A stretch of 64,000 bases of DNA from Psychrobacter sp. ANT_WB68 (GTDB lineage: Bacteria > Pseudomonadota > Gammaproteobacteria > Pseudomonadales > Moraxellaceae). Location: the NCBI RefSeq assembly GCF_008369115.1, contig NZ_VOAZ01000002.1, forward strand, positions 682,001 through 746,000. Direction: 5' to 3'. Positions 1 through 64,000 of the stretch are shown in pieces. Positions within the stretch are counted from its first letter, which is position 1. Every line of letters starts with the position of its first letter. Made by a program: the position numbers and the translations under genes. The notes below the pieces were generated by a model. That model saw only the letters and a program-made list of their open reading frames with translations, was not told where the DNA came from and searched no databases.

Positions 1-2
1 AT

Positions 3-473
3 GCAGTCGGTACTAATTTAAACCGTGAATGGTTAAATCCAAGTTTAGAGAAAAGCCCTGAAGTGTTCCATGTCATTAATAAAATGGAAGCAACGGGCGT
101 TGACTTATTTTATGATGTGCACGGTGATGAAGCGCTGCCTTATGTGTTCTTGGCGGGCTCACAAGGAACGCCAAGTTATAATGACCGTCTTGCAGGTCTA
201 CGTGATAAATTTTCAGACGTCTTAAAATTAGCTAGTGCCGATTTTCAGTCTGAATTTGGTTATGACGTTGATGCGCCGGGCACCGCGAACATGACCATCG
301 CCACCCACTGGGTAGCGGAACGTTTTGATTGTTTGGCCAATACCTTGGAGATGCCGTTTAAAGATAATGATAATGTACCTGATGCAGATATAGGCTGGTC
401 ACCAGAGCGTTCAATTAAGCTTGGTGAAGCCTCCTTAGTTGCGATGTTGGCGGTCGTGGATGAGTTGCGTTAG
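3..473 (+). CDS. M14-family zinc carboxypeptidase, C-terminal part (5' end outside window)
   Basis: The open frame runs in from the left edge and ends at TAG 471-473. Near its start it reads GTNLNREWLNPS, and about 30 residues later DVHGDEALPY. The NLNREW and H-G-D-E segments are typical of the cytosolic-carboxypeptidase-like branch of peptidase family M14, where the His is the third zinc ligand. Such enzymes remove C-terminal residues from peptides. The first two zinc ligands lie upstream of the window. No signal peptide can be judged. Family assignment is fairly secure; the substrate is unknown. Confidence 0.8.
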   Translation, partial: AVGTNLNREWLNPSLEKSPEVFHVINKMEATGVDLFYDVHGDEALPYVFLAGSQGTPSYNDRLAGLRDKFSDVLKLASADFQSEFGYDVDAPGTANMTIATHWVAERFDCLANTLEMPFKDNDNVPDADIGWSPERSIKLGEASLVAMLAVVDELR

Positions 474-549
474 TGAATGATTGAAAGCAATATCAAGATT
501 CAAGTGAAAATAATCATAGATATCGTTTTTGATAAAATATTAACCATTT

Positions 550-583
550 AAAAATAGCGCCCATTCTAGGCGCTATTTTTGTT
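550..583. terminator. Hairpin terminator between convergent genes
   Basis: An 11-bp stem (AAAATAGCGCC with GGCGCTATTTT) around a short loop is followed by a T-rich tract on both strands. It sits between the peptidase gene (plus) and the lipoprotein gene (minus), so it probably serves both. Confidence 0.75.
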
Positions 584-657
584 TCTCGTAATAAAGACAA
601 TAATCAATGGCTGGTAGACATCATCTCTCATTAAGATTAGGTCTTAACTATATATGG

Positions 658-1590
658 TTACCATTTATAGTTGGTTTTGATCTGTTTTTCTAAAAACTTA
701 GTTGCAACGCTATTATAAAGATCGCAATCTACTACACCTTTAGTGAAGTCAGTATCAGAGTCTTCTTGTACATCTTTTTGATAATAATAAGCATTATAAA
801 CTAAACCATTATATTGAACTGCTGCCTCGATTTCACCATTTTCATCGGTATATCTGACCGCTGTCAGCTCATTATTACGACCGACTTTTTCGTTGATTAT
901 ATTAGTTACAGTATTATATTTTCTTTGTTCATCAAGCCATTCGTTAATAGTAATATCTTCTCTAGAGGCTAAATCATAAAAAGTATAGTATGACTGAGAA
1001 GGTGTTTCTTGTAAGATATAACACTGCGAACCTGTAGGGAAAGCAACATTGCTTTGGAAGCCATCGTAATTTAAATCAGTATTAATACCAGTTTTTGCGT
1101 TGACAGCTAACTTTTTAACGCCGCTGAGATCTAACGTCTTGATATCATAAACTGCGTCTATGGAGCGGTTATCGGTCTGAATTTTCAACTTAAAGGTGTC
1201 GCTATCAATAAAATTAACTTTATAGAATGAGTTGTCAAATCCATCTTTGACTTTTGCGAATGTCTTATCAGCGACGTAGTAGTCATGATGGCCTTCTTCA
1301 TCGCCTATGCTAATTTGATAAGCATTATCAGAGCTGCCAACTACAGTAGAGGTGGTACGAGTCAAACCATTGTTATTAAGCTTAAAGGTTATTTTACCCC
1401 AACCTTTTTTGTATAAACCATTTGAAACATCAGTAAAAGAATCAAATGCTGTGTAGTTCAGCTCGTTATTAACAATGGGACCGCCATTATCATCGGTGAT
1501 GATGGTTGAGTCTGAATCATCACTTCCGCAGCCTGTTACTATTAAAGTGCTTGCCAATACAATACCTGTGTACAGCTTATTGATCTTCAT
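658..1590 (-). CDS. Hypothetical lipoprotein, 310 aa
   Basis: The N-terminus is a lipoprotein signal: Lys-rich start, hydrophobic stretch, and lipobox LIVTGC near residue 21, followed by a low-complexity Asp/Ser linker. An outer-membrane or periplasmic lipid-anchored protein is expected. The remainder is rich in Asp, Tyr and Asn, looks beta-rich, and carries three Cys besides the lipobox Cys. I do not recognise a domain. It is monocistronic, with a 350-base gap upstream to the sensor kinase gene. Confidence 0.75.
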   Translation of the reverse strand: MKINKLYTGIVLASTLIVTGCGSDDSDSTIITDDNGGPIVNNELNYTAFDSFTDVSNGLYKKGWGKITFKLNNNGLTRTTSTVVGSSDNAYQISIGDEEGHHDYYVADKTFAKVKDGFDNSFYKVNFIDSDTFKLKIQTDNRSIDAVYDIKTLDLSGVKKLAVNAKTGINTDLNYDGFQSNVAFPTGSQCYILQETPSQSYYTFYDLASREDITINEWLDEQRKYNTVTNIINEKVGRNNELTAVRYTDENGEIEAAVQYNGLVYNAYYYQKDVQEDSDTDFTKGVVDCDLYNSVATKFLEKQIKTNYKW

Positions 1591-1939
1591 ATCTTTACCT
1601 ATCGTTAGTGCCCCGTAAGAGGCTCAATGATAGTGAAAGCAATTTTTAATTGCAAAACAAAAATTCAGTATTAACATTGTTGCTACAGTAATACGTCATT
1701 CTTACTAAATTTAAGTGTGTGTAAAACTTATCTTCATAAGTATGTTGATTGATAAGAGGTCTTTTGGAAAATAAGCTTGCAATAGTACAAGCTATAGTTA
1801 ATGACAATGAATGAGATAATATTAAGCCATAACACTCGTCTAAAAGCCGCCTTAAATTGATAAGAGGCTTGAAAACCGTCTAAAGAATACCTTACTGCGT
1901 TAACGATGCGAGAAAGCCATTCTTTAATTCTTTATAAAG
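1591..1939. other. Intergenic, no gene seen
   Basis: A+T-rich upstream region of the lipoprotein gene. I see no convincing ORF, tRNA or hairpin. It probably holds the lipoprotein promoter. Confidence 0.5.
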
Positions 1940-3286
1940 CTATTGATAATGAATACTAAAGGTACTGCCGCCCCCAGCATTGGCTTGGTGCGTCAGCTTC
2001 CAATCCATATGGGACATGATGCGTTGCACAATACTAAGGCCCAAGCCTGTGCCTTCAACTTTATAGCTAGAGTATCCTTTTGATAACATATCTGTATCCA
2101 ATTGTGCCTCATTATTCTGTTGCGCTAGACGCTCAAATCTCTCATATAGCAGTGGCATCATCGTTTCAGGGATGCCGAGACCAGTATCAGTGACGGTGAT
2201 TTTCTCCGCGTCGATACTGATCATAACTTCCCCTTCGTCAGTATATTGGAAGGCATTTTTTATCAAGTTTCCTACTGCCATCTTGAGCAACTCAGGTCGC
2301 ACGTATGCAAAATATTCTTGTTCAGCCAGGACTGTGCAAGTTACTGACTTATAACGTAATAAGTAATTTAAACGCTCAACTTCATTGAAAGTGATGCGAT
2401 TAATGGACGTTTGCGGTGTGTCTAGTTTTTCAGGCGCACGAGAGAGCAATAGTAAAGCGGTGATGATTTCAGAGGTTTCTTTGGCGGTATTGCTAATACG
2501 ATTGGTAAATTCGCTCAAGTGACTGTCATCGGTCAATTGCGATGCCAATACTTCTGATGCGCCCATAATAATGGTTAGGGGCGTGCGCAATTCGTGGCTG
2601 ACATCACCTGTAAATAATTGCTCACGCTTTAAATACTGTTCAAGCTTTTGGTTTTTCTCGTCAATGGCTCGAGCCAAGACGCCAACCTCTGAAGGCAGAT
2701 GCGTCAATTGGGTTAAGTTTTGATGATTTGTTTCTACGGCGTTTTTCAGGTCTAACAAAGGCTTGGTAATTTGCCTTGAGGACAGCTGAGAGAATATCGC
2801 GGCGATAAGTAGGCTTAAGATGACGGCAAATGTTAAGGCATTGGTAAATATGTCTTCTAATTGCTCGAATATCGCCAAAACAGGATAGCTTTTCATCACC
2901 ATTGCACTGTCTTCTAAGTAGGTTAAAAGATAGCTGTGGTTGTTTTGTTGATATATAAAAAAATGCAGGTTGGTTCTTATATTGCCTGCTTCAGTATTAA
3001 CAGTGACAGGAGTTTCTTGCACTGTTTCGGTTGCGATGGCTTTTAAATGATCAGGCGCACTCTCATAATCATAGATTTTGATATCTGGATTGGCAATATA
3101 AACCGGTTGTTTACCATCCTTTTCTTGACTGAGCGCCAATTGTTGAATCAAGCGCGCTTTGACCAGCTCTTGCTCGAGCCTGGCTTCAGCATACATAAAA
3201 ATACTGACGAAAGTAGCGCAAAGCAATAGCGCAAAGAGGAAGTATGAGATTCTAAACTTATTGGCAATGGAGTCTATACTGAACAT
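1940..3286 (-). CDS. Orphan two-component sensor histidine kinase, 448 aa
   Basis: Membrane-bound histidine kinase. A transmembrane helix near residues 12-32, a periplasmic sensor segment, a second helix near 150-170, then HAMP-like and catalytic regions. The H-box SHELRTPLT carries the phospho-acceptor His near residue 227; the N-box NLIKNAFQYT is near 340; G boxes DTGLGIP and GTGLGLSIV are near 367 and 412, so catalysis should be intact. An upstream ATG at 3340 would add 18 residues; the internal start MFSIDS immediately before the first helix is preferred. No response-regulator gene is adjacent. An IS3 relic occupies the place where a partner would be expected. Confidence 0.88.
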   Translation of the reverse strand: MFSIDSIANKFRISYFLFALLLCATFVSIFMYAEARLEQELVKARLIQQLALSQEKDGKQPVYIANPDIKIYDYESAPDHLKAIATETVQETPVTVNTEAGNIRTNLHFFIYQQNNHSYLLTYLEDSAMVMKSYPVLAIFEQLEDIFTNALTFAVILSLLIAAIFSQLSSRQITKPLLDLKNAVETNHQNLTQLTHLPSEVGVLARAIDEKNQKLEQYLKREQLFTGDVSHELRTPLTIIMGASEVLASQLTDDSHLSEFTNRISNTAKETSEIITALLLLSRAPEKLDTPQTSINRITFNEVERLNYLLRYKSVTCTVLAEQEYFAYVRPELLKMAVGNLIKNAFQYTDEGEVMISIDAEKITVTDTGLGIPETMMPLLYERFERLAQQNNEAQLDTDMLSKGYSSYKVEGTGLGLSIVQRIMSHMDWKLTHQANAGGGSTFSIHYQ

Positions 3287-3386
3287 GGTATTCACTTCGT
3301 AATGGAAAGCAGTAGATAAAAAAGTTAAATAGAAGGACAAGAATGAATGAGCCGCCTCGACTTTATCGGAGGTTGATTTACTTGAG

Positions 3387-3635
3387 TCAGGCAGCGATGC
3401 GTGACAAAGTCAAAGTATTATAATACCGCTTTTCAAACTCAAAAGAAGACACATAAAAAATCATACTGTGAAATCGCATTTTATTGAAACAATCTATGCA
3501 TTCAAGAGTTGACAGTTCAGCATCACTGACAACAGTCCGATTTTCTTTTTAGTCATGAATTACTTCAGCCTTATAAGGCCCATTGATCGCTTCAGCCAAT
3601 CCATTATCAGATGAATCGCCAGTGGTACCTACAGA
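3387..3635 (-). pseudogene. Relic of an IS3-family transposase (orfB C-terminus)
   Basis: Read on the minus strand from 3635, the frame gives SVGTTGDSSDNGLAEAINGP, then YKAEVIHD, then a stop. The same frame continues after the stop with KENR..., LSTLECIDCFNKMRFHS and FEFEKRYYN. This is the order of the C-terminal part of IS3-type DDE transposases (GDSYDNALAE, LATLEWVDWFNNRRLHS, FEARYY). The internal stop and loss of the rest make it a dead fragment. No terminal repeats were found. Confidence 0.75.
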
Positions 3636-3902
3636 GACGATCAGAGATGATAACGCCGGACTCAGTAATCTTACCTTTGTCATACCAACAGAATGCTGAG
3701 TCTGCGACAATACAGAGACGGTTCATTATCTATCAACACCCATTACTAACAGTACCATCTAACAAAACTAAAAAATACCAAAGCCTAATATGCTATTTCT
3801 TGTCATGTTTTTTCATCGAAGTGTCATATCTGATAGATACACTGCTGACCTACGCCAGATAAGTAATTAAATGGATGATTATAAGCGATTGGGTGAGTGG
3901 CT

Positions 3903-4673
3903 ATGTTAGAGCTAAGACAAGTTACAAAGAAATATGATGGTAGCGTGATTTTCGAAGATCTTTCACTCAAAATTAATAAGGGTGAGATAGTTTCAATTTT
4001 AGGGCCATCTGGCTGCAGTAAGAGCACTTTACTGCAAATGATTTTGGGTTTAACCGATATTAGTAGCGGTCGGATTACCTATAATGGTGCAGATATTACT
4101 CCTGTACCTATGAGACAAGGAGGGTTTAATTACATTTTCCAGGATTATGTCTTATTCCCCAATCTCAATATCAAACAAAACATCGAGTATGGTCTACATA
4201 GTAACCCCAATGTTAGTACACAAGAAGAAGTCGATGAGCTGATCGAGTTGCTCGATATTAAAGCGTATCTCAATAAGCGTATTCATCAGCTATCTGACGG
4301 TCAAAAGCAATGTGTCACTCTGGCTCGCACCTTAATCATGAAACCTAAGTTGCTACTGTTAGATGAGCCTTTATCTGCATTAGATGGAATGATTAAAGAA
4401 ATCATCAAAGAGCGCATTCGTGAAATTGTAGTGCGCTATCAGCTGACTGCCTTGATTGTCACAAATGACCCAGAAGAGGCCATGACGTTATCTGATCGTA
4501 TTTTACTGCTATCAGATGGCAAAGTGGCACAATTCGCTGAACCATCTGAAATCATCCATAATCCTACCAATGATTTCGCCACAAACTTTATTTTAAATCA
4601 GCTCAATATCAAACGTCGCAATATCTTAAGTTTATTTGCTGACGGTATCTCTCAAGCTGATCCATTGAATTGA
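3903..4673 (+). CDS. ABC transporter ATP-binding protein with atypical catalytic motifs, 256 aa
   Basis: Full-length ATPase subunit of the iron/polyamine/phosphonate importer type. The Walker A region reads GPSGCSKST, where the second conserved Gly is Ser. The signature reads LSDGQ, not LSGGQ. Walker B is normal (LLLLDEPLSALD). The H-loop position, normally VTHD, reads VTND, so the switch His is Asn. The preferred ATG at 3903 follows a GTG two codons upstream. No permease or binding-protein gene is nearby, and IS and LysR relics flank it. It may be a decaying remnant of an importer operon or a subunit with reduced ATPase activity. Confidence 0.75.
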   Translation: MLELRQVTKKYDGSVIFEDLSLKINKGEIVSILGPSGCSKSTLLQMILGLTDISSGRITYNGADITPVPMRQGGFNYIFQDYVLFPNLNIKQNIEYGLHSNPNVSTQEEVDELIELLDIKAYLNKRIHQLSDGQKQCVTLARTLIMKPKLLLLDEPLSALDGMIKEIIKERIREIVVRYQLTALIVTNDPEEAMTLSDRILLLSDGKVAQFAEPSEIIHNPTNDFATNFILNQLNIKRRNILSLFADGISQADPLN

Positions 4674-4689
4674 CTATAGATAAAAGCCA

Positions 4690-4984
4690 TCATGCTTGCT
4701 GATCTAAGGCGATGACTGCCTTTTTTAACCAAGTCCCAGCCTTACCTAAAGGCTTTTCTTTATGCCAAATGAGCTCAACCGCAACGGGCCAACTGTGCTT
4801 ATCAAAATCCAGTTTTGGTGATACCAAAGAGCCATCTTTTAACGCATCAACAAGAATATGCTCAGGTACTAACGCCCAGCCAAGGTTACGTTGGACAAGC
4901 TCAATAATCACCCACTGACTCTCAACCCACCACACATCAGCGGCAACCCGACGCTAGCCATTTTGTTTGGCAGCTATAGATTGT
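4690..4984 (-). pseudogene. LysR-family regulator relic (C-terminal effector domain)
   Basis: The frame encodes WWVESQWVIIELVQRNLGWA, then LVPEHIL, a segment typical of the C-terminal substrate-binding domain of LysR regulators, and ends after KKAVIALDQQA. Going upstream, the frame reads RVAADV and then an in-frame TAG near 4950, preceded by AAKQNG that still resembles the family. The DNA-binding half is missing. This is a truncated, inactive copy. Confidence 0.7.
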
Positions 4985-5155
4985 CTGTCGGTATCAATTT
5001 ATTGTATTAATAATGAATACTGAGAGGTTGTATATTGAACAAAAGATAAGTATTAAAAATATCATAACTGGTTACGATTATTTAAAAACAGTTTTAGTGG
5101 ATAGTGAAAAAAAGGCGTATAAGTATTATCGTTACTCCTTTCATGGAATTAGGCT

Positions 5156-6916
5156 ATGCACCCAGCCCTACCGTATCGGCTGTTGAATAAGTTCACTATT
5201 GTTATTGGCGCTATTGGCGTCGGGACTGCCTTAGTCGATAGTGGTTTTACGCTCACGACGTGGCTACAACATGTTTTTCATATTTTTTACTTAACGATTA
5301 TTTTATTGGGTTTTGTTGCCACGGTATGGCGTTATATTCGTTCAAAGTCTCGATTGTCTGTTAACAAAGTCGCGGTTTTCGATTTACTAACCAGTGTCGC
5401 TATTTTTATATTATTGGCGGTACATTTCTTTGAGCTGGCGCGTTCAGGATTATCAATGCCAGTTGATGATTTTATTGCGATTAAGGTTGCCGTTTTTGTC
5501 ACTTTCATCCGTGAGATATCCGACAATAATTTTAGTCTGAACCGTGCCTTTTTAAATCCTGGTCAGTTTTTTATCTTAAGCTTTTTATCCGTGGTATTGG
5601 TCGGAGCATTGTTGCTTATGATGCCCAATGCCACCACTGAGCCAATATCCTTTGTCGATGCGCTATTTACGGCTACCAGTGCAGTCTGTGTGACAGGGCT
5701 GATTGTGGTAGATACGGCGACCCGTTTCACGACGTTTGGGCAACTGATTATCATCGGACTGATTCAAATTGGCGGTTTGGGTATTCTTACCTTTGTGACG
5801 TACTTTAGTTATTTCTTTAAAGGCGGCGTCAGTTATGAGACGCAGCTAAGTATCAGTGAGCTCAACGTCTCACAACGAATGGGTGATATGGTCACCACCC
5901 TCAAGTCCATTTTATATGTGACGTTTGGGGTTGAGGCGCTGGCTGCTATCTTGATTTTTATTAGTATCTATGATTTGCCAGGGATGAGTTTTGCAGAAAG
6001 ACTGTTTTTCTCGATCTTTCATGCCATCTCTGCTTTTTGTAATGCTGGATTCTCTACCTTTAGTGCCGGCTTATATGATGATTCGCTGCGCTTTAATTAT
6101 CCTTTACAGCTCATTATTAGCACCACTTTCTTATTTGGCGGTATGGGTTTTATCATTGTTGTCAATTTATTACGCTATCTGCGTCACCGTGCCCAAAGAG
6201 CCATTTTTAAGAATGATCCACGTTATGGTTACCAGCCGTGGCTGCTTAGTATTAATAGCCGTATCACTTTAATTACCTCCGGCACTTTATTGTTGATTGG
6301 ACTGGTTGGGGTCATGGTATTTGAATACAACGGCATACTTGCTGAGCATCAGAGTTTTTACGCTAAGGTGATTACAGGGCTATTCACGGCAGCGACACCG
6401 CGTACCGCAGGATTTAATATTGCGGATATGGATGCGCTCGCATTCCCGACTATCATGCTGACGATTTTTTTGATGTGGATTGGTGCTTCGCCAAACTCTA
6501 CCGGTGGCGGTATAAAAACCAGCACCTTTGCCATTGCGATATTAAACACCTTGAGCTTAGCCCGTGGTCAGAATAAGGTTGAAGTATTTCAACGCGAGAT
6601 TGCTGATATCTCTATTCGTCGAGCGTTCTCCATTATGTGGTTGTCGCTATTGGTCATTGGACTGGGCGTCACGCTCATTAGTTATGATCAGCCTGAGCTT
6701 GACTTGATTAAAGTGATTTTTGAGTGTTTTTCTGCCTATAGTACCGTTGGTTTGAGCTTAAATTTGACCGCCGAGCTATCCACTTTTAATAAGCTAGTCG
6801 TTTCAGCGATTATGTTCGTTGGGCGCGTGGGGATGTTGACGATATTTATTGCGCTACTTAAAAACAGGTATCAACGTAACTACCGTTATCCGACTGAAGA
6901 GATTACTATTAATTAA
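5156..6916 (+). CDS. ktrB: KtrB/TrkH-type potassium channel subunit, 586 aa
   Basis: Inner-membrane K+ uptake protein with four pore-loop repeats. Filter regions can be seen at about residues 172 (TATSAVCVTGL), 292 (SAFCNAGFST), 412 (ATPRTAGFN) and 525 (SAYSTVGLSL), each with the conserved Gly. About 140 extra N-terminal residues hold additional helices before the first repeat, longer than minimal KtrB proteins. The gene is followed 79 bases later by the regulatory RCK subunit, so the two form a Ktr-type system. Upstream lies a 170-base A+T-rich region with presumed promoter. The choice of ATG 5156 has only a weak ribosome site. Confidence 0.9.
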   Translation: MHPALPYRLLNKFTIVIGAIGVGTALVDSGFTLTTWLQHVFHIFYLTIILLGFVATVWRYIRSKSRLSVNKVAVFDLLTSVAIFILLAVHFFELARSGLSMPVDDFIAIKVAVFVTFIREISDNNFSLNRAFLNPGQFFILSFLSVVLVGALLLMMPNATTEPISFVDALFTATSAVCVTGLIVVDTATRFTTFGQLIIIGLIQIGGLGILTFVTYFSYFFKGGVSYETQLSISELNVSQRMGDMVTTLKSILYVTFGVEALAAILIFISIYDLPGMSFAERLFFSIFHAISAFCNAGFSTFSAGLYDDSLRFNYPLQLIISTTFLFGGMGFIIVVNLLRYLRHRAQRAIFKNDPRYGYQPWLLSINSRITLITSGTLLLIGLVGVMVFEYNGILAEHQSFYAKVITGLFTAATPRTAGFNIADMDALAFPTIMLTIFLMWIGASPNSTGGGIKTSTFAIAILNTLSLARGQNKVEVFQREIADISIRRAFSIMWLSLLVIGLGVTLISYDQPELDLIKVIFECFSAYSTVGLSLNLTAELSTFNKLVVSAIMFVGRVGMLTIFIALLKNRYQRNYRYPTEEITIN

Positions 6917-6995
6917 CCAAATATTCACTAATTAAGTATTAACTAAAAACGGTACGATTGCTGCATTTATAGTTGCATGAGTGACAAGGAATATT

Positions 6996-7697
6996 ATGAA
7001 ATACATTATTGCAGGTTTAGGTAGCTTTGGTTCTTCATTGGGCATGGCGCTGACGAGCCAAGGCCATGAAGTCATCGCCATTGATAGCAACATGCAAAAA
7101 GTTGAAGCTTATAAAGAAGCAATCACTCATACTATCTGCATGGATGCTACCGACGAATATACGGTTAATGGCTTGCCTATTATGGATACCGATATAGTGG
7201 TGGTGGCCATTGGTGAAAATGAAGGGGCTAATATTATGGCAACGGCGCTGTTTAAAACCCTAAAAGCCCGGCGCTTAATCAGTCGTAGTATCAATCCTTT
7301 ACATGAAAAAGTGCTACAAGCGATTGGGGTTGATGATATTTTTCATCCTGAAAAAGAATCGGCGATGCGCTGGGCAAAACGTCTATCGCTACGTTATTTC
7401 GTCGACTCGTTTAGTTTAACGGAACACTTTAGTATCGTTGAGATTAGTATTCCAGATATTTTAGTTGGAAAAACGATTGCAGCGTTACAAATGGAACATA
7501 AATTCAATCTTAAACTGCTAAGCACCATGCGCTATGAGCATTATGAAGACAGCTTTGGTCGTCGTCAAAGTAAACCCAGCATTCAGGGATTAGCCACACC
7601 AGAGCAAGTGCTACAAGATAAGGATGTGCTGGTGGTGTATGGGGCTAATAAACATATCAATAACTTCTTACGTAGTGTAGGGGTTAAAGTACACTAA
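6996..7697 (+). CDS. ktrA: KtrA/TrkA-type RCK regulatory subunit, 233 aa
   Basis: Cytoplasmic nucleotide-binding ring protein that gates KtrB. The N-terminal Rossmann fold has IIAGLGSFGSSLG at residues 4-16 and an acidic residue (VIAIDS) near 35. A C-terminal TrkA-C-like region begins near 140. The start at ATG 6996 is chosen because AAGGA lies five bases upstream; a GTG at 6981 would add five residues. One RCK domain only, as in KtrA rather than the two-domain TrkA. Confidence 0.9.
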   Translation: MKYIIAGLGSFGSSLGMALTSQGHEVIAIDSNMQKVEAYKEAITHTICMDATDEYTVNGLPIMDTDIVVVAIGENEGANIMATALFKTLKARRLISRSINPLHEKVLQAIGVDDIFHPEKESAMRWAKRLSLRYFVDSFSLTEHFSIVEISIPDILVGKTIAALQMEHKFNLKLLSTMRYEHYEDSFGRRQSKPSIQGLATPEQVLQDKDVLVVYGANKHINNFLRSVGVKVH

Positions 7698-7714
7698 TCG
7701 ACAGGGATAACGTT

Positions 7715-8260
7715 ATGAATAAGTGTCGCATATCCGTACTATGTCTTGCCAGCCTGCTATTATTTAACGGTTGTGATGAGTCCAAACAAAACCCAAATGT
7801 CATGTTTTCAGAGAAGCATCAAGACCCCATTCAAGAGCTTGAAAAGCACTCTAAAAAAGTCGATCACAGCCAGTTCGGCTACAAACAAACCTTTTATGTA
7901 CCGATTTATTCAGATATCTATACGGACAGGGATAACCGTAAGGTCTTACTGTCAGCGACCTTGAGCGTTCGCAACACCACCTTAAAAAAATCGCTCTATA
8001 TTAACAAAATAGATTATTACAGTACCGATGGTGATCTTGTAAAGTCATATTTAACAGAGACTATTGAGCTACCGGCCATGGCAACCTTGAATTATATTGT
8101 CGAAAAAGAAGAGGATAAAGGCGGTTCAGGGGCAAAATTTATCATTGAAGTCGAAGGAGTAGATGAGACGGTCAGACCAGTCATTGAGGCGGTAATGATT
8201 GGTAACTTCAGCAATAAAGGTTTCGCTTTTAGCACGCAGGGTACACCAGTTTTGTATTGA
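7715..8260 (+). CDS. DUF3124-type lipoprotein, 181 aa
   Basis: Lipoprotein signal with lipobox LFNGC near residue 20. The mature part contains YVPIYSDIYT, LSATLSVRNT and IELPAMATLNYIVE, matching my recollection of DUF3124, a periplasmic beta-sandwich-like family of unknown function. It starts 17 bases after ktrA with a good ribosome site (AGGGATAA) and could be co-transcribed with the potassium genes. The function is not known. Confidence 0.75.
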   Translation: MNKCRISVLCLASLLLFNGCDESKQNPNVMFSEKHQDPIQELEKHSKKVDHSQFGYKQTFYVPIYSDIYTDRDNRKVLLSATLSVRNTTLKKSLYINKIDYYSTDGDLVKSYLTETIELPAMATLNYIVEKEEDKGGSGAKFIIEVEGVDETVRPVIEAVMIGNFSNKGFAFSTQGTPVLY

Positions 8261-8311
8261 TAGACTTGTACGCTTTATTAATATGGATAATCCAAATTTA
8301 GGAGTGTTGCC

Positions 8312-9178
8312 ATGTTAGTGTTCACCCAAAATTTAACTTTACCAACCATTAAAACCACACTGCTTATTACTGTCTTGTTCGCTACTGCGCAACTGATGGC
8401 AGGCTGTGATTTACAGTCTTCATCTTCAAACAATGACATCACAGCACAAACGGATGATGTACATAAAAGCAAGCCTGAAGATAATAAAACCCCTATAAAT
8501 CCTGCACCTATAAAATCCGCTACTGCAGATAAAGCGCCAGCTATCGAAGTATCAAAGCTATCTAATGATAAAACCGTAACGCCAGCAGGCTACCAAAAGC
8601 TAAGCTTCGGGCAGGTTATTACCCCTGAATTGCTAAATGAGTTAGGACTGACTAAAGCAGAAACGGACAATGAGCAATGCTATTACGTCAGTAATCCAGC
8701 AGTGAGCTATACGGATAAAGAGTACGGTAAACGTGCCTCTGTGTTATATCAAATGATAAATAACAAAGTTGCTCTGATCACTATTCAAGCTCCAAATATA
8801 CCTTTTTATACAGATATCTATGTTGGCGATTCAGTGTCAGAAGTCATGAAAGCGCATAATAACGAGCTGACTTATGAGGTCGATAAATATGCGCTTAATG
8901 GCGACTACTATAGCTTGATTGCTAACGTTAATTTTAAGGTGATAAAAGAGCCCCAACTCGGAGAGTCGTTAAAGGACAACAATATTGAGCTTAATGGTAA
9001 AGAGGATAAACTACCCATACAAATTGAATACCACATCAAGGGCGGTCAAAGGCTGAATGGTTATAGGATTAAATCAACAGAGTGGACGGCAGATAATCGG
9101 AGCTTATTAAAAGGGGAAGTAGAAAGTATTGATATCGGTATACCAGAAGCAATCTATCTGGTCGAAGGTTGCTCTTAA
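8312..9178 (+). CDS. Hypothetical lipoprotein, 288 aa
   Basis: An unusually long N-terminal region precedes the hydrophobic helix; the lipobox is LMAGC near residue 32, followed by a Ser/Asn/Thr/Lys-rich linker to about residue 90. The folded part includes QCYYVSNPAVSYTDKEYG and a DIYVGDSVSEV segment. I do not recognise a family. It lies 51 bases after the DUF3124 gene on the same strand with a clear AGGAG, so it is probably in the same transcript. Confidence 0.7.
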   Translation: MLVFTQNLTLPTIKTTLLITVLFATAQLMAGCDLQSSSSNNDITAQTDDVHKSKPEDNKTPINPAPIKSATADKAPAIEVSKLSNDKTVTPAGYQKLSFGQVITPELLNELGLTKAETDNEQCYYVSNPAVSYTDKEYGKRASVLYQMINNKVALITIQAPNIPFYTDIYVGDSVSEVMKAHNNELTYEVDKYALNGDYYSLIANVNFKVIKEPQLGESLKDNNIELNGKEDKLPIQIEYHIKGGQRLNGYRIKSTEWTADNRSLLKGEVESIDIGIPEAIYLVEGCS

Positions 9179-9372
9179 GGAGTAAACGCAAACAGTGTGT
9201 AGCTTCAAGTTCATATTAGAAATAGGATAATCTTTCGCCGATCATTATCTAAAAATTTGTCATCAAGTTGTCATGGAGTTTCAGTAGACTCAAGCGTAAA
9301 TCGTATTTTAGTGGTTGCAACGATAAAGCCGCAATATTTTCTATGCCAATCCAGCCTAAAAGGTAACTGAAC

Positions 9373-11598
9373 ATGACCTCATTGAATAACAAGCAAGAGC
9401 TAACGCACGAATTTGTTGAAGACTCTAACCCAACTAATAATATCAACTTTCAAACCATTATCAATCGCCGTATGAACCGCCGCAGTATTTTAAAAGGCGG
9501 CACAGGATTAACGGCGGCGGCGTTTTTTGGTGCATTACCTTTAGTCGGTTGTAGTGACGATGATGATAGCAGCTTGCCTGTTAATCCTAGCGACGATAAC
9601 AGCGCTGCTATTCCCGCCCAAGGCGATTTAAAACGCCCCGAAACCTTAAAGTTTACAGCAGTGCCGCATTCAACGGCTGAGACGATGAGCGTAGCAGCAG
9701 GCTATAAAGCCGAGATGATATTACCACTAGGCACGCCGCTGATATCTGGCATCGAGGATTGGAAGGACAATCGTGAGCAATCCGCTGAGTCGTTTGAATG
9801 GCGTATGGGTGACAACCATGATGGTATGTGGTTCTTTGGCAAAAAGGGCAATACGTACGATGCCAAAGCCTCAGAAAACGGTCTGTTGGTGATGAACCAC
9901 GAATATGTAAACAGTAGTGAGCTTAGCCCATTTGGTTACCATGTCATCCAAGATAATAGTGCCCCGCCAATTTTCCAAAACCGTCGCCTCGCGAGCGACG
10001 TGCGCCGCGAGGTCAACTGTCATGGAGTTACTGTGGTTGAGATGAGCCGACGCGCTGACGGTATGGGTTATGAGATGGTGCCCAATTCGAAATACAATCG
10101 CCGTATCACCAGCAGTACGACTGCCCAATTAGCAGGCCCTGTTGCTGGCTCTGATTTGGTTAAGACCAAGTTTGATCCGACAGGATTTCAGACTCGCGGT
10201 ATTAATAATAACTGCGGTGCTGGATTATCACCTTGGGGCACCTATCTGACTACCGAAGAGAATTTTTTAGGCGTATTTGCCCGTGGGCAAGATGCCCCTC
10301 AATTGAGTGCTGCACATAACTACGGTCGCGAGCGCTACGGGGCAACGGAGAATTTCCCTGGCTTTGAATATCTGTGGCATACACCTGACGCCAAAGATGC
10401 TGCCATCCCCGACGAGTTTTCACGTTGGGATATAACAGCCGTCGGTGCGAGTGCTGCCGATGACTACCGTCATGCCTTTAATACCTTTGGTTATATCACC
10501 GAAATCGACCCTTTTAACCAACACTCTGTACCTCAAAAACGTACCGCACTAGGGCGTTTTGCCCATGAAAATTGTGCCTATGCACCTGTTGAGCAAGGCA
10601 AACCTGTGGTCTTTTATATGGGCGATGATGCCCGCGGCGAATATATTTATAAGTTCGTCTCCAAAGCCACGTGGTCAAATGCGGATATCGGTGGCGGCTT
10701 AAAAGCGGGTGATAAATATATGAATGAGGGCACACTATATGTCGCGATATTCCATGAAAATGGTCGCGGTGAGTGGAAAGCACTGATCCATGGTCAAAAC
10801 GGACTGGATACCTCTAATAGTATATTGCCGTTTCATGGACAAGATGAAGTGCTGGTTTTCGCCCGTGCCGCTGCCGATGTAGTCGGGGCAACCAAGATGG
10901 ATCGACCCGAATGGGTGTCGGTCAGCCCCATAACTGGTGAGGTATATGTGACCTTGACCAATAATAAGTATCGCGGCGTAAGTGATGATCAACCGCTTTC
11001 AGCGTCCAACCCACGCAGCTATCAAGTCGGCGGCAAGGCGGCTGGTAATGATAATGGTCATATAATTCGCTGGGCAGAAACAGGCGGCGATCATGCGGCA
11101 ACAAGTTTTGAATGGGATATTTATTTGTTTGCCTCGCCAAGTGATTTGTCAGCAGAGAACTTATCGCAGCTAAATGACAACAACGATTTATCATCGCCAG
11201 ACGGACTGTATTTTGATCCACGTGGGGTGTTGTGGATTCAGACAGATGATGGTGCTTATACGGATACCAGTAGTTGTATGCTATTAGCAGCACTACCGGG
11301 CAAAGTCAGCGATGGCACCCTTAAAACCACTTCGGCAGGGCAACAAACCCGAGTCGGCATGCCTGCCAGTAATGACAATATCAAACGCTTTTTCGTCGGT
11401 CCTGAGGGCTGTGAGGTGACTGGTATTACGATGACGCCAGATTTCAAAACGTTGTTTATCAACATTCAGCATCCAGGCAATAGCTGGGGCGCCGTCGCCG
11501 GCGGCAGTACTCCGCGCTCAGCGACGGTCATGATTACGCGAGAAGATGGCGATGTTATATTGGCTGAGTCCTTTGATGATACTATTAGTAGCACTTAA
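9373..11598 (+). CDS. PhoX-family (DUF839) exported protein, 741 aa
   Basis: The N-terminus has a twin-arginine motif, NRRMNRRSILKGG near residues 31-43, then a hydrophobic stretch ending in a lipobox-like PLVGC, so Tat export with lipid anchoring is likely. The body is a large beta-propeller of the PhoX/DUF839 type, seen in segments such as GLLVMNHEYVNSSE, NCGAGLSPWGTYLTTEEN, RFAHENCAYAP and SPDGLYFDPRGVLWIQTDDG. PhoX proteins are calcium/iron-dependent periplasmic alkaline phosphatases, but many family members have untested activity. Monocistronic, with a 195-base leader. Confidence 0.82.
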   Translation: MTSLNNKQELTHEFVEDSNPTNNINFQTIINRRMNRRSILKGGTGLTAAAFFGALPLVGCSDDDDSSLPVNPSDDNSAAIPAQGDLKRPETLKFTAVPHSTAETMSVAAGYKAEMILPLGTPLISGIEDWKDNREQSAESFEWRMGDNHDGMWFFGKKGNTYDAKASENGLLVMNHEYVNSSELSPFGYHVIQDNSAPPIFQNRRLASDVRREVNCHGVTVVEMSRRADGMGYEMVPNSKYNRRITSSTTAQLAGPVAGSDLVKTKFDPTGFQTRGINNNCGAGLSPWGTYLTTEENFLGVFARGQDAPQLSAAHNYGRERYGATENFPGFEYLWHTPDAKDAAIPDEFSRWDITAVGASAADDYRHAFNTFGYITEIDPFNQHSVPQKRTALGRFAHENCAYAPVEQGKPVVFYMGDDARGEYIYKFVSKATWSNADIGGGLKAGDKYMNEGTLYVAIFHENGRGEWKALIHGQNGLDTSNSILPFHGQDEVLVFARAAADVVGATKMDRPEWVSVSPITGEVYVTLTNNKYRGVSDDQPLSASNPRSYQVGGKAAGNDNGHIIRWAETGGDHAATSFEWDIYLFASPSDLSAENLSQLNDNNDLSSPDGLYFDPRGVLWIQTDDGAYTDTSSCMLLAALPGKVSDGTLKTTSAGQQTRVGMPASNDNIKRFFVGPEGCEVTGITMTPDFKTLFINIQHPGNSWGAVAGGSTPRSATVMITREDGDVILAESFDDTISST

Positions 11599-11639
11599 AA
11601 CTACTAGCACTTAATAATCTTCCTAATCGTTAACGAAAA

Positions 11640-11701
11640 AACCAATATGCTTGATGTTCTTTTCTGCGTTTATAGAGAATAAGGATGCAAGTATATTGGT
11701 T
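11640..11701. repeat. Long inverted repeat between convergent genes
   Basis: AACCAATATGCTTG at 11640-11653 pairs with CAAGTATATTGGTT at 11688-11701 (14 positions, one G-T wobble) across a 34-base loop. It lies between the PhoX-type gene and the end of hutI. It may act as a bidirectional transcript end, although no long T tract follows immediately. Confidence 0.45.
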
Positions 11702-11758
11702 ATTGTGTTTTTAAACGACACTTTTAAGAAGAGGTTGTGCGTTCAGTTATTACTTTGC

Positions 11759-13105
11759 TTAGGTATTCCATTGCCCTTGAACCATAATACCTGCGATAGG
11801 ATTTAATCCCATTTGATAAGCAAGATCAGCAGGGCGGCTGATATCCCAAAGCGCCAAATCAGCATCGTAACCCACTTCTATTTTGCCTTTTTTGGCTAGA
11901 CCTAACGCTTGTGCCGCATGAACGGTTGCCCCAGCCAATACTTCTTCAGGGGTTAAATAAAATAGTGTACAGCCCATATTCATTGCTAATAATAGCGACG
12001 TGAGCGGTGAAGTGCCAGGATTACAGTCGGTTGAAATAGCAATGGAAACTTGATGTTTACGTAACTCTTCAATCGGTGGTAGTTTGGTATCACGTAGTGT
12101 ATAAAACGCGCCCGGTAATAGCACGGCAATGGTGTTGCTCGCTGCCATTTTTTTAATGTCGTCTTCTACTAAATGCTCAAGATGGTCGCTTGACAATCCT
12201 TTATATTCTGCTACCAGAGCACTAGCGCCTATATTTGACAGCTGCTCAGAATGCAACTTAACTGGCAAGTCTAACGAGCGAGCCACTTCAAAGACGCGCT
12301 TAATCTGCTCAGCAGTAAAGGCGATGTTTTCACAAAAGCCATCGACCGCATCGACCAAACCTTCAGCATACAAAATTGGTAACCACTGGCAAACTTGCTC
12401 TATATAATCATCCGAGTGGTCCTGCATGTGAGACTTGTATTCAGGTGGTAGGGCATGGGCAGCTAAATAAGTGGTACTAACATGGATGTTATGCTTTTTA
12501 CCAAGCTTACGCGCGACTGTTAGCATTTTGCGTTCAGTTTCTAGGTCTAGTCCATAACCAGATTTTATTTCGACACTGGTAACGCCTTCTTTAATGAGCG
12601 CGAGCAGACGTTTTTCACTTTGGAAAAATAGTTCTTCTTCATTAGCTGCGCGGGTAGAGCTAACCGTTGAGATAATGCCACCACCCTGTGCAGCGATATC
12701 TTGGTAACTGGCGCCGTGCAGTCGTGCTTCGAACTCATTGCTACGGTTGCCAGCATAAACGATATGGGTGTGGCAGTCGATGAGCCCGGGCGTTATCCAG
12801 TTGCCATCAACGTCTTTGATTTGATTGTTTTTATAATGGCTCAGATGCGGCGTTATTTGTGTATGCGTGCCAACCCATGCAATTTTACCGTCTTTGATAC
12901 CGATAGCGGCGTTTTCTAACTGACCATAAGGTGTGCTTTTATTTTGACCATTATTTTGATTGGCGCTATAAATATCAAACCCGTATTGCGCTGAAAAGGT
13001 AGCGAGATTGGCATTAATAATGATGTGGTCAAACGATGTCATGCTATCCATAACGTCTGTAGTATTGATAGAGTCATCAAATATCTGTTCGCTAGAGTTA
13101 TTCAT
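11759..13105 (-). CDS. hutI: Imidazolonepropionase HutI, 448 aa
   Basis: Third enzyme of histidine degradation: hydrolyses 4-imidazolone-5-propanoate to N-formimino-glutamate in the cytoplasm. The amidohydrolase metal motif [12 protein letters not shown] lies near residue 113; a conserved [15 protein letters not shown] segment and LHSEQLSN (second metal His) follow; [10 protein letters not shown] carries the catalytic Asp. About 30 residues longer at the N-terminus than most HutI proteins. Last gene of the hut operon, 24 bases after hutG. Confidence 0.95.
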
Positions 13106-13129
13106 AATGTGCTCCTGCTTATTTTGAAG

Positions 13130-14206
13130 CTAGTGCGTTTCGGTGATAAGTAAATGCTGCTCTATAATAGTCGCCAAGAGACGAGCGGCGACTTTACAGC
13201 TGCGTTGATCAATATCAAAGGTAGGATTAATCTCAGCGATATCGGCTATTTTTACTTTGTTTGATGCCATGATAAGTTTGACAGCGCGCTCAACGAAACT
13301 GAACTCAATACCATAGGCCGCTGGCGCGCTGACACCGGGTACGATACTTGATGGCAAGCAATCCATATCAATCGTTAAATAAATAATATCAACGCTTTCG
13401 ATAAAACCTGTTATTTGAGCTGCAATTTTTTTCCATTTCTTATTGGTACAGTCTTCATCACTGATGATATGCACGCCTAATTGCTCAGCACGATCAAAGA
13501 GAGCGGCAGTGTTGGAAAAACGACTGACGCCGATACAGCAATAGTGAAAGGGCTGACCATGTTCATCAAGATGCTCGGCAATTTGTCGGAATGGTGTGCC
13601 AGACGTTGCGACATCAGACTGACGAATATCAAGATGTGCATCAAAGTTGATAATGCCGATACGCGGCGTCGCGTCTTTATGGGTTGTGAGATCTGTTTGC
13701 GGTAGAGCTTGCCACAATCCTAAAAAGCTACCATAAGCGATGGCATGACCACCGCCAAGACCGATGGGCAAACCGCCTTGTTTGATAATCTGACTCACTG
13801 TATTGGCGTATGTTATCTGTGCTTGTTCTAGCATGTTGGCAGCAAAATCATCATGATCGTGGCAATGAATATCGCCAGCGTCACCCAGTAAGGTTGGCAG
13901 TTGATTATCAAAGCGCTGCTGTAGCTCCGCGATGACGGGCAGCGTAGCAAACGCCTGACGAATCAATGGCGGAGCAGCTCTTGCACCCACGCGTCCTTGA
14001 TTGCGCCTGACACCTTGGTCACAAGCGAAACCGACCAGCCCAATACGCTGCTGCATATAAGGCTGAGCCAACTGATACCAGTAGCAGGCGCGTGCTGTCT
14101 CAAACGGCTCTGCACGTCCTGTCCATCGACTCATATCAGCACCTGTTTGGCTAACGGTTGCTGTATCGGTTATGGTACTCGTTGCTGTGTTGGTTAATGA
14201 TGCCAT
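13130..14206 (-). CDS. hutG: Formimidoylglutamase HutG, 358 aa
   Basis: Arginase-fold enzyme that converts N-formimino-glutamate to glutamate and formamide, the one-step end of the pathway. Manganese-binding motifs can be seen: GGGHAIAYGS, NFDAHLDIR and LTIDMDCLPSS. A Thr-rich N-terminal extension of about 24 residues precedes MSRWTGRAEPFE, which resembles the usual start; ATG at 14134 is therefore a possible alternative. Located between hutH and hutI in the same orientation. Confidence 0.93.
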   Translation of the reverse strand: MASLTNTATSTITDTATVSQTGADMSRWTGRAEPFETARACYWYQLAQPYMQQRIGLVGFACDQGVRRNQGRVGARAAPPLIRQAFATLPVIAELQQRFDNQLPTLLGDAGDIHCHDHDDFAANMLEQAQITYANTVSQIIKQGGLPIGLGGGHAIAYGSFLGLWQALPQTDLTTHKDATPRIGIINFDAHLDIRQSDVATSGTPFRQIAEHLDEHGQPFHYCCIGVSRFSNTAALFDRAEQLGVHIISDEDCTNKKWKKIAAQITGFIESVDIIYLTIDMDCLPSSIVPGVSAPAAYGIEFSFVERAVKLIMASNKVKIADIAEINPTFDIDQRSCKVAARLLATIIEQHLLITETH

Positions 14207-14262
14207 CGTCAGCTTCCTTGTTTCATTCGCCTTTATACTATTAGATTTTATTGTAAAGGCTG

Positions 14263-15825
14263 TTATTTAGAATCATACCAATTACTACGCAATGACTGCC
14301 AATGCTCAGCAAGCGTGCCAGCTAATACTAACTGCTTTGCTGCTTCAATATCAGGGGCTAGGTAACGGTCTTTATCATAAAAAGTTACTTGTTCACGCAA
14401 TTTCTGATGCGCAACAGTCAACGGCTCTGAGGTCTCTAATCCGCGATGGAAGTCGATACCTTGACCGGCAGCCAAGAGCTCAATACCAATAATGGTGGCG
14501 GTATTTTGTGCCATCTCGTATAGGCGTCGTGCGCAATACGTTGCCATCGACACATGGTCTTCTTGGTTGGCAGAAGTTGGGATGCTATCGACACTACCGG
14601 GATGGGCGATAGATTTATTCTCTGAGGCAAGCGCTGCTGCTGTGACATGAGCAATCATAAAGCCTGAATTTAACCCTGCATTGTCAACTAAAAATGGTGG
14701 TAAGCCACCTGATAACGTAGCATCGATTAACAAAGCGATACGGCGCTCAGACATGGAACCAATCTCAGCAATGGCCAAGGCTAAAATATCGGCAGCAAAG
14801 GCAACTGGCTCAGCATGAAAGTTACCGCCTGAGATAGCAACAGGACCATCTTCATTGTTAAAGATAAGAGGGTTGTCCGTGACGGCATTAGATTCAATCA
14901 ATAACGTCTTTCCTGCTTGATTAATAATATCAAGGCAAGCACCCATCACTTGTGGCTGACAACGCAGGCAGTAAGGATCTTGTACTCTATCATCTTGCTC
15001 GCCATCATGGGAGGCGCGAATGGCACTGCCTTTGATTAGTTGACGATGTGCTTTGGCGATTTCGATTTGACCATGATGACCACGTACTTCGTGAATACGC
15101 GCATCAAATGGCGCATCTGAGCCTTTCGCGGCATCGATAGACAGTGAACCGACGATGGTTGCCGTTTCAAGCAAATCACGTGCTAAGAAATAACCACGCA
15201 ATGCTAGCGCGGTTGATACCTGGGTACCATTAATAAGAGCAAGACCTTCTTTTGCCGCTAGAGTAATAGGCTCAAGACCATGCTGCGCTAGCGCATCAGC
15301 GGCCAGTACTTTTTTACCCTCAACATAAACATGACCTTCGCCCATCATAGCCAGTGTCATATGCGATAAAGGTGCGAGGTCACCAGAGGCACCTACTGAG
15401 CCTTTGGCAGGAATATTTGGGGTAATTTGATTATTAATTAGGCCAAGCAAGCTATCAACGACCTCGCGACGTACGCCAGAGAAGCCTTGAGCCAAACTGG
15501 CAACTTTCATGACCATAATCAATCGAACCACGTTGGCGGGTAATGCTTCACCAGTACCAACCGAATGAGAGACGATAAGGTTACGCTGTAGTAATTCTAA
15601 TTGATCATCGCTGATACGAGTTTTTGCCAATAGACCAAAACCGGTATTGATACCATAGGCGCTCTTATCGCGCGCAATGATGGTGCGTACATCTTCGTGT
15701 GAGGCATCTATCGCTTCATAAGCGCTGTCAGGTAGCGTCAATACAACAGGTCGCTCGTAAATATCGCGCAGCATTTCAAAGCTTAATTGACGTGGCTGTA
15801 GTATTATTTTTTTGATATCAGTCAT
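14263..15825 (-). CDS. hutH: Histidine ammonia-lyase HutH, 520 aa
   Basis: First enzyme of histidine catabolism, producing urocanate and ammonia. The self-forming MIO cofactor tripeptide Ala-Ser-Gly is present in [15 protein letters not shown] near residue 145. Further family motifs include [14 protein letters not shown] near 58, and the C-terminal [20 protein letters not shown]. Length is normal. Its ATG is 85 bases after the permease gene, and that gap contains a palindrome that could be a secondary operator. Confidence 0.96.
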
Positions 15826-15869
15826 AAGGGTAATCCTAACTTTAGGTGCTATATTAATTATATTATTGG

Positions 15870-15892
15870 TTGTCTACACACTATATATAGTG
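15870..15892. promoter_or_regulatory. Possible secondary HutC site / palindrome upstream of hutH
   Basis: TTGTCTACACAC at 15870-15881 matches the main hut palindrome TTGTATATACAA at 9 of 12 positions. It overlaps the perfect 14-bp palindrome CACTATATATAGTG at 15879-15892. The position directly before hutH suggests an internal promoter or operator. No footprint is implied. Confidence 0.35.
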
Positions 15893-15909
15893 ATGTTATT
15901 TGAGTTTTC

Positions 15910-17301
15910 TTAACTTATCCAGCCAAGAGACATCGCCAAATGTCCAAAAGCTGCTGCTAACAAGATACTAAGTGCCACACGCTGGAACCAAACGATGACC
16001 ATTTTGCCAACAGAGATGGGAATTTCGGTCGCCAGTACACAAGGAATCATGGCAGAAAAGAACAGCACGCTACTAATAGAGATGACGCCGGCGACATAAC
16101 GGGTCAACATATCCGCTTCACTGAGCAATAAGGCGGGCAAGAACATCTCAGCCAGTCCTGCTGACATACCTTTGGCAGCGACGAGTGGCTCTGGCAAACC
16201 GCCTAACCATGTAAATGGGTATAGTAGCAACCCTAGAGCGTCAAATACCGGCGTGTACTTGGCTAATAATAGTCCAGTGAGTCCAACGGCTATGATAGAA
16301 GGCACAATAGCCGCTGCCATGGTCAAACCATCACGAAAATTAGACCATAGAATTTGTTTGAAATCCGATGCACGGCGTGAGGTAGATAAACCCAGCTCAT
16401 ACGCCGCTTTTAGACGCGTGCCTCTTTTGTAGTCTAAATTTGGACGGTCCAGCTCATTATCAAACCGGCTAATCGGTGGAATACGGGCAGTAATAGCGGT
16501 GACAATAAAAGTAATCACCAACGTTGACCAAAAAAACAGATTCCAAAATTCCATCAGCCCCAGTGTTTTGGCAACAATTACCATAAATGCTGCCGATACT
16601 GTAGAGAAGCCAGTAGCGATAATGATAGCTTCACGCGCAGAATACTGCTTTTGTAGATAAACGCGATTGGTAATTAACAGTCCAATCGAATAACTACCAA
16701 CGAAAGAAGCAACCGCATCAATGGCTGATGCGCCAGGTGTTCTCCAGATAGGCTTCATAATCGGTTGCATCAGCACACCAACCATCTCAAGCAAGCCAAA
16801 ACCTACTAAAAATGCCAGAATCAACGCCCCAAGCGGGACAATCATGCCAACCGGTAGCGCCAGTTTTTCAAACAGAAACGGCAGCATATCCTTTTCCATC
16901 ATAAAGGCGGGCGCGTTACCGCTGATATACATCACGGCTAATACCAGTCCCAGCACTTTAAAAACGGTTAGGATTTTATGGGTGATATTTTTGCGCCATG
17001 AGCCATCGATAAATGGCTTACTTACACCAAATATCATCAGCATAAACAGTAAGATAACAGATAAAGTATGTTGCTGATTGACCAGATAAGTTGCGCCGTG
17101 ATCGAACAAAATTGTGCTCTTCTCACCAATGGTAAAAGGAACAAAAAACATCACCAGACCAATGGCACTAAATACAATAAGCTGTATCAGCGCCATAGGC
17201 TTTGATAGCAACTTTTCAGGCGGCGTCATATCAGATGTTGGAATGCCTAGTAGTAGGTCAGGTACTGGACTAGCTGGTGGCATAAGATCTTGGTTAGACA
17301 T
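15910..17301 (-). CDS. YjiH-type membrane protein with nucleoside-recognition (gate) domains, candidate hut permease, 463 aa
   Basis: Polytopic inner-membrane protein with about 10-11 hydrophobic helices. It resembles YjiH-family proteins with two gate/nucleoside-recognition segments (for example GFSTVSAAFMVIVAKTLGLM and SAGLAEMFLPALLLSEADML). The family has no firmly established substrate. Being between hutU and hutH, 70-85 bases from each, it is the obvious candidate for histidine or urocanate uptake here; no other transporter is in the operon. That role is inferred from context. Confidence 0.8.
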   Translation of the reverse strand: MSNQDLMPPASPVPDLLLGIPTSDMTPPEKLLSKPMALIQLIVFSAIGLVMFFVPFTIGEKSTILFDHGATYLVNQQHTLSVILLFMLMIFGVSKPFIDGSWRKNITHKILTVFKVLGLVLAVMYISGNAPAFMMEKDMLPFLFEKLALPVGMIVPLGALILAFLVGFGLLEMVGVLMQPIMKPIWRTPGASAIDAVASFVGSYSIGLLITNRVYLQKQYSAREAIIIATGFSTVSAAFMVIVAKTLGLMEFWNLFFWSTLVITFIVTAITARIPPISRFDNELDRPNLDYKRGTRLKAAYELGLSTSRRASDFKQILWSNFRDGLTMAAAIVPSIIAVGLTGLLLAKYTPVFDALGLLLYPFTWLGGLPEPLVAAKGMSAGLAEMFLPALLLSEADMLTRYVAGVISISSVLFFSAMIPCVLATEIPISVGKMVIVWFQRVALSILLAAAFGHLAMSLGWIS

Positions 17302-17370
17302 ATTATCATCCTTGATAAAGTATTGATGATGTCCTTATGTCGATTGATATCGTGTAAGGACAAGGGCAAG

Positions 17371-19089
17371 TTATTTAATCATCGGTAGCTTTAAGCCATA
17401 ATCTTTGGCAGTTTTAATCGCTAGCTCGTAGCCTGCATCTGCATGACGCATAACGCCAGAACCACAATCATTGACTAATACTCGTGCCAAGCGTTTGGCT
17501 GCCGCATCAGTACCATCAGCGACGATGACCATGCCTGAGTGCTGTGAGTACCCCATACCTACGCCACCGCCATGATGCAATGATACCCAAGTGGCACCGC
17601 CTGCGACATTTAGCATACCGTTCAATAATGCCCAATCTGACACCGCATCTGAGCCATCTTTCATACTTTCTGTTTCGCGGTTTGGGCTGGCAACAGAACC
17701 GGTATCCAAGTGGTCACGACCGATGACAATAGGACCTTTAAGCTCGCCATTTTTGACCATCTCATTAAAAGCAAGACCTGCTTTATCACGCTCACCAAGA
17801 CCTAACCAGCAGATACGTGCCGGTAGACCTTGGAACTGAATGCGCTCTTTTGCCATATCAAGCCAGCGATGAATGTGCTGGTTTTCAGGGAAAAGCTCTT
17901 TAATCTTTTGATCGGTTTTGTAGATATCTTCTGGATCCCCTGATAATGCGACCCAGCGAAAGGGACCTTTACCTTGGCAAAACAGTGGACGAATATAAGC
18001 AGGGACAAAACCCGGAAAGTTAAAAGCATCTTTAACCCCTTCATCAAAAGCAACTTGACGAATGTTATTGCCATAATCGGTTGTTGGGATACCCATGGCT
18101 TGTAGATCTAGCATCGCCTGTACGTGTACGGCACAAGACTGAGCAGCGGCTTTGGTTAAGGCAGCGTGTTGCTCTGGGTCTTCTTGTGCGGCTTTCCATG
18201 CTTCAACCGTCCAGCCACTTGGTAGATAGCCGTTAATCAAATCATGTGCTGAGGTTTGGTCAGTGACCAAATTGGGTTTGATTTCACCTGCATTGGCGCG
18301 CTTGACCATCTCGGGCAAGATATCGGCGGCATTGCCAAGTAGGGCGATAGAAACCGCTTCACCAGCTGCGGTATGTTGCTTGATGAGTTCATAAGCATGG
18401 TCTAAATCATCAGCTTGTTTATCGACGTAGCCGGTACGCAAGCGGAAATCAATACTAGATTGCTGACATTCTATGTTTAAAGAGGTCGCGCCGGCAAAGG
18501 TAGCCGCTAGTGGCTGCGCGCCACCCATACCACCAAGACCAGCAGTCAAAATCCAACGTCCTGCCCAGCTGCCATCATAATGCTGACGACCGGCTTCAAC
18601 GAAGGTTTCATAAGTCCCTTGAACGATTCCTTGGGTACCGATATAGATCCAACTACCCGCAGTCATTTGGCCATACATAAATAAGTCTTTACGATCTAGC
18701 TCATTGAAATGCTCCCACGTTGCCCAGCGCGGTACAAGGTTAGAGTTGGCAATCAATACGCGCGGCGCATTTTCATGAGTTTGAAAGACGCCAACAGGCT
18801 TACCAGATTGCACTAACAATGTCTCATCGTCTTCTAATTCTTTGAGTGACTCTAGGATTTGATCATAGCTTTCCCAGTTACGGGCTGCGCGTCCAATCCC
18901 ACCATAGACGACCAAGCTTTTTGGGTTTTCAGCCACATCAGGATGCAGGTTGTTCTGCAGCATGCGATAAGGGGCTTCGGTCAGCCAGCTTTTACAATGT
19001 AGTGTGCTGCCAGTTGGCGCGGCGATATTGCGACTCTCATCACGGCGAGTATATGCAGGGGTTTTGTTCAATCCATTATCAGTAGTCAT
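17371..19089 (-). CDS. hutU: Urocanate hydratase HutU, 572 aa
   Basis: NAD-dependent conversion of urocanate to imidazolonepropionate. Family motifs are clear: [15 protein letters not shown] near residue 60, [38 protein letters not shown], and [13 protein letters not shown]; the catalytic Cys is in the [13 protein letters not shown]-flanking region. The frame is open to 19185, but that start would give 32 odd residues. ATG 19089 has AAGG eight bases upstream; ATG 19095 is an alternative. First gene of the hut operon. Confidence 0.95.
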
Positions 19090-19165
19090 GCTCATATCCT
19101 TTTGATTATCTGTACAGCTTGCTAATGTTATGTTGTTGGTAGTATTATTTGGTGTAAACAATAAG

Positions 19166-19177
19166 TTGTATATACAA
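19166..19177. promoter_or_regulatory. HutC operator candidate
   Basis: TTGTATATACAA is a perfect 12-bp palindrome between divergent hutU and hutC, about 77 bases before the hutU start. Its form agrees with GntR/HutC-type operators (TTGTAT-n-TACAA type) known from other hut operons. It could let HutC control both promoters. Confidence 0.65.
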
Positions 19178-19343
19178 ATTATCAAAGATTATTTTTTCAT
19201 GCAAGCATTTTTTTATAAGTCGTCGAATTATTTATGCGGTTGATGGGTTGAAAAGGCTATCTCATGGTGATTATGATAATGGTCGTGATATTATGTCAGC
19301 ACTTTTATAGTTGCATAGTTGAAATAGACAGTTGAAGACAAGC

Positions 19344-20117
19344 ATGACAAAGGTGAAGCGTGACATGACAAAAGCAATTCCAGCATATCAGCGGATTAAA
19401 AACGCAATACTGGACAATATTCATTCGGGTAAATGGCAGGCGGGTAATGCGATTTCTACAGAAATGGCGTTGGCAGAAGAGTTTGGCGTCTCTCGTATGA
19501 CGGTCAACCGGGCTTTAAAGGAATTGAGTGAAGAGCGGGTATTAGAACGCCGGCAAGGGTCGGGGACGTTTGTCGCCCAGCAGCAGTTTAATCATACTTT
19601 TGTGGAAGTGCGTAATATCGCTCAAGATTTAAAATCGGCCAATCGTGATTATCAGGCACATGTTGTGAGCAAGCGTGCTATTACTGCGAGTATGTTAGAT
19701 GATGAAATGTGTGGTAAGTTTGATCTTGATACAGCAGTAGTATCCTCTGATTCAGAGGATACTCATAGCAATGAAATAGCTGTGTTATACGAAGTAAAAA
19801 TCGTTCATTTTGCTGATGGTCAGCCGATACAGTTTGAAGAGCGCTGGGTAGATGCGAAAAAAGTACCACAATTTCTCGAGCAAGATTTTAGCGTGGTCAA
19901 TACCAGCGATTACCTCATTGCCAAAAGCCCACTAGAGCGCGGTAGCTATACCATTCGCGCAGTGGCAGCACCTGATGAAATTGCAAATGCGTTGCAGGTT
20001 GCACCGCAGTCACCAACGCTAGTACTGCGCCGTCAGACGTATTCAGCAGGACGGGTACTGACCTTTGTGAAGATGTGGCATGCAGGGGATCGTTATCAGT
20101 TTACAGGGGAGTTGTAG
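19344..20117 (+). CDS. hutC: Histidine utilization repressor HutC, GntR family, about 257 aa
   Basis: The N-terminal winged helix of the GntR family is clear: YQRIKNAILDNIHSGKWQAG, ALAEEFGVSRMTVNRALKEL, and RRQGSGTFVA. The C-terminal UTRA ligand domain includes FEERWVDAKKVPQFLEQDF. HutC binds urocanate and represses hut genes. Candidate starts are TTG 19332, ATG 19344 and ATG 19365; the last has AAGGTGAAG about six bases upstream and may be the true start. Divergent from hutU. Confidence 0.9.
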   Translation: MTKVKRDMTKAIPAYQRIKNAILDNIHSGKWQAGNAISTEMALAEEFGVSRMTVNRALKELSEERVLERRQGSGTFVAQQQFNHTFVEVRNIAQDLKSANRDYQAHVVSKRAITASMLDDEMCGKFDLDTAVVSSDSEDTHSNEIAVLYEVKIVHFADGQPIQFEERWVDAKKVPQFLEQDFSVVNTSDYLIAKSPLERGSYTIRAVAAPDEIANALQVAPQSPTLVLRRQTYSAGRVLTFVKMWHAGDRYQFTGEL

Positions 20118-20209
20118 CCTTAATTTTCATTGCTATAGCTGCCAATTTCTTTAGTTTAACATTAAGTTTATATTTGACGACTATATTTACGGACAAGATA
20201 GCGGTCATC

Positions 20210-20911
20210 CTATTGCTTTTTGCTCATCTCAGATAACAAGTCAAGTTGTATCTCTTGTATTTCAGCGAGCCTGTCCCATTGATGCATTAAAAGGTGATCC
20301 AGCTTTTCATGCAAGTGTTGGATTTCAAGCTCGGCTTTTAAGTTAATTTGATAATCATTTTCTGAACGCAATCGGTCTTTGGTTTCTTGCCTATTTTGGC
20401 TCATCATAATCACAGGTGCTTGAATAGCAGCGATACAGGATAATATTAAATTTAATAGAATAAACGGGTAGGGATCAGCAGGACGGGCGACCATTACCAC
20501 GGTATTGACGATAATCCAAATGGCTAGAAAAATGGCAAAACAAATGAGAAATGTCCAACTACCACCAAAGGTTGCAATTTTATCTGCCAATCGTTCACCA
20601 AATGTCCATTCTTGGTCTAGGGTTGTATCAATATTTTTGGTGATAAGTTCATGCTGTTGCATACTTTTAATCAATTCAGATTCAAGATCTGTCACCTCAC
20701 CTTTTTCAGAACTTAGCGATGATTTGACATACTTCGTTCGATACTTACTTAAATCGGTTTGGCAAATATAATCTTTAGGCAAGCATTCGGGGAAATCATG
20801 TAAAATTTCTTCTGTGATTGCTTTTCGTACTGTGCCTATAGGGGTAAGGGTTTTTATAGGATAATTTTGTCCACAGACAATACAGTGATAAAAGCCATTT
20901 TTTTTAGTCAT
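20210..20911 (-). CDS. DUF1003 membrane protein, 233 aa
   Basis: The N-terminal part has CIVCGQNYP, a possible metal or redox Cys pair. The DUF1003 core holds ERLADKIATFGGSWTFLICF, a second helix FILLNLILSCIAAIQAPVIM, and MMSQNRQETKDR, all typical of this family. The C-terminus is a predicted coiled coil (LKAELEIQHLHEKLDHLL). DUF1003 proteins are small inner-membrane proteins of unknown function. ATG 20911 is preferred over the GTG two codons earlier. Confidence 0.8.
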   Translation of the reverse strand: MTKKNGFYHCIVCGQNYPIKTLTPIGTVRKAITEEILHDFPECLPKDYICQTDLSKYRTKYVKSSLSSEKGEVTDLESELIKSMQQHELITKNIDTTLDQEWTFGERLADKIATFGGSWTFLICFAIFLAIWIIVNTVVMVARPADPYPFILLNLILSCIAAIQAPVIMMSQNRQETKDRLRSENDYQINLKAELEIQHLHEKLDHLLMHQWDRLAEIQEIQLDLLSEMSKKQ

Positions 20912-21066
20912 AGTCACACTCTTTTATAGTCATTACCGTATTATTGCTTAGCGCTATCATTAAATAATGAACCAAGTCATTACAGTCACTCTATTTCATT
21001 ATTATCTAACGCAAGCAAAGAGTTTCTATAAAGCACTTTTTATAATACAGCTGTTTTATAATAAAA

Positions 21067-21723
21067 TTATTCACTAGGATCAGAACCGGGCGGAAAATCA
21101 TGACGGAGCTGAGCGACATTGGCAGCAGTGACTTTATCGGTAAATTTATTCAGATCACTATGCACATATTGAGTGACCGCTGCTATTTGCTCATCGTTCA
21201 TCATGTTGTGAAAGGAAGGCATACCGCGTAGACCATTCATCACAACACTAATAATATAATATTTTGATTGCATCTTACTGTTATCGGCAAGCGGCGGATA
21301 GTAACCCGCTCCTTGTGCACCCTTGCCATCTGGCATATGACAACCCGCACAAGAATCGTCATAGAGCTTTTTGCCGTTGGTCGTTATAAATCCCTTTTTA
21401 CCTTCAGAGCTATCTTCGAATTTTGTAAGCCATTTTTTCAGGCTAGCATCTTCTGCCATTGTTGGTATTGAGCTGATATCGACGATATTAGCTCTTGGCG
21501 ACCTAAGCGCCTCTTTGGACATATAGACGGCACCCCACGCGCCATTATTGCGACTGGCTTGATTATCAAAGACCATTTGTGTGGCTTGTTGCTGACTGGC
21601 AAGGGTGGCTGTTGTATGAGCGGTTTGGTCTTTTTTATATTGACTACAGCCAGATAACGCAACTGTAGCTCCGACACTCAATATCATTACTACAGCAAGT
21701 AGGTTTGATTTGCTCATATCCAT
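21067..21723 (-). CDS. Lipoprotein monoheme cytochrome c, 218 aa
   Basis: A lipoprotein signal with lipobox ALSGC, then a class I cytochrome c domain. The heme site is CAGCH (followed by MPDGKGAQGAGYYPPLAD) near residue 125, and MPSFHNMMND supplies the likely axial Met. Expected to be anchored in the periplasm as an electron acceptor. Start 21723 is chosen for AGAGG five bases upstream; the frame is open further to 21753. Last gene of the YceI-cytochrome-amine oxidase operon. Confidence 0.85.
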   Translation of the reverse strand: MDMSKSNLLAVVMILSVGATVALSGCSQYKKDQTAHTTATLASQQQATQMVFDNQASRNNGAWGAVYMSKEALRSPRANIVDISSIPTMAEDASLKKWLTKFEDSSEGKKGFITTNGKKLYDDSCAGCHMPDGKGAQGAGYYPPLADNSKMQSKYYIISVVMNGLRGMPSFHNMMNDEQIAAVTQYVHSDLNKFTDKVTAANVAQLRHDFPPGSDPSE

Positions 21724-21815
21724 GATGACCTCTGAATTTATTATTGTTATCACTATTTAAGTATTTTTACTAATCAACGCCACCAATCAATGCCGTTAAT
21801 CAACAACCACTCCGA

Positions 21816-23429
21816 CTAGACAAGCTTTTTTGCCTTTTGATGTAGTCGCTGAGCGGCATCCATGCCAGATAAAATTGCGCCTTCTTGCCATGCTGGGATA
21901 TGTGAGCAGTGTTCACCCGCCAGCACGATACGGTGATCAATCGCGCATAGCGTATCGTAGTACTGATTACGGCTCGATTCACTCCAGATACCATAGCAAC
22001 CGAGCGACCATGGAATACGATGCCAAGCGACCGAGGTTCCAGAGCGGAACTCTTTGGTATATTGCGGATGAATATGTTTGCCATACTGTAGTGCCGCATC
22101 AATACGCTCTTTTGGATTAAGGGTATTAAATTTATAAGAGGCTTCCCCAAATCCATAGGCGCCAAGTAGCACCCCTGAGCCTGTGGTAAACATATCGTGT
22201 GAGGGATAGGAGATTTGGGAGATGGGCATATCGGTATAGCTGATACCGCCATAAATCCACTCGTCTTCTTCCCAAAATCGGCGTTTGAACTCTAAACCTA
22301 CTTTATAAGAGGTGTCATAAGGGACCGCTGCCATCGCTTGCTTCATTGGTGCTGAGACGTTAATGTCAATCTGGGTCAATACCGACAATGGAATATTGCA
22401 AATACACCAGTCAGCACGCACGGTTTTAGTGGCGCCATCAGGATTGTTACTATTGCTGCTACTATCGACGTAATCAACAGTGACGCCGCTCTCATCTTGA
22501 TAAATCTTAGTGACTTTAGCGTTGAACCTAATCAGGTCTCGGCATTCGCGAGTGAAGGCATCACCGATTTTTCCCATCCCGCCGACAGGTTGGAACATCG
22601 CTGGTTGATGGTCATATATCGTATAGTTGCTATAAATATCTGACCACATGCCTGAATTTAATAGTTTGTTCATCGGTATCGGTGTCGAGGGCTTAGCATC
22701 AGGCATGAGCCCGCCACCCGGATAAACGCTATAACCACGATGCTTGCTGGTTTCATGGCTCTTAACATAGCGATAATTATTATCAAGGACACCCCAACCT
22801 TTTAAGCCTTCTAATAGCTTTTCTTTGTCCTCTTTACTGACTGTCTTATCCAGGCTACCGGTATTAACCGCTTTAGATAATAGCTCTGAGACATAACCGC
22901 GGATATCGCTTTGTACCTCGCCTAAGCGCTGCGGTGCGCCATTAAAATGGCTGGTACGGTGCAAATAGGCGCGGTCATTAGTTTGTATAAAGGGCTGTAA
23001 TGCCACACCGAATTTTTTACAATAATGGAATACCGCATAATGATGCACCGGTAGCCGCCATGGCCCACCGTTAAAGTAGTTGCCTTTTTTAAAGTCACAA
23101 GTTACCTCGCCGCCACCAAGCTCGGTATATTTATCACCTGCGTTTAGTGTCCAACTGCGCCCACCACCGCGATTTTGAAACTCAAGAACCGTCACTTTAT
23201 AGCCAGCTTTACGTAGCTCATAAGCAGCGGTGAGCCCGCCCAATCCTGCGCCAAGTATCACAATGCTCGCACCAGCAGGCGCACCCTTTAAATCCATCTC
23301 TTTTTTAAAGCTAGATTCAGAAGCAAACCCTAACGTAGTCATCGCTTGATACATTGCAGTCGCTCCTGCGGTCTTACCAATCATTGACAGCAGTTGCCGG
23401 CGTGTGGGCGATTGAAGCATATCATTCAT
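21816..23429 (-). CDS. Tat-exported flavin amine oxidase, 537 aa
   Basis: An FAD-dependent amine oxidase of the monoamine/polyamine type. The N-terminus SPTRRQLLSMIGKTAGATA is a twin-arginine signal. The FAD fold has VILGAGLGGLTAAYELRKAG near residues 57-76 and NRGGGRSWTL near 87-96; C-terminal LAGEHCSHIPAWQEGAILSG closes the FAD site. Being periplasmic and between two cytochrome c genes, it probably passes electrons to cytochromes rather than only to oxygen. The amine substrate cannot be told from sequence. Confidence 0.85.
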   Translation of the reverse strand: MNDMLQSPTRRQLLSMIGKTAGATAMYQAMTTLGFASESSFKKEMDLKGAPAGASIVILGAGLGGLTAAYELRKAGYKVTVLEFQNRGGGRSWTLNAGDKYTELGGGEVTCDFKKGNYFNGGPWRLPVHHYAVFHYCKKFGVALQPFIQTNDRAYLHRTSHFNGAPQRLGEVQSDIRGYVSELLSKAVNTGSLDKTVSKEDKEKLLEGLKGWGVLDNNYRYVKSHETSKHRGYSVYPGGGLMPDAKPSTPIPMNKLLNSGMWSDIYSNYTIYDHQPAMFQPVGGMGKIGDAFTRECRDLIRFNAKVTKIYQDESGVTVDYVDSSSNSNNPDGATKTVRADWCICNIPLSVLTQIDINVSAPMKQAMAAVPYDTSYKVGLEFKRRFWEEDEWIYGGISYTDMPISQISYPSHDMFTTGSGVLLGAYGFGEASYKFNTLNPKERIDAALQYGKHIHPQYTKEFRSGTSVAWHRIPWSLGCYGIWSESSRNQYYDTLCAIDHRIVLAGEHCSHIPAWQEGAILSGMDAAQRLHQKAKKLV

Positions 23430-23505
23430 TTTATTATCCTTATTATAGAACCGTCATCCATGACATCAGGTAGTAATAGCTGGATTAATAGTGGGGTTAA
23501 TAGCA

Positions 23506-24861
23506 CTACTTTAAGATGTGTTTGACGTCAGCAGCACTCACATTACTACTTGGTAAACCACCGAAATTTATCCGCACGTAATTGGTAATACTGGCAATCT
23601 GCGCATGAGTTAATTCTTTCTCAAAGCCGGGCATTTTGGGTGCTGTGTTTAACGCACCTTTAGCACCATACGCAATGACATTAATGAGCGCGTCTGGCTT
23701 AATGCGGCGAATACTACTCAGTCCTACGATAGAAGCGTAACGAGCATCGGGCTGCGCGTATCCATCTACCCCGTGACAGCTCCCACAGGCAGCAAGATAT
23801 AGCGCTTTTGGTGAGTTGCGGTCGTTATTGAAATCAGCATTAGTCGCTTTTGCCTTTGCTAAATAGTCTTTTTGCTCGATTAAATTGTAGGTAATAGAAC
23901 GACTTACTGGGTTTGGCAGTCGTGACGTATCTACGGGTATCACATAATCGTCCGTCTTGATGATAGGGACGACTTTTAGATAAGCAGCCATTGCGCTTAG
24001 GTCTTCATCGCTGAGATAGCGTGTACTGTGGGCGACGGCTTCAGCCATTGGTCCACCCGCATAAGCCCGTTTATCCAGCAAACCGGTACGTAGATAAGTG
24101 GCGATATCACTTTCGCTCCAACGCCCTATACCACTGTCATTATCTGGGGTGATATTGGGCGCATACCACTTACCAAGCGGCGCGCCAGATAAATACTTGT
24201 CTTTATCAAGACCTTGCGTGAGGTTGCGCGGGGTGTGACAAGTGCCACAATGTTCTAAGTTATTCACCAGATATTCACCGCGTTGCTGAGTTTGGGTGAG
24301 ACCTGTACGGTTCTCTGTAGAAGGTACATTAATCACATTCCAAGCCAACATTAGAGTGCGAATATTTAAGGGGAAGGGCAATCTAGTAGTTTTTTCAGGT
24401 GACTCCTCTACTAGAGGTACAGTTTGAAAGTAGGCAAATAACGCACTGATATCCGCATCAGCCATCCCATGATAAGACGGATATGGCATCGCAGGATAAA
24501 GCTGATGCGTGGGTGCACGACCTTTTTGCAGGGCTTTTTTAAAGTCAGTTTCAGTATAGTTGCCGATACCATAACGTTGAGAGGGTGTGATATTGGTTGA
24601 GTAAATATTACCAATCGGTGTTTCAATCGCGACGCCACCGCTATAGTCATCGCGATGACACGCCATACAATCAGCAGTACGGGCAATATAGGCGCCGCGA
24701 TTGGCCAAATCGCTATTTAAGGGGCTTACATTAGGTAAGTTAGTAGCGGGGCTGATATTGAATAGGCTCGTCGCATGAGGTAAATGTGAGCTATCAGCCA
24801 TGACAGCGCTGGAAGCCATAATAAGCGTAAGTGCTGATAACATTATAGGATTTGGCTTCAT
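23506..24861 (-). CDS. Triheme cytochrome c (dehydrogenase electron-transfer subunit type), 451 aa
   Basis: Sec signal peptide, then three cytochrome c domains with heme sites CMACH near residue 63, CGTCH near 208 and CGSCH near 362. The arrangement resembles the cytochrome subunits of membrane-bound alcohol/gluconate dehydrogenases. It is 76 bases upstream of the amine oxidase gene in the same operon and is the natural partner for electron transfer from that flavoenzyme to the respiratory chain. No C-terminal membrane anchor was seen. Confidence 0.88.
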   Translation of the reverse strand: MKPNPIMLSALTLIMASSAVMADSSHLPHATSLFNISPATNLPNVSPLNSDLANRGAYIARTADCMACHRDDYSGGVAIETPIGNIYSTNITPSQRYGIGNYTETDFKKALQKGRAPTHQLYPAMPYPSYHGMADADISALFAYFQTVPLVEESPEKTTRLPFPLNIRTLMLAWNVINVPSTENRTGLTQTQQRGEYLVNNLEHCGTCHTPRNLTQGLDKDKYLSGAPLGKWYAPNITPDNDSGIGRWSESDIATYLRTGLLDKRAYAGGPMAEAVAHSTRYLSDEDLSAMAAYLKVVPIIKTDDYVIPVDTSRLPNPVSRSITYNLIEQKDYLAKAKATNADFNNDRNSPKALYLAACGSCHGVDGYAQPDARYASIVGLSSIRRIKPDALINVIAYGAKGALNTAPKMPGFEKELTHAQIASITNYVRINFGGLPSSNVSAADVKHILK

Positions 24862-24949
24862 AATATACTCACAAGGCTAGGAAAACTCATTTTTAATTGT
24901 TTTAGCTATGACTTTTTGACACGTTTATTGCTTATCGAAGCTAAAAAGA

Positions 24950-25564
24950 CTACTGTTTAGCCGCTTCAACTTGAATGTTTAAAGTCAGGTTTTTAGTCAT
25001 TCCAAATAAGACGTATTTTTTGATATTCCACTGAGTACGGTCAATGGTGGCAGTAAAACTGCCACCACATACCGTTCTATTAAGTGGGGAACTCAGATAG
25101 CAATTAAATTTGGTTGCCAGTAAGCTAATAGGGTGGGTCTGACCGTTTAAGGTGAGTTTGCCATCCACTCGTGTGACTTTTGGGTTTTCTTTGTCAGAGG
25201 TGAAATGCCATTTGGTAGATTCAAAATGAGCCAATGGAAATTGTTCCATATTAAAAAAATCAGGCCCCATCAGTTTAAGAGTGAATCCTTTATTGGCTGT
25301 AGTTAAAGATTTTATGGGAATAATAAGTGAGATATCACCGGTTTTTGCGCTCGGGTCATACTGGAGTATTCCCGTCACATTATAGAAGCCGCCAGTGGTG
25401 GCAGAGGTTTTGAGGTGGTCAATAGCGAAGCGTACGTTGGAGGTGTCAGGCTCAATTTTATAGGTAGCGGCATGGCTACTAACCGTAAAACCTATCAGAA
25501 ATAATAGTGTCCCTAATGGCGTGCAGTAACGTAATACGGCTAGGTCAAATAGAAATTGACTCAT
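24950..25564 (-). CDS. YceI-family periplasmic protein, 204 aa
   Basis: A signal region ends near SHAATYKIEPD. The mature protein has the YceI lipocalin-like pattern: YKIEPDTSNVRFAIDHL, DPSAKTGDISLIIPIKSL, LMGPDFFNMEQFPLAHFEST, and GKLTLNGQTHPISLLATKF. YceI proteins bind isoprenoid lipids or quinones. First gene of the operon with two cytochromes c and an amine oxidase, where a quinone-linked role would make sense; this is inference. Confidence 0.88.
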   Translation of the reverse strand: MSQFLFDLAVLRYCTPLGTLLFLIGFTVSSHAATYKIEPDTSNVRFAIDHLKTSATTGGFYNVTGILQYDPSAKTGDISLIIPIKSLTTANKGFTLKLMGPDFFNMEQFPLAHFESTKWHFTSDKENPKVTRVDGKLTLNGQTHPISLLATKFNCYLSSPLNRTVCGGSFTATIDRTQWNIKKYVLFGMTKNLTLNIQVEAAKQ

Positions 25565-25934
25565 GACAACATTCCTTTGTTGTGTGATCTTATTTATGAC
25601 ACGCTTTTTAAAATTTTACTAGCCCTGTCCTATTAAAATGAATACAAAGGTTACTATCTACATTAGATAAACAAGTAGGTTGTTAATTGAAGGTTACTCA
25701 TATTATGCCCAACAGTTAATTAGGTCGGGCAGTTAAACGATGTTTCATAAATCAAGCAATAATGATGTCCAGCATTTACGCGCTTATTTGGCTCATTACA
25801 ATACTTTATTAAGTGACGGGACTAAATAAATAGTAGGTATGGTCAAGCTTAAAACACCTATTAAGTAACGGATGTGATTTTTTGAACCATAAGCCAATAC
25901 ATCACATCATGCATTCCTATCTCTATCATCATAA
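25565..25934. other. Intergenic, no gene seen
   Basis: Upstream region of the yceI operon. A+T-rich, no ORF of note; presumably contains the operon promoter. A triple half-site lies at its far end (25935-25962). Confidence 0.4.
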
Positions 25935-25962
25935 CTTAACCTGGCGTTAAGATAGCGTTAAG
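25935..25962. promoter_or_regulatory. Three TTAA half-sites at 11-bp spacing
   Basis: CTTAAC (25935-25940), GTTAAG (25946-25951) and GTTAAG (25957-25962) are each separated by exactly five bases. Direct repeats of this type are bound by PmrA/QseB-like OmpR-family regulators. The site lies about 370 bases upstream of yceI and 50 bases past the end of the VIT1-type gene. Confidence 0.45.
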
Positions 25963-26011
25963 GTGAAGGGCTGTGTGAAGGAATCATAGTGTTTTAGGGA
26001 TAAGAAGTGCT

Positions 26012-26710
26012 CTAGACAGCCACACCAAATAGTCGTCCAATCAATGACGTCGCTACCATCGCTAGCACACCCCAAATAACCACCCGAGCAGTAGCAGGAA
26101 TAACAGGTGCACCGCCCAAGCGAGCCGAGATTATCCCAAGTAGTGCTAAGCCTACTATCGTCAAAGTCGCGAGTGACCAAACCAGTGTTTGTGCTGGCAA
26201 CAGCAGAATACCAATAATCGGCAATATTGCGCCAGCAATGAATGATAATCCAGAAGCAACTGACGCATGAATCGGCTTAGCTTGACTCAGATCTGTTAAG
26301 CCAATCTCATCTCGGGCATGAGCCTCAAGGGCATCATGCTCGGTCAAAGCCACAGCAACTTGATGAGCCAATACGTGATCCAGTCCCCGTGTCTCATAAA
26401 TTTTTGTCAGCTCAATAAGCTCACGCTCTGAGTTATGAGTCAGTTCATGCCGCTCTTTATCCAAATCCGCCTTTTCGGTATCTGCTTGAGACGATACTGA
26501 AATATACTCTCCAGCCGCCATCGATAACGCACCCGCGGTCAATGCTGCCATTCCTGTTAATAGCAATGTTTGACTACTTGTACTTGCTGCAGCCACACCG
26601 ACTAATAGACTGGCGGTTGAAATCAATCCATCATTTGCACCCAGGACTGCCGCCCTTAACCAATGATTGCGATTGCTTAAATGTATTTCATCATGAATAG
26701 AGTGCTGCAT
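26012..26710 (-). CDS. VIT1/CCC1-family iron/manganese transporter, 232 aa
   Basis: Membrane protein of the vacuolar-iron-transporter family. The N-terminal helix reads LRAAVLGANDGLISTASLLV, the family hallmark; ALSMAAGEYISVSSQADTE follows; the cytosolic metal-binding helical segment (EKADLDKERHELTHNSEREL) is rich in acidic residues. Three further helices are at the C-terminus. It exports or stores Fe2+/Mn2+. ATG 26710 is chosen because GAGGGT lies four bases upstream; a TTG at 26722 extends the frame. Confidence 0.9.
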   Translation of the reverse strand: MQHSIHDEIHLSNRNHWLRAAVLGANDGLISTASLLVGVAAASTSSQTLLLTGMAALTAGALSMAAGEYISVSSQADTEKADLDKERHELTHNSERELIELTKIYETRGLDHVLAHQVAVALTEHDALEAHARDEIGLTDLSQAKPIHASVASGLSFIAGAILPIIGILLLPAQTLVWSLATLTIVGLALLGIISARLGGAPVIPATARVVIWGVLAMVATSLIGRLFGVAV

Positions 26711-26816
26711 AGATACCCTCAAACGGTGTCGACATAGATTTTAATATACTAGTGTAGCTTATAATTTCACATCAATTTAGACAACTTGATAAAGATTAAT
26801 ACCATTTCATATATAG

Positions 26817-27500
26817 TCACTTAGCTTGTTTTAGCGCCACTAATCGATAGGTCATCAGTACAAAGACTGTCGTTTGACTAGCTGCATAAAATAACAATAG
26901 AGGCAGCGCTCGACTGTCTGAGCCTACCATAAATACATGAATGCTAATAAACATATAAGCCAAAAAGGTCAGAAAGTGTAGCCAGCGCCATGCTGATTGT
27001 CCAATATACTTCTTAATATAAAAGCTAAAAGCGCAGATGAATAATAGCCAAAACCCCAATTGTCCTAATGCAACGCCCACACGCTCAGTTTGGAAACCAA
27101 AAGGCAGTAAAATTTGCCATAAGTTAAGATTTAAGAAATTATCTGCTAATAAGATACCCGCATGGAACGCGGCAAAACCCACTGCTATCAGACTTAAATA
27201 CTGATGTAAGGCAAATACTCGTGCCATATTAAAATGCTTGCCTAAACGAGTGCTGAGCAATAAACCAAAAACGACTGCCAGCCAAAATAACGTATAAGCG
27301 ATAACACCACTTGCCCGTGATAAATACCAGAAATGTTTATCCGTGGCTGTCAGTAGCTGAGAAACGGTCTCTCCCCAAGTTAACAACGCATAGCTGCCGA
27401 TCCCGATAGCAATGCTTAAGATTAAGCCAATCGATAGCACTTTAGTAAGAAGGGTTGTATTGGAAGCAGTATGACTGCTGGCAGGGTTATCGGTGTGCAT
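26817..27500 (-). CDS. Ferric-reductase-like transmembrane protein, 227 aa
   Basis: Six predicted membrane helices with the ferric reductase-like heme-binding pattern: HFWYLSRASGVIAYTLFW, ALHQYLSLIAVGFAAFHAGI, and WRWLHFLTFLAYMFISIHVF, giving paired His residues for two b-hemes. There is no cytoplasmic FAD/NAD domain, so it is a stand-alone heme membrane unit, as in MsrQ-like proteins. Last gene of the PepSY-ApbE operon; the start has AGGAG eight bases upstream. Probably moves electrons across the inner membrane. Confidence 0.82.
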   Translation of the reverse strand: MHTDNPASSHTASNTTLLTKVLSIGLILSIAIGIGSYALLTWGETVSQLLTATDKHFWYLSRASGVIAYTLFWLAVVFGLLLSTRLGKHFNMARVFALHQYLSLIAVGFAAFHAGILLADNFLNLNLWQILLPFGFQTERVGVALGQLGFWLLFICAFSFYIKKYIGQSAWRWLHFLTFLAYMFISIHVFMVGSDSRALPLLLFYAASQTTVFVLMTYRLVALKQAK

Positions 27501-27566
27501 GGCTATGCTCCTATGAATGATGGCTTTACTTAATGTATTGATATCTAGCGCCTGTAACGTGGTCAG

Positions 27567-28715
27567 TTAACCAGCAATCAAGTGTGGCTGTACTAAATTT
27601 GGCTGTACTAAGCTTGGGCGCATGGCAGAGGTCACCAACACTTTGTTATTCGTATCGATTAAGAGCGCAGCAATATCATGTTTATTAAGCCATGCCATCG
27701 CCTCTGTAACGCCAAGAAGCACGCAGTATTTTGCGTAGACCTCTGCGATTAGCGTATCTGTGGCAAGTACGGTAGCGGTTAGGATATCACTGCCTACTGG
27801 ACGAGAATAATGAGGGTGGATTAAATGGTGTTGCCAACGACCGTCGTGCCACCAGCGACGATAGTCTTGCCCAGATGTGGCGACAGCACCAGAGCTAAGG
27901 GCAAGAATGGCGACATCTTCTTCCTCTTGAATGTGTTCACTATTAGAAAAGTAAGGTTTGGCAATAGCAACTCCCCAAATAATTGGTTTATCTATTCGGT
28001 GTTTTGGAACGCCAATCGCGATATCTCCACCCATATCTACTAAGCAAGGAAGTTGCCAGTCATGAACGTGGCTAATATGCTCAGCCAGTTGCATGGCGCA
28101 CCAGCCTTTGACGTAACCATTCAAATCCAGCGCCATTCCCGCTGGCAGGTATACTTGATGCTTTCCATCAGCTAACTGGCGCAGCTGAATACGTCCTATC
28201 TGCTGACTGTCATTGCTCGCCCTAGGGATATCTTGCAAGCTTGCACTGGTATTTAAGGTCATATTTGAGGATGTATTTGAGCTAATCTTCGAGCCAGTCA
28301 TGGGCGCGGATGGCATAGACATTTTGGGTAAAGTCTCAAATGAATATTTGTAGCCAGTATCCCAAAGTTCTTTCAGTAAAGTCGGAGTTACCAAACCTTG
28401 AGTCTTTGAGGTAAAGTGAATCGCGCGCTGTAAAACCTCGAATAATTCTGGGCTCACCTTAATCCATTGGTTGGTTTGGTTATTCAGTTGCATCAGCTCA
28501 CTGGTCTCATCAAAACGACTGAAAATTTGTTCCCATTGCGCTATGCGTTTTTGAACATCACTTGTTAGCAAAGCAATCTGTTGATCTATTACTATCTGTG
28601 AATAACGCGGGTTAAGCCTTGTGGTATTTAAGTTGATTTGAATATGACAACCCATGGCGAATAGTTTAATCGTTGCCAGCTCAGATGTGTTTTTATTGGG
28701 CATATTGGTTTTCAT
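27567..28715 (-). CDS. apbE: ApbE-type FAD:protein FMN transferase, 382 aa
   Basis: ApbE attaches FMN to Thr/Ser of target proteins. Motifs: FAMGCHIQINL near residue 19, FSRFDETSELMQLN, DLNGYVKGWCA, VDMGGDIAIG and ALSSGAVATSGQDYRRW near 270. The His-Pro segment HHLIHPHYSRPV and ATDTLIAEVYAK contribute the metal and flavin site. Oddities: no signal peptide or lipobox, although most ApbE proteins are periplasmic; a Ser/Thr/Asn-rich insertion near residues 125-165; and a C-terminal repeat of LVQP. It lies between a small membrane protein and the ferric-reductase-like gene. Confidence 0.85.
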   Translation of the reverse strand: MKTNMPNKNTSELATIKLFAMGCHIQINLNTTRLNPRYSQIVIDQQIALLTSDVQKRIAQWEQIFSRFDETSELMQLNNQTNQWIKVSPELFEVLQRAIHFTSKTQGLVTPTLLKELWDTGYKYSFETLPKMSMPSAPMTGSKISSNTSSNMTLNTSASLQDIPRASNDSQQIGRIQLRQLADGKHQVYLPAGMALDLNGYVKGWCAMQLAEHISHVHDWQLPCLVDMGGDIAIGVPKHRIDKPIIWGVAIAKPYFSNSEHIQEEEDVAILALSSGAVATSGQDYRRWWHDGRWQHHLIHPHYSRPVGSDILTATVLATDTLIAEVYAKYCVLLGVTEAMAWLNKHDIAALLIDTNNKVLVTSAMRPSLVQPNLVQPHLIAG

Positions 28716-28770
28716 TTGCCATTTCCTTTACCACAAACTTAAATTCAGTCACCGTTAACTTCCTCTTCAC

Positions 28771-29097
28771 TTATTGAGAAGAACGTGTACGGGCGACCAC
28801 TCTTATTGCCTGGGCAGGCTCTACTTCATTGACCTGTCGCAACTGGCTGATATCAACGATGGGCATTGGCTCAACAGCCATCTCGCTATTCTGAGAGACG
28901 GTAGTACTCAACAAAGCGGTATCTATAGCTGGCGTATCTGTCTCTTGATTGAGTAATACTAGCCATCCCGCCATCGTGCCTGCAATCGAGACAATCATAA
29001 TGCTGCTCTTAAGAGTGACAAAAGGATCTGCTTTTTTAACAGCTTTAGTAGTGGCTATATTAAGGCCTTTAGCCTGATGTGATTTGGTATTAGTCAT
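28771..29097 (-). CDS. Small single-pass membrane protein of unknown function, 108 aa
   Basis: A basic cytoplasmic N-terminus, one helix (SSIMIVSIAGTMAGWLVLL near residues 35-53), then a periplasmic tail rich in Ser, Val and Pro, ending VVARTRSSQ. The start MMTNTK overlaps the stop of the upstream PepSY gene by eight bases, with GAGGATAG as ribosome site inside that gene, so translation is probably coupled. I know no family. The operon suggests a role with the PepSY and heme proteins. Confidence 0.65.
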   Translation of the reverse strand: MTNTKSHQAKGLNIATTKAVKKADPFVTLKSSIMIVSIAGTMAGWLVLLNQETDTPAIDTALLSTTVSQNSEMAVEPMPIVDISQLRQVNEVEPAQAIRVVARTRSSQ

Positions 29098-29650
29098 CAT
29101 AGCTATCCTCATCATGTTGCTGATAGCTGGTAGCGATTAAACGCTCACTGTCTTTATAACGTTTATCGTCGTGTTTTTTGCTGCGGTGTTTATCATCTTT
29201 ATGTTTGTCAGCATGCTTATCATCATCGCGATGCTTATCTTTATCGTCATCGTGATCATCGTCTTCATCAAAGCCCTCAGCACGATAGTCACTAGTAACA
29301 GTTGAGCTAGAAACTGGATTTAGAACGGCACCAAGATTGGCATCAATATAAGTAGCGCCACTGTCTAATAGCACTTCATAGACAGCTGTGCCGTTATAGT
29401 TGATAAGCTCTGGGGTCGCCTGCAATATCGAATTAGGAGATTCTTGTTTGGCAAGCGCGGTTGCTTGCGCAGCGCTGAGGGCAGCAAGCGATGATGGCTG
29501 GGTAGATTGAGATTGTGTGACGAGGTTTGCCACTGATAGGACGTTATCAGCGTTAGGCGACTGGGTAGATAAGGCAATGACGCCACCAAAAAATACCAAT
29601 GAGGTCGCACCGACAGTCAATAATAAGGGTTTTAATAGAGGTAGGCTCAT
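29090..29650 (-). CDS. PepSY-like secreted protein with Asp/His/Lys-rich tail, 186 aa
   Basis: Signal anchor or signal peptide at residues 1-27. Residues 55-105 form a PepSY-like unit (AQATALAKQESPNSILQATP then NGTAVYEVLLDSGATYIDAN). The rest is extremely charged: DEDDDHDDDKDKHRDDDKHA and further His/Lys/Asp runs to about residue 170, a likely metal-binding tail. It includes SGAT, the core of ApbE flavinylation sites, though without the usual upstream Asp. Start 29650 has GGAG eight bases upstream. First gene of its operon, preceded by a two-half-site box. Confidence 0.7.
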   Translation of the reverse strand: MSLPLLKPLLLTVGATSLVFFGGVIALSTQSPNADNVLSVANLVTQSQSTQPSSLAALSAAQATALAKQESPNSILQATPELINYNGTAVYEVLLDSGATYIDANLGAVLNPVSSSTVTSDYRAEGFDEDDDHDDDKDKHRDDDKHADKHKDDKHRSKKHDDKRYKDSERLIATSYQQHDEDSYDD

Positions 29651-29703
29651 AGCATGTACTCCGTATATGTTAGTAGGGAATACAAACAGCATACGGGGTG
29701 AAT

Positions 29704-29720
29704 ATTAACTCAAGCTTAAG
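29704..29720 (-). promoter_or_regulatory. Response-regulator box before the PepSY-ApbE operon
   Basis: On the minus strand it reads CTTAAG, five bases, GTTAAT. This has the TTAA-N7-TTAA form bound by PmrA/QseB-type regulators. It lies 54-70 bases upstream of the PepSY start, a suitable place for an activator site near the -35 region. Confidence 0.55.
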
Positions 29721-29738
29721 ACCACTTATTTTAACTTT

Positions 29739-31217
29739 TTATAGCTCATTTTTATTTCTGACTGTTACGATAAAGCCAGTCTCTGGTTGAGAGCGGTTAG
29801 CAAACTCTAACGTGAGACCGTGAAGCTGTGCTATTCGATTGGCAATTGATAGTCCAAGACCGCTACCTAATTGGCTTTGACCTGCTGGACGATAAAAGCG
29901 TTCGCTTAACCGAGTGAGTTGTGCTGGCTCTACACCTAAGCCGTTATCGACCACTCTAATCGCACTACTATCAAGTTGAAGCTCAATCGATGAGCCTTCG
30001 GGACAATAGCGAATAGCATTGTCTAACAGGTTGCGAATTAACAGTTTAAATAAAACTGGATTAATAAGGATAGGTAGAATATCAGCAGGACTGTCACAGT
30101 TCACGGTGCGTTTTAATTGAATGTGCTTTTCACGAGCGAGACGATTGACATCACTCAGCACTATATCCGTAAGCATCAACCAGTCTGGACTTTCTAATTG
30201 CTCAGGGGGCAATTGTTGTTGCGGTTCTATTTTGGCCAAAATCAGCAGTTGATCAACTAAATGAGTGGCACGTTCAATGCCATTACTAATTTTCTGGGCA
30301 TGATAAAATAGCTGATTCTCATCTTCCACGCCAGATTCTAAGCCAGACAACTGCAATATCTGCTGCTGCAATAAATCAGCTTGTAGTTTTAATGCCGCTA
30401 GCGGACTTCTAAGCTCATGCGAAGCATCGGCGGTAAAACGTTGCTCACGTGCTAGCGTGTCAGCGACTTTTACAAATAAAACGTTTAAGGCAGTTACTAA
30501 AGGCTGAATCTCTTTGGGTACATCGGCGGTGATGGGACTATCGTCTTGCGGTTGACGCTGTTCGAGCGCCGCACTTATCTGAGTTAACGGCATAAATCCA
30601 CGTCGAATCAATAGAATAACCAAAGCCATAAATGCAAATAGGCCAATCAACATTGGTAGTACTTGTACTGACATGGCATCAACAATCATCCCTTGGCGAG
30701 ATTTTAGGTTCTGACCGACGGCAATCACCCGACCTTCGTACTTATCGTCATGATCATCATGCACATAAAATAAACGCCAGCGCTTACTAAAAGGGTTCAG
30801 GCGCTGATAGGCAGAATCCTGTTCTTCTAAAAATCCATGCTGGTCTGGCAAAAAAGCAAATGACTCACCATTTTCATCAGCCATCAATAGGCGTCCTTTT
30901 TTATCCCAAATGGCAAAGCCCATATAGTCATCTTCAGCCTCGCCAAGGTCACCTGATAGCTGCTTACTTTTTAAATTATAGATTTTGGCCGCATGCTTTT
31001 TATTATGTTTACTTTCGTCTTGTTCATCATGGTCTTTATCATGCGCTTCTTTAGGGGCGATACCGATTAAGTAACGGGCAACTTGGGTAATCTGCGTATC
31101 ATTCATCTCATTGATTTCGTGCCATAAACGCCACGCAATAAAGCTAGAGGTGAGTACCCAAAGCAGGGGTAGACCAATCAGTAGAGATGTTAATAGCCGT
31201 TGCTGGATACTTTTCAT
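29739..31217 (-). CDS. Sensor histidine kinase, QseC/PmrB type, 492 aa
   Basis: Two membrane helices (residues about 8-28 and 180-200) enclose a periplasmic sensor. The sensor has two His/Asp-rich patches: EAHDKDHDEQDESKHNKKHA near residue 55 and VHDDHDDKYEGR near 150, suggesting metal binding. The kinase core has SHELRSPLAALKLQ (phospho-His), NLLDNAIRYCPEG, DNGLGVEP and GSGLGLSIANRI. ATG 31217 is preferred over 31229. It follows its response regulator gene by about 80 bases. Confidence 0.9.
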   Translation of the reverse strand: MKSIQQRLLTSLLIGLPLLWVLTSSFIAWRLWHEINEMNDTQITQVARYLIGIAPKEAHDKDHDEQDESKHNKKHAAKIYNLKSKQLSGDLGEAEDDYMGFAIWDKKGRLLMADENGESFAFLPDQHGFLEEQDSAYQRLNPFSKRWRLFYVHDDHDDKYEGRVIAVGQNLKSRQGMIVDAMSVQVLPMLIGLFAFMALVILLIRRGFMPLTQISAALEQRQPQDDSPITADVPKEIQPLVTALNVLFVKVADTLAREQRFTADASHELRSPLAALKLQADLLQQQILQLSGLESGVEDENQLFYHAQKISNGIERATHLVDQLLILAKIEPQQQLPPEQLESPDWLMLTDIVLSDVNRLAREKHIQLKRTVNCDSPADILPILINPVLFKLLIRNLLDNAIRYCPEGSSIELQLDSSAIRVVDNGLGVEPAQLTRLSERFYRPAGQSQLGSGLGLSIANRIAQLHGLTLEFANRSQPETGFIVTVRNKNEL

Positions 31218-31296
31218 AGGCTCACACATTAGGAGATGAAGTGTTAGAGGGTAAAGTGGATAAGCTAAACGTAGACGTAAGTCCTATTAGTGACTG

Positions 31297-31971
31297 CTAA
31301 CCACGGCTATAGACTGGATTGAGATAATAGCCGATACCGCGTTTGGTCAAGATAAAATCATTGCCCAGCTTTTTGCGTAAATGATGGATATGTACTTCAA
31401 TGGCATTACTTTCGATATCTTGTTGCCAACCATATAGCTTGTCTTCTAAACTTGCTCGGCTATGTATCTGCTTAGGATGGGTCAGCATTTGCTCTAATAT
31501 GGCCACTTCCTTGACGGTCAATTCAACGGTTTGACCTTGATAAGAGACTTGCTGAGTGTGAGGGTGATAGGACACTTCGCCATAGCGGATTTCAGGCTGA
31601 CTGCGTCCCTGACTGCGTCGCATTAAGGCTTGCAGACGGGCAATGACTTCATCTAAAGCAAACGGCTTGACCAAATAATCATCAGCACCAGCATTGAGTC
31701 CAGCCACACGATTGGCAATCGCATCGCGTGCCGTGATAATCAATACTGGTGTGTCTATCTGTTTGGCTCGCCAGTTTTGCAGTACAGTCATACCATCACC
31801 TTTTGGTAAGGTCAAATCAAGCAGCACCGCATCAAACATGGCCTCTTGCAGCGCCATTTCACCTTGCTTGGCATCACTAAACCAATCGACCATCATGCCG
31901 TGACTTTTTAGCCCAAGGATGATGCCTTCAGCAATGGTAATATCGTCTTCTATCAATAATATGCGTGCCAT
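31297..31971 (-). CDS. OmpR-family response regulator, QseB/PmrA type, 224 aa
   Basis: Receiver domain with acidic pocket LIEDD at the start, phospho-acceptor Asp in AVLLDLTLPKGDG near residue 53, and conserved Lys in DYLVKPFALDE. The C-terminal winged helix ends with SNAIEVHIHHLRKKLG and KRGIGYYL. Pairs with the kinase that follows. The TTAA-type half-sites ahead of the two neighbouring operons suit this regulator subfamily. Confidence 0.93.
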   Translation of the reverse strand: MARILLIEDDITIAEGIILGLKSHGMMVDWFSDAKQGEMALQEAMFDAVLLDLTLPKGDGMTVLQNWRAKQIDTPVLIITARDAIANRVAGLNAGADDYLVKPFALDEVIARLQALMRRSQGRSQPEIRYGEVSYHPHTQQVSYQGQTVELTVKEVAILEQMLTHPKQIHSRASLEDKLYGWQQDIESNAIEVHIHHLRKKLGNDFILTKRGIGYYLNPVYSRG

Positions 31972-31990
31972 GTTTATTCCATCGCTTCGT

Positions 31991-32617
31991 TTATTTCACA
32001 TCGGACGGCTTATCCGTCACCGTTTTCTTGCCCGTTATCATTGATTTAATCAGGTTTTGGCGTTGCCAATAACTCATGGCAATCGCAGCGACGATATGTA
32101 AAGGAACAAGCAAATATAAACTGTTGGCTAATAACTCATGTATTTCTTCAAGCACATCTTTATTACCAAGCAGCTGTATGCGACTAAAAATATCTGTTTC
32201 CATCAGATAGCCGGTGACTCCTAACCCTATAATCACTGCCCATAACGATAGCATCATAATGGCTGCCAATGGGTTATGACCGAGGTGCTGTTCATCAACC
32301 TGGCGAACATTTAAAGCTGATAGGTGATGTTTAAGTCGTGCCGGTGTGGGGAAGAAATTGGTAAAGCGTGCATAGCGTGTCCCTACTAAACCCCAAAGTA
32401 AGCGTACAACCACTAATCCTACCACGGTATAGCCTACATAGACGTGAAGGTCGCTGCCGTCTTCGGTAAAAAGTAGATTAGCAATAATACCAGCCGCGAC
32501 TGTCCAGTGGGTAATTCTTACTAAGATGTCCCAGACTTTTACCTGCTTAGTTTTAGACGTATTGGGTGAGTTTATAATAGAGTCGTCGACCACATCAATC
32601 ATGTCTTGTTGGCTCAT
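31991..32617 (-). CDS. Cytochrome b561-type membrane protein, 208 aa
   Basis: Four helices of the cytochrome b/b6 (Ni-hydrogenase b subunit type) family. Likely heme-ligand His residues occur in RITHWTVAAGI, SDLHVYVGYTVVGLVVVRL, and LVPLHIVAAIAMSYWQR. These proteins exchange electrons between quinones and periplasmic partners. It is the first gene of the cytochrome b-regulator-kinase operon, 20 bases before the regulator gene. Confidence 0.88.
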   Translation of the reverse strand: MSQQDMIDVVDDSIINSPNTSKTKQVKVWDILVRITHWTVAAGIIANLLFTEDGSDLHVYVGYTVVGLVVVRLLWGLVGTRYARFTNFFPTPARLKHHLSALNVRQVDEQHLGHNPLAAIMMLSLWAVIIGLGVTGYLMETDIFSRIQLLGNKDVLEEIHELLANSLYLLVPLHIVAAIAMSYWQRQNLIKSMITGKKTVTDKPSDVK

Positions 32618-32747
32618 GGTTGTTACTCCCTTAATAAGTTGTTTATTGATTGACGATATCCTGCTGCTAAAAACAAAAGCTAAGCGAGGTATCGTAAGCA
32701 GACTAGAGGTAGCATCATCTGTCTTAGAGCTATTACAACAAACAAAT

Positions 32748-32764
32748 CTTAAGATGAGCTTAGG
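32748..32764. promoter_or_regulatory. Response-regulator box before the cytochrome b-regulator-kinase operon
   Basis: CTTAAG, five bases, CTTAGG: a slightly imperfect version of the same two-half-site pattern found before the PepSY operon. About 130 bases upstream of the cytochrome b start. It would permit autoregulation. Confidence 0.4.
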
Positions 32765-32833
32765 AAGCTAAAAAAATAAACATTCAAGCAGTGGTTAATA
32801 TTTCATGACATTTATAAACAGACCTATTTTGTG

Positions 32834-32911
32834 ATGCTAGCAATTTTCTTATTAGTTTTAGCCGCAGATGCGTTTGCTGCTTCAAACCCCAGTATTGGGC
32901 ACATCACCTAA
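32834..32911 (+). pseudogene. Short signal/helix fragment, possibly an MntP relic
   Basis: ATG at 32834 opens a 25-codon frame reading LLVLAADAFAASNPSIGHIT before TAA. The ADAFAAS segment resembles the first helix of the MntP manganese exporter (MDAFAASIGKG). Nothing else of the family follows. It could equally be chance. Confidence 0.3.
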
Positions 32912-32920
32912 GTAACAGAA

Positions 32921-32970
32921 ATATAAAAACCCTTCAGGCTTTTTTTACATAGCCTGAAGGGTTTTTATAT
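32921..32970. terminator. Perfect 20-bp hairpin terminator
   Basis: Two 20-base arms (32921-32940, 32951-32970) pair perfectly around TTTTTTACAT; the outer arms are A/T-rich, giving a T tract on either strand. It lies just downstream of the esterase gene (minus strand). Confidence 0.85.
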
Positions 32971-33005
32971 TTCAATTGCTTAAATAGTTTATTTGGGTTT
33001 ATTTC

Positions 33006-34346
33006 TTATTTCAACGTCATAGTATCTGTTTCTGCGTCAATTATCTGCTGTACAAAATGGGCGAACTTATCAATAAGCTGACTCATTTCGCGCTCAAGAC
33101 TTTGGTGGACACTCATTAAATGAGTAAATCCATGTGGTACGCCAAGGACGGTATGAGTCTGGACGGTGATGCCATAATCATGTAGCTGCTTGGCATAAAC
33201 CAGCGCTTCGTCGCGTAAAATATCCAATTCAGCAGCCACGATATAGCTTGGGCACATTTTTGTATTATCACCACACATCGGTGAGATAAGTGCGTGTGGT
33301 TGCGTTAAAGAACAGTCTTGCAGATAAGCGGCATGAAACACGGCAACATCATCATACGTCAGCATTAATCCTTGACCGTACAACTTCCAGCTTGGATAGT
33401 CGGTTCCGATATCCGTAATCGGGTACAACAAGAGTTGTGCTAGTGGGAGCGGCAAATTCTGTAGTTGCTGGAAAATATCAATGGTGAAGTCATCAAGCGT
33501 ATTCATATATTGCTGTTTATCAGAGGATTGACTAACAGTGGCATTGCTTACCTGCTGCGCGACCAATGCCGCAAGACCACCGCCCGAGCTATCACCCGCT
33601 AAAACGATACGAGATGATGATGCGCCAATGGTAGGAGCATGCTTAGCCAACCAAGTATAAGCCTCGAGACAATCTCTAATAGCGGTAGGAGCAGGGTGTT
33701 CAGGTGCTAGGCGGTAGTCAACACTGACAACTGCCCAGCTGGTTTGGGCACAAACGACATGACAAAATTCATGATCTGTATTCACATCACCGACACAGAA
33801 TCCGCCGCCATGAAAAAATAACATCACTATTTTTTCAGGGTTATCGCCACTTTGTTTAGGATTTTGAGTAATGCTGGACCCTGCTTGATAACAGCGAATA
33901 ATCATATCACCACCATCCGCGTTAGCAATCACCTTGTCTTGCCAGCTCACTGAGTTGCTATTTTCTTTATTATTCTTATTTTTGTTTTTAGAGTTGTCGT
34001 CAGCATTTATTTGCTGCCATACGCTTGGAGATTGCAGAGCGACCATCTCGGTTGCAAATTTTTGCCGTAACTCTACTAATTGGGTGATTTGTATAGGCGG
34101 CTTAAGCTTATAGTTTAACCCTATAATGAGTCTCATATGCGCATCAGCATTAGGGTATTGCTCAGTCGTAGGCGCCTTTAGATAGTGATTGAGTCGCTCC
34201 AAAAGCGGTGTTGGCAATTCGCCTAACCCCTTTAGAAAATAATGCAAGACGTGTCGCTGATTGCTACGGTTAAGCGCAGTGGTTTCTACTGTTTTTATTG
34301 CTTTTGTTAGCAATGCATTTAGCGATGGTATAGGCAAGACTTCCAT
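33006..34346 (-). CDS. Alpha/beta hydrolase, hormone-sensitive-lipase family esterase, 446 aa
   Basis: The oxyanion-hole motif FFHGGGFCVGDV is near residue 180 and the nucleophile Ser is in LAGDSSGGGLAAL near 255. The Asp (AELDILRDEA) and His (GVPHGFTHL) of the triad follow. The family hydrolyses short-chain esters. An N-terminal region of about 150 residues precedes the core, longer than most. ATG 34346 is chosen for GAGGGG upstream. Cytoplasmic, since no signal was seen. Confidence 0.87.
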   Translation of the reverse strand: MEVLPIPSLNALLTKAIKTVETTALNRSNQRHVLHYFLKGLGELPTPLLERLNHYLKAPTTEQYPNADAHMRLIIGLNYKLKPPIQITQLVELRQKFATEMVALQSPSVWQQINADDNSKNKNKNNKENSNSVSWQDKVIANADGGDMIIRCYQAGSSITQNPKQSGDNPEKIVMLFFHGGGFCVGDVNTDHEFCHVVCAQTSWAVVSVDYRLAPEHPAPTAIRDCLEAYTWLAKHAPTIGASSSRIVLAGDSSGGGLAALVAQQVSNATVSQSSDKQQYMNTLDDFTIDIFQQLQNLPLPLAQLLLYPITDIGTDYPSWKLYGQGLMLTYDDVAVFHAAYLQDCSLTQPHALISPMCGDNTKMCPSYIVAAELDILRDEALVYAKQLHDYGITVQTHTVLGVPHGFTHLMSVHQSLEREMSQLIDKFAHFVQQIIDAETDTMTLK

Positions 34347-34358
34347 AAGTCCCCTCAT

Positions 34359-34769
34359 TTAATCAAAATTAGCATTGGCTTGCATCTTATAGTCAGTCTT
34401 TTATGCATAAAACACAATGTATTTAAAATCATTAGAAAGAAATACATAATCAACAGACTTTCGAGCGTAATTGATTAAGGGCGTCAAAGACATTAATAAT
34501 GATACGGGATTTAGTCGTTCGACGAGTGATGATATGGTTAATAGAAACTTTGGTCGATACAATCGATTCAATAGTGTTTTAACTAATATCAATATCTAAT
34601 CAAGTTAAATATAGCTAGAATTAAGAAGCTCGCTGTTGCTTTTAATCGCACTAGCGTAGTTGGTACATAAGAATCTGCATGCTAAATAACAGTAAGGAAT
34701 GTCTGCGTAGTATATAAGTTCGTCTTATTAAATTGGATGTGTGCTTTTCATAGAGAGAGAGTAATAATC
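34359..34769. other. Intergenic, no gene seen
   Basis: Divergent promoter region between the esterase and the first Sel1 gene. A+T-rich, no supported ORF, RNA gene or strong hairpin found. Confidence 0.4.
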
Positions 34770-35993
34770 ATGCCTACATTTAAAACTTCTATCATTCATA
34801 AAATACTAATTTTAAGCTTATCGCTCGGGCTGACCTTCTCAGCGGTTGCGGCAGATTTTTCACCAACTCAAACGTTGGCGGAGCAAGGAGTTGCTGATTC
34901 TCAATATCGCCTTGGTTTTAAATACTATATCGGCAAAGGCGTTGAGCAAGATTATGCCAAGGCATTCGAATGGTATTTAAAGGCTGCTAATCAAGGTAAT
35001 GTTGAGGCTCAAAATAATCTTGGCGAACTATACGATAAAGGCAAAGGTGTTGAGCAGGATTCGGCTAAAGCTTTTGAGTGGTATCTGAAAGCAGCAGAGA
35101 AGGGCAATGCTAAAGGGCAGTTCAATGTTGGTGCTCTTTATCACAAAGGTGAAGGGGTCGAGCAGAGTGATAGCAAAGCCATAGAATGGTACTCAAAATC
35201 TGCTTCTCAAGGGAATGAAGGCGCTAAAAATAACTTACAGCTCCTAAACCTTAATAAAGAAAATAGACCTCAAAACCCAGCTAAAACGATTGAATGGCTA
35301 ACCAAAGCCGCTAACGAAGGTGATGCGAATGCTCAGTTTGAACTTGGGGTTTTGTATCATGAAGGTGATGGAGTAACACAAGATTATAGCAAAGCTGTTG
35401 AATGGCTCACCAAAGCGGCTGATCAAGGACAAGTAAAAGCCCAGTACGTTCTCGGAGCTATGTACTACTTTGGCAGAGGGGTTGAGCAAGATTATACCAA
35501 GGCTAGGGAGTGGTGGCAGCAATCAGCCGATCAAGGTTATGACGAAGCTCAGTACAACCTTGGGGTTATGTACAGTCATGGCGAAGGCGTTGCTCAAAGC
35601 CATAGCAAAGCGTTTGAGTGGTATCAAAAAGCGGCCAAACAAGGACAAGTCGATGCTCAAAATAATCTTGGGGTCATGTATGAAAATGGCAGCGGCATTA
35701 CTAAGGATTATGTGAAAGCGTTTGAATGGTATCAAAAGTCTGCGTCTCAAGGCTTATCTGAAGCCCAATACAATCTGGCATGGATGTTTGAGAATGGCTA
35801 TGGTGTAAAGAAAGATTATAAGCAAGCGTTTAACTGGTATCTCAAAGCGGCTAAGCAAGGTGATGCCATGGCAGCATATGTCATCGGTACGATGTACAAC
35901 TATGGTAGAGGTGTGGCGCAAGATAAATCTCAAGCCGATATATGGTTAAATCAAGCTTGTGGGAATGGGGTAGAAATGAGCTGCAATCAGTAA
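34770..35993 (+). CDS. Secreted Sel1-repeat protein, 407 aa
   Basis: Sec signal peptide ending near FSAVAADF, then about ten Sel1 repeats of roughly 36 residues with the pattern A-x-x-x-L-G-x-x-Y-x-x-G-x-G-V-x-Q-D-x-x-K-A-x-x-W-x-x-K-A-A. One repeat (near residues 160-175) is degenerate with an inserted NLNKENRPQNP. Sel1 proteins are solenoid scaffolds for protein interaction. Start at ATG 34770 gives the signal peptide directly; an upstream start at 34737 would bury it. The last repeat ends in a Cys pair (ACGNGVEMSC). Confidence 0.87.
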   Translation: MPTFKTSIIHKILILSLSLGLTFSAVAADFSPTQTLAEQGVADSQYRLGFKYYIGKGVEQDYAKAFEWYLKAANQGNVEAQNNLGELYDKGKGVEQDSAKAFEWYLKAAEKGNAKGQFNVGALYHKGEGVEQSDSKAIEWYSKSASQGNEGAKNNLQLLNLNKENRPQNPAKTIEWLTKAANEGDANAQFELGVLYHEGDGVTQDYSKAVEWLTKAADQGQVKAQYVLGAMYYFGRGVEQDYTKAREWWQQSADQGYDEAQYNLGVMYSHGEGVAQSHSKAFEWYQKAAKQGQVDAQNNLGVMYENGSGITKDYVKAFEWYQKSASQGLSEAQYNLAWMFENGYGVKKDYKQAFNWYLKAAKQGDAMAAYVIGTMYNYGRGVAQDKSQADIWLNQACGNGVEMSCNQ

Positions 35994-36098
35994 CAGCTGC
36001 TTTTTCGAGAACACTTAATTAATAAAGCGTTTCGCATATCCGCTGTATCTAGGCAAAATCTTTATCATTATGAGCGTCTGTATTATTAAGGATAAGCC

Positions 36099-36932
36099 AT
36101 GACTGTCTCTATGCTGAAAACGATTGTTATCCATACAATGATGATACTAGCTTTATGGTTTGGACTAGCTGTGCCAGTCATAGCTTCAGACTTTGCAACC
36201 ACTAAGCTGAAAGCGGAACAAGGGTATGCTGATGCCCAGTACCGCCTTGCGCTAATGTACGACTATAGCGAGGAAGTAGAGCAAGATTATTCTCAAGCCT
36301 TTAAGTGGTACCAAAGGTCTGCTAATCAAGGATATGCAAACGCGCAATATAATCTTGGTTGGATGTATAAAAACGCTCATGGTATGCCAGAAGATAATAC
36401 AAAGGCGGTTGAGTGGTATTTGAGAGCCGCCAACCAAGGTTATGCGTCGGCTCAAGCCACGCTTGGTTCAATGTACTATAGTGGTAAAGGGGTTGCTCAA
36501 AGTTATGCCAAAGCCCTTGAGTGGTATTCGAAGGCTGCCAACCAAGGAAACGCAGTCGGTCAGTATAATATGGGAATAAGCTATTACCAGGGGCTGGCCT
36601 TACCTCAAAACTATGAGAAGGCTGTCGAATGGTATCAAAAAGCTGCGGATCAAGGTCTGTCAGACGCACAATATAATCTAGGTCTTATGTTTGAGGAAGG
36701 AGAAGGGGTCAGTCAAGATTATAACAAGGCGCTGAAGTGGTACCGAGACGCTGCAGATCAAGATGATGCCGATGCTCAGTATCGCCTTGGGGTCATGTAT
36801 GAAGCAGGAAAAGGCGTTGCTAAGGACAAAGTCGAAGCACAAGAGTGGTATCAAATCGCTTGTAATAACGATTATGCAAAAGGCTGCAAAGCCTATGATA
36901 GGCTAAATGCGAAAGAGCTGCGCCGTCATTAA
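36099..36932 (+). CDS. Secreted Sel1-repeat protein, 277 aa
   Basis: Signal peptide ending near VPVIASDF, then about six Sel1 repeats (for example EWYLRAANQGYASAQATLGS). It has the same layout and C-terminal Cys pair (ACNNDYAKGC) as the 407-residue neighbour 105 bases upstream. The two are probably paralogues made by tandem duplication with repeat-number change. Own ribosome site AAGGATAAG. Confidence 0.87.
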   Translation: MTVSMLKTIVIHTMMILALWFGLAVPVIASDFATTKLKAEQGYADAQYRLALMYDYSEEVEQDYSQAFKWYQRSANQGYANAQYNLGWMYKNAHGMPEDNTKAVEWYLRAANQGYASAQATLGSMYYSGKGVAQSYAKALEWYSKAANQGNAVGQYNMGISYYQGLALPQNYEKAVEWYQKAADQGLSDAQYNLGLMFEEGEGVSQDYNKALKWYRDAADQDDADAQYRLGVMYEAGKGVAKDKVEAQEWYQIACNNDYAKGCKAYDRLNAKELRRH

Positions 36933-37003
36933 GGTTTTTTAATCAAGATATATCCCGTCCAAAATGGCTAACAGACGTCTTCAGCAGTGTATATCTAGCT
37001 TGT

Positions 37004-37888
37004 CTAACAGCAAGGCACTCTTTTCCATTGATCCTCTACACGTTTAAGGGTGTCGTCGTTAAAGCGCGCCAGTTGCTTATGCGGATAACGTGTTGCATAG
37101 CCTAAAACCGCCTCCAATGTTTTATTACGTACAAACTTTTTGCTTTGTGGATCATAGAGCCAGTAAATGTATTTGTCACTATGGTCGCCTTCTGCGACGT
37201 TCAACACTAGATCAAAATAGCCGTCGTAGTTCATGTCCACGTATCTGGTACTGTGCGCCGCGGCTTCAAAACCCGTTAACTTCTGCACAACTTTATTCGT
37301 ATCTTTATTGATGACATCCACTTGAGTAATGGTAGAACCATACCAACGATCATTGTTAAAGCCATAATATTTAAAAACAAACTGTGGGCAGGTTTTAATA
37401 GGAATCGCTGGGGAAAAAGTGGTTTTTTTGATTGTCGCTTCGCCCTCTGGATAGTGAATGATTGTCCCTACTAATGTATTGTTACGCAGATTTAGGGTGC
37501 CATCGATGGCATATTCTGGTGGCGCTTCTAAACCAATCTCTGGGTCATATGATTTTAGGGTGATATTTAATCCTTTCTGAAAACCCTCGACTGAAACGCC
37601 GCCATCTTTGTTTAGATAAAATAACGTGCCATGAGGGTTCCATATCCCTGAATATATCGTTAATAAGAATTTTCCGTCATCTGAACGCCAATCACGCTCG
37701 GCATAAGTGGTGACGCCCGTGATTAGCTTGACAGGTTTTTTCATAGCAGAGTTGGTTGTCAAAGTGGTTTTTACAGGGGTAGCTGCTTGTGTGCTAGGTA
37801 CAGTATTAACTAATAGCGCTGGCAATATGAAGCAGCTTAAATAACTTTTGAAAGTCATATATTGGCATTTTGATCGAAGTTCTAACAT
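37004..37888 (-). CDS. XAC2610-like secreted protein, 294 aa
   Basis: Ten residues precede a signal-like helix (YLSCFILPALLVNTVPSTQA). The C-terminal half has YVDMNYDGYFDLVL, a calcium-binding-like FG-GAP motif, within a segment that resembles the XAC2610-related family. ATG 37888 has AAGGA eight bases upstream. The function is unknown; convergent with the Sel1 genes. Confidence 0.65.
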   Translation of the reverse strand: MLELRSKCQYMTFKSYLSCFILPALLVNTVPSTQAATPVKTTLTTNSAMKKPVKLITGVTTYAERDWRSDDGKFLLTIYSGIWNPHGTLFYLNKDGGVSVEGFQKGLNITLKSYDPEIGLEAPPEYAIDGTLNLRNNTLVGTIIHYPEGEATIKKTTFSPAIPIKTCPQFVFKYYGFNNDRWYGSTITQVDVINKDTNKVVQKLTGFEAAAHSTRYVDMNYDGYFDLVLNVAEGDHSDKYIYWLYDPQSKKFVRNKTLEAVLGYATRYPHKQLARFNDDTLKRVEDQWKRVPCC

Positions 37889-38155
37889 AGCCTATTTCCT
37901 TATAAAGCGTTTGTGTGGTTATACGTCTGCACCTTATTTATCGATTGAACGAAATCCACATATCGTGCGCACCTTCCTTGTTTGTACTTTTATTTTAATA
38001 AGTGAACGATTTTTTGATTATAACTATGTTTGAATAGATACATCATTCTTATGCTATTCCGTATAGAAGCATGATGCTTTTTACCAAATATGTATTATTT
38101 AAGAGATAGAGAAATTATTTCAAGTCTCAAAATTCAATTGATAAACCCCTTAAAG

Positions 38156-39109
38156 CTATCTGCACGCTACTTTCTTATCTGACTTATTGATACAAACAGT
38201 CTCGTCATTAATAGTAGCAACTTCTGCTATACCCTCGTAGAAGTTAAAATAGGTTGCACCCATATAGTTGACGCTATAACGTTGAACGTTACTATCTGCA
38301 TATTTGAATGGAATGATGGTTTTGTTTGCGCCATTGATAAACCCCCATTTACCACCTTTGAGTACGCCAGCTAGCCCTTCGCTAAAGGGACGGATTTCAT
38401 CATAGATGAAGGGTATAGCAACCACACCGGTTTTAGTAATAAACCCCCAGTTCTCGCCCTTTTTAACGCCAGCCAGCCCTTCTGAAAATCCGTAAGGGCC
38501 GGCAAAGTTACCGTCGACTCCATCGTATTGAGGGGCAATAACCTCTCTACCATCTTTATCAATAAACCCCCATTTAGACGATTTTGACATGACAGGTGCC
38601 ATACCCTCGCTAAATGATTCAATGGTTTGGTATTTATCGCTAAAGGGAAGGATAACTTTGTTGTTGATATCAATAATGCCAAATTTCCCACCCTTAGATA
38701 CTAATATACGCCCATCTGCTACTGGCTCTGACCATGTCTCATCATATTTATCATCAGGATCTCTCATGACATCGTAAACGGTTGGAATAACCAATTTACC
38801 TGTATTATTCATATAGCCGACTTTATTATTCTTCAAAACGGCAAATATACCGTCTTCCCAATACCAAGCATCTACATCGTCATAACCTTTTAAACTGGCA
38901 ACGACTTTACCTTGCTTATCCAATATGGCTTGTGGTTTATAGTGGTTATCAAAAGCAATAAAATATGATTTATCTGATGTGCATTGAATTTCTGCATAAT
39001 TTGATTTTGGGGGCTTACAATCCTCTTCATTAGCTTGAGCAGGGAGGGCAGAGGTGACAAAGGTTAATGCAGTAGCCAATGGCAGCATACGAATACAGAA
39101 AGAGGTCAT
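38156..39109 (-). CDS. WG-repeat periplasmic protein, 317 aa
   Basis: Signal peptide ending at ALPAQA. Multiple WG repeats of about 30 residues can be seen: GKFGIIDINNKVILPF, SKWGFIDKDGREVIAPQYDG, ENWGFITKTGVVAIPFIYDE and GKWGFINGANKTIIPFKYAD. WG repeats form beta-propeller or solenoid surfaces of unknown partner. Clear AAGGA ribosome site. Confidence 0.87.
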   Translation of the reverse strand: MTSFCIRMLPLATALTFVTSALPAQANEEDCKPPKSNYAEIQCTSDKSYFIAFDNHYKPQAILDKQGKVVASLKGYDDVDAWYWEDGIFAVLKNNKVGYMNNTGKLVIPTVYDVMRDPDDKYDETWSEPVADGRILVSKGGKFGIIDINNKVILPFSDKYQTIESFSEGMAPVMSKSSKWGFIDKDGREVIAPQYDGVDGNFAGPYGFSEGLAGVKKGENWGFITKTGVVAIPFIYDEIRPFSEGLAGVLKGGKWGFINGANKTIIPFKYADSNVQRYSVNYMGATYFNFYEGIAEVATINDETVCINKSDKKVACR

Positions 39110-39369
39110 GATTTACTATCCTTGTAATTATGTTTGTATCAGGGCTAGATTGGTGGAGTAAGCTAAATATTGGGTATGTTCATTTATTCTACATAAGTAG
39201 GATAGTTATTAAAATTCTTTCTAGTAATCAATGAACATAAGCTGGTACGCTCAATTCAAATATTTCAACTTACGCTATCATCCCAAGCACGTATCGGTGC
39301 CCAATAAATAATGAGATGAACTTATGATCGAAAAAATTTTAAAACTGCGCCTTTTATATGGTCAGTTGC

Positions 39370-39471
39370 TGGGCTGTGAGCAAAGGCTTAAATTCTGATG
39401 CTCCAATGAAATACTCTGGCGTTGAATGGTTGGGGGAATTGAATGACAAGGAGAATGCCTTACCGCTTTAA
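39370..39471 (+). pseudogene. hsdS (type I restriction specificity subunit) relic
   Basis: The frame reads AVSKGLNSDAPMKYSGVEWL followed by GE and then loses similarity before a TAA. The pattern [27 protein letters not shown] is the hallmark joining region of HsdS proteins. No hsdM or hsdR is nearby, so only this sliver of a type I system survives. Confidence 0.65.
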
Positions 39472-39597
39472 TATCCGCGGCTGTTACGGACAATATTGAC
39501 GTGTGTGACTCGGTGAAGCCTAAGTAGACAGTAATAAAAAAAGTTAAGCGAATTTTTTTGCTTAATAACTATGAAAATAAACAAAGGGACTTAATTT

Positions 39598-39981
39598 ATG
39601 AAAGTAATTACCGTAGCAGCCTTACTTGCTTCAATGGCAGTAACCACTATCGCCCAAGCTGAGGTCTATAAATGGCAAGATGAGTTATGCGATATAAAAG
39701 GAAGTTTTGACAGTAAAAAATGCACCGCCAAGCAAATCAAAAATTCCCACTTCGTACTAGAAGGCTTAACAAGAACAAATCTAAATAGCTTTTTTCCACC
39801 TATGGATATTGATACGCTAGACAAGTTATCTATGAAAGATATAGATACGCTTACCAAAGAATATAAACAAGTTAAAAGTAATGTCGAACGACTTGACGTA
39901 GTTCCTGAAGCAAAAGGGTATAAACAAGATCTAGTTAAGTCTATTGATGGAGAATATGAGCAAAATAAATTAACTATCTAA
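39598..39981 (+). CDS. Secreted protein of unknown function, 5' part, split by IS605 insertion
   Basis: Signal peptide ending TTIAQAEVYKW, with Cys residues in the mature part. The coding sequence breaks at 39977, where the IS element begins; the last codon and stop (TCTAA region) come from the element. Removing 39978-41490 joins it in frame to the 41491-41869 fragment and gives 252 residues. The family is not recognised; EVYKWQDE at the N-terminus is reminiscent of DUF4124 proteins. Confidence 0.7.
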   Translation: MKVITVAALLASMAVTTIAQAEVYKWQDELCDIKGSFDSKKCTAKQIKNSHFVLEGLTRTNLNSFFPPMDIDTLDKLSMKDIDTLTKEYKQVKSNVERLDVVPEAKGYKQDLVKSIDGEYEQNKLTI

Positions 39982-39994
39982 AAGCGAAAGAGGA

Positions 39995-40017
39995 CTCCGC
40001 CCGACGTTAGGGTGGAG
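39995..40017 (+). repeat. Left-end IS605 hairpin
   Basis: Eight-base arms CTCCGCCC and GGGTGGAG (one G-T pair) around GACGTTA, 17 bases inside the predicted left boundary, of the type recognised by TnpA. Confidence 0.7.
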
Positions 40018-40123
40018 ATGAATTTCGCCTAGTCGTTATTATATATTCATACAAGTTATCTACTAAAACAAGCTATACTAAAATTTAGAATTTGTATTAC
40101 ATCAAAGAAAAAGAATTGGCGTT

Positions 40124-41431
40124 ATGAAAATTAACAAAGCGTACAAGTTTAGGCTTGAGCCTAACGCGGAGCAAGAGATTATTCTAAATAATCTTGTCGG
40201 CTCTGCACGCTTTGTTTGGAACCAAATGCTAGCAATCTCATTTGAGATGTTTGCCAAAAATGAATTTATTAATGCCACCAACTTGGTTAATAAAATCATG
40301 GATCTAAAGAACAATCCTGATTTTGCTTTCTTAAAAACCAGCGCTAATGCAGTGTCCTTACAGCAAAAAGTACGTGATCTCGCCTCTGCTTGGTCACGAT
40401 TTTTTGACTCTAAAGCTCATGCTAGGCTTAAAGAAAATAAAAAGAAACCTCGTAAACCCAAGTTCTTTAAGCTAAGCGATGGCACAGAGATTAAACTACG
40501 ACCACTGATGCCAAGATTTAAGCGCAAATCCGATGGACGGGATTCAATCAGGCTTGTTCAGTTTGATAAATATTGCCGTATTGAGGGCAACCGCGTCAAA
40601 CTACCAAACGGTGTTGGTTTGGTGACGTTTAGAAAATCGCAAGACATTATCGGCACCATCAAAAATATCACCATTACTAAAAAATCAGGGCGCTGGTATC
40701 TGTCTTTTGGCACTGAGCGTGAACTGACTGAGAATCCGCGTCACCCTGCCACAAGCGCCATTGGCTTGGACATGGGTATCACCAAGCTCATCACCACCTC
40801 AAACGGTGAAACCATCCAACCTAAGAACAGCTTTAAAGCCAATCAAATCAAACTGGCTAAATTGCAGCGGCAATTAAGTAAAAAGGTTTTGTTTAGCCAA
40901 AACTGGAAAAAGCAAAACCGTAAGATTCAAAAACACCACCATCATATCGCCAATATTCGCCATGACTACTTGCACAAAATCACCACCACAATCAGCAAAA
41001 ACCACGCCATGATTGCTTGTGAAGATTTAAAAGTCGCCAATATGTCGAAGTCGGCTAGCGGCTCTGTCACTGAGCATGGGCGCAATGTCAAAGCCAAATC
41101 AGGATTGAATAAATCCATCTTAGATCAAGGCTGGGGCATGATGGTTGATATGCTTGAGTACAAGCAGCAATGGCAAGGCGGGTTACTCATCAAGGTAAAC
41201 CCACGCTACACCAGCCAAACCTGCTTTGAATGCAAGCATATTGCGAAAGAGAATAGACGCACTCAAGCCAAGTTTGAGTGCGTTAAATGCGGTTATATTG
41301 CGAACGCAGATGTGAATGCAGCTCGTAATATATTATCGGCAGGACATGCCGTTTTGTCTGTGGAGGGAGGATGCAGTAAAGGTCGCCCGTTGAAACAGAA
41401 AACTTGTGACGGTCGTGAGAAAGTCGCCTAA
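40124..41431 (+). CDS. tnpB: TnpB RNA-guided endonuclease of IS200/IS605, 435 aa
   Basis: The N-terminal helix-turn-helix-like part begins YKFRLEPNAEQEIILNNL. RuvC residues are present: Asp in IGLDMGITKLI near 216, Glu in ACEDLKVANMS near 301, and Asp in ANADVNAARNIL near 395. A four-Cys zinc finger lies between (CFECKH and CVKCGY). All catalytic positions are intact, so nuclease activity is plausible. TnpB uses an omega RNA from the element right end as guide. The start ATG 40124 has a weak ribosome site. Confidence 0.92.
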   Translation: MKINKAYKFRLEPNAEQEIILNNLVGSARFVWNQMLAISFEMFAKNEFINATNLVNKIMDLKNNPDFAFLKTSANAVSLQQKVRDLASAWSRFFDSKAHARLKENKKKPRKPKFFKLSDGTEIKLRPLMPRFKRKSDGRDSIRLVQFDKYCRIEGNRVKLPNGVGLVTFRKSQDIIGTIKNITITKKSGRWYLSFGTERELTENPRHPATSAIGLDMGITKLITTSNGETIQPKNSFKANQIKLAKLQRQLSKKVLFSQNWKKQNRKIQKHHHHIANIRHDYLHKITTTISKNHAMIACEDLKVANMSKSASGSVTEHGRNVKAKSGLNKSILDQGWGMMVDMLEYKQQWQGGLLIKVNPRYTSQTCFECKHIAKENRRTQAKFECVKCGYIANADVNAARNILSAGHAVLSVEGGCSKGRPLKQKTCDGREKVA

Positions 41432-41490
41432 GAGCTTATGCTTTTAGAATCCCCCATTTGAGCTTGTCGAAAGTGGTGGGAGTATGTCAA
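41340..41490 (+). ncRNA. Predicted omega RNA (reRNA) scaffold at the tnpB 3' end
   Basis: In known IS605 elements the guide RNA is made from the 3' end of tnpB plus the right end, and the guide is read from the adjacent flank. Here the region ends with the hairpin near 41449-41480 and TCAA at 41490. The 5' limit is a guess. The guide would begin at 41491 (CTTGGCTTATCTGAACC). Confidence 0.5.
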
Positions 41491-41869
41491 CTTGGCTTAT
41501 CTGAACCCTAGTGAAGCTCTCAAGCAAAGCCCGCAAATGTGTAAAAATTATATTGCACCATTATTGCAGAACGAAGCGGCGTTACAGAACAGATGGAAGC
41601 AATTCGTTGAAGAGGAAATTCAGGAGCAATGCCAACATGGTGCTGAGCAATTAAAGTCTTATCGTAAAATTGCAACGACGCGCTATCAAGAAGAAAAAGC
41701 CAGTAATCCTTCTAAGTATGCCAAAATAAACTTGGTTACTTTTGGTTTTAGTAACTGCGTGAATAATCAAGGCTATCACGCGGACTCTGAGAAAGTCTTT
41801 AAAGATTCTCAAAAACTGAATAAAACATTGTTTGGTAAGAGCTTGACTATGATGTGTGAGGAACCATAA
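41491..41869 (+). pseudogene. 3' part of the secreted protein gene split by IS605
   Basis: Encodes LAYLNPSEALKQSPQMCKNY and on to a natural TAA at 41867. It has no signal peptide or proper start (a TTG at 41492 is the nearest). Joined to 39598-39977 it completes a 759-base frame: the codon AT|C is rebuilt at the junction. It is mostly helical and Gln/Lys/Glu-rich with three Cys. Alone it is probably not made. Confidence 0.75.
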
Positions 41870-41905
41870 GGTTTCATTTAGGCTTAATAAAAAATAGAGT
41901 TAAAT

Positions 41906-42523
41906 ATGAAAAAGCAGAAAATAAAATATCGCAAAATACGAGGTATCAACCGCCGTAAGCGTGCTATTGAGCAATGGGGCGCACACCATCAAACATTAGA
42001 TATTGAAAAATTAAAAGAGACGCATCGAGATTATGTCAAATTTTGGGTGCGTCCGTGGACCGATTTTAGTCTCATCAATAGCGTATATCCTGAGCCAACT
42101 GGTGAGCTTAAAGCCTCACTCATTGCCAATCTAATGACAATTTATGAGTCATGGGATGAGCTCTTAAAGCAATTAGAGCAGCCGTATTATTTGCAAACGT
42201 GGCTATTTGAAGGCGCGATCAGCCGCTCACAAATCATATGCACTATCCAAGAGCCGATGGACTTTACTAATGTATTTCAGCCAGTAGACGAACAATCTAA
42301 CGAAGGTATCAAAAGCTCAAGCCATTACAATGAGCAGACGGCTGAAGTCTTAGACCGTTATCAGTGGAAGTTACATCGCTATATACAAGCGTACGACCTA
42401 GCCGATCCCTGGGATGCTGCATATATCGAAAGTTTAGATAGCCAGCAATTATTAAGAAAACAAACCATCGGGCAAAAAGAATATCAAATTGCCGAAATCG
42501 ATAAAGTATGGTTACTCGCATAA
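41906..42523 (+). CDS. Hypothetical cytoplasmic protein, 205 aa
   Basis: Starts with a very basic stretch (KKQKIKYRKIRGINRRKRAI), then an aromatic-rich body (HRDYVKFWVRPWTDFSLIN, SYESWDELL-like segments, YYLQTWLFEG). No signal peptide or membrane helix. I do not recognise a family. It follows the split secreted-protein gene by 36 bases and may once have been its operon partner. Confidence 0.6.
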   Translation: MKKQKIKYRKIRGINRRKRAIEQWGAHHQTLDIEKLKETHRDYVKFWVRPWTDFSLINSVYPEPTGELKASLIANLMTIYESWDELLKQLEQPYYLQTWLFEGAISRSQIICTIQEPMDFTNVFQPVDEQSNEGIKSSSHYNEQTAEVLDRYQWKLHRYIQAYDLADPWDAAYIESLDSQQLLRKQTIGQKEYQIAEIDKVWLLA

Positions 42524-42882
42524 GCCAAATTTATCACTAAAAATTCATAATAATAACCACACCATGACTCAAAACAGCACTGCTGCTCTGATCAGCAATC
42601 CGCTTCGATGACGCTAGATCTGCTGATTACTGATGCTGCGATTATAGTAGTTTTATGGTGTAGAAGCTAATGCTTTGCCCATGCTTATTATGGTAAAATT
42701 CTGCCGGTGAATTTTTATTAAAGGTGTACTTCATAAGCTGTCAGTGCGAGCATAGTTCTTCGACGTGCGTCCCTAAAACAGTCTGCCAAACTATTTTAGT
42801 GCTTTGTAATTAGGGGTTTGTTAAGATAAAATGAGCGAAAATTATTGTTTAAATATTCCTCTATAAATTATTTTCGATTTAG
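42524..42882. other. Intergenic, no supported gene
   Basis: A short frame from 42564 (MTQNSTAALISNPLR) stops after 15 codons and may be a relic start. The remainder has no recognisable coding or RNA structure. Confidence 0.35.
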
Positions 42883-43092
42883 GTGCAGACTTTAGCTTGC
42901 GCCTATTTTTTAGCTCTCGTTTCGCGCTTTTACGATACCGCCACTAACGTACAAGACTACGCTGATCAGCTTGCTAAAAATTCAGAAACTTATGTTGGTG
43001 TAGACAAGGGTGGTAATGAGATGGTTTATCAAAGTCGCGCTTATTCCGCAGTGGACAAAGCTGATTTTTATATCGTCCACCTATCATTTTAG
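42883..43092 (+). pseudogene. Unknown coding fragment, 69 codons
   Basis: GTG start without a ribosome site. The product includes YADQLAKNSETYVGVDKGGN and AVDKADFYIVHLSF, which looks like real protein, but with no family I can name. Together with the fragment at 43160-43357 it may be debris of one gene. Confidence 0.3.
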
Positions 43093-43159
43093 GTAGCAGT
43101 CCTGCCACAGGGGCGAGTGCTAGGCTTGTTATTAGCATGTTCTCCATGCAGGTTTTTAG

Positions 43160-43357
43160 ATTAGAACTGTAACGAACGAAGGCATCGCTGATACGGAGTT
43201 GTACAAGGGTTTTGTTCAGTGCCGTCAGAACCAACAGTCTACCGCAAGAAGTATTCTAGGTAATAGATATAATGATGATGTGAACAGCGATGTTTATTCT
43301 AAATGCCTAAATAAAGACAACTATGATTTTAAATCTAATCCTAAATATAGGCAGTAA
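43160..43357 (+). pseudogene. Unknown coding fragment, C-terminal
   Basis: After an in-frame stop, the frame VTNEGIADTELYKGFVQCRQ and SKCLNKDNYDFKSNPKYRQ runs to TAA at 43355. Its amino-acid content is protein-like, with two Cys, and there is no start codon of note. Probably the tail of a lost secreted protein. Confidence 0.35.
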
Positions 43358-43436
43358 AGCCAAGCGCTTACCATCCTCCAAAATTTAATGATTAGCGTTG
43401 CACAAGCTAACATAGCGGCGCCAAAGATTAGACCAC

Positions 43437-43477
43437 AAAAAAAGCACCGAGCCTCAAGGGTTTGGTGCTTTTTTTTA
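43437..43477 (-). terminator. Terminator of the ddh gene
   Basis: AAAAAAAAGCACC pairs with GGTGCTTTTTTTT around a partly paired inner segment. It lies 39 bases after the ddh stop on the minus strand; the A tract of the plus strand is the T tract of that transcript. Confidence 0.8.
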
Positions 43478-43515
43478 GCTCAGTAATTTTTTCTAGTTGA
43501 AAGCTAGCATTTTAT

Positions 43516-44511
43516 TTACAGCAATTCTTTACGCAGCTGGGCAGGGGACTTTGGCGACAATAAGCCAGGTGCCACGTCGAGCACGGTTTTTGCACCAGTT
43601 TCGCCAGCTAAGTTCATCTTATAGGCGGCACGGGCGTAGGCCACTAGCACGCTGGCGGTAAACTCAGGATTACTGCCAAGCTTTAATGAAAACTCCAACA
43701 CTTGGTTGTTCTGCTCATTATCGATGCCGCTGACTCCACTGCGAATGACGAAGCCGCCGTGGGGCATTTTTTGGTGCTCACGCTCAAAAGTTTGTTGGTC
43801 GATAAAGTGTATCACGGTGTCGTAATCGGCAAAGTAATCCGGCATGGTCACGATGGTGTTGCGCACGGCATCGGCATCAGCGCCATCTGCCAACACAATA
43901 TAGCATTCGCGGGTGTGCTTCTCGCGTGTGCTGAGTGTGGGCTGCTCGCCGCCCCGTACCCGTGCCATGGCTGGTTCCGAGGGAATGGTATATTGCACCC
44001 CAGACTTAACACCATCCACACGGCGTACCGCATCCGAGTGTCCTTGGCTCAAGCCTTTGCCCCAGAAGGTGTAGGTTTCGCCGACTGGTAAAATGGCTTC
44101 ACCGTATAAACGGTTGATAGAGAATAAACCAGGATCCCAACCTACAGACAACATGGCTACTTTGCCCGCTTTCTTAGCAGGTGCATCAAGTGCTTCGAAG
44201 TACTCAGGAATTTTCGCGTGAGTATCGAAGCTGTCGACGATATTAAATAAGCCGGCGAACGCTGGGCCTTGCTTAGGTAAATCAGACTTGGAGCCACCAC
44301 ATAAAATAAGCACGTCTATGTCATCTTTGTATTGTGCAATATCGTCCATGGCGTAAACGGGCACGCTATCGTCAATCAGGGTGACGGAGGTGGGATCTCG
44401 GCGGCTGAATACACAAACTAACTGCATATCTGAACTTTGCTTGATGGCGGCTTGGGCGCCGCGGCCTAGGTTGCCGTAACCGGCGATAGCGACTCTAATT
44501 GCTGGTATCAT
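43516..44511 (-). CDS. ddh: Meso-diaminopimelate D-dehydrogenase, 331 aa
   Basis: NADPH-dependent enzyme giving a one-step route from tetrahydrodipicolinate to meso-diaminopimelate for lysine and peptidoglycan. N-terminal Rossmann motif IRVAIAGYGNLGRGAQ; DVLILCGGSKSDLPKQGP, SVGWDPGLFSINRLYGE, GKGLSQGHSDAVRRVDGV and GGFVIRSG are characteristic. The frame is open to 44640, but ATG 44511 gives the normal length of about 325. The gene looks visibly richer in G and C than its surroundings, suggesting acquisition from another lineage. Confidence 0.92.
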   Translation of the reverse strand: MIPAIRVAIAGYGNLGRGAQAAIKQSSDMQLVCVFSRRDPTSVTLIDDSVPVYAMDDIAQYKDDIDVLILCGGSKSDLPKQGPAFAGLFNIVDSFDTHAKIPEYFEALDAPAKKAGKVAMLSVGWDPGLFSINRLYGEAILPVGETYTFWGKGLSQGHSDAVRRVDGVKSGVQYTIPSEPAMARVRGGEQPTLSTREKHTRECYIVLADGADADAVRNTIVTMPDYFADYDTVIHFIDQQTFEREHQKMPHGGFVIRSGVSGIDNEQNNQVLEFSLKLGSNPEFTASVLVAYARAAYKMNLAGETGAKTVLDVAPGLLSPKSPAQLRKELL

Positions 44512-44874
44512 TATTATATTAGCCTTACGTTGGTGTAGCGGACAGTCAGTTACTGCTAGTGTGATACGTATCGAGTGATACCTGTTGTGCAATAAGGGTT
44601 TGCAGTAAGCTGCACTGTAATTAAGTGATGATCTATACAAATAGCACTTATTTTAGATGATTACTATCACAAGTGATAGCTTACTTTGCCTATTTGAATC
44701 CATCTATAAAAGACTACTGATTTAATCCACCTACAAATCAGTTGTTGCTATCATTATTGGCATAAAATAAAACCGAAATCAAGAAAGTCAGTAAACACTG
44801 GGATTATAGCTGTTTACTTATTTCCTACCATAAAACTAAAATTGATATTCAGTCACCATTGCTGGTTAGGCTGA

Positions 44875-44973
44875 CTACAACATGCTGGAAAATCTAATCG
44901 TAAGCACGACTGCTAATATAAAAATTATACCGATTATCCATAATGACTGTAAGAAAAATTTTCTATCATCCAT
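44875..44973 (-). CDS. Possible small membrane protein, 32 aa
   Basis: ATG at 44973 with AAGG nine bases upstream opens a 32-codon frame: MDDRKFFLQSLW, then the helix IIGIIFILAVVLTIRF, then SSML and TAG. Charged N-terminus plus a single hydrophobic helix is the layout of real bacterial small membrane proteins. Flanked by non-coding sequence and relics, so it may be chance. Confidence 0.4.
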   Translation of the reverse strand: MDDRKFFLQSLWIIGIIFILAVVLTIRFSSML

Positions 44974-45164
44974 AATCAATCGCCTTATATTCTTTTTATT
45001 GAATATACACGTTAATTATCTTCTGTTGTAAAAAAATTACTCCAAATATCACTATTGAGGACACTTATCTATATTTAATCCTTTCGAGATTAGAAGCTTA
45101 CCATAATGAGTCTGGTATCTGTTACAGGGTTTAAACGGTTTATGAATGCTGTCTTTGTCGTTTC

Positions 45165-45410
45165 ATCAATATAAATCACTTACCTGATGTCGCTCTATCA
45201 TTGATAAACGCTCACCAACAAACCAATCTGGGAAAAGCACAATCCCCATACCTTTGAGTGCAGATACCATAAAGATTCTGCATTATTGGACATCAATAAA
45301 GCGGGCACTAAGAATGGCGTCCAATATTCACTTTCTGTTTTAAAAAGCCAACTACTGACCCCTGTTGAGCCTTTGTATACTAGGCATTTATGGTGGGTCA
45401 GATCTGCTGG
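45165..45410 (-). pseudogene. LysR-family regulator relic with frameshift
   Basis: Starting near 45405 the frame gives DLTHHKCLVYKGSTGVSSWL, then PALLMSNNAESLW, then runs out. One frame over, MVSALKGMGIVLFPDWFVGE continues the family pattern (DLxxHxCL, W-x-F, NNAE, ALxGxGIxLxPDWLVG) of LysR effector domains. A frameshift near 45272 and loss of the N-terminal half make it non-functional. Confidence 0.7.
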
Positions 45411-45477
45411 CGATTATAGTTTACTATGCGTGCTTATGTACACTGGAGAGGCAGCAAGATGATAGGTTTGCTTGCCG

Positions 45478-45556
45478 TTTCATCTCATCTTGCACATAAA
45501 AACCAAGTTTGCTTTGTTCAATATTTTCATCTTGACGATAGACGCCTTTTTTGGAC
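45478..45556 (-). pseudogene. TonB-dependent receptor relic
   Basis: The minus-strand frame reads YRQDENIEQSKLGFYVQDEM and KRQAN. The pattern E-x-G-x-Y-x-Q-D-x-M is characteristic of the barrel of siderophore receptors. Only about 26 codons survive. Confidence 0.5.
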
Positions 45557-45653
45557 AGGTTTTGAAGACAAAAGAGACTGTATTTTATTTCCTTTTAGGT
45601 AGAAGTGAGTAACTGGTGCAAATTAAAGAATAGGAGTATTAAATATCGACAAT

Positions 45654-45684
45654 AGTGATAAAAACAATGATTATTGTTATCACT
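45654..45684. promoter_or_regulatory. Fur-box-like 31-bp inverted repeat
   Basis: AGTGATAA and TTATCACT form perfect outer arms around AAACAATGATTATTG, which itself is partly palindromic and rich in the GATAAT/ATTATC elements of Fur boxes. It lies upstream (minus strand) of the TonB-receptor relic and on the side of the PiuB-like gene beyond the IS5 element. Confidence 0.5.
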
Positions 45685-45869
45685 AATAATTTACAATAAG
45701 AGGTTTTATAGAAGGGTTAGAGTTGATGAGTCAGGGTATTTATGTTGGTTATAGATAGAGATTATAGAAAACGGACTATAGTTAAGGGGCTAGAAAAGAA
45801 AGGTATCAAAAAATGAATGATTATCAAAATCAAATCTATATAAGTAGATTATAAGATAAATGACACCTA

Positions 45870-46705
45870 GGGCGTGTCATCAATTAAGCCAAATTACACA
45901 AGAAACTAAGTGAATCGCACTAAGGAAATGACTGGCTAACTTATCATAACGAGTGGCAATCGCACGGTACTGCTTGATCTTGGCAAAGAAATTCTCGATC
46001 AGATGCCGTGCTTGATAGAGCTCTTTATCCAAGTCTCTTGGCTGCAGTCGGTGACACTTAGGTGGTATGACTGCATGGCCTTGTACCGCTTTAATCGGTT
46101 CAATAACGCGGGCATCACATCGTAAGCTCTATCAGCAAGCCATGTTTGGCTAATACTGACATCAAGCAGTTCATCTGAGCCACATAGATCATGAGCTGCG
46201 CCACCCGTTAGATAAAAGCCAGTAGGATTGCCTAGCGCATCTGTACGAGTATGTATTTTAGTGGTCAGTCCACCTTTGCTGCGTCCAATGGCTTGATCCC
46301 TTTTTTTCCAGCACTGTGCTGATGGGCCTTAACAATCGTGGCATCTAGCATGGCATATTCATCATCTGATTGTTCGGACAGCTGATTAAACACCTGCTTC
46401 CATACGCCTTTTTTTGACCAGCGGCTAAAACGAGTATGAATCACTCTGAAGTCGCCAAAGCGTTCAGGTAGGTCACGCCAAGGGATGCCGGTCTTATAGC
46501 GGTAAAGAACTGCTTCTACGAACAAGCGGTTATCCTTTGCAGTAACACCAACGTCACTTGGTTGACCTGGCAGGAGGTCTTTAATTCTCTCCCATTGGTC
46601 ATCACGCAGGGCATGTCGTCTTGTCATAATAGTTGAGCTCAGTTTGCTATATATAGAATTAGTATCGCTTATTCTAAAATAACGGTGCTATTTGATGACA
46701 CGCCC
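45870..46705 (-). mobile_element. IS5-family insertion sequence, 836 bp
   Basis: Terminal inverted repeats GGGCGTGTCATCAA (45870) and TTGATGACACGCCC (ending 46705) match perfectly over 14 bases. The flanking TA at 45868-45869 and 46706-46707 is the target duplication. The transposase is in two frames as in the IS427-like group of IS5. Confidence 0.88.
45880..46627 (-). pseudogene. IS5-family transposase, two-frame with an additional frameshift
   Basis: The first frame (46627-46265, 120 residues: RHALRDDQWERIKDLLPGQP, then YAMLDATIVKAHQHSAGKKG) carries the first catalytic Asp. A run GGAAAAAAAGGG near 46302 allows the usual frameshift into GRSKGGLTTKIHTRTDALGN and ADRAYD. A further one-base loss near 46115 moves the rest, IEPIKAVQGHAVIPPK and RHLIENFFAKIKQYR (catalytic Glu), to another frame. 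The second break is not part of the normal programme, so this copy is probably inactive unless the base is a sequence error. Confidence 0.8.
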
Positions 46706-46900
46706 TAATATATTGCCAGTTATTTGCCATGAACTGCAGTGTTCTAATAAGTTTTCTTGTATGATGCTGCCATCTTAAAAATCAGTATGTTGGCTTGAAA
46801 GTGAGTCCGGTCTAATTTGAAAATTCACTATTTTATATTACTAATATCAATACGTTTATGACGTTAATTGAGCAACAAAAGATGGTTAAAGGTTATATTT

Positions 46901-48397
46901 ATGAGCAGAGACACACGTCAATCCACCAACAATCAACGCTATTTTACGGTATGGAGATGGCATTTTTATGCAGGCATATTTATCGCCCCTTTTTTAATCA
47001 TTTTAGCGTGTACCGCGCTTGGTATGTTACTTATAGCCAATACGGCAGGTCGGGATAATGACCGTTTGACCATCGATATCTCGGAATCAACTATTCAAGC
47101 ACCAATTGCTACCCAAGCCAAAAATGCGCTTAATACCCTACCTAATAGTACACTTGTTAAATACATTGCACCGCGCGATATTGATACGGTCGCCTTGTTT
47201 CAAATCAAGTCGGAAGAACATGACAATATGGTAGCGGTCAATCCTTACACTGCTGATGTCGTTGTAAGCAATCCGACCAATAGTAATTTGTACTATACCT
47301 TTGATAGCATCCATAGTGACTTGTTATTAGGCAAATTCGGTGACTATATCCAAGAAACCACGGCTTCTTTAACCGTTTTAATGATTTTAACAGGCTGGTA
47401 TTTATGGTGGCAGAAACGTAGATCGCTTAAAGCCATGTTGGTTCCTGATAACAACACTCAACAGCAGCAAAAACGTGCTTTTTTCCGTACCATTCACGCG
47501 ACCTTAGGCAGTTGGATATCGATTTTGCTGCTGTTTTTCTGTATTTCAGGAATGGCATGGGCAGGCGTTTGGGGCGAGCGAATCGTGCAGGCATGGAGTC
47601 AGTTTCCTGCAGGTAAGTGGGGCGTCGCGCCCATGCCCATTTCTATTGACCATAGTCAACATAACGCCACTATAAATGAGTCTGCTCCAGAACCGCACGT
47701 TCATGGTGCCACCCCTGTCGTTGCACCAACACACGGCAGTGCATTGAGTGCTGGTAAGACTAAGGATGTACCTTGGGTATTGGAGTTAACACCGATGCCG
47801 CTGTCAGGTACAACTAAGGGTGAGGACGGTATCGCGGCCAACATACCAATTATGATTGACACTGTCGATCGATTTGCTCGTGAGATTGGTATTGTAGGGC
47901 GTTATCAGCTGAATCTACCACAAGGCGATGCAGGAGTTTGGACGATTAGCCAAGACTCTATGAGCTACGATATGAAAAGTCCAATGGCTGATCGTACTGT
48001 CCATATTGACCGCTATTCGGGTAAAGTATTGGCTGATATCCGTTTTGATGATTACAATAATTTTGGTAAGTTTATGGCGGCGGGTGCGGCTATTCATATG
48101 GGTACACTTGGTTTGTGGAGTGTGCTGGCTAACGTTTTATTTTGCTTATCTGTTATTGCTATTTGTATGAGCGGTTATGTGATGTGGTGGCAACGCCGTC
48201 CTCGTCAAGCTAGCGATATGATTGAACTAAATCCACCAGCGCGTGGTCAGGTTCTTTCTATATGGTGGCCGTTTGCTATTCCGTTACTCATTGTGGCCGT
48301 CATATTCCCAACCGCAATCATCGCTATTATCATCATTGGATTATTAGATTTGTTGTTAATATCGCGCTTTTCATTCCTACAAAAGCTATTAAAATAA
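46901..48397 (+). CDS. PepSY-associated membrane protein, PiuB type, 498 aa
   Basis: Four main membrane helices: WRWHFYAGIFIAPFLIILAC near residue 17, LTVLMILTGWYLWWQKRR near 160, SWISILLLFFCISGMAWAGV near 205, and a C-terminal helical group from VLFCLSVIAICMSGYVMWW. The PepSY-TM pattern, with WYLWWQ and VMWWQRR, fits the PiuB family of iron-regulated inner-membrane proteins, thought to reduce iron-siderophore complexes. ATG 46901 has AAAGG nine bases upstream. Fur control was probably disrupted or altered by the IS5 copy just upstream. Confidence 0.85.
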   Translation: MSRDTRQSTNNQRYFTVWRWHFYAGIFIAPFLIILACTALGMLLIANTAGRDNDRLTIDISESTIQAPIATQAKNALNTLPNSTLVKYIAPRDIDTVALFQIKSEEHDNMVAVNPYTADVVVSNPTNSNLYYTFDSIHSDLLLGKFGDYIQETTASLTVLMILTGWYLWWQKRRSLKAMLVPDNNTQQQQKRAFFRTIHATLGSWISILLLFFCISGMAWAGVWGERIVQAWSQFPAGKWGVAPMPISIDHSQHNATINESAPEPHVHGATPVVAPTHGSALSAGKTKDVPWVLELTPMPLSGTTKGEDGIAANIPIMIDTVDRFAREIGIVGRYQLNLPQGDAGVWTISQDSMSYDMKSPMADRTVHIDRYSGKVLADIRFDDYNNFGKFMAAGAAIHMGTLGLWSVLANVLFCLSVIAICMSGYVMWWQRRPRQASDMIELNPPARGQVLSIWWPFAIPLLIVAVIFPTAIIAIIIIGLLDLLLISRFSFLQKLLK

Positions 48398-48432
48398 ACG
48401 ATGATAGTCAGTCAATAATTTCGGTGCTCAAC

Positions 48433-48463
48433 GGGGCGACTTTTAGAGAGTCGCCCCTTTTTT
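48433..48463 (+). terminator. Terminator after the PiuB-like gene
   Basis: GGGGCGACT and AGTCGCCCC arms with TTTAGAG loop followed by TTTTTT, 36 bases past the stop. Confidence 0.88.
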
Positions 48464-48557
48464 GCTATTGTAATATATTTTAATTCTAGTGAGAGCCACT
48501 CTAACATAGCGATTGTATCAGCATTGGCATGCTGTCCCTCTTCAGTATTTAGCTCAA

Positions 48558-48684
48558 TTAATCTTCCTCTTTCATCATCAGCAAACGGTCAGCATGCTCA
48601 AAATAACCGTTATCATGACTGATAATAAACAGCGTCTTACCCATGGCTTTTAGTTGAGGAATAAGCATTTGCTTATTGTCGAGT
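48558..48684 (-). pseudogene. Relic of a cyclic-peptide/siderophore exporter ABC protein
   Basis: The minus-strand frame reads [20 protein letters not shown], then [15 protein letters not shown] and stop. The L-K-x-x-G-K-T-x-x-x-I-S-H-D-x-x-Y-F-x-x-A-D-R pattern belongs to the ATPase end of PvdE/SyrD-type exporters. Nothing of the Walker motifs is left upstream. Confidence 0.6.
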
Positions 48685-48685
48685 C

Positions 48686-49014
48686 GTTATTTACCAAGTT
48701 CCGTTCTACTCTACAGTTTCTTTAGCATAACTTATCACTAGGAAGACTTATCCTGCTGTTGGCGGCTTCAACACTGTGCTTTGTCATGAAGATGTATATT
48801 TATTTTAGCGCTTTGAAAGCCAGGTATTTGATATTGCTTGGGAAAATCGCGTTCGTGTTATGAATATCAGTGGGTTATAAGCTTTGATAACAGAGACTTT
48901 CGCAGCATCTCTAACGAATATAGAACAAAACCATCTACATTGAGATACGGAATATAAAACCATACTAACTTACTATTAAGTGTAAATAAACTTCAATAAT
49001 AGAGATTATAAATT
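48686..49014. other. Intergenic with possible further debris
   Basis: A short plus-strand frame near 48815 (RFESQVFDIAWENRVRVMNI then a stop) looks protein-like but is unassigned. No intact gene. It presumably also holds the promoter of the repeat protein that follows. Confidence 0.35.
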
Positions 49015-49707
49015 ATGTCAAATAAGTCTACTAATAACGATAAAATAGAGAGCGCTTTAGAGTCTCTCGAAAATACAGCAGTTACGCCTTCAAATGATGG
49101 AGTAATAGGTGTTGAGGTTTTAAAAGGTGATACTGTTGTGTATGAAGATGGCGATTTTGATGATTATAATGCCGAGAAAAATATCGAATCTGAAAAAGAA
49201 GATAAGTCTGAAAAAGAAGATAAGTCTGATAAAGAAGATAAGTCTGAAAAAGAAGATAAGTCTGAAAAAGAAGATAAGTCTGATAAAGAAGATAAGTCTG
49301 ATAAAGAAGATAAGTATGGCATGACGATCACTAATATCTATCAATGGGTTTCTAAGCTCAAAGATGACCTTACATCTGATAAAGGCAATAAATCTGATTC
49401 TAATGAAAAGGATTCATCTGATAAAGAAACCAGTAATAGTGTGACAATATCGCATATTTATCAATGGGCGTCTAAACTCAAAGATGACTTTACTTCTGAA
49501 GCGTCTACTATGGCGCATGAAGTTTCTGAAAAAGCGGTAGCTATCATGCTTAAACGACTTTTAGACACTGTAGACGCTGAACTAGAAGCTTTTGATAAAA
49601 AAGGTGAGGATTCCGAGGAACTGTCTGCCAATGCAGAAGAGGAACGCGAGAAAATCGTAGCTAAGAAAGATAAATACCAAGGTATGATTGACCAACTCCA
49701 AAGTTAA
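49015..49707 (+). CDS. Acidic/basic repeat protein with duplicated helical motif, 230 aa
   Basis: Residues 59-100 are seven tandem hexapeptides, SEKEDK or SDKEDK. Two copies of a helical unit follow: MTITNIYQWVSKLKDDLTSD near 102 and VTISHIYQWASKLKDDFTSE near 142, separated by a Ser/Asp/Lys linker. The C-terminus is a long charged helix or coiled coil (KAVAIMLKRLLDTVDAELEA). No signal peptide. I do not recognise a family. The layout suggests a flexible spacer plus amphipathic modules, possibly membrane- or surface-interacting. Confidence 0.7.
   Translation: MSNKSTNNDKIESALESLENTAVTPSNDGVIGVEVLKGDTVVYEDGDFDDYNAEKNIESEKEDKSEKEDKSDKEDKSEKEDKSEKEDKSDKEDKSDKEDKYGMTITNIYQWVSKLKDDLTSDKGNKSDSNEKDSSDKETSNSVTISHIYQWASKLKDDFTSEASTMAHEVSEKAVAIMLKRLLDTVDAELEAFDKKGEDSEELSANAEEEREKIVAKKDKYQGMIDQLQS
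49189..49314 (+). repeat. Seven tandem 18-bp coding repeats
   Basis: Units of TCTGAAAAAGAAGATAAG, with GAA to GAT at the third codon position in units 3, 6 and 7, so Glu becomes Asp. Units are otherwise identical, indicating recent expansion and likely length variation by slippage. Confidence 0.95.
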
Positions 49708-49759
49708 TCATCACTTTAAATCTTTAATATTACTGCTCCAATTATAGTGTTTTACAGGC

Positions 49760-49793
49760 AAAAAATCCCCAGTTGTTAAACTGGGGATTTTTT
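49760..49793 (+). terminator. Terminator after the repeat protein
   Basis: AAAAAATCCCCAGTT and AACTGGGGATTTTTT arms (15 bp, perfect) with a GTTA loop. Confidence 0.9.
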
Positions 49794-49979
49794 ATCTAAT
49801 AAGTATAACAGCCGTCAGTTCTTTATAAATGAGTGTAGTGGTCAACTGTTTATACAACTATTAAGGTGTTTCGATTAGGGCGTACCTCACTTGGACTATC
49901 TATTTAAACCCATAATCTAGCTCGCAGGCTACCTAAAATACACTGAAGTGGCAAACCCACTCTTAGTATCCTGTTATTA

Positions 49980-49989
49980 GTCTATAGAC
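49980..49989. promoter_or_regulatory. Palindrome before the aldehyde oxidoreductase operon
   Basis: GTCTATAGAC is a perfect 10-bp palindrome 54 bases before the first gene. It might be a regulator site; no regulator gene is adjacent to support it. Confidence 0.25.
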
Positions 49990-50042
49990 AGTTACAAGAC
50001 TCAATCTAATATTTTATTACTATTTGCCAGCGAGAAGCCAGC

Positions 50043-50714
50043 ATGTCTAATCTAACGTTAACGATTAATCAGCAGTATTATGAGTTTGATAATCTTGACC
50101 CGCGAACGACATTGCTGGATCTATGTCGTCATCATTTACATATCACTGGACCAAAAAAAGGCTGCGATCATGGGCAGTGTGGCGCTTGTACTATGCTTAT
50201 TAATGGGCGACGAATCAACTCTTGTTTGACATTAGCGGTCATGCACGATGGTGATGAGATTACAACCATTGAAGGTATCGGACTACCTGAATCACTATCA
50301 GAACTGCAACAGGCCTTTAAAGATCATGATGCGTTTCAATGTGGCTATTGTACGCCGGGACAGATTTGTTCAGCGACCGCATTGATAGAAGAAATAAAGC
50401 AGCAGTGGTCAAGTCATGTGACTACTGACTTGCAAAATCCTGATGGACTGTTAGTACAAGAAATTGCTGAGCGCATGAGTGGCAATATCTGTCGTTGTTC
50501 AGCGTATCCTAATATTATCAGAGCCATCTCACAGGTGCTCGAAAAGCAAGTATCAAATTCATCTTCGATGACCGACGATGCGCCTAATAATAGCGCAGCC
50601 GATGTAGCTATTAGCGGTATTTGGTCACCGCCGCCGAGCGAGGCACAAATTGGCAATCAGTCAGTAGTAAAGCCAACTGCCTATGCCGCCAATGCTGAAG
50701 GAGGCCGTTCATGA
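50043..50714 (+). CDS. paoA: Aldehyde oxidoreductase 2Fe-2S subunit, PaoA type, 223 aa
   Basis: Small iron-sulfur subunit of a xanthine-oxidase-family enzyme. The plant-ferredoxin-like cluster residues are in GCDHGQCGACTMLINGRRIN; the second cluster is in CGYCTPGQICSATALI and GNICRCSAYPN. Unlike E. coli PaoA it has no Tat signal, so this enzyme is probably cytoplasmic. About 45 extra C-terminal residues follow. Overlaps the next gene by four bases (ATGA). Confidence 0.88.
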   Translation: MSNLTLTINQQYYEFDNLDPRTTLLDLCRHHLHITGPKKGCDHGQCGACTMLINGRRINSCLTLAVMHDGDEITTIEGIGLPESLSELQQAFKDHDAFQCGYCTPGQICSATALIEEIKQQWSSHVTTDLQNPDGLLVQEIAERMSGNICRCSAYPNIIRAISQVLEKQVSNSSSMTDDAPNNSAADVAISGIWSPPPSEAQIGNQSVVKPTAYAANAEGGRS

Positions 50715-51703
50715 AACGCTTTGAATATATCCGCGCCCTTGAACCGCAACAAGCTGTGATGTTTGCCACGCCTAAAGACGCTTCATTTATAGCCGGTGGC
50801 ACCAATTTATTGGACTTAATGAAGATCGAGATTGAGACTCCTCAAAAATTGGTTGATATTACGCGCTTAGAGCTGCAACAAATAGAGATTACCGCTGATG
50901 GTGGGTTACGCATTGGCACGCTTGTGACGAATAGTGATTTGGCCGCGCACTCAGCAATTACGGCAGGTTACCCTGTATTGGCTCGCGCGATGCTAGCAGG
51001 AGCGTCAGGGCAGTTACGAAATAAAGCGACCACAGGCGGCAATCTATTACAACGCACCCGTTGTTACTACTTTTATCAGCCGGATGGTCCCTGTAATAAA
51101 CGCAATCCTGGTTCTGGCTGTCCAGCTATCAATGGTGAAAATCGCCCACTTGCCATCTTAGGAACGAGTGACGATTGTATTGCCCAGCACCCATCAGATA
51201 TGGCGATAGCGATGCGCTTACTCGATGCCACCATTGAGACGCTCCAAGCAGACGGCACCTCGCGTCAGATTCCGATTAAAGACTTCTATTGCTTGCCAAA
51301 AGATACGCCAAATATTGAAACTGTTTTAGAGACAGGAGAGCTGATTACTCATATTGTTCTCCCAGCGCCCATTAAAGGCATGCACACTTATGACAAAGTC
51401 CGTGATCGCGCCTCTTACGCCTTTGCTTTAGTGTCATGCGCTGCAGTAATCAATGTTAATAATCAGAGAGAATTAGAAACGGTACGTTTGGCATTTGGTG
51501 GTATTGGCACTAAGCCTTGGCGTAATGAAGCGGTTGAGGCGCTATTAACGGGCACAGATGGTAACCTTGATATTATTTCACAAGCGGCTGATTTATTATT
51601 AAAGGATGCCAATGGTAGTGGTCAAAACGACTTTAAGATACCGCTGACGCGTCGCTTGTTAAAACAAGTTATTGAGCGCGCACTAACGGGCAAGGAAGCA
51701 TAA
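50711..51703 (+). CDS. paoB: Aldehyde oxidoreductase FAD subunit, PaoB type, 330 aa
   Basis: The FAD-binding fold has FIAGGTNLLDLMKIEIETPQ and GASGQLRNKATTGGNLLQRT. The segment CYYFYQPDGPCNKRNPGSGC carries the extra Cys cluster known in PaoB for a 4Fe-4S centre. It passes electrons from the Mo subunit to the acceptor. Second gene of the operon, preceded by GGAGG. Confidence 0.88.
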   Translation: MKRFEYIRALEPQQAVMFATPKDASFIAGGTNLLDLMKIEIETPQKLVDITRLELQQIEITADGGLRIGTLVTNSDLAAHSAITAGYPVLARAMLAGASGQLRNKATTGGNLLQRTRCYYFYQPDGPCNKRNPGSGCPAINGENRPLAILGTSDDCIAQHPSDMAIAMRLLDATIETLQADGTSRQIPIKDFYCLPKDTPNIETVLETGELITHIVLPAPIKGMHTYDKVRDRASYAFALVSCAAVINVNNQRELETVRLAFGGIGTKPWRNEAVEALLTGTDGNLDIISQAADLLLKDANGSGQNDFKIPLTRRLLKQVIERALTGKEA

Positions 51704-51705
51704 TC

Positions 51706-54159
51706 ATGTCACTATTGGACTCAGTATTGCCATCAGAACCCACAAAAAAATTGACCATGGATAACCCAGTTAATACTCTTTTTGATAAGACTGCCAGTCA
51801 ATTGGTTGGTAAACCTATCAACCGTGTAGACGGCTCCTTGAAAGTTAGTGGACAAGCGACTTATAGCGCAGAATTTTATATTGAAGGACAGGTTTACGGC
51901 GTCTTAGTTGGTGCGACCATTGCTAAGGGCAAGGTTAAGCACATCGATAGTCGTGCAGTAGAGGCGATTCCAGGCATTATTAAAGTGGTCACTGATCCCA
52001 AGCATTTTTTGCGTAACGCTCAGCAAGGTGGAGAGAAAAAAGCACCCACTCAAGGAGTCGCTGAGATTTTCTACTATGGTCAGCCAATAGCTGCCGTGAT
52101 CGCTGAAACCTTTGAAGCGGCTACTGAAGGCGCAAAAGCTCTTAAGGTGACTTATAAAGACGAAACAGAAGATGCTGTGATAGATTTTAGCTCAGCATTG
52201 AAAAATGCGCATCCGGTTGATGAAAAGAAAGGCTCGGACAAGAATCATAAACAGGGCAGCCCAGAGCAAGGACTTAAAGAGTCTGAGATTTCGTTTGATC
52301 AGATTTATCATACGCCAAGCCAGAGTAATTCGCCCATGGAGCCACATGCCACCTTGGCTTATTGGGAGGGTGAGAGGTTAATCATGTATACCTCCAACCA
52401 GATGTTATCCTCTTGCAAACAACAAGTGGCGGATGCCTTAAATTTGGATCCAGATAATGTGCAACTGATTGCTCGTTATGTTGGTGGCGGTTTTGGCAGT
52501 AAACTTGGTATTGCCCCTGAATCGATTGCTGCAGCAATTTCGGCAAAAGAGCTAAAGCGTCCGGTGTTGATTGTGATGACTCGTCCGCAAGTCATGGAAA
52601 CCACCATAAGGCGCTCTAATACGCGTCAACGTATCGGCATTGGCTGCGATAAAGAAGGTATCATTAATACGTTTATTCATAATACTATCACCAGCAATTT
52701 ACCGGGTGAGAGCTTCTTTGAGCCTGCAGCGCTGTCTACTCACTATCTATACCGCGGTGAAAATCGTCAGGTCGACTATCAGATGGTTGATGTCAATAAA
52801 GTCCTATCAGGTTCTATGCGCGCCCCTGGGGAGGCAGTCGGATTAATTGCTGTTGAATGTGCCATGGACGAGTTGGCCATTCAATTAGATATGGATCCTA
52901 TAGAGCTACGCCGCCGTAATGAGCCCCAACAAGACCCTAGTCAAGAGATACCTTTTTCAACTCGGCAGCTGATTGCCTGTATGGAAAAAGGGGCTGAGCA
53001 GTTTGGTTGGGAGAAGCGCAATAAGATGCCTGCTAAGTGCTTAGAAGGAGACTGGTGGAAGGGTATCGGTATGGCTGCCGCTGCCCGTGGTAATCAGTTA
53101 AAGCTTTCTGAAGCACGAGCAACCCTACAAAGCGATGCCTCAAAAATGCTTGGGGTCAAAGCTATTATTGAGACTGATATGACCGATATTGGTACGGGCT
53201 CTTATACCGTATTTACCCAAATTGCTGCTGACCTATTGGGTCTACCGGTTGATCATATTGAGATGAAGCTTGGTGATACAAGTCTGCCGCCTGCCGTTGG
53301 TTCAGGCGGTAGCATGGGTGCGGCAAGCTCAGGTAGCAGTATTTATCTGGCTTGTCAGCAATTGCGTGAAATGCTGGCAGACAAAGTCGGACTATATTCA
53401 GATACCATCGAACTAAATAACGGGCAGATCAGGAAAATAGGACAGCATGAATCGACAGTAACAGAGACTATCATTGAATCTGGTAAGGATGCCGCCACCG
53501 AGCTTGTAGAGAAGTTAGCAGAAAAGACGAGCGTGTCTCTCCCTGAATCTTTATTGGAACGCTTGCCAGAGAAACAGACGGCTAAACAAAGCAGATATGA
53601 TTTTAGTAGCCATAAAAGTTATTCACTAGCCGATATTATTGCGCAATATGACGACCAAAAGTTAAGTGCCAAAGGCGCAATTAAGCCGGGTAAAAATGAA
53701 AAAACCCATCGCCAAGCCTCCTACGGTGCCAATTTTGCGGAAGTCGCTGTACACCGAGTAACTGGTGAGATTCGAGTCAAGCGTATGACGGGAGTATTTG
53801 CCGCAGGGCGTATCCTCAATCAAAAAACCGCTACTTCACAGTGCTATGGCGGTATGGTTTTTGGCATAGGTTCAGCTTTGATGGAAGAGGTTATTCATGA
53901 TAAGCATGACGGGCGCTTGTGTAATCATGACCTCTCTGAATACCATATTCCTGTTAATGCTGACGTACCGCAATTGGATGTTATTTTGCTAGAAGAAGAT
54001 GATCGTTATACCAATCCGATGCATATCAAAGGGATTGGTGAAACGGCAATTTCAGGCGCTGCAGCAGCGATTGCAAATGCTATCTATAATGCGGTCGGTA
54101 TCCGGGTTCGAGACTTTCCGATTACTCTAGATAAGCTTATTGAGCAACTGCCAGATTGA
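51706..54159 (+). CDS. paoC: Aldehyde oxidoreductase molybdenum subunit, PaoC type, 817 aa
   Basis: Catalytic subunit of the molybdenum hydroxylase. Recognisable segments: RVDGSLKVSGQATYSAEFYI near 47, YVGGGFGSKLG near 262, SMRAPGEAVG near 370, GSGGSMGAASSGSS near 540 and the C-terminal active-site Glu in IKGIGETAISGAAAAIANAI near 773. It is longer than E. coli PaoC (about 730), with an added charged region near residues 575-640. Expected cofactor is molybdopterin cytosine dinucleotide, in keeping with a MocA gene downstream. Confidence 0.9.
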   Translation: MSLLDSVLPSEPTKKLTMDNPVNTLFDKTASQLVGKPINRVDGSLKVSGQATYSAEFYIEGQVYGVLVGATIAKGKVKHIDSRAVEAIPGIIKVVTDPKHFLRNAQQGGEKKAPTQGVAEIFYYGQPIAAVIAETFEAATEGAKALKVTYKDETEDAVIDFSSALKNAHPVDEKKGSDKNHKQGSPEQGLKESEISFDQIYHTPSQSNSPMEPHATLAYWEGERLIMYTSNQMLSSCKQQVADALNLDPDNVQLIARYVGGGFGSKLGIAPESIAAAISAKELKRPVLIVMTRPQVMETTIRRSNTRQRIGIGCDKEGIINTFIHNTITSNLPGESFFEPAALSTHYLYRGENRQVDYQMVDVNKVLSGSMRAPGEAVGLIAVECAMDELAIQLDMDPIELRRRNEPQQDPSQEIPFSTRQLIACMEKGAEQFGWEKRNKMPAKCLEGDWWKGIGMAAAARGNQLKLSEARATLQSDASKMLGVKAIIETDMTDIGTGSYTVFTQIAADLLGLPVDHIEMKLGDTSLPPAVGSGGSMGAASSGSSIYLACQQLREMLADKVGLYSDTIELNNGQIRKIGQHESTVTETIIESGKDAATELVEKLAEKTSVSLPESLLERLPEKQTAKQSRYDFSSHKSYSLADIIAQYDDQKLSAKGAIKPGKNEKTHRQASYGANFAEVAVHRVTGEIRVKRMTGVFAAGRILNQKTATSQCYGGMVFGIGSALMEEVIHDKHDGRLCNHDLSEYHIPVNADVPQLDVILLEEDDRYTNPMHIKGIGETAISGAAAAIANAIYNAVGIRVRDFPITLDKLIEQLPD

Positions 54160-54179
54160 TTCTTATCAAATACTGTTTT

Positions 54180-54216
54180 GCTAAAAAAACCCGATTAAAC
54201 AGCGGGTTTTTTTAGC
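54180..54216 (+). terminator. Terminator inside the molybdenum operon
   Basis: GCTAAAAAAACCCG and CGGGTTTTTTTAGC arms (14 bp, perfect). It lies between the Mo subunit gene and xdhC, so the maturation genes may be expressed at a lower level or from their own promoter. Confidence 0.85.
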
Positions 54217-54255
54217 TTATTCTCTAAGCTTATTGTTAAGTCTATAAGGAACGTT

Positions 54256-55605
54256 ATGAATCAAACTGCTGATATCCTTGACCTTGCTATGCAAGCGATA
54301 CAACAAAACATCGATGCCGTATTAGCAACCGTGGTTCGTACAGAAGGCTCGGCGTATCGGCAACCGGGTGCGATGATGATTATCTGCGCTGATGGACGTT
54401 CGGTGGGAATGATTAGTGGAGGCTGCCTTGAGCCGCACATTATCAAACGTGCATTTTGGCTGACCCGCTATGGCGCGAGCGTTCAGATATACCAAACAGG
54501 GGATGATATTGGATATCTTAACAATGCCGATCCTGATTCAACTGTTATAGAAGAAGGCACTACTGTCAAAGATGAAGATAGGTCTGAAGACGATCCTTTA
54601 GAGGGCGAGCTCAATTTTGGCTTGGGTTGTAATGGACGAGTACATGTATTGTTTGAGCGTTTAGCGACAGCAATACCGCTACTCGATTTAATCCGTCAGG
54701 TTCGTAATACTCAACAGCCGGTAACCATTGCCACTCTTGTTAGGTCTGATAGTCCTAAAATCAAAGGGACAGAGATGCAAGTTGGTACCCGTATTTATTT
54801 AGATAAGTATTTAAAAACAGGAAAGCTAGCTGATGTATATTTGAACCGCCATATGGCAGGCGACTCGAATACTTTGATAGATGATATGTTTTTAAATGCG
54901 ATCAAAAAACTATCAAAGTATAAATTTCATAAAAAAAATGCTGAATACATTGAGCTAACGGGCAATTTAGAGTTACAACCTACAGGTGGTTGGCAGCATG
55001 AGGCTGAGTGGTTATTTCAGCGCATTTGCCCACAAAACCGATTACTCATTTGCGGGGCAGGTAACGATGTTATACCACTGGTGACAATGGCAAAGCTCCA
55101 AGATTGGCATGTCACAGTAATAGACAGTCGTCCACAATATGCAACACGTTTGCGCTTTAGCCAAGCAGACTCAGTATTGTGTTTAGCCTTGGATGATACT
55201 GAAACATTGCTCAAGCTCAGTGCTGGCGCCGCCGTTGCTGTGATGTCTCATAGTCTGGCCCAAGACCATGCTCGACTAGCCGTGCTACTAAAACATTCTA
55301 CTCAATATCGTTATCTTGGACAGCTGGGACCTCGTTATCGTACTGAGCGTTTAATTAAAGAAATTAGTGAAATAAGCGCTAACCCGAATGTTTTAGCGGA
55401 TGGTATTCGTAAACTGCATTATCCTATCGGCTATAAATTGGGTGGGGATGGACCTGAAGCATTGGCACTCAGTATCATGGCACAAATGAGCGCGGTGATT
55501 TATGGACACACGTCGCAAACATCACTTCCAAATAACCACTATGATCTGGGCACCTCAGAGCAATCAGTCTTCAATAATTATAAAAATGATTACGCCCATG
55601 ACTAG
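54256..55605 (+). CDS. XdhC/PaoD-type molybdenum enzyme maturation factor, 449 aa
   Basis: XdhC-family chaperone that inserts sulfurated Mo cofactor. The N-terminal domain has VRTEGSAYRQPGAMMIICAD, MISGGCLEPHI and FGLGCNGRVHVLFE; the C-terminal Rossmann part has LLICGAGNDVIPLVTMAKLQ, MSHSLAQDHARL, LGQLGPRYRTERL, and the ending PIGYKLGGDGPEALALSIMA. Two insertions (near 95-115 and 185-250) make it longer than the usual 330-380 residues. It overlaps the next gene. Confidence 0.87.
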   Translation: MNQTADILDLAMQAIQQNIDAVLATVVRTEGSAYRQPGAMMIICADGRSVGMISGGCLEPHIIKRAFWLTRYGASVQIYQTGDDIGYLNNADPDSTVIEEGTTVKDEDRSEDDPLEGELNFGLGCNGRVHVLFERLATAIPLLDLIRQVRNTQQPVTIATLVRSDSPKIKGTEMQVGTRIYLDKYLKTGKLADVYLNRHMAGDSNTLIDDMFLNAIKKLSKYKFHKKNAEYIELTGNLELQPTGGWQHEAEWLFQRICPQNRLLICGAGNDVIPLVTMAKLQDWHVTVIDSRPQYATRLRFSQADSVLCLALDDTETLLKLSAGAAVAVMSHSLAQDHARLAVLLKHSTQYRYLGQLGPRYRTERLIKEISEISANPNVLADGIRKLHYPIGYKLGGDGPEALALSIMAQMSAVIYGHTSQTSLPNNHYDLGTSEQSVFNNYKNDYAHD

Positions 55606-56329
55606 CGATGTTGATACTCATAATTCTATTTTACCAACCAAAACGCCATTGTTTAGCAGTATAGAAAATAATGAAAAAAACCATGCTGTTATTATTTTAG
55701 CAAGCGGGCTGAGCGAGCGTCTTGGTCAACCCAAGCAACTGCTTAGCAAGCATGGCGAACCTCTTATCTTTTATATGACTAAAATAGCATTAGCCACAAA
55801 TCCTATTGCTGTTATTGTTGTCATTCCTCAAGATCAACCAGCAATTGCTGATGCGATTAGTGGGTTAGTCCGTCAAAATACCATAATCTATTCCGTGGTT
55901 AATTTAATACCTAAAACGGGTATGGCGCATAGCTTGTCTCTTGGTATTGACGCTTTAATTAACTTGGAGATCTCGTTGATTAATCGCGTCTTAATCATGG
56001 GTGTGGATCAAGTATTGTTAGATAATGAGCATTTAACAGAATTATTAGTGGCCAAAAGCACAGTGGTTGCTAGTAGTTATCAATGTCTAGATAAAGCCTC
56101 TTCTACTGATACAAGTAAAAGTAATATCGTTGGTCTTCCGATAGTCATTAATGTTGAGTGTCTCAAACAGTGGCAGCCAGCACTGATAGGGGATAAAGGT
56201 CTGCGCCATTTGATTAGAGCCTTACCACCCAATCATTTAAGTACGATCATAAACCATCAGCTTAGCTATGATATAGATACACCCAAACAACTTTTTTACG
56301 CCAGACAACAGCACTGGCTTGATGCTTAG
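55598..56329 (+). CDS. mocA: MobA/MocA-like molybdenum cofactor nucleotidyltransferase, about 243 aa
   Basis: The nucleotide-binding start VIILASGLSERLGQPKQLLS matches the LAAG-x-S-x-R-x-G pattern of MobA/MocA. Downstream MGVDQVLLDNEHLTELL is the metal/substrate Asp region. MocA attaches CMP to make the cytosine dinucleotide cofactor used by PaoABC-type enzymes; this role is inferred from the operon. The start at 55598 overlaps the xdhC stop by eight bases (coupled); ATG 55586 and an open frame to 55502 are alternatives. Confidence 0.8.
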   Translation: MTSDVDTHNSILPTKTPLFSSIENNEKNHAVIILASGLSERLGQPKQLLSKHGEPLIFYMTKIALATNPIAVIVVIPQDQPAIADAISGLVRQNTIIYSVVNLIPKTGMAHSLSLGIDALINLEISLINRVLIMGVDQVLLDNEHLTELLVAKSTVVASSYQCLDKASSTDTSKSNIVGLPIVINVECLKQWQPALIGDKGLRHLIRALPPNHLSTIINHQLSYDIDTPKQLFYARQQHWLDA

Positions 56330-56590
56330 TCATTTATAAAAAATGCGTAGTTATAAGCACATAAATACTGAATAGGAAGCTATGCTCGTCAGATTTAACC
56401 ACTCCAATTTTATCAGATGCCGATGTATCATGATCAGGTAGTGAAGGATGCAGACCTGTAAAATACTGTCCAGTTATTCACCCTATCTTTCTCAAATTCT
56501 TCATATACTGCTTAAATGAGTTAGCGCGATTATTTCGAATCATCTAGGGTTTATTATATCCTTAAAGGATATTGAGACTTCAATATCGTA

Positions 56591-56795
56591 TTAAAGCGGG
56601 CAGTATCCGTGATGACACTCAAAGGTCTATGCAAGTAGGTTTCTGGTGGTTACGGTCACGAGCAAGTTCATTTTGTTGCTCCTGATGCTGATAGGCTAGC
56701 AGATAAGCAAGGCAATATAGATCTGGTCATCAAAGCAGATATCGCTCATTTATGGTTTGTAAAGATCCATTCTTATTATCGGGGCAGTTCATTAT
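56591..56795 (+). pseudogene. Fic-family protein relic
   Basis: One frame gives IKAGSIRDDTQRSMQV; the next, after a shift near 56638, gives VSGGYGHEQVHFVAPDADRL, then ADIAHLWFVKIHSYYRGSS. These match, in order, the regions of Fic proteins before and at the active site (M-Q-V-x-S-G, V-H-F-x-A-P, A-H-L-W-F-V-x-I-H-P-F). The catalytic HPFxxGNGR has decayed to HSYYRGSS. Inactive. Confidence 0.65.
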
Positions 56796-56804
56796 TTATA
56801 ATAG

Positions 56805-56850
56805 ATATAGAAACACCACCTACATTTATAAATATAGGTGGTGTTTCTAT
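56805..56850 (-). terminator. Terminator of the BCCT transporter gene
   Basis: A 17-bp stem, TATAGAAACACCACCTA with TAGGTGGTGTTTCTATA, lies 16 bases beyond the BCCT stop (minus strand). Confidence 0.8.
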
Positions 56851-56865
56851 ATAAGCATATAGCAA

Positions 56866-58602
56866 CTATAGCTCTTTCGAACGCATCTTGTCTAAGATTA
56901 GAGCTTTGAGTAAACTAATAGCCATTAAAATAATGATAAGTGAAAATGGTATTGCTGCGACAATCATAGCTGAGGTAATAGCGTTTAGCCCTCCAGCGAG
57001 CAGTAAAGCAGCAATTATGGCAGTCAAAGCAACACCCCAAACTATAATATGCTTTGACCCGTTTTCAACTTTATCCTTGCCTGCGGAGTTGAGCATATTA
57101 ACGACTAATAATGCAGAATCCGCAGAAGTCACTAAATATGTTAGCAGTAGTACAACTACCATTGCGGACAACATATTTGCCATTACGGGCTCGAGCATAA
57201 AGCCAATAATCTCGAATAGCTGAGCGGTTAGTCCTGAATCAAATATTTTGCCGCCAGCAACACCGCTTAATTCTAGATTAATACCTGTACCACCAATAAA
57301 TGAGAACCAGACAAACAGAGTGAGGCTAGGGGCTATAATACCAATCAACCCGAATTCACGAATGGTGCGATTCTTGGAGATACGAGCTAGAAACATACCA
57401 ACGAATGGAGCAAATGCAATCCACCATGCCCAGTAAAAGATAGACCAACTGGTTTGCCAGCTACCTAACTCAGTATTAGGATCCCATACAGTAAATACCA
57501 TTGCGGGTAAATGCACTACATAAGTCAGAATACCTTTTCCCAACATCTCTAAGGCAAACATAGATGCCCCGAAAATCAGGAAAAATGCTAATAGCAAATA
57601 GGACAATATCATATTAATGTTACTCAACCACTTTATGCCACGTCCAACCCCTGACAAGGCAGAAATTATCGAGAGACACATCACTACAAACAGTGATACT
57701 AATAAGGCCCCTGTCGTTGGTTCCGGATTAACGGGGTTAGTTACTAACCAGCTAATACCAGTAATACTATATAGTCCTGAAGCAAAAGAACTTAAGCCTA
57801 TACCAATGGTTTGGGCAATACCAAATAAAGTTGCAATTACTGCAGCAATATCGATAACATTTCCTAATGCTCCTTCTAAGTGTTTACCAAATAAGGGAGT
57901 TAGTGCGGAACGTATGGTTAGTGGTAGACCACGGGAATAAGCAAAAAATGCTAAACAGATGCCAACTAAACTATAGGTTGCCCAGGCACTGATACCCCAA
58001 TGAAGAAAAGAGTAGCGAAAGGCTGCATCTAAAGCATCCTCTGTCTTAGGCGTGACAATACCATCGATAGCATTTAATGTATTAGCATTGACTTGATCTT
58101 GATAAAAAGTAAATACATCGGCACCTTGAGGTAATTTTAAGCCGTTAGCATTTAAAGCCGATATTATTATTTCTTTTGACATAATAGTATCTGGGTTGTT
58201 TGCCAAATGCCAAATTGGTTCAGCTGCACTATATGTTAATACACCAATACCAATACCTGCGCCAAAAATCATGGAAAACCACGAGAAATTTGAAAACTCG
58301 GGTTTTCCATTAGGGTCAGAACCAAGTTTAGTGCGTCCAAATGGTGGCCATAAAATTACCGTAAGGCAAACTAATAAATAAAATGCTATAGAATAGGTAT
58401 AGTAGCTGTTGAGGTTGGCATACGACCAATTTTTCATGGTATCTAGAATAGCGCCAGAACGATCTACATCACTCAAAATCCAAACGACGATCAAAATGAC
58501 TAATATTTTTGATGTTATGGTGACAAAGCGATTAAAATCCTTATAAAAACCTTTATCATGAGTTTTTATATTTAACTCTTTTAATGGGGGACGAATAGGC
58601 AT
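56866..58602 (-). CDS. BCCT-family betaine/choline/carnitine transporter, 578 aa
   Basis: Twelve-helix secondary transporter. The family Trp-rich signature in helix 8 is clear: WSIFYWAWWIAFAPFVGMFL followed by ARISKNRTIREF. The early segment GAGIGIGVLTYSAAEPIWHL is also typical. Family substrates carry a quaternary ammonium or sulfonium group. An inserted periplasmic loop near residues 140-200 is longer than usual. In the same direction and close to the hydrolase, NCS1 permease, ALDH and monooxygenase genes. Confidence 0.9.
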   Translation of the reverse strand: MPIRPPLKELNIKTHDKGFYKDFNRFVTITSKILVILIVVWILSDVDRSGAILDTMKNWSYANLNSYYTYSIAFYLLVCLTVILWPPFGRTKLGSDPNGKPEFSNFSWFSMIFGAGIGIGVLTYSAAEPIWHLANNPDTIMSKEIIISALNANGLKLPQGADVFTFYQDQVNANTLNAIDGIVTPKTEDALDAAFRYSFLHWGISAWATYSLVGICLAFFAYSRGLPLTIRSALTPLFGKHLEGALGNVIDIAAVIATLFGIAQTIGIGLSSFASGLYSITGISWLVTNPVNPEPTTGALLVSLFVVMCLSIISALSGVGRGIKWLSNINMILSYLLLAFFLIFGASMFALEMLGKGILTYVVHLPAMVFTVWDPNTELGSWQTSWSIFYWAWWIAFAPFVGMFLARISKNRTIREFGLIGIIAPSLTLFVWFSFIGGTGINLELSGVAGGKIFDSGLTAQLFEIIGFMLEPVMANMLSAMVVVLLLTYLVTSADSALLVVNMLNSAGKDKVENGSKHIIVWGVALTAIIAALLLAGGLNAITSAMIVAAIPFSLIIILMAISLLKALILDKMRSKEL

Positions 58603-58640
58603 AGTTTTTTCCTTAAAACTTAATACGATAGATGGTTAAC

Positions 58641-60092
58641 TTACAACCATTCAACGATAGTGTTACTCAAGTATTTGCCCTTTATGTATTTTCCTAATTC
58701 TAAAGCGATCTCATAAGCTTCAATAGCACTATTATTAGTGAATTCTGCTAATAATCTGATTGATTCTTCTTCATCCAAGTCGTTTATCTTCTGCTTCAGA
58801 CGCTGTTGCTCATCAAACAATTTATGCTGCAATTGATTGAACTTAGGGATTACTAGATTCTTGGCTATAGCGTCATAATTACGATAACAAAGCTGTCCGA
58901 CCTCTTGAAATGCCCACCAAGCAGAATCCAAGTCGTAGTCTCCAGTGACTGCCAACTGATAAGACTTAGGTATATTACTGGCTGCTAGGTAAAATGGTAC
59001 AAAGCAGCTAAGCTTACTTGCTGCGGATGCTATCCACATACAGCCTGCTGTATTTTTATTGGCGTTTTTGAAAGCATCTTCATTATCTGATAACTCAAAG
59101 ACCATAGAAAATACTGTGCCACCTTGGCCAATACTGTGACTGACCTCCATCCAAAATGGATTGTGAGCTACCCCTGCTTCTTGACGCTGGGATAAATCAT
59201 ATTCAGTATTCTCAAAGGTATCTCCCAATAGACTCATAACATCCGCTATAGAAAGTTGCTTATTAGGTTTTCCTTTATATATATATAGACTTGGATCATG
59301 GTTGAGACTACATAATCTATGCACACAGTTATATCTTCTCAGCGTATTAACGGCTCTATCTGTGCCGCCAAAAGCATCGGAGACAATTGGACCTTGACTA
59401 AAAATTTTGGAAAAATTAAAAGGCTCACTCTCGTCATATAAATTATGTTCTTTAGCATACGAGCGCAAATTTGCTGAATAGATAAAGGTGTCATGATCTG
59501 AAAAGTTGATTTCTTGCGTCCCAAAGCAATTTGGACGACACTCAACCTCATAATTACTAACTCTTTTGGCAGCCCATTGACCACCAGGAACAAGCTCTAA
59601 GAAAAATCCTTCTTTTGGGTCAGATATCGCTATGGTTACCGCACCTTTACCGCCTTCTATAGAAGACACGCTATAGCCATACTTATCAATTAATTCACCA
59701 ATCATTTGCACAGATTGTCTGGCTGTTTTACCTCTCTCTAAGGCTAAAATTGAGATGTCGTCAGCTTCTAGGATGTCTTTTTTACCTTGTCCGTTATGAA
59801 AGGTATAGACTCCTGTCATGCCTACCGCGACTTGATTTTCATTAACACCGTTAGCCCATGATAGAGGGCGGGTGCCTGTCTCATAATCACATACTGTATA
59901 GGTATAAGCATAGGTTTCTGATGCTTGTGGTATTTGAACGCCTTTCACTGTGACAAAGACGTCTTCTTTCTTATGAAATTTATGGGGCTGGTGATGAACT
60001 TGCCCCGGGCTACCAGGCCAATCATCATTAACACCCATAATTACGCACCCTGTTGTGGTGGTATTACGTCCGGCGATAACAGAGAAACACAT
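58641..60092 (-). CDS. C69-type Ntn hydrolase (dipeptidase-like), 483 aa
   Basis: Begins Met-Cys, so removal of Met would expose Cys2 as the N-terminal nucleophile. The first residues MCFSVIAGRNTTTTGCVIMG, then VNDDWPG, resemble C69/PepD and related acylase families. SWANGVNENQVAVGMTGVYT, EGGKGAVTIAISDPKEGFFLE and WMEVSHSIGQGGTVFSM follow. It hydrolyses an amide or peptide bond. Placement between two transporter genes suggests it acts on the imported compound; the substrate is unknown. Confidence 0.78.
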   Translation of the reverse strand: MCFSVIAGRNTTTTGCVIMGVNDDWPGSPGQVHHQPHKFHKKEDVFVTVKGVQIPQASETYAYTYTVCDYETGTRPLSWANGVNENQVAVGMTGVYTFHNGQGKKDILEADDISILALERGKTARQSVQMIGELIDKYGYSVSSIEGGKGAVTIAISDPKEGFFLELVPGGQWAAKRVSNYEVECRPNCFGTQEINFSDHDTFIYSANLRSYAKEHNLYDESEPFNFSKIFSQGPIVSDAFGGTDRAVNTLRRYNCVHRLCSLNHDPSLYIYKGKPNKQLSIADVMSLLGDTFENTEYDLSQRQEAGVAHNPFWMEVSHSIGQGGTVFSMVFELSDNEDAFKNANKNTAGCMWIASAASKLSCFVPFYLAASNIPKSYQLAVTGDYDLDSAWWAFQEVGQLCYRNYDAIAKNLVIPKFNQLQHKLFDEQQRLKQKINDLDEEESIRLLAEFTNNSAIEAYEIALELGKYIKGKYLSNTIVEWL

Positions 60093-60141
60093 GATTATTA
60101 CTCCTATTTCTATGAGCTATTTTATTATTCATATCTTAATG

Positions 60142-61566
60142 TTAGGTTACGGTTTCTAGCTTGCTACTGGCTAAACGTTTAGTCGCTGCATTTTTGCCTA
60201 TGAAATAATAAACAAGACAAGTCACTAAGAAACTAAAGAACACACTACCAATAGTACTACTGACAAAAGGTAGATTTGGGGCAACAAAATACGACCCTGC
60301 GCCTATAAACCACGAAACGATAGCCATGGCGTTTATGCCATTGCCATACCAATATGGGCCGCTTTTATCATTGAACTTGGTAATATCATAGTCTTGTTTA
60401 CGCAGCAGATAAAAATCCACTAACATAATAGCGATACAGGCTGGGAAAAATGCGCCTAAGAAAATAAGGAAGACTTGGAAGGTATCTAAAAATGAGCCTA
60501 GTATTAAAGGTGATAAGCCAATCAGAGCGGCTAATGTGCCAACGACGATCATCGAAAGCTTGGCTGGAAGTTTTTCACTGATGTTGGCAGTTGAAAATCC
60601 ACCAGAGTAGATATTAATCATATTGACGGCAACGGTAGAGATGACAATTAAGATATTCGCTACCATGCCCATACCTAGTGTGCCTGTGATATAAGCCAAA
60701 TCTGCAGAATAGGGGTCAAATAATCCGCCATTCATAACAGCAACGGCGATGGCGCCAGCCGCACCAACTATGAGAAACCATAGCATACCGAATGCAGCGC
60801 CAAGCATAGGCCAAATTGTCGCCGCTCTTTTGCTGGTTGTATAACGGGTATAATCAGCAATACACATTACCCACGCAAAGCCATTAGCCAAAACGATATC
60901 TAAACCACCACCCATGGTCAGAGACCAGCTAGTGTTTTTTGGATTGTCTGCTAACGACCAACCCCATAAATCGGCAAAAGACACTAAAGTAAAGATTTTG
61001 TAAGATATCCATACACTCAAAACCACAAGACAGACTACTGCTATCACTTGCGCTTTTGAGATATATCTAGCACCGTAAACTGCAGTGGCAGTAGAGACCA
61101 ACATAATCAATAAGACAGAGACAATGATATTGCCTGCGAAATAAATATCGCCACCGGTAAAGTAGCTGATTATCGTAGATAACGCTGTGGCCGCTATATA
61201 GGTATTGACCCCACACCAGCCAACGAACTGTAACGCATTGAGAATGGATGGTAATTTACTGCCCTTAATGCCAAAAGGTACTCGGCACAAGCCCATATTG
61301 GTTGAAGCTATCTTATAGCCCATAAAGCCTACTAAGGCTAAAATAATATAGACAATTGGATTGCCTATTAAAGAGGCGATAACAACCCCGCTTAAACCTA
61401 AGGCGCCCATGATGGTGCCCATATACCAAGTGGTTGGATTTGCATTAGCACAAATCCAAGTGGACATCATCTCTTTGCCACCGTAATATCTGGCGTCCAT
61501 GGGCACATACTCATCAATGGCGTAGTCGCGTATTTTGCTTTGCTGCTTATCATTGTTTTTTTCCAC
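60142..61566 (-). CDS. NCS1-family cytosine/purine-type permease, 474 aa
   Basis: Twelve helices with family motifs NPTTWYMGTIMGALGLSGVV near residue 38, QFVGWCGVNTYIAATAL near 110, and NGFAWVMCIADYTRYTTSKR near 225. NCS1 proteins import nucleobases, hydantoins, thiamine and related N-heterocycles. Closest in style to CodB-like cytosine permeases. It lies 49 bases before the C69-type gene; a 198-base gap separates it from the aldehyde dehydrogenase. Confidence 0.87.
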   Translation of the reverse strand: MEKNNDKQQSKIRDYAIDEYVPMDARYYGGKEMMSTWICANANPTTWYMGTIMGALGLSGVVIASLIGNPIVYIILALVGFMGYKIASTNMGLCRVPFGIKGSKLPSILNALQFVGWCGVNTYIAATALSTIISYFTGGDIYFAGNIIVSVLLIMLVSTATAVYGARYISKAQVIAVVCLVVLSVWISYKIFTLVSFADLWGWSLADNPKNTSWSLTMGGGLDIVLANGFAWVMCIADYTRYTTSKRAATIWPMLGAAFGMLWFLIVGAAGAIAVAVMNGGLFDPYSADLAYITGTLGMGMVANILIVISTVAVNMINIYSGGFSTANISEKLPAKLSMIVVGTLAALIGLSPLILGSFLDTFQVFLIFLGAFFPACIAIMLVDFYLLRKQDYDITKFNDKSGPYWYGNGINAMAIVSWFIGAGSYFVAPNLPFVSSTIGSVFFSFLVTCLVYYFIGKNAATKRLASSKLETVT

Positions 61567-61763
61567 TGTGAATTCCTTTTCACGTCTTATTTAAAATACA
61601 GCCAAACTTAATTAAAGGTTTTTAGCAGATTCAGGTAAATAGCTATTAACCATAGTTTTCCTCAAAATATAAAGCACAAGTGTTGCTATATTTTCTAGGT
61701 AGTACAATGAATTACATTTGCTAATTATGGTCTAGATCAATCCTCTCATAATTCTTTATTGTA

Positions 61764-63251
61764 TTACCTCATGACAAACGGATTAGCCATCGGCTCCGCC
61801 GAAATATTAATCCATGTGGTTTTTGTGCGTGTATAGGCAAGTACTGATTCGCTACCGGCCTCACGCCCATAACCTGACTGGTTATAGCCACCAAAAGGCG
61901 CCATAGGAGAAATAGCTCGATAGGTATTAATCCAACATACACCTGAGCGAATTTGCTGTGAAACGCGATGTGCTCGGGCTAGGTTTTGAGTAAATACGCC
62001 TGAGCCTAAACCGTAAACACTGTTGTTTGCCATCGCAATGGCTTCTTCTTCGGTATCAAATGCTACCAAAGACATGACAGGACCAAACATTTCAATTGTT
62101 TGGGTTTCAATATCCGTATTCGGGCATTCGACTAGCGTTGGACAAAAGTAATTGCCGTCTGCTAATTCAGATTGTTCAGGGGAATGACCACCAAAACGTA
62201 TCGTAGCGCCTTGGGCAACAGATTTTTCTAACGTGTCTTTAATACGCTCAACTTGAGCTTTGGTACATAAAGGCCCGACGTGGGTGTCAGGATTGAGTGG
62301 GTTACCAATGACAATGTTTTTGGCTTTTTCTTCTATACGTTTGATAATTTCAGGCAAAATAGAGCGTTGAACAAAGCCACGAGATCCTGCGACGCAAGAC
62401 TGTCCAGAAGCGCCAAAGTTACCCGCAATAAGACCATTAGCAGCACTTTCCAAATCTGCATCGTCAAAGACAATAATTGGCGATTTGCCACCTAATTCTA
62501 GGCTGGTGACCGCAAAGCTATTGGCAGAGTTTCTAACCACATGCCGCGCCGCTTCAGGCCCACCAGTAAAGGCAATCTTGTCTACATCTGGATGACTGGT
62601 TAAGGGAATGGCGCAGTTTTCGGCATCGCCTGTAATGACAGAGACAACCCCTTTAGGAAAGCCTGCTTGTTCTACTAATTCGGCGAAGGCAAACATAGGG
62701 CAGGGTGCGATTTCGGACGCTTTCAGAATCATGGTACAACCAGCGGCTAGCGCAGGCCCTAACTTAGTTGCAGTCAAGAACATCTGGGCATTCCATGGCA
62801 CCACAGCGGCCACCACACCGATTGGTTCACGAGTCGTAAAGACGTGCATATCGGGTTTATCAATCGGTAGCGTTGCACCTTCAACCTTATCGGCAAGGCC
62901 TGCAAAGTAACGATAATAGTCACCAATATAACGTGTCTGGGCAACGGTTTCGTGAGCCAGCTTGCCGCTGTCAGTGGTTTCAATTTTGCCTAATTTCTCT
63001 GCGTTTTGCTCGACAAGCTCGGCTAGGCGGTAAAGTAGTTTCCCACGTTGAGTCGCTGGCATTTTTGCCCATTCAGGATTGTTTAGTGCTGCTTTAGCAG
63101 CGCTGACAGCACGGTCAACATCGGCAGGACTGGCACAGGCAAAGGTTGCCCACGCTTCACCCGTAGCAGGGTTATAACTTTCTAGGCGTTGGTTGTTACT
63201 ACCTTCGCACCACTCACCATCGATATAGAGCTGGTAATGAGGTTTGGTCAT
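61764..63251 (-). CDS. NAD(P)-dependent aldehyde dehydrogenase, 495 aa
   Basis: Full-length ALDH. Motifs: VVPWNAQMFLTATKLGPALA near residue 155, the Glu in VTSLELGGKSPIIVF near 250, catalytic Cys in NFGASGQSCVAGSRGF near 287, and EMFGPVMSLVAF near 388. It ends with PFGGYNQSGYGREAGSESVL. It follows the flavin monooxygenase gene, so it probably oxidises the aldehyde that enzyme produces. Confidence 0.93.
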   Translation of the reverse strand: MTKPHYQLYIDGEWCEGSNNQRLESYNPATGEAWATFACASPADVDRAVSAAKAALNNPEWAKMPATQRGKLLYRLAELVEQNAEKLGKIETTDSGKLAHETVAQTRYIGDYYRYFAGLADKVEGATLPIDKPDMHVFTTREPIGVVAAVVPWNAQMFLTATKLGPALAAGCTMILKASEIAPCPMFAFAELVEQAGFPKGVVSVITGDAENCAIPLTSHPDVDKIAFTGGPEAARHVVRNSANSFAVTSLELGGKSPIIVFDDADLESAANGLIAGNFGASGQSCVAGSRGFVQRSILPEIIKRIEEKAKNIVIGNPLNPDTHVGPLCTKAQVERIKDTLEKSVAQGATIRFGGHSPEQSELADGNYFCPTLVECPNTDIETQTIEMFGPVMSLVAFDTEEEAIAMANNSVYGLGSGVFTQNLARAHRVSQQIRSGVCWINTYRAISPMAPFGGYNQSGYGREAGSESVLAYTRTKTTWINISAEPMANPFVMR

Positions 63252-63318
63252 GGTGATTCTCCAAATTTTTTATTGGGTTGTCTGTTCATCATTCACTAGA
63301 GGAAGAGTCTGAATAAGG

Positions 63319-64000
63319 TTATGCAAACGCTGGCATGACATCATCAATGAAACGGCGTAACGATGCCCGCTTCTGCTCATAGGTCATGCTAGAATCAATC
63401 CAAAACGCAAATTCGTCATAACCCAATTCTTCATATATTTTGAGTTTTTCAATGACTTGATTTGGTGTCCCTATGGGCATGTTTTCTAACATTTTTTCAG
63501 GCGCGTACATGTCGATTTTTGACATCTCTTCTTCGGTCAATGTTTGAATAAGTCCTTGATGAATCGGACGTTCATTTTTGAACCATGCACCAAAGTAGCA
63601 ATAAAAACGGCTGATACATTTTGCTGCTTCCGCAACGTCATCGGCATTACTACCAACGTAAGCGTGCTGTAAAAGCATGATTTTGGGGTTTTTACCTTCT
63701 CCGTACTCAGTTTTTGCATTTTCAAAGGCTTTCATTAAGCTTTGGATTTCTGTCATACCTTGCCATAGTGGGGTAACTTGCACGTTGCAGCCATTTTCAA
63801 CCGCAAAATTATGGCTATGAGGGTCGCGTGCAGCAATCCACATTGGTACACCACCATCTTGTAGAGGTTTTGGGGCTGAGGTAGTAGATGGAAATTGTGT
63901 GTATTTGCCATCGTGCGCGTAGTCACCTTTCCATAGTTTTTGGACGGCAGGGACAAGTTCGCGCATACGACCTCCTGCTTCCATAGCATCCATACCCGGC
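63319..64000 (-). CDS. LLM-class (luciferase-like) flavin monooxygenase, C-terminal part
   Basis: The frame is open at the right edge, so the N-terminus is outside the window. RELVPAVQKLWKGDYAHDGK, GVPMWIAARDPHSHNFAVEN, and the end DEFAFWIDSSMTYEQKRASL are typical of bacterial-luciferase-like oxidoreductases that use reduced FMN and O2. First of the visible genes in the catabolic cluster; the matching flavin reductase may lie beyond the window. Confidence 0.88.
   Translation of the reverse strand, partial: PGMDAMEAGGRMRELVPAVQKLWKGDYAHDGKYTQFPSTTSAPKPLQDGGVPMWIAARDPHSHNFAVENGCNVQVTPLWQGMTEIQSLMKAFENAKTEYGEGKNPKIMLLQHAYVGSNADDVAEAAKCISRFYCYFGAWFKNERPIHQGLIQTLTEEEMSKIDMYAPEKMLENMPIGTPNQVIEKLKIYEELGYDEFAFWIDSSMTYEQKRASLRRFIDDVMPAFA

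What the first reader, a model, noticed from the sequence alone, without database searches (positions are those of the whole stretch)
26817..32617. Two-component-controlled flavin/heme electron module: PepSY, ApbE, ferric-reductase-like protein, cytochrome b
One operon makes a PepSY-like metal-binding-looking secreted protein, a small membrane protein, ApbE and a heme membrane protein. The adjacent operon makes cytochrome b, a response regulator and a kinase. No separate FMN-bind-domain protein is present, so what ApbE flavinylates is open. The set looks like a transmembrane electron route to a periplasmic acceptor, perhaps metal. I do not know a characterised system with this composition.
Basis: inference. 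Interest (0 to 1): 0.7.

Follow-up and report, generated by a model that had tools for sequence, protein, structure and literature searches.

The report
Heme reductase with predicted flavin-tipped peptide
In a Psychrobacter genome, a two-component system of metal-sensing type sits in one gene row with a membrane heme protein, an enzyme that glues flavin onto proteins, and a tiny membrane-anchored protein whose conserved tail looks like that enzyme's missing target; the same trio occurs in very different bacteria, so a small, easily tested new way of carrying electrons out of the cell may have been overlooked.

Summary
In detail: seven same-strand genes (cytochrome b561, response regulator, kinase, PepSY-like, single-TM protein "TM114", ApbE, six-TM heme protein "Fre"). 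Of 17 fetched genus relatives, 14 keep the order. PepSY-TM114-apbE-fre is a unit: a clade nested among carriers appears to have lost it, leaving the kinase next to VIT1. FMN_bind occurs at most once per genome, DUF2271 in none of 60, so this ApbE, predicted cytosolic, lacks a known substrate.

I found a candidate. In 11 other genera (plasmid records; Actinomycetota, Bacillota, Deinococcota) apbE-fre is preceded by a single-TM protein (interrupted in one genus). Counting Psychrobacter, 7 of 11 genera with an intact one end in [ST]-[RK]-[small]-S (TRSS, TRGS, TRAS, TRTS, TKGS, SKAS), near ApbE's [ST]GA[ST]. Of 226 TM-bearing ORFs in 25 plasmid loci, eight (six genera) end so, all directly upstream of apbE. 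TM114 keeps T-x-S-S in 18 of 18.

Best reading: a metal-linked electron route in which cytosolic ApbE flavinylates TM114's tail before export and Fre reduces it. Flavinylation is inferred, not shown; the motif is post hoc. New variant of "MsrQ-like" flavinylation systems.

The parts
31991..32617 (-). cytochrome b561-type membrane heme protein (first gene)
   Evidence: PF01292 92.3 bits; first gene in 14 of 17 fetched relatives
31297..31971 (-). OmpR-type response regulator, QseB-like
   Evidence: Response_reg + Trans_reg_C; QseB 256 bits, below cut-off 345
29739..31229 (-). sensor kinase, QseC-like, with a D/H/K-rich stretch in its periplasmic domain
   Evidence: HisKA, HATPase_c; the charged stretch is visible in the orthologues printed, weaker in the three cassette-free ones, not shown for L045
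29090..29650 (-). secreted PepSY-like protein with D/H/K-rich tail (ORF opens at 29692; ATG at 29650 preferred)
   Evidence: PF03413 E 8.5e-5, just under cut-off; one hydrophobic segment; charged tail in the 18 aligned orthologues
28771..29115 (-). TM114: single-TM protein, predicted N-in/C-out, proposed ApbE substrate; overlaps the end of PepSY
   Evidence: one hydrophobic segment 37-55; T.SS[QR] C-terminus in 18 of 18; topology by the positive-inside rule, by eye
28774..28788 (-). C-terminal T-R-S-S-Q codons, proposed flavinylation site
27567..28715 (-). ApbE (FAD:protein FMN transferase family) without evident signal peptide
   Evidence: PF02424 157.6 bits; N-terminus max KD15 1.35 against 2.17 for the genome's own other ApbE
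27729..27743 (-). altered active/metal site E325..A328-K329 (D...T in classical ApbE)
   Evidence: invariant in 7 aligned members from three phyla; aligned to D and T of solved ApbEs
26817..27500 (-). Fre: six-TM ferric-reductase-superfamily heme protein, His 99/113/175/188, no NAD/FAD domain
   Evidence: four His invariant in 11 proteins; six hydrophobic segments; weak PDB match to entry 8qt6, an FAD-binding FR-type protein, E 0.001
26012..26722 (-). VIT1-family transporter, linked downstream gene
   Evidence: PF01988 219 bits; adjacency

Best explanation
This is a regulated transmembrane electron-transfer module tied to iron/manganese handling. A periplasmic metal or redox cue is read by the QseBC-like pair, possibly with the D/H/K-rich PepSY protein as metal-binding accessory; the pair drives the redox cassette and VIT1. 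A cytosolic ApbE attaches FMN to the C-terminal T-x-S-S (TRSS) of TM114, the last Ser of the four being the likeliest acceptor; the tail is then exported while the N-terminal helix stays in the membrane. Fre (two heme sites), perhaps fed by cytochrome b561 or quinol, reduces this tethered flavin on the periplasmic side, and the flavin reduces an acceptor, most plausibly Fe(III) or another metal, whose reduced form VIT1 moves. Shown by sequence: operon, co-loss, heme-ligand pattern, absence of FMN_bind and DUF2271 partners, conserved tail and its place next to apbE. Inferred: flavinylation, its cytosolic timing, electron direction, regulation, metal.
For: Seven-gene order in 14 of 17 loci. PepSY-TM114-apbE-fre absent as a block in three genomes that form one clade (100/100) nested among carriers (100/99, 100/100) in the HK tree. 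One FMN_bind in each of the 19 Fre genomes, in the window's genome about 4 kb from the other ApbE and an NqrM-like ORF (recognised by eye); DUF2271 0 of 60. Canonical [ST]GA[ST] absent from the orthologues scanned of cyb, RR, HK, TM114, Fre and VIT1; PepSY 8 of 18, ApbE 1 of 17. TM114 ends T.SS[QR] in 18 of 18. Eight of 226 TM-bearing ORFs in 25 plasmid loci end [ST][RK][ASGT]S.{0,2}; all eight are the ORF upstream of apbE, in 8 of the 15 apbE-fre loci, six genera; none in the other 10 loci. Seven of 11 genera match that pattern (0.07 expected by shuffling), 11 of 11 the looser [ST].[ASGT][ST].{0,2} (1.8 expected). Cnuibacter, fetched after the hypothesis was noted, ends TTKGS: not the strict TRxS then written, but T-basic-small-S. 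Published: [ST]GA[ST] is the ApbE site, Asp-to-Ala has minor effect, Gly-to-Ala leaves about half, terminal tags work best, cytosolic ApbEs exist (PMC12052999, passages). VIT1 adjacency; VIT or CCC1 genes also lie within the fetched flanks of the Deinococcus, Alicyclobacillus, one Rhodococcus and the Cnuibacter clusters.
Against: The canonical motif is absent: Gly is replaced by Arg/Lys/Gln/Ser. ApbE is predicted cytosolic but the tail extracytoplasmic, so flavin would have to be added before export. The ApbE has Glu for the catalytic/metal Asp and Lys for the nearby Thr, so activity is not assured. The motif was defined post hoc; Lys was admitted after seeing Cnuibacter and Mycolicibacterium, and the strict TRxS end holds in 5 of the first 10 genera. 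Gordonia, Alicyclobacillus, Rhodococcus and Streptomyces fail the stricter pattern. The upstream proteins share no overall similarity: the Nonomuraea one is 235 aa and the Alicyclobacillus one holds a peptidoglycan-binding domain. The two most divergent Psychrobacter tails read TTQSSR and TRTSSSQ. VIT genes also lie beside ApbE of the DUF2271 type and in Xanthobacter, so VIT linkage is not specific. No experiment bears on the metal or the direction of VIT1. DUF3570, Flavodoxin_4 and FMN_red type substrates were not searched.
Confidence: 0.5

Rival explanations
1. TM114 is an assembly or docking subunit: its conserved C-terminus binds Fre or ApbE, and ApbE modifies something else or acts on free flavin.
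For: Small single-TM proteins often act as assembly subunits (general knowledge); a conserved C-terminus is typical of docking; ApbE and tail are predicted on opposite sides of the membrane.
Against: The tail repeats positions 1, 3 and 4 of the ApbE motif (T-x-small-S) in proteins otherwise unlike each other. In two Fre loci without apbE (L150, and L151 with a weak Fre match) no such ORF was found.
Confidence: 0.2
2. The ApbE is not a transferase any more but a cytosolic FAD-binding partner (or FAD hydrolase) that feeds electrons to Fre, which lacks its own NAD/FAD domain.
For: The Asp and Thr of the classical site are replaced by Glu and Lys in 17 of 17 Psychrobacter ApbEs and several relatives; Fre has no dehydrogenase domain here.
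Against: A Ser and a His that align with the published triad are kept; many Gram-positive relatives carry NuoF-like and ferredoxin genes or a fused NAD domain as well as ApbE, so electron input is already provided there.
Confidence: 0.12
3. The PepSY protein is the ApbE substrate, at LLDSGAT.
For: A near-canonical site in the window's own protein and in 8 of 18 orthologues in all.
Against: Orthologues in the same operon read NSAT, SGTT, SGTA, NTT, SGTS, SGPV, DGVT; the Asp is not at the Dxx position; the annotated flanks of the Gram-positive apbE-fre clusters list no PepSY gene.
Confidence: 0.08
4. No flavin carrier at all: the operon is a metal-stress response in which Fre and cytochrome b561 detoxify or sense, and apbE serves another, unlinked protein.
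For: Two-component, PepSY and VIT1 context fits metal stress; some known substrate families (DUF3570, Flavodoxin_4, FMN_red) were not searched.
Against: Where the cassette is complete, apbE lies between TM114 and fre (16 of 16 uncut loci) and is absent together with them; a second ApbE with a signal-peptide-like N-terminus lies near the FMN_bind protein.
Confidence: 0.1

Closest known systems
MsrQ-like flavinylation systems (Meheust et al. 2021, PMC8238504; start of abstract, passages, and sections 7 and 10 seen)
   Same: apbE next to a six-TM, two-heme PF01794-type protein; VIT1 in 153 of 1797 such clusters; mostly Actinobacteria
   Different: They typically hold an FMN-binding-domain gene, and the survey dropped genes without signal peptide or lipidation site; here no FMN_bind, an ApbE without evident signal peptide, a small TM protein with TRSS tail, plus PepSY, cytochrome b561 and a QseBC-like pair
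PepSY-like (FoxB-type) flavinylation systems with DUF2271 (same paper, and PMC11334425, passages seen)
   Same: membrane heme route plus ApbE, iron context
   Different: their PepSY is a three-TM protein (PF03929/PF16357), often with DUF2271; here the PepSY is a small secreted PF03413-like protein and DUF2271 is absent from all 60 genomes searched
Metal-responsive two-component system UzcRS and the PepSY metal binder UipA, as told in the review PMC8963506 (passages seen; the UipA paper itself was not held)
   Same: two-component control; a single-pass PepSY protein that binds uranyl
   Different: no ApbE-heme cassette is described in the passages seen
Cytosolic ApbE of Klebsiella with a soluble fumarate reductase (review PMC12052999, passages seen)
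   Same: ApbE without signal peptide acting in the cytosol
   Different: the substrate there is a soluble fumarate reductase with a canonical motif
apbE-fre clusters found here in Deinococcus, Arthrobacter, Rhodococcus, Streptomyces, Paenibacillus, Alicyclobacillus and others (plasmid records)
   Same: single-TM protein - apbE - fre, often a two-component pair and sometimes VIT/CCC1 nearby
   Different: many add NuoF-like and ferredoxin genes or a fused NAD domain; no cytochrome b561 or PepSY gene in the annotated flanks

Membership tests
MsrQ-like flavinylation system | PF01794 protein in a flavinylation gene cluster | tested here: inconclusive
   Window protein and its 11 aligned orthologues give no PF01794 match; five homologues linked by tblastn do pass
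MsrQ-like flavinylation system | six TM helices and two heme sites | tested here: met
   six hydrophobic segments; four His invariant in 11; heme binding itself not testable
MsrQ-like flavinylation system | ApbE or FMN-bind with signal peptide or lipidation site (survey filter) | tested here: not met
   17 Psychrobacter ApbEs, max N-terminal KD15 0.68-1.67 against 2.17 and 2.46 in two signal-bearing controls; other controls are low too; hydropathy only
MsrQ-like flavinylation system | FMN-binding-domain gene in the cluster (typical, not required) | tested here: not met
   single FMN_bind per Fre genome, elsewhere
ApbE flavin transferase | PF02424 domain | tested here: met
   157.6 bits, cut-off 25.6
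ApbE flavin transferase | Ser-His-Asp triad / metal site | tested here: not met
   aligned Ser and His kept, Asp to Glu, Thr to Lys; triad as told in PMC12052999
ApbE flavin transferase | FMN transfer activity | not testable with these tools
   needs biochemistry
Known ApbE substrates | Dxx[ST]GA[ST] site | tested here: not met
   TM114 0 of 18; tail T.SS instead
PepSY-like (three-TM) system | PF03929/PF16357 protein | tested here: not met
   only PF03413 at 23.2 bits, one hydrophobic segment
QseBC | NCBIfam equivalog cut-offs | tested here: not met
   350 of 475 and 256 of 345 bits: related, not the same
VIT family | PF01988 | tested here: met
   219 bits

The most novel reading that the evidence does not exclude
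A new, minimal class of ApbE substrate: a membrane-anchored protein flavinylated at the C-terminal Ser of a [ST]-[RK]-[small]-S tail by a cytosolic ApbE branch with an altered metal site (E..AK or N..ST), exported already carrying FMN, and acting as a tethered one-flavin wire for a heme reductase. It would occur in at least four phyla, is often unannotated (the ORF is missing from the incomplete PLSDB gene table in the Streptomyces, Cnuibacter, Gordonia, two Rhodococcus and two Arthrobacter loci), and would account for some orphan apbE genes.
Probability: 0.42. Interest if true: 0.78.

Novelty: new variant of a known kind. Interest (0 to 1): 0.63.

Why it matters
The 2021 survey (PMC8238504, section 7) still counted 670 genomes, 4% of its set, with an apbE but no known substrate. 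A short C-terminal tag on a small TM protein would be easy to miss: it lacks the canonical motif, usually has no known domain, is often not called as a gene, and its ApbE lacks the signal peptide that the survey asked for. If true, flavin can be loaded in the cytosol and exported on a protein tail, which removes the need for FAD export, gives a compact flavin tag with a different recognition rule, and offers a two-gene co-expression test. It also ties stand-alone heme reductases to VIT1 and two-component metal responses.

Tried and rejected
PepSY LLDSGAT as flavinylation site: rejected, not conserved. FMN_bind or DUF2271 elsewhere in the genome as dedicated partner: FMN_bind is present once in 58 of 60 genomes whether or not the module is there, DUF2271 in 0 of 60; DUF3570, Flavodoxin_4 and FMN_red types were not searched. 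VIT1 as a mere flank: weakened, because it follows the kinase directly when the cassette is missing. Pfam for Fre: no help. Wider searches: Fre profile in 293 genomes of the order (3 hits at E<=1e-10, all own genus) and 398 of the phylum (own genome only at E<=1e-5); ApbE profile in 398 of the phylum: 222 genomes match at E<=1e-30, but the next best scores 163 bits against 452 for the own one. Of 31 loci then scanned for a TRxS-ended ORF, 29 had none; the two are the window's own locus and an unremarkable frame in the viral locus L144; the same script's look at the metal site read only one locus and is not used. A sample drawn as the phylum of a MAG titled Planctomycetia: 1 of 294 at E<=1e-15, that MAG's own Psychrobacter-like contig. 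Viral contigs: one distant ApbE, not pursued. Promoter/terminator scan uninformative (12 promoter-like against 17.4 expected). Papers: no description of a TRxS substrate or of this operon in searches (open-licence library; listings, plus passages of four papers). Rows dropped: G056 marginal Fre match; Peribacillus kept out of the 11-genus counts because its upstream frame is interrupted by a stop (ends NTSRS) and its ApbE is annotated in two pieces; L041 shows as cassette-free in the HK tree only because of a contig break; three ApbE controls and Rhodococcus gave no readable metal-site segment (Rhodococcus read).

Full report
What is there. The window lies in a 3.12-Mb genome whose nearest named relatives are Psychrobacter. 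Seven genes run on the minus strand: cytochrome b561 (32617-31991), response regulator (31971-31297), sensor kinase (31229-29739), PepSY-like protein (29650-29090), TM114 (29115-28771, overlapping PepSY), ApbE (28715-27567) and Fre (27500-26817); VIT1 (26722-26012) follows after 94 bp. Fre has six hydrophobic segments and four histidines (99, 113, 175, 188) invariant in 11 homologues from four phyla. It is not matched by Pfam Ferric_reduct itself, but five homologues found by tblastn are.

Conservation. Of 60 genus genomes, 18 have the PepSY protein and 19 have Fre (20 matches; a marginal one in G056 dropped; G041's copy has a stop and stands beside VIT1 with no other cassette gene found in 16 kb), and all 18 are among the 19. 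Of 17 fetched loci, 14 keep the seven-gene order (cyb only partly matched in L030); L045 has all seven rearranged with cytochrome b561 directly before PepSY; L033 has only PepSY-TM114-ApbE-Fre-VIT1; L041 ends with its contig. The module without a checked cyb also sits on the 26-kb plasmid PsyG_26 of Psychrobacter sp. G. Outside the genus no close Fre was found in samples of 293 order genomes (3 hits, all own genus) and 398 phylum genomes (own genome only); the named-genome scan gave 30 loci, all Psychrobacter except one MAG titled Planctomycetia and two contigs of Vibrio hibernica.

The cassette is a unit, and VIT1 belongs to the neighbourhood. In L080, L082 and L083 (G003, G037 and G027 among them) the row is cyb-RR-HK-VIT1, with the four cassette genes missing. 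By coordinates, the six genomes with this kinase (E<=1e-100) but no Fre (G003, G024, G027, G037, G040, G051) all have VIT1 within about 95 bp of the kinase. In the kinase tree the three sampled cassette-free genomes form one clade (100/100) nested among carriers (100/99, then 100/100), so one loss is the simplest reading. VIT1 lies next to Fre in 14 of 19 Fre genomes (G041's remnant included); it is present anywhere in 17 of 19 Fre genomes and in 17 of 41 others.

The substrate question. The genome has a second ApbE with a signal-peptide-like N-terminus, near an NqrM-like ORF (recognised by eye) and about 4 kb from the only FMN_bind match. FMN_bind occurs once in 58 of 60 genomes and not at all in two; each of the 19 Fre genomes has exactly one. 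DUF2271 is absent in 60 of 60. Orthologues with a canonical [ST]GA[ST]: 0 of 16 cyb, 0 of 17 RR, 0 of 17 HK, 8 of 18 PepSY, 0 of 18 TM114, 1 of 17 ApbE, 0 of 17 Fre, 0 of 12 VIT1. TM114, in contrast, ends T-x-S-S-[QR] in 18 of 18 and VVARTRSS[QR] in 16 of 18, although its middle varies.

Distant relatives. tblastn against 72,556 plasmid records found apbE-fre pairs in 11 other genera: Streptomyces, Alicyclobacillus, Gordonia, Paenibacillus, Arthrobacter, Mycolicibacterium, Rhodococcus, Nonomuraea, Deinococcus, Peribacillus, Cnuibacter (regions 34-38, 43-46, 65, 66, 69-71, 100). The Nonomuraea record is 11.85 Mb and unannotated there; its Fre was read by eye from the translation. In ten genera the ORF just upstream of apbE has one strong hydrophobic stretch after a charged N-terminus; most have low-complexity tails, but the Nonomuraea one is a 235-aa protein and the Alicyclobacillus one holds a peptidoglycan-binding domain; in Peribacillus the corresponding frame is interrupted. 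C-termini: Deinococcus VVARTRGS, Arthrobacter TTTRAS, TSTRAS and TATRAS, Paenibacillus SSTRTS, Nonomuraea TFTRGS, Cnuibacter TTKGS, Mycolicibacterium SKASGG, Streptomyces MTRSGGS, Rhodococcus HARSAGS, Gordonia VHTAAS, Alicyclobacillus SASSP. The strict TRxS end holds in 5 of the first 10 genera examined, with shuffle probabilities of 0.0001-0.0034 for the tails that have it. Allowing Lys (post hoc) and two trailing residues, it holds in 7 of 11 genera against 0.07 expected; the loose [ST].[small][ST] holds in 11 of 11 against 1.8 expected; the canonical motif in 0 of 11. As a search without choosing the ORF, 226 TM-bearing ORFs of 40-250 aa from all six frames of 25 plasmid loci contain eight with that end; all eight are the apbE-upstream ORF, in 8 of the 15 apbE-fre loci (six genera, Arthrobacter three times) and in none of the other 10 loci. 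Those ten are seven ApbE loci without Fre (L102-L105, L108, L109, L149), the unannotated Cupriavidus locus L113, and two Fre loci without apbE (L150; L151, a weak match). Among ORFs of 150 aa or more in the same loci the pattern ends 1 of 524, which is the Nonomuraea protein itself.

The ApbE branch. Fre-linked ApbEs carry E..[AC]K (Psychrobacter 17 of 17, Streptomyces, Alicyclobacillus, Paenibacillus, Mycolicibacterium, Deinococcus), E..AT (Nonomuraea) or N..ST (Rhodococcus, Gordonia, Arthrobacter, Cnuibacter). Of five readable controls, three have D..AT, but Pantoea has D..TT and Staphylococcus E..ST, so Glu alone is not unique; three further controls gave no readable segment. N-terminal hydropathy of the Fre-linked ApbEs measured is 0.36-1.67, against 2.17 and 2.46 in two signal-bearing controls; other controls are low as well. 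A Ser and a His that align with the published triad are kept in the seven-member alignment (triad from PMC12052999).

Mechanism and its weak points. The simplest account is that TM114 is the ApbE substrate: positions 1, 3 and 4 of its tail fit [ST]-G-A-[ST], published tests tolerate loss of the Asp and partly of the Gly, and terminal tags are best. The difficulty is sidedness: ApbE looks cytosolic, the tail exported. Loading before export would solve it; a tatA-tatC pair lies upstream of the Peribacillus cluster, a single suggestive case. Electron input could be quinol or cytochrome b561; many Gram-positive relatives add NuoF-like and ferredoxin genes or NAD domains. The acceptor is inferred to be a metal from VIT1, PepSY and the acidic/His-rich kinase domain. 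The 2021 authors proposed assimilatory iron reduction for MsrQ-like clusters with VIT1; VIT genes also stand beside ApbEs of other types, and the direction of transport is not settled here.

Novelty. The composition falls near the MsrQ-like flavinylation systems (PMC8238504) but differs in the missing signal peptide on ApbE and the missing FMN-binding gene, and adds the tail protein. No paper found describes the tail or this operon.

Noticed in passing
L092 (NC_021668.1), 1-6421: The module with VIT1 sits on the 26-kb plasmid PsyG_26, next to a recombinase gene, so it can probably travel; a 'ferredoxin reductase family' gene lies elsewhere on the same plasmid.
   Followed up: partly
L057 and L072/L078: A MAG titled Planctomycetia and Vibrio hibernica B1.19 hold contigs with Fre 84-88% identical to the window's, probably contamination.
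   Followed up: no
G041, L086 about 6525-7127: A Fre remnant with a stop stands next to VIT1; PepSY, TM114 and ApbE were not found in the 16 kb: a decayed module.
   Followed up: partly
G006 and G012 kinases; L030 cyb: The kinase frame carries one stop codon in each although the cassette is kept; in G012 cyb is also only partly matched.
   Followed up: no
L106 2369-4890: Peribacillus asahii plasmid: tatA-tatC upstream of an apbE-fre cluster in which the carrier-like frame is interrupted and ApbE is annotated in two pieces.
   Followed up: partly
window 21816-25564: A FAD-oxidoreductase-like protein, a cytochrome c-like protein with three CxxCH motifs and a YceI-like protein follow VIT1; the same block follows VIT1 in L029, L031, L033 and, without the cassette, in L079 (G004).
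   Followed up: no
window 34737-36932: Two adjacent secreted Sel1-repeat-like proteins just upstream of the module (name recalled from the repeat pattern).
   Followed up: no
L093 3511-5130: Streptomyces plasmid: two Met/Gly-rich secreted proteins with MGMGM repeats before the unannotated TRSGGS carrier, beside a heavy-metal P-type ATPase; looks metal-related.
   Followed up: no
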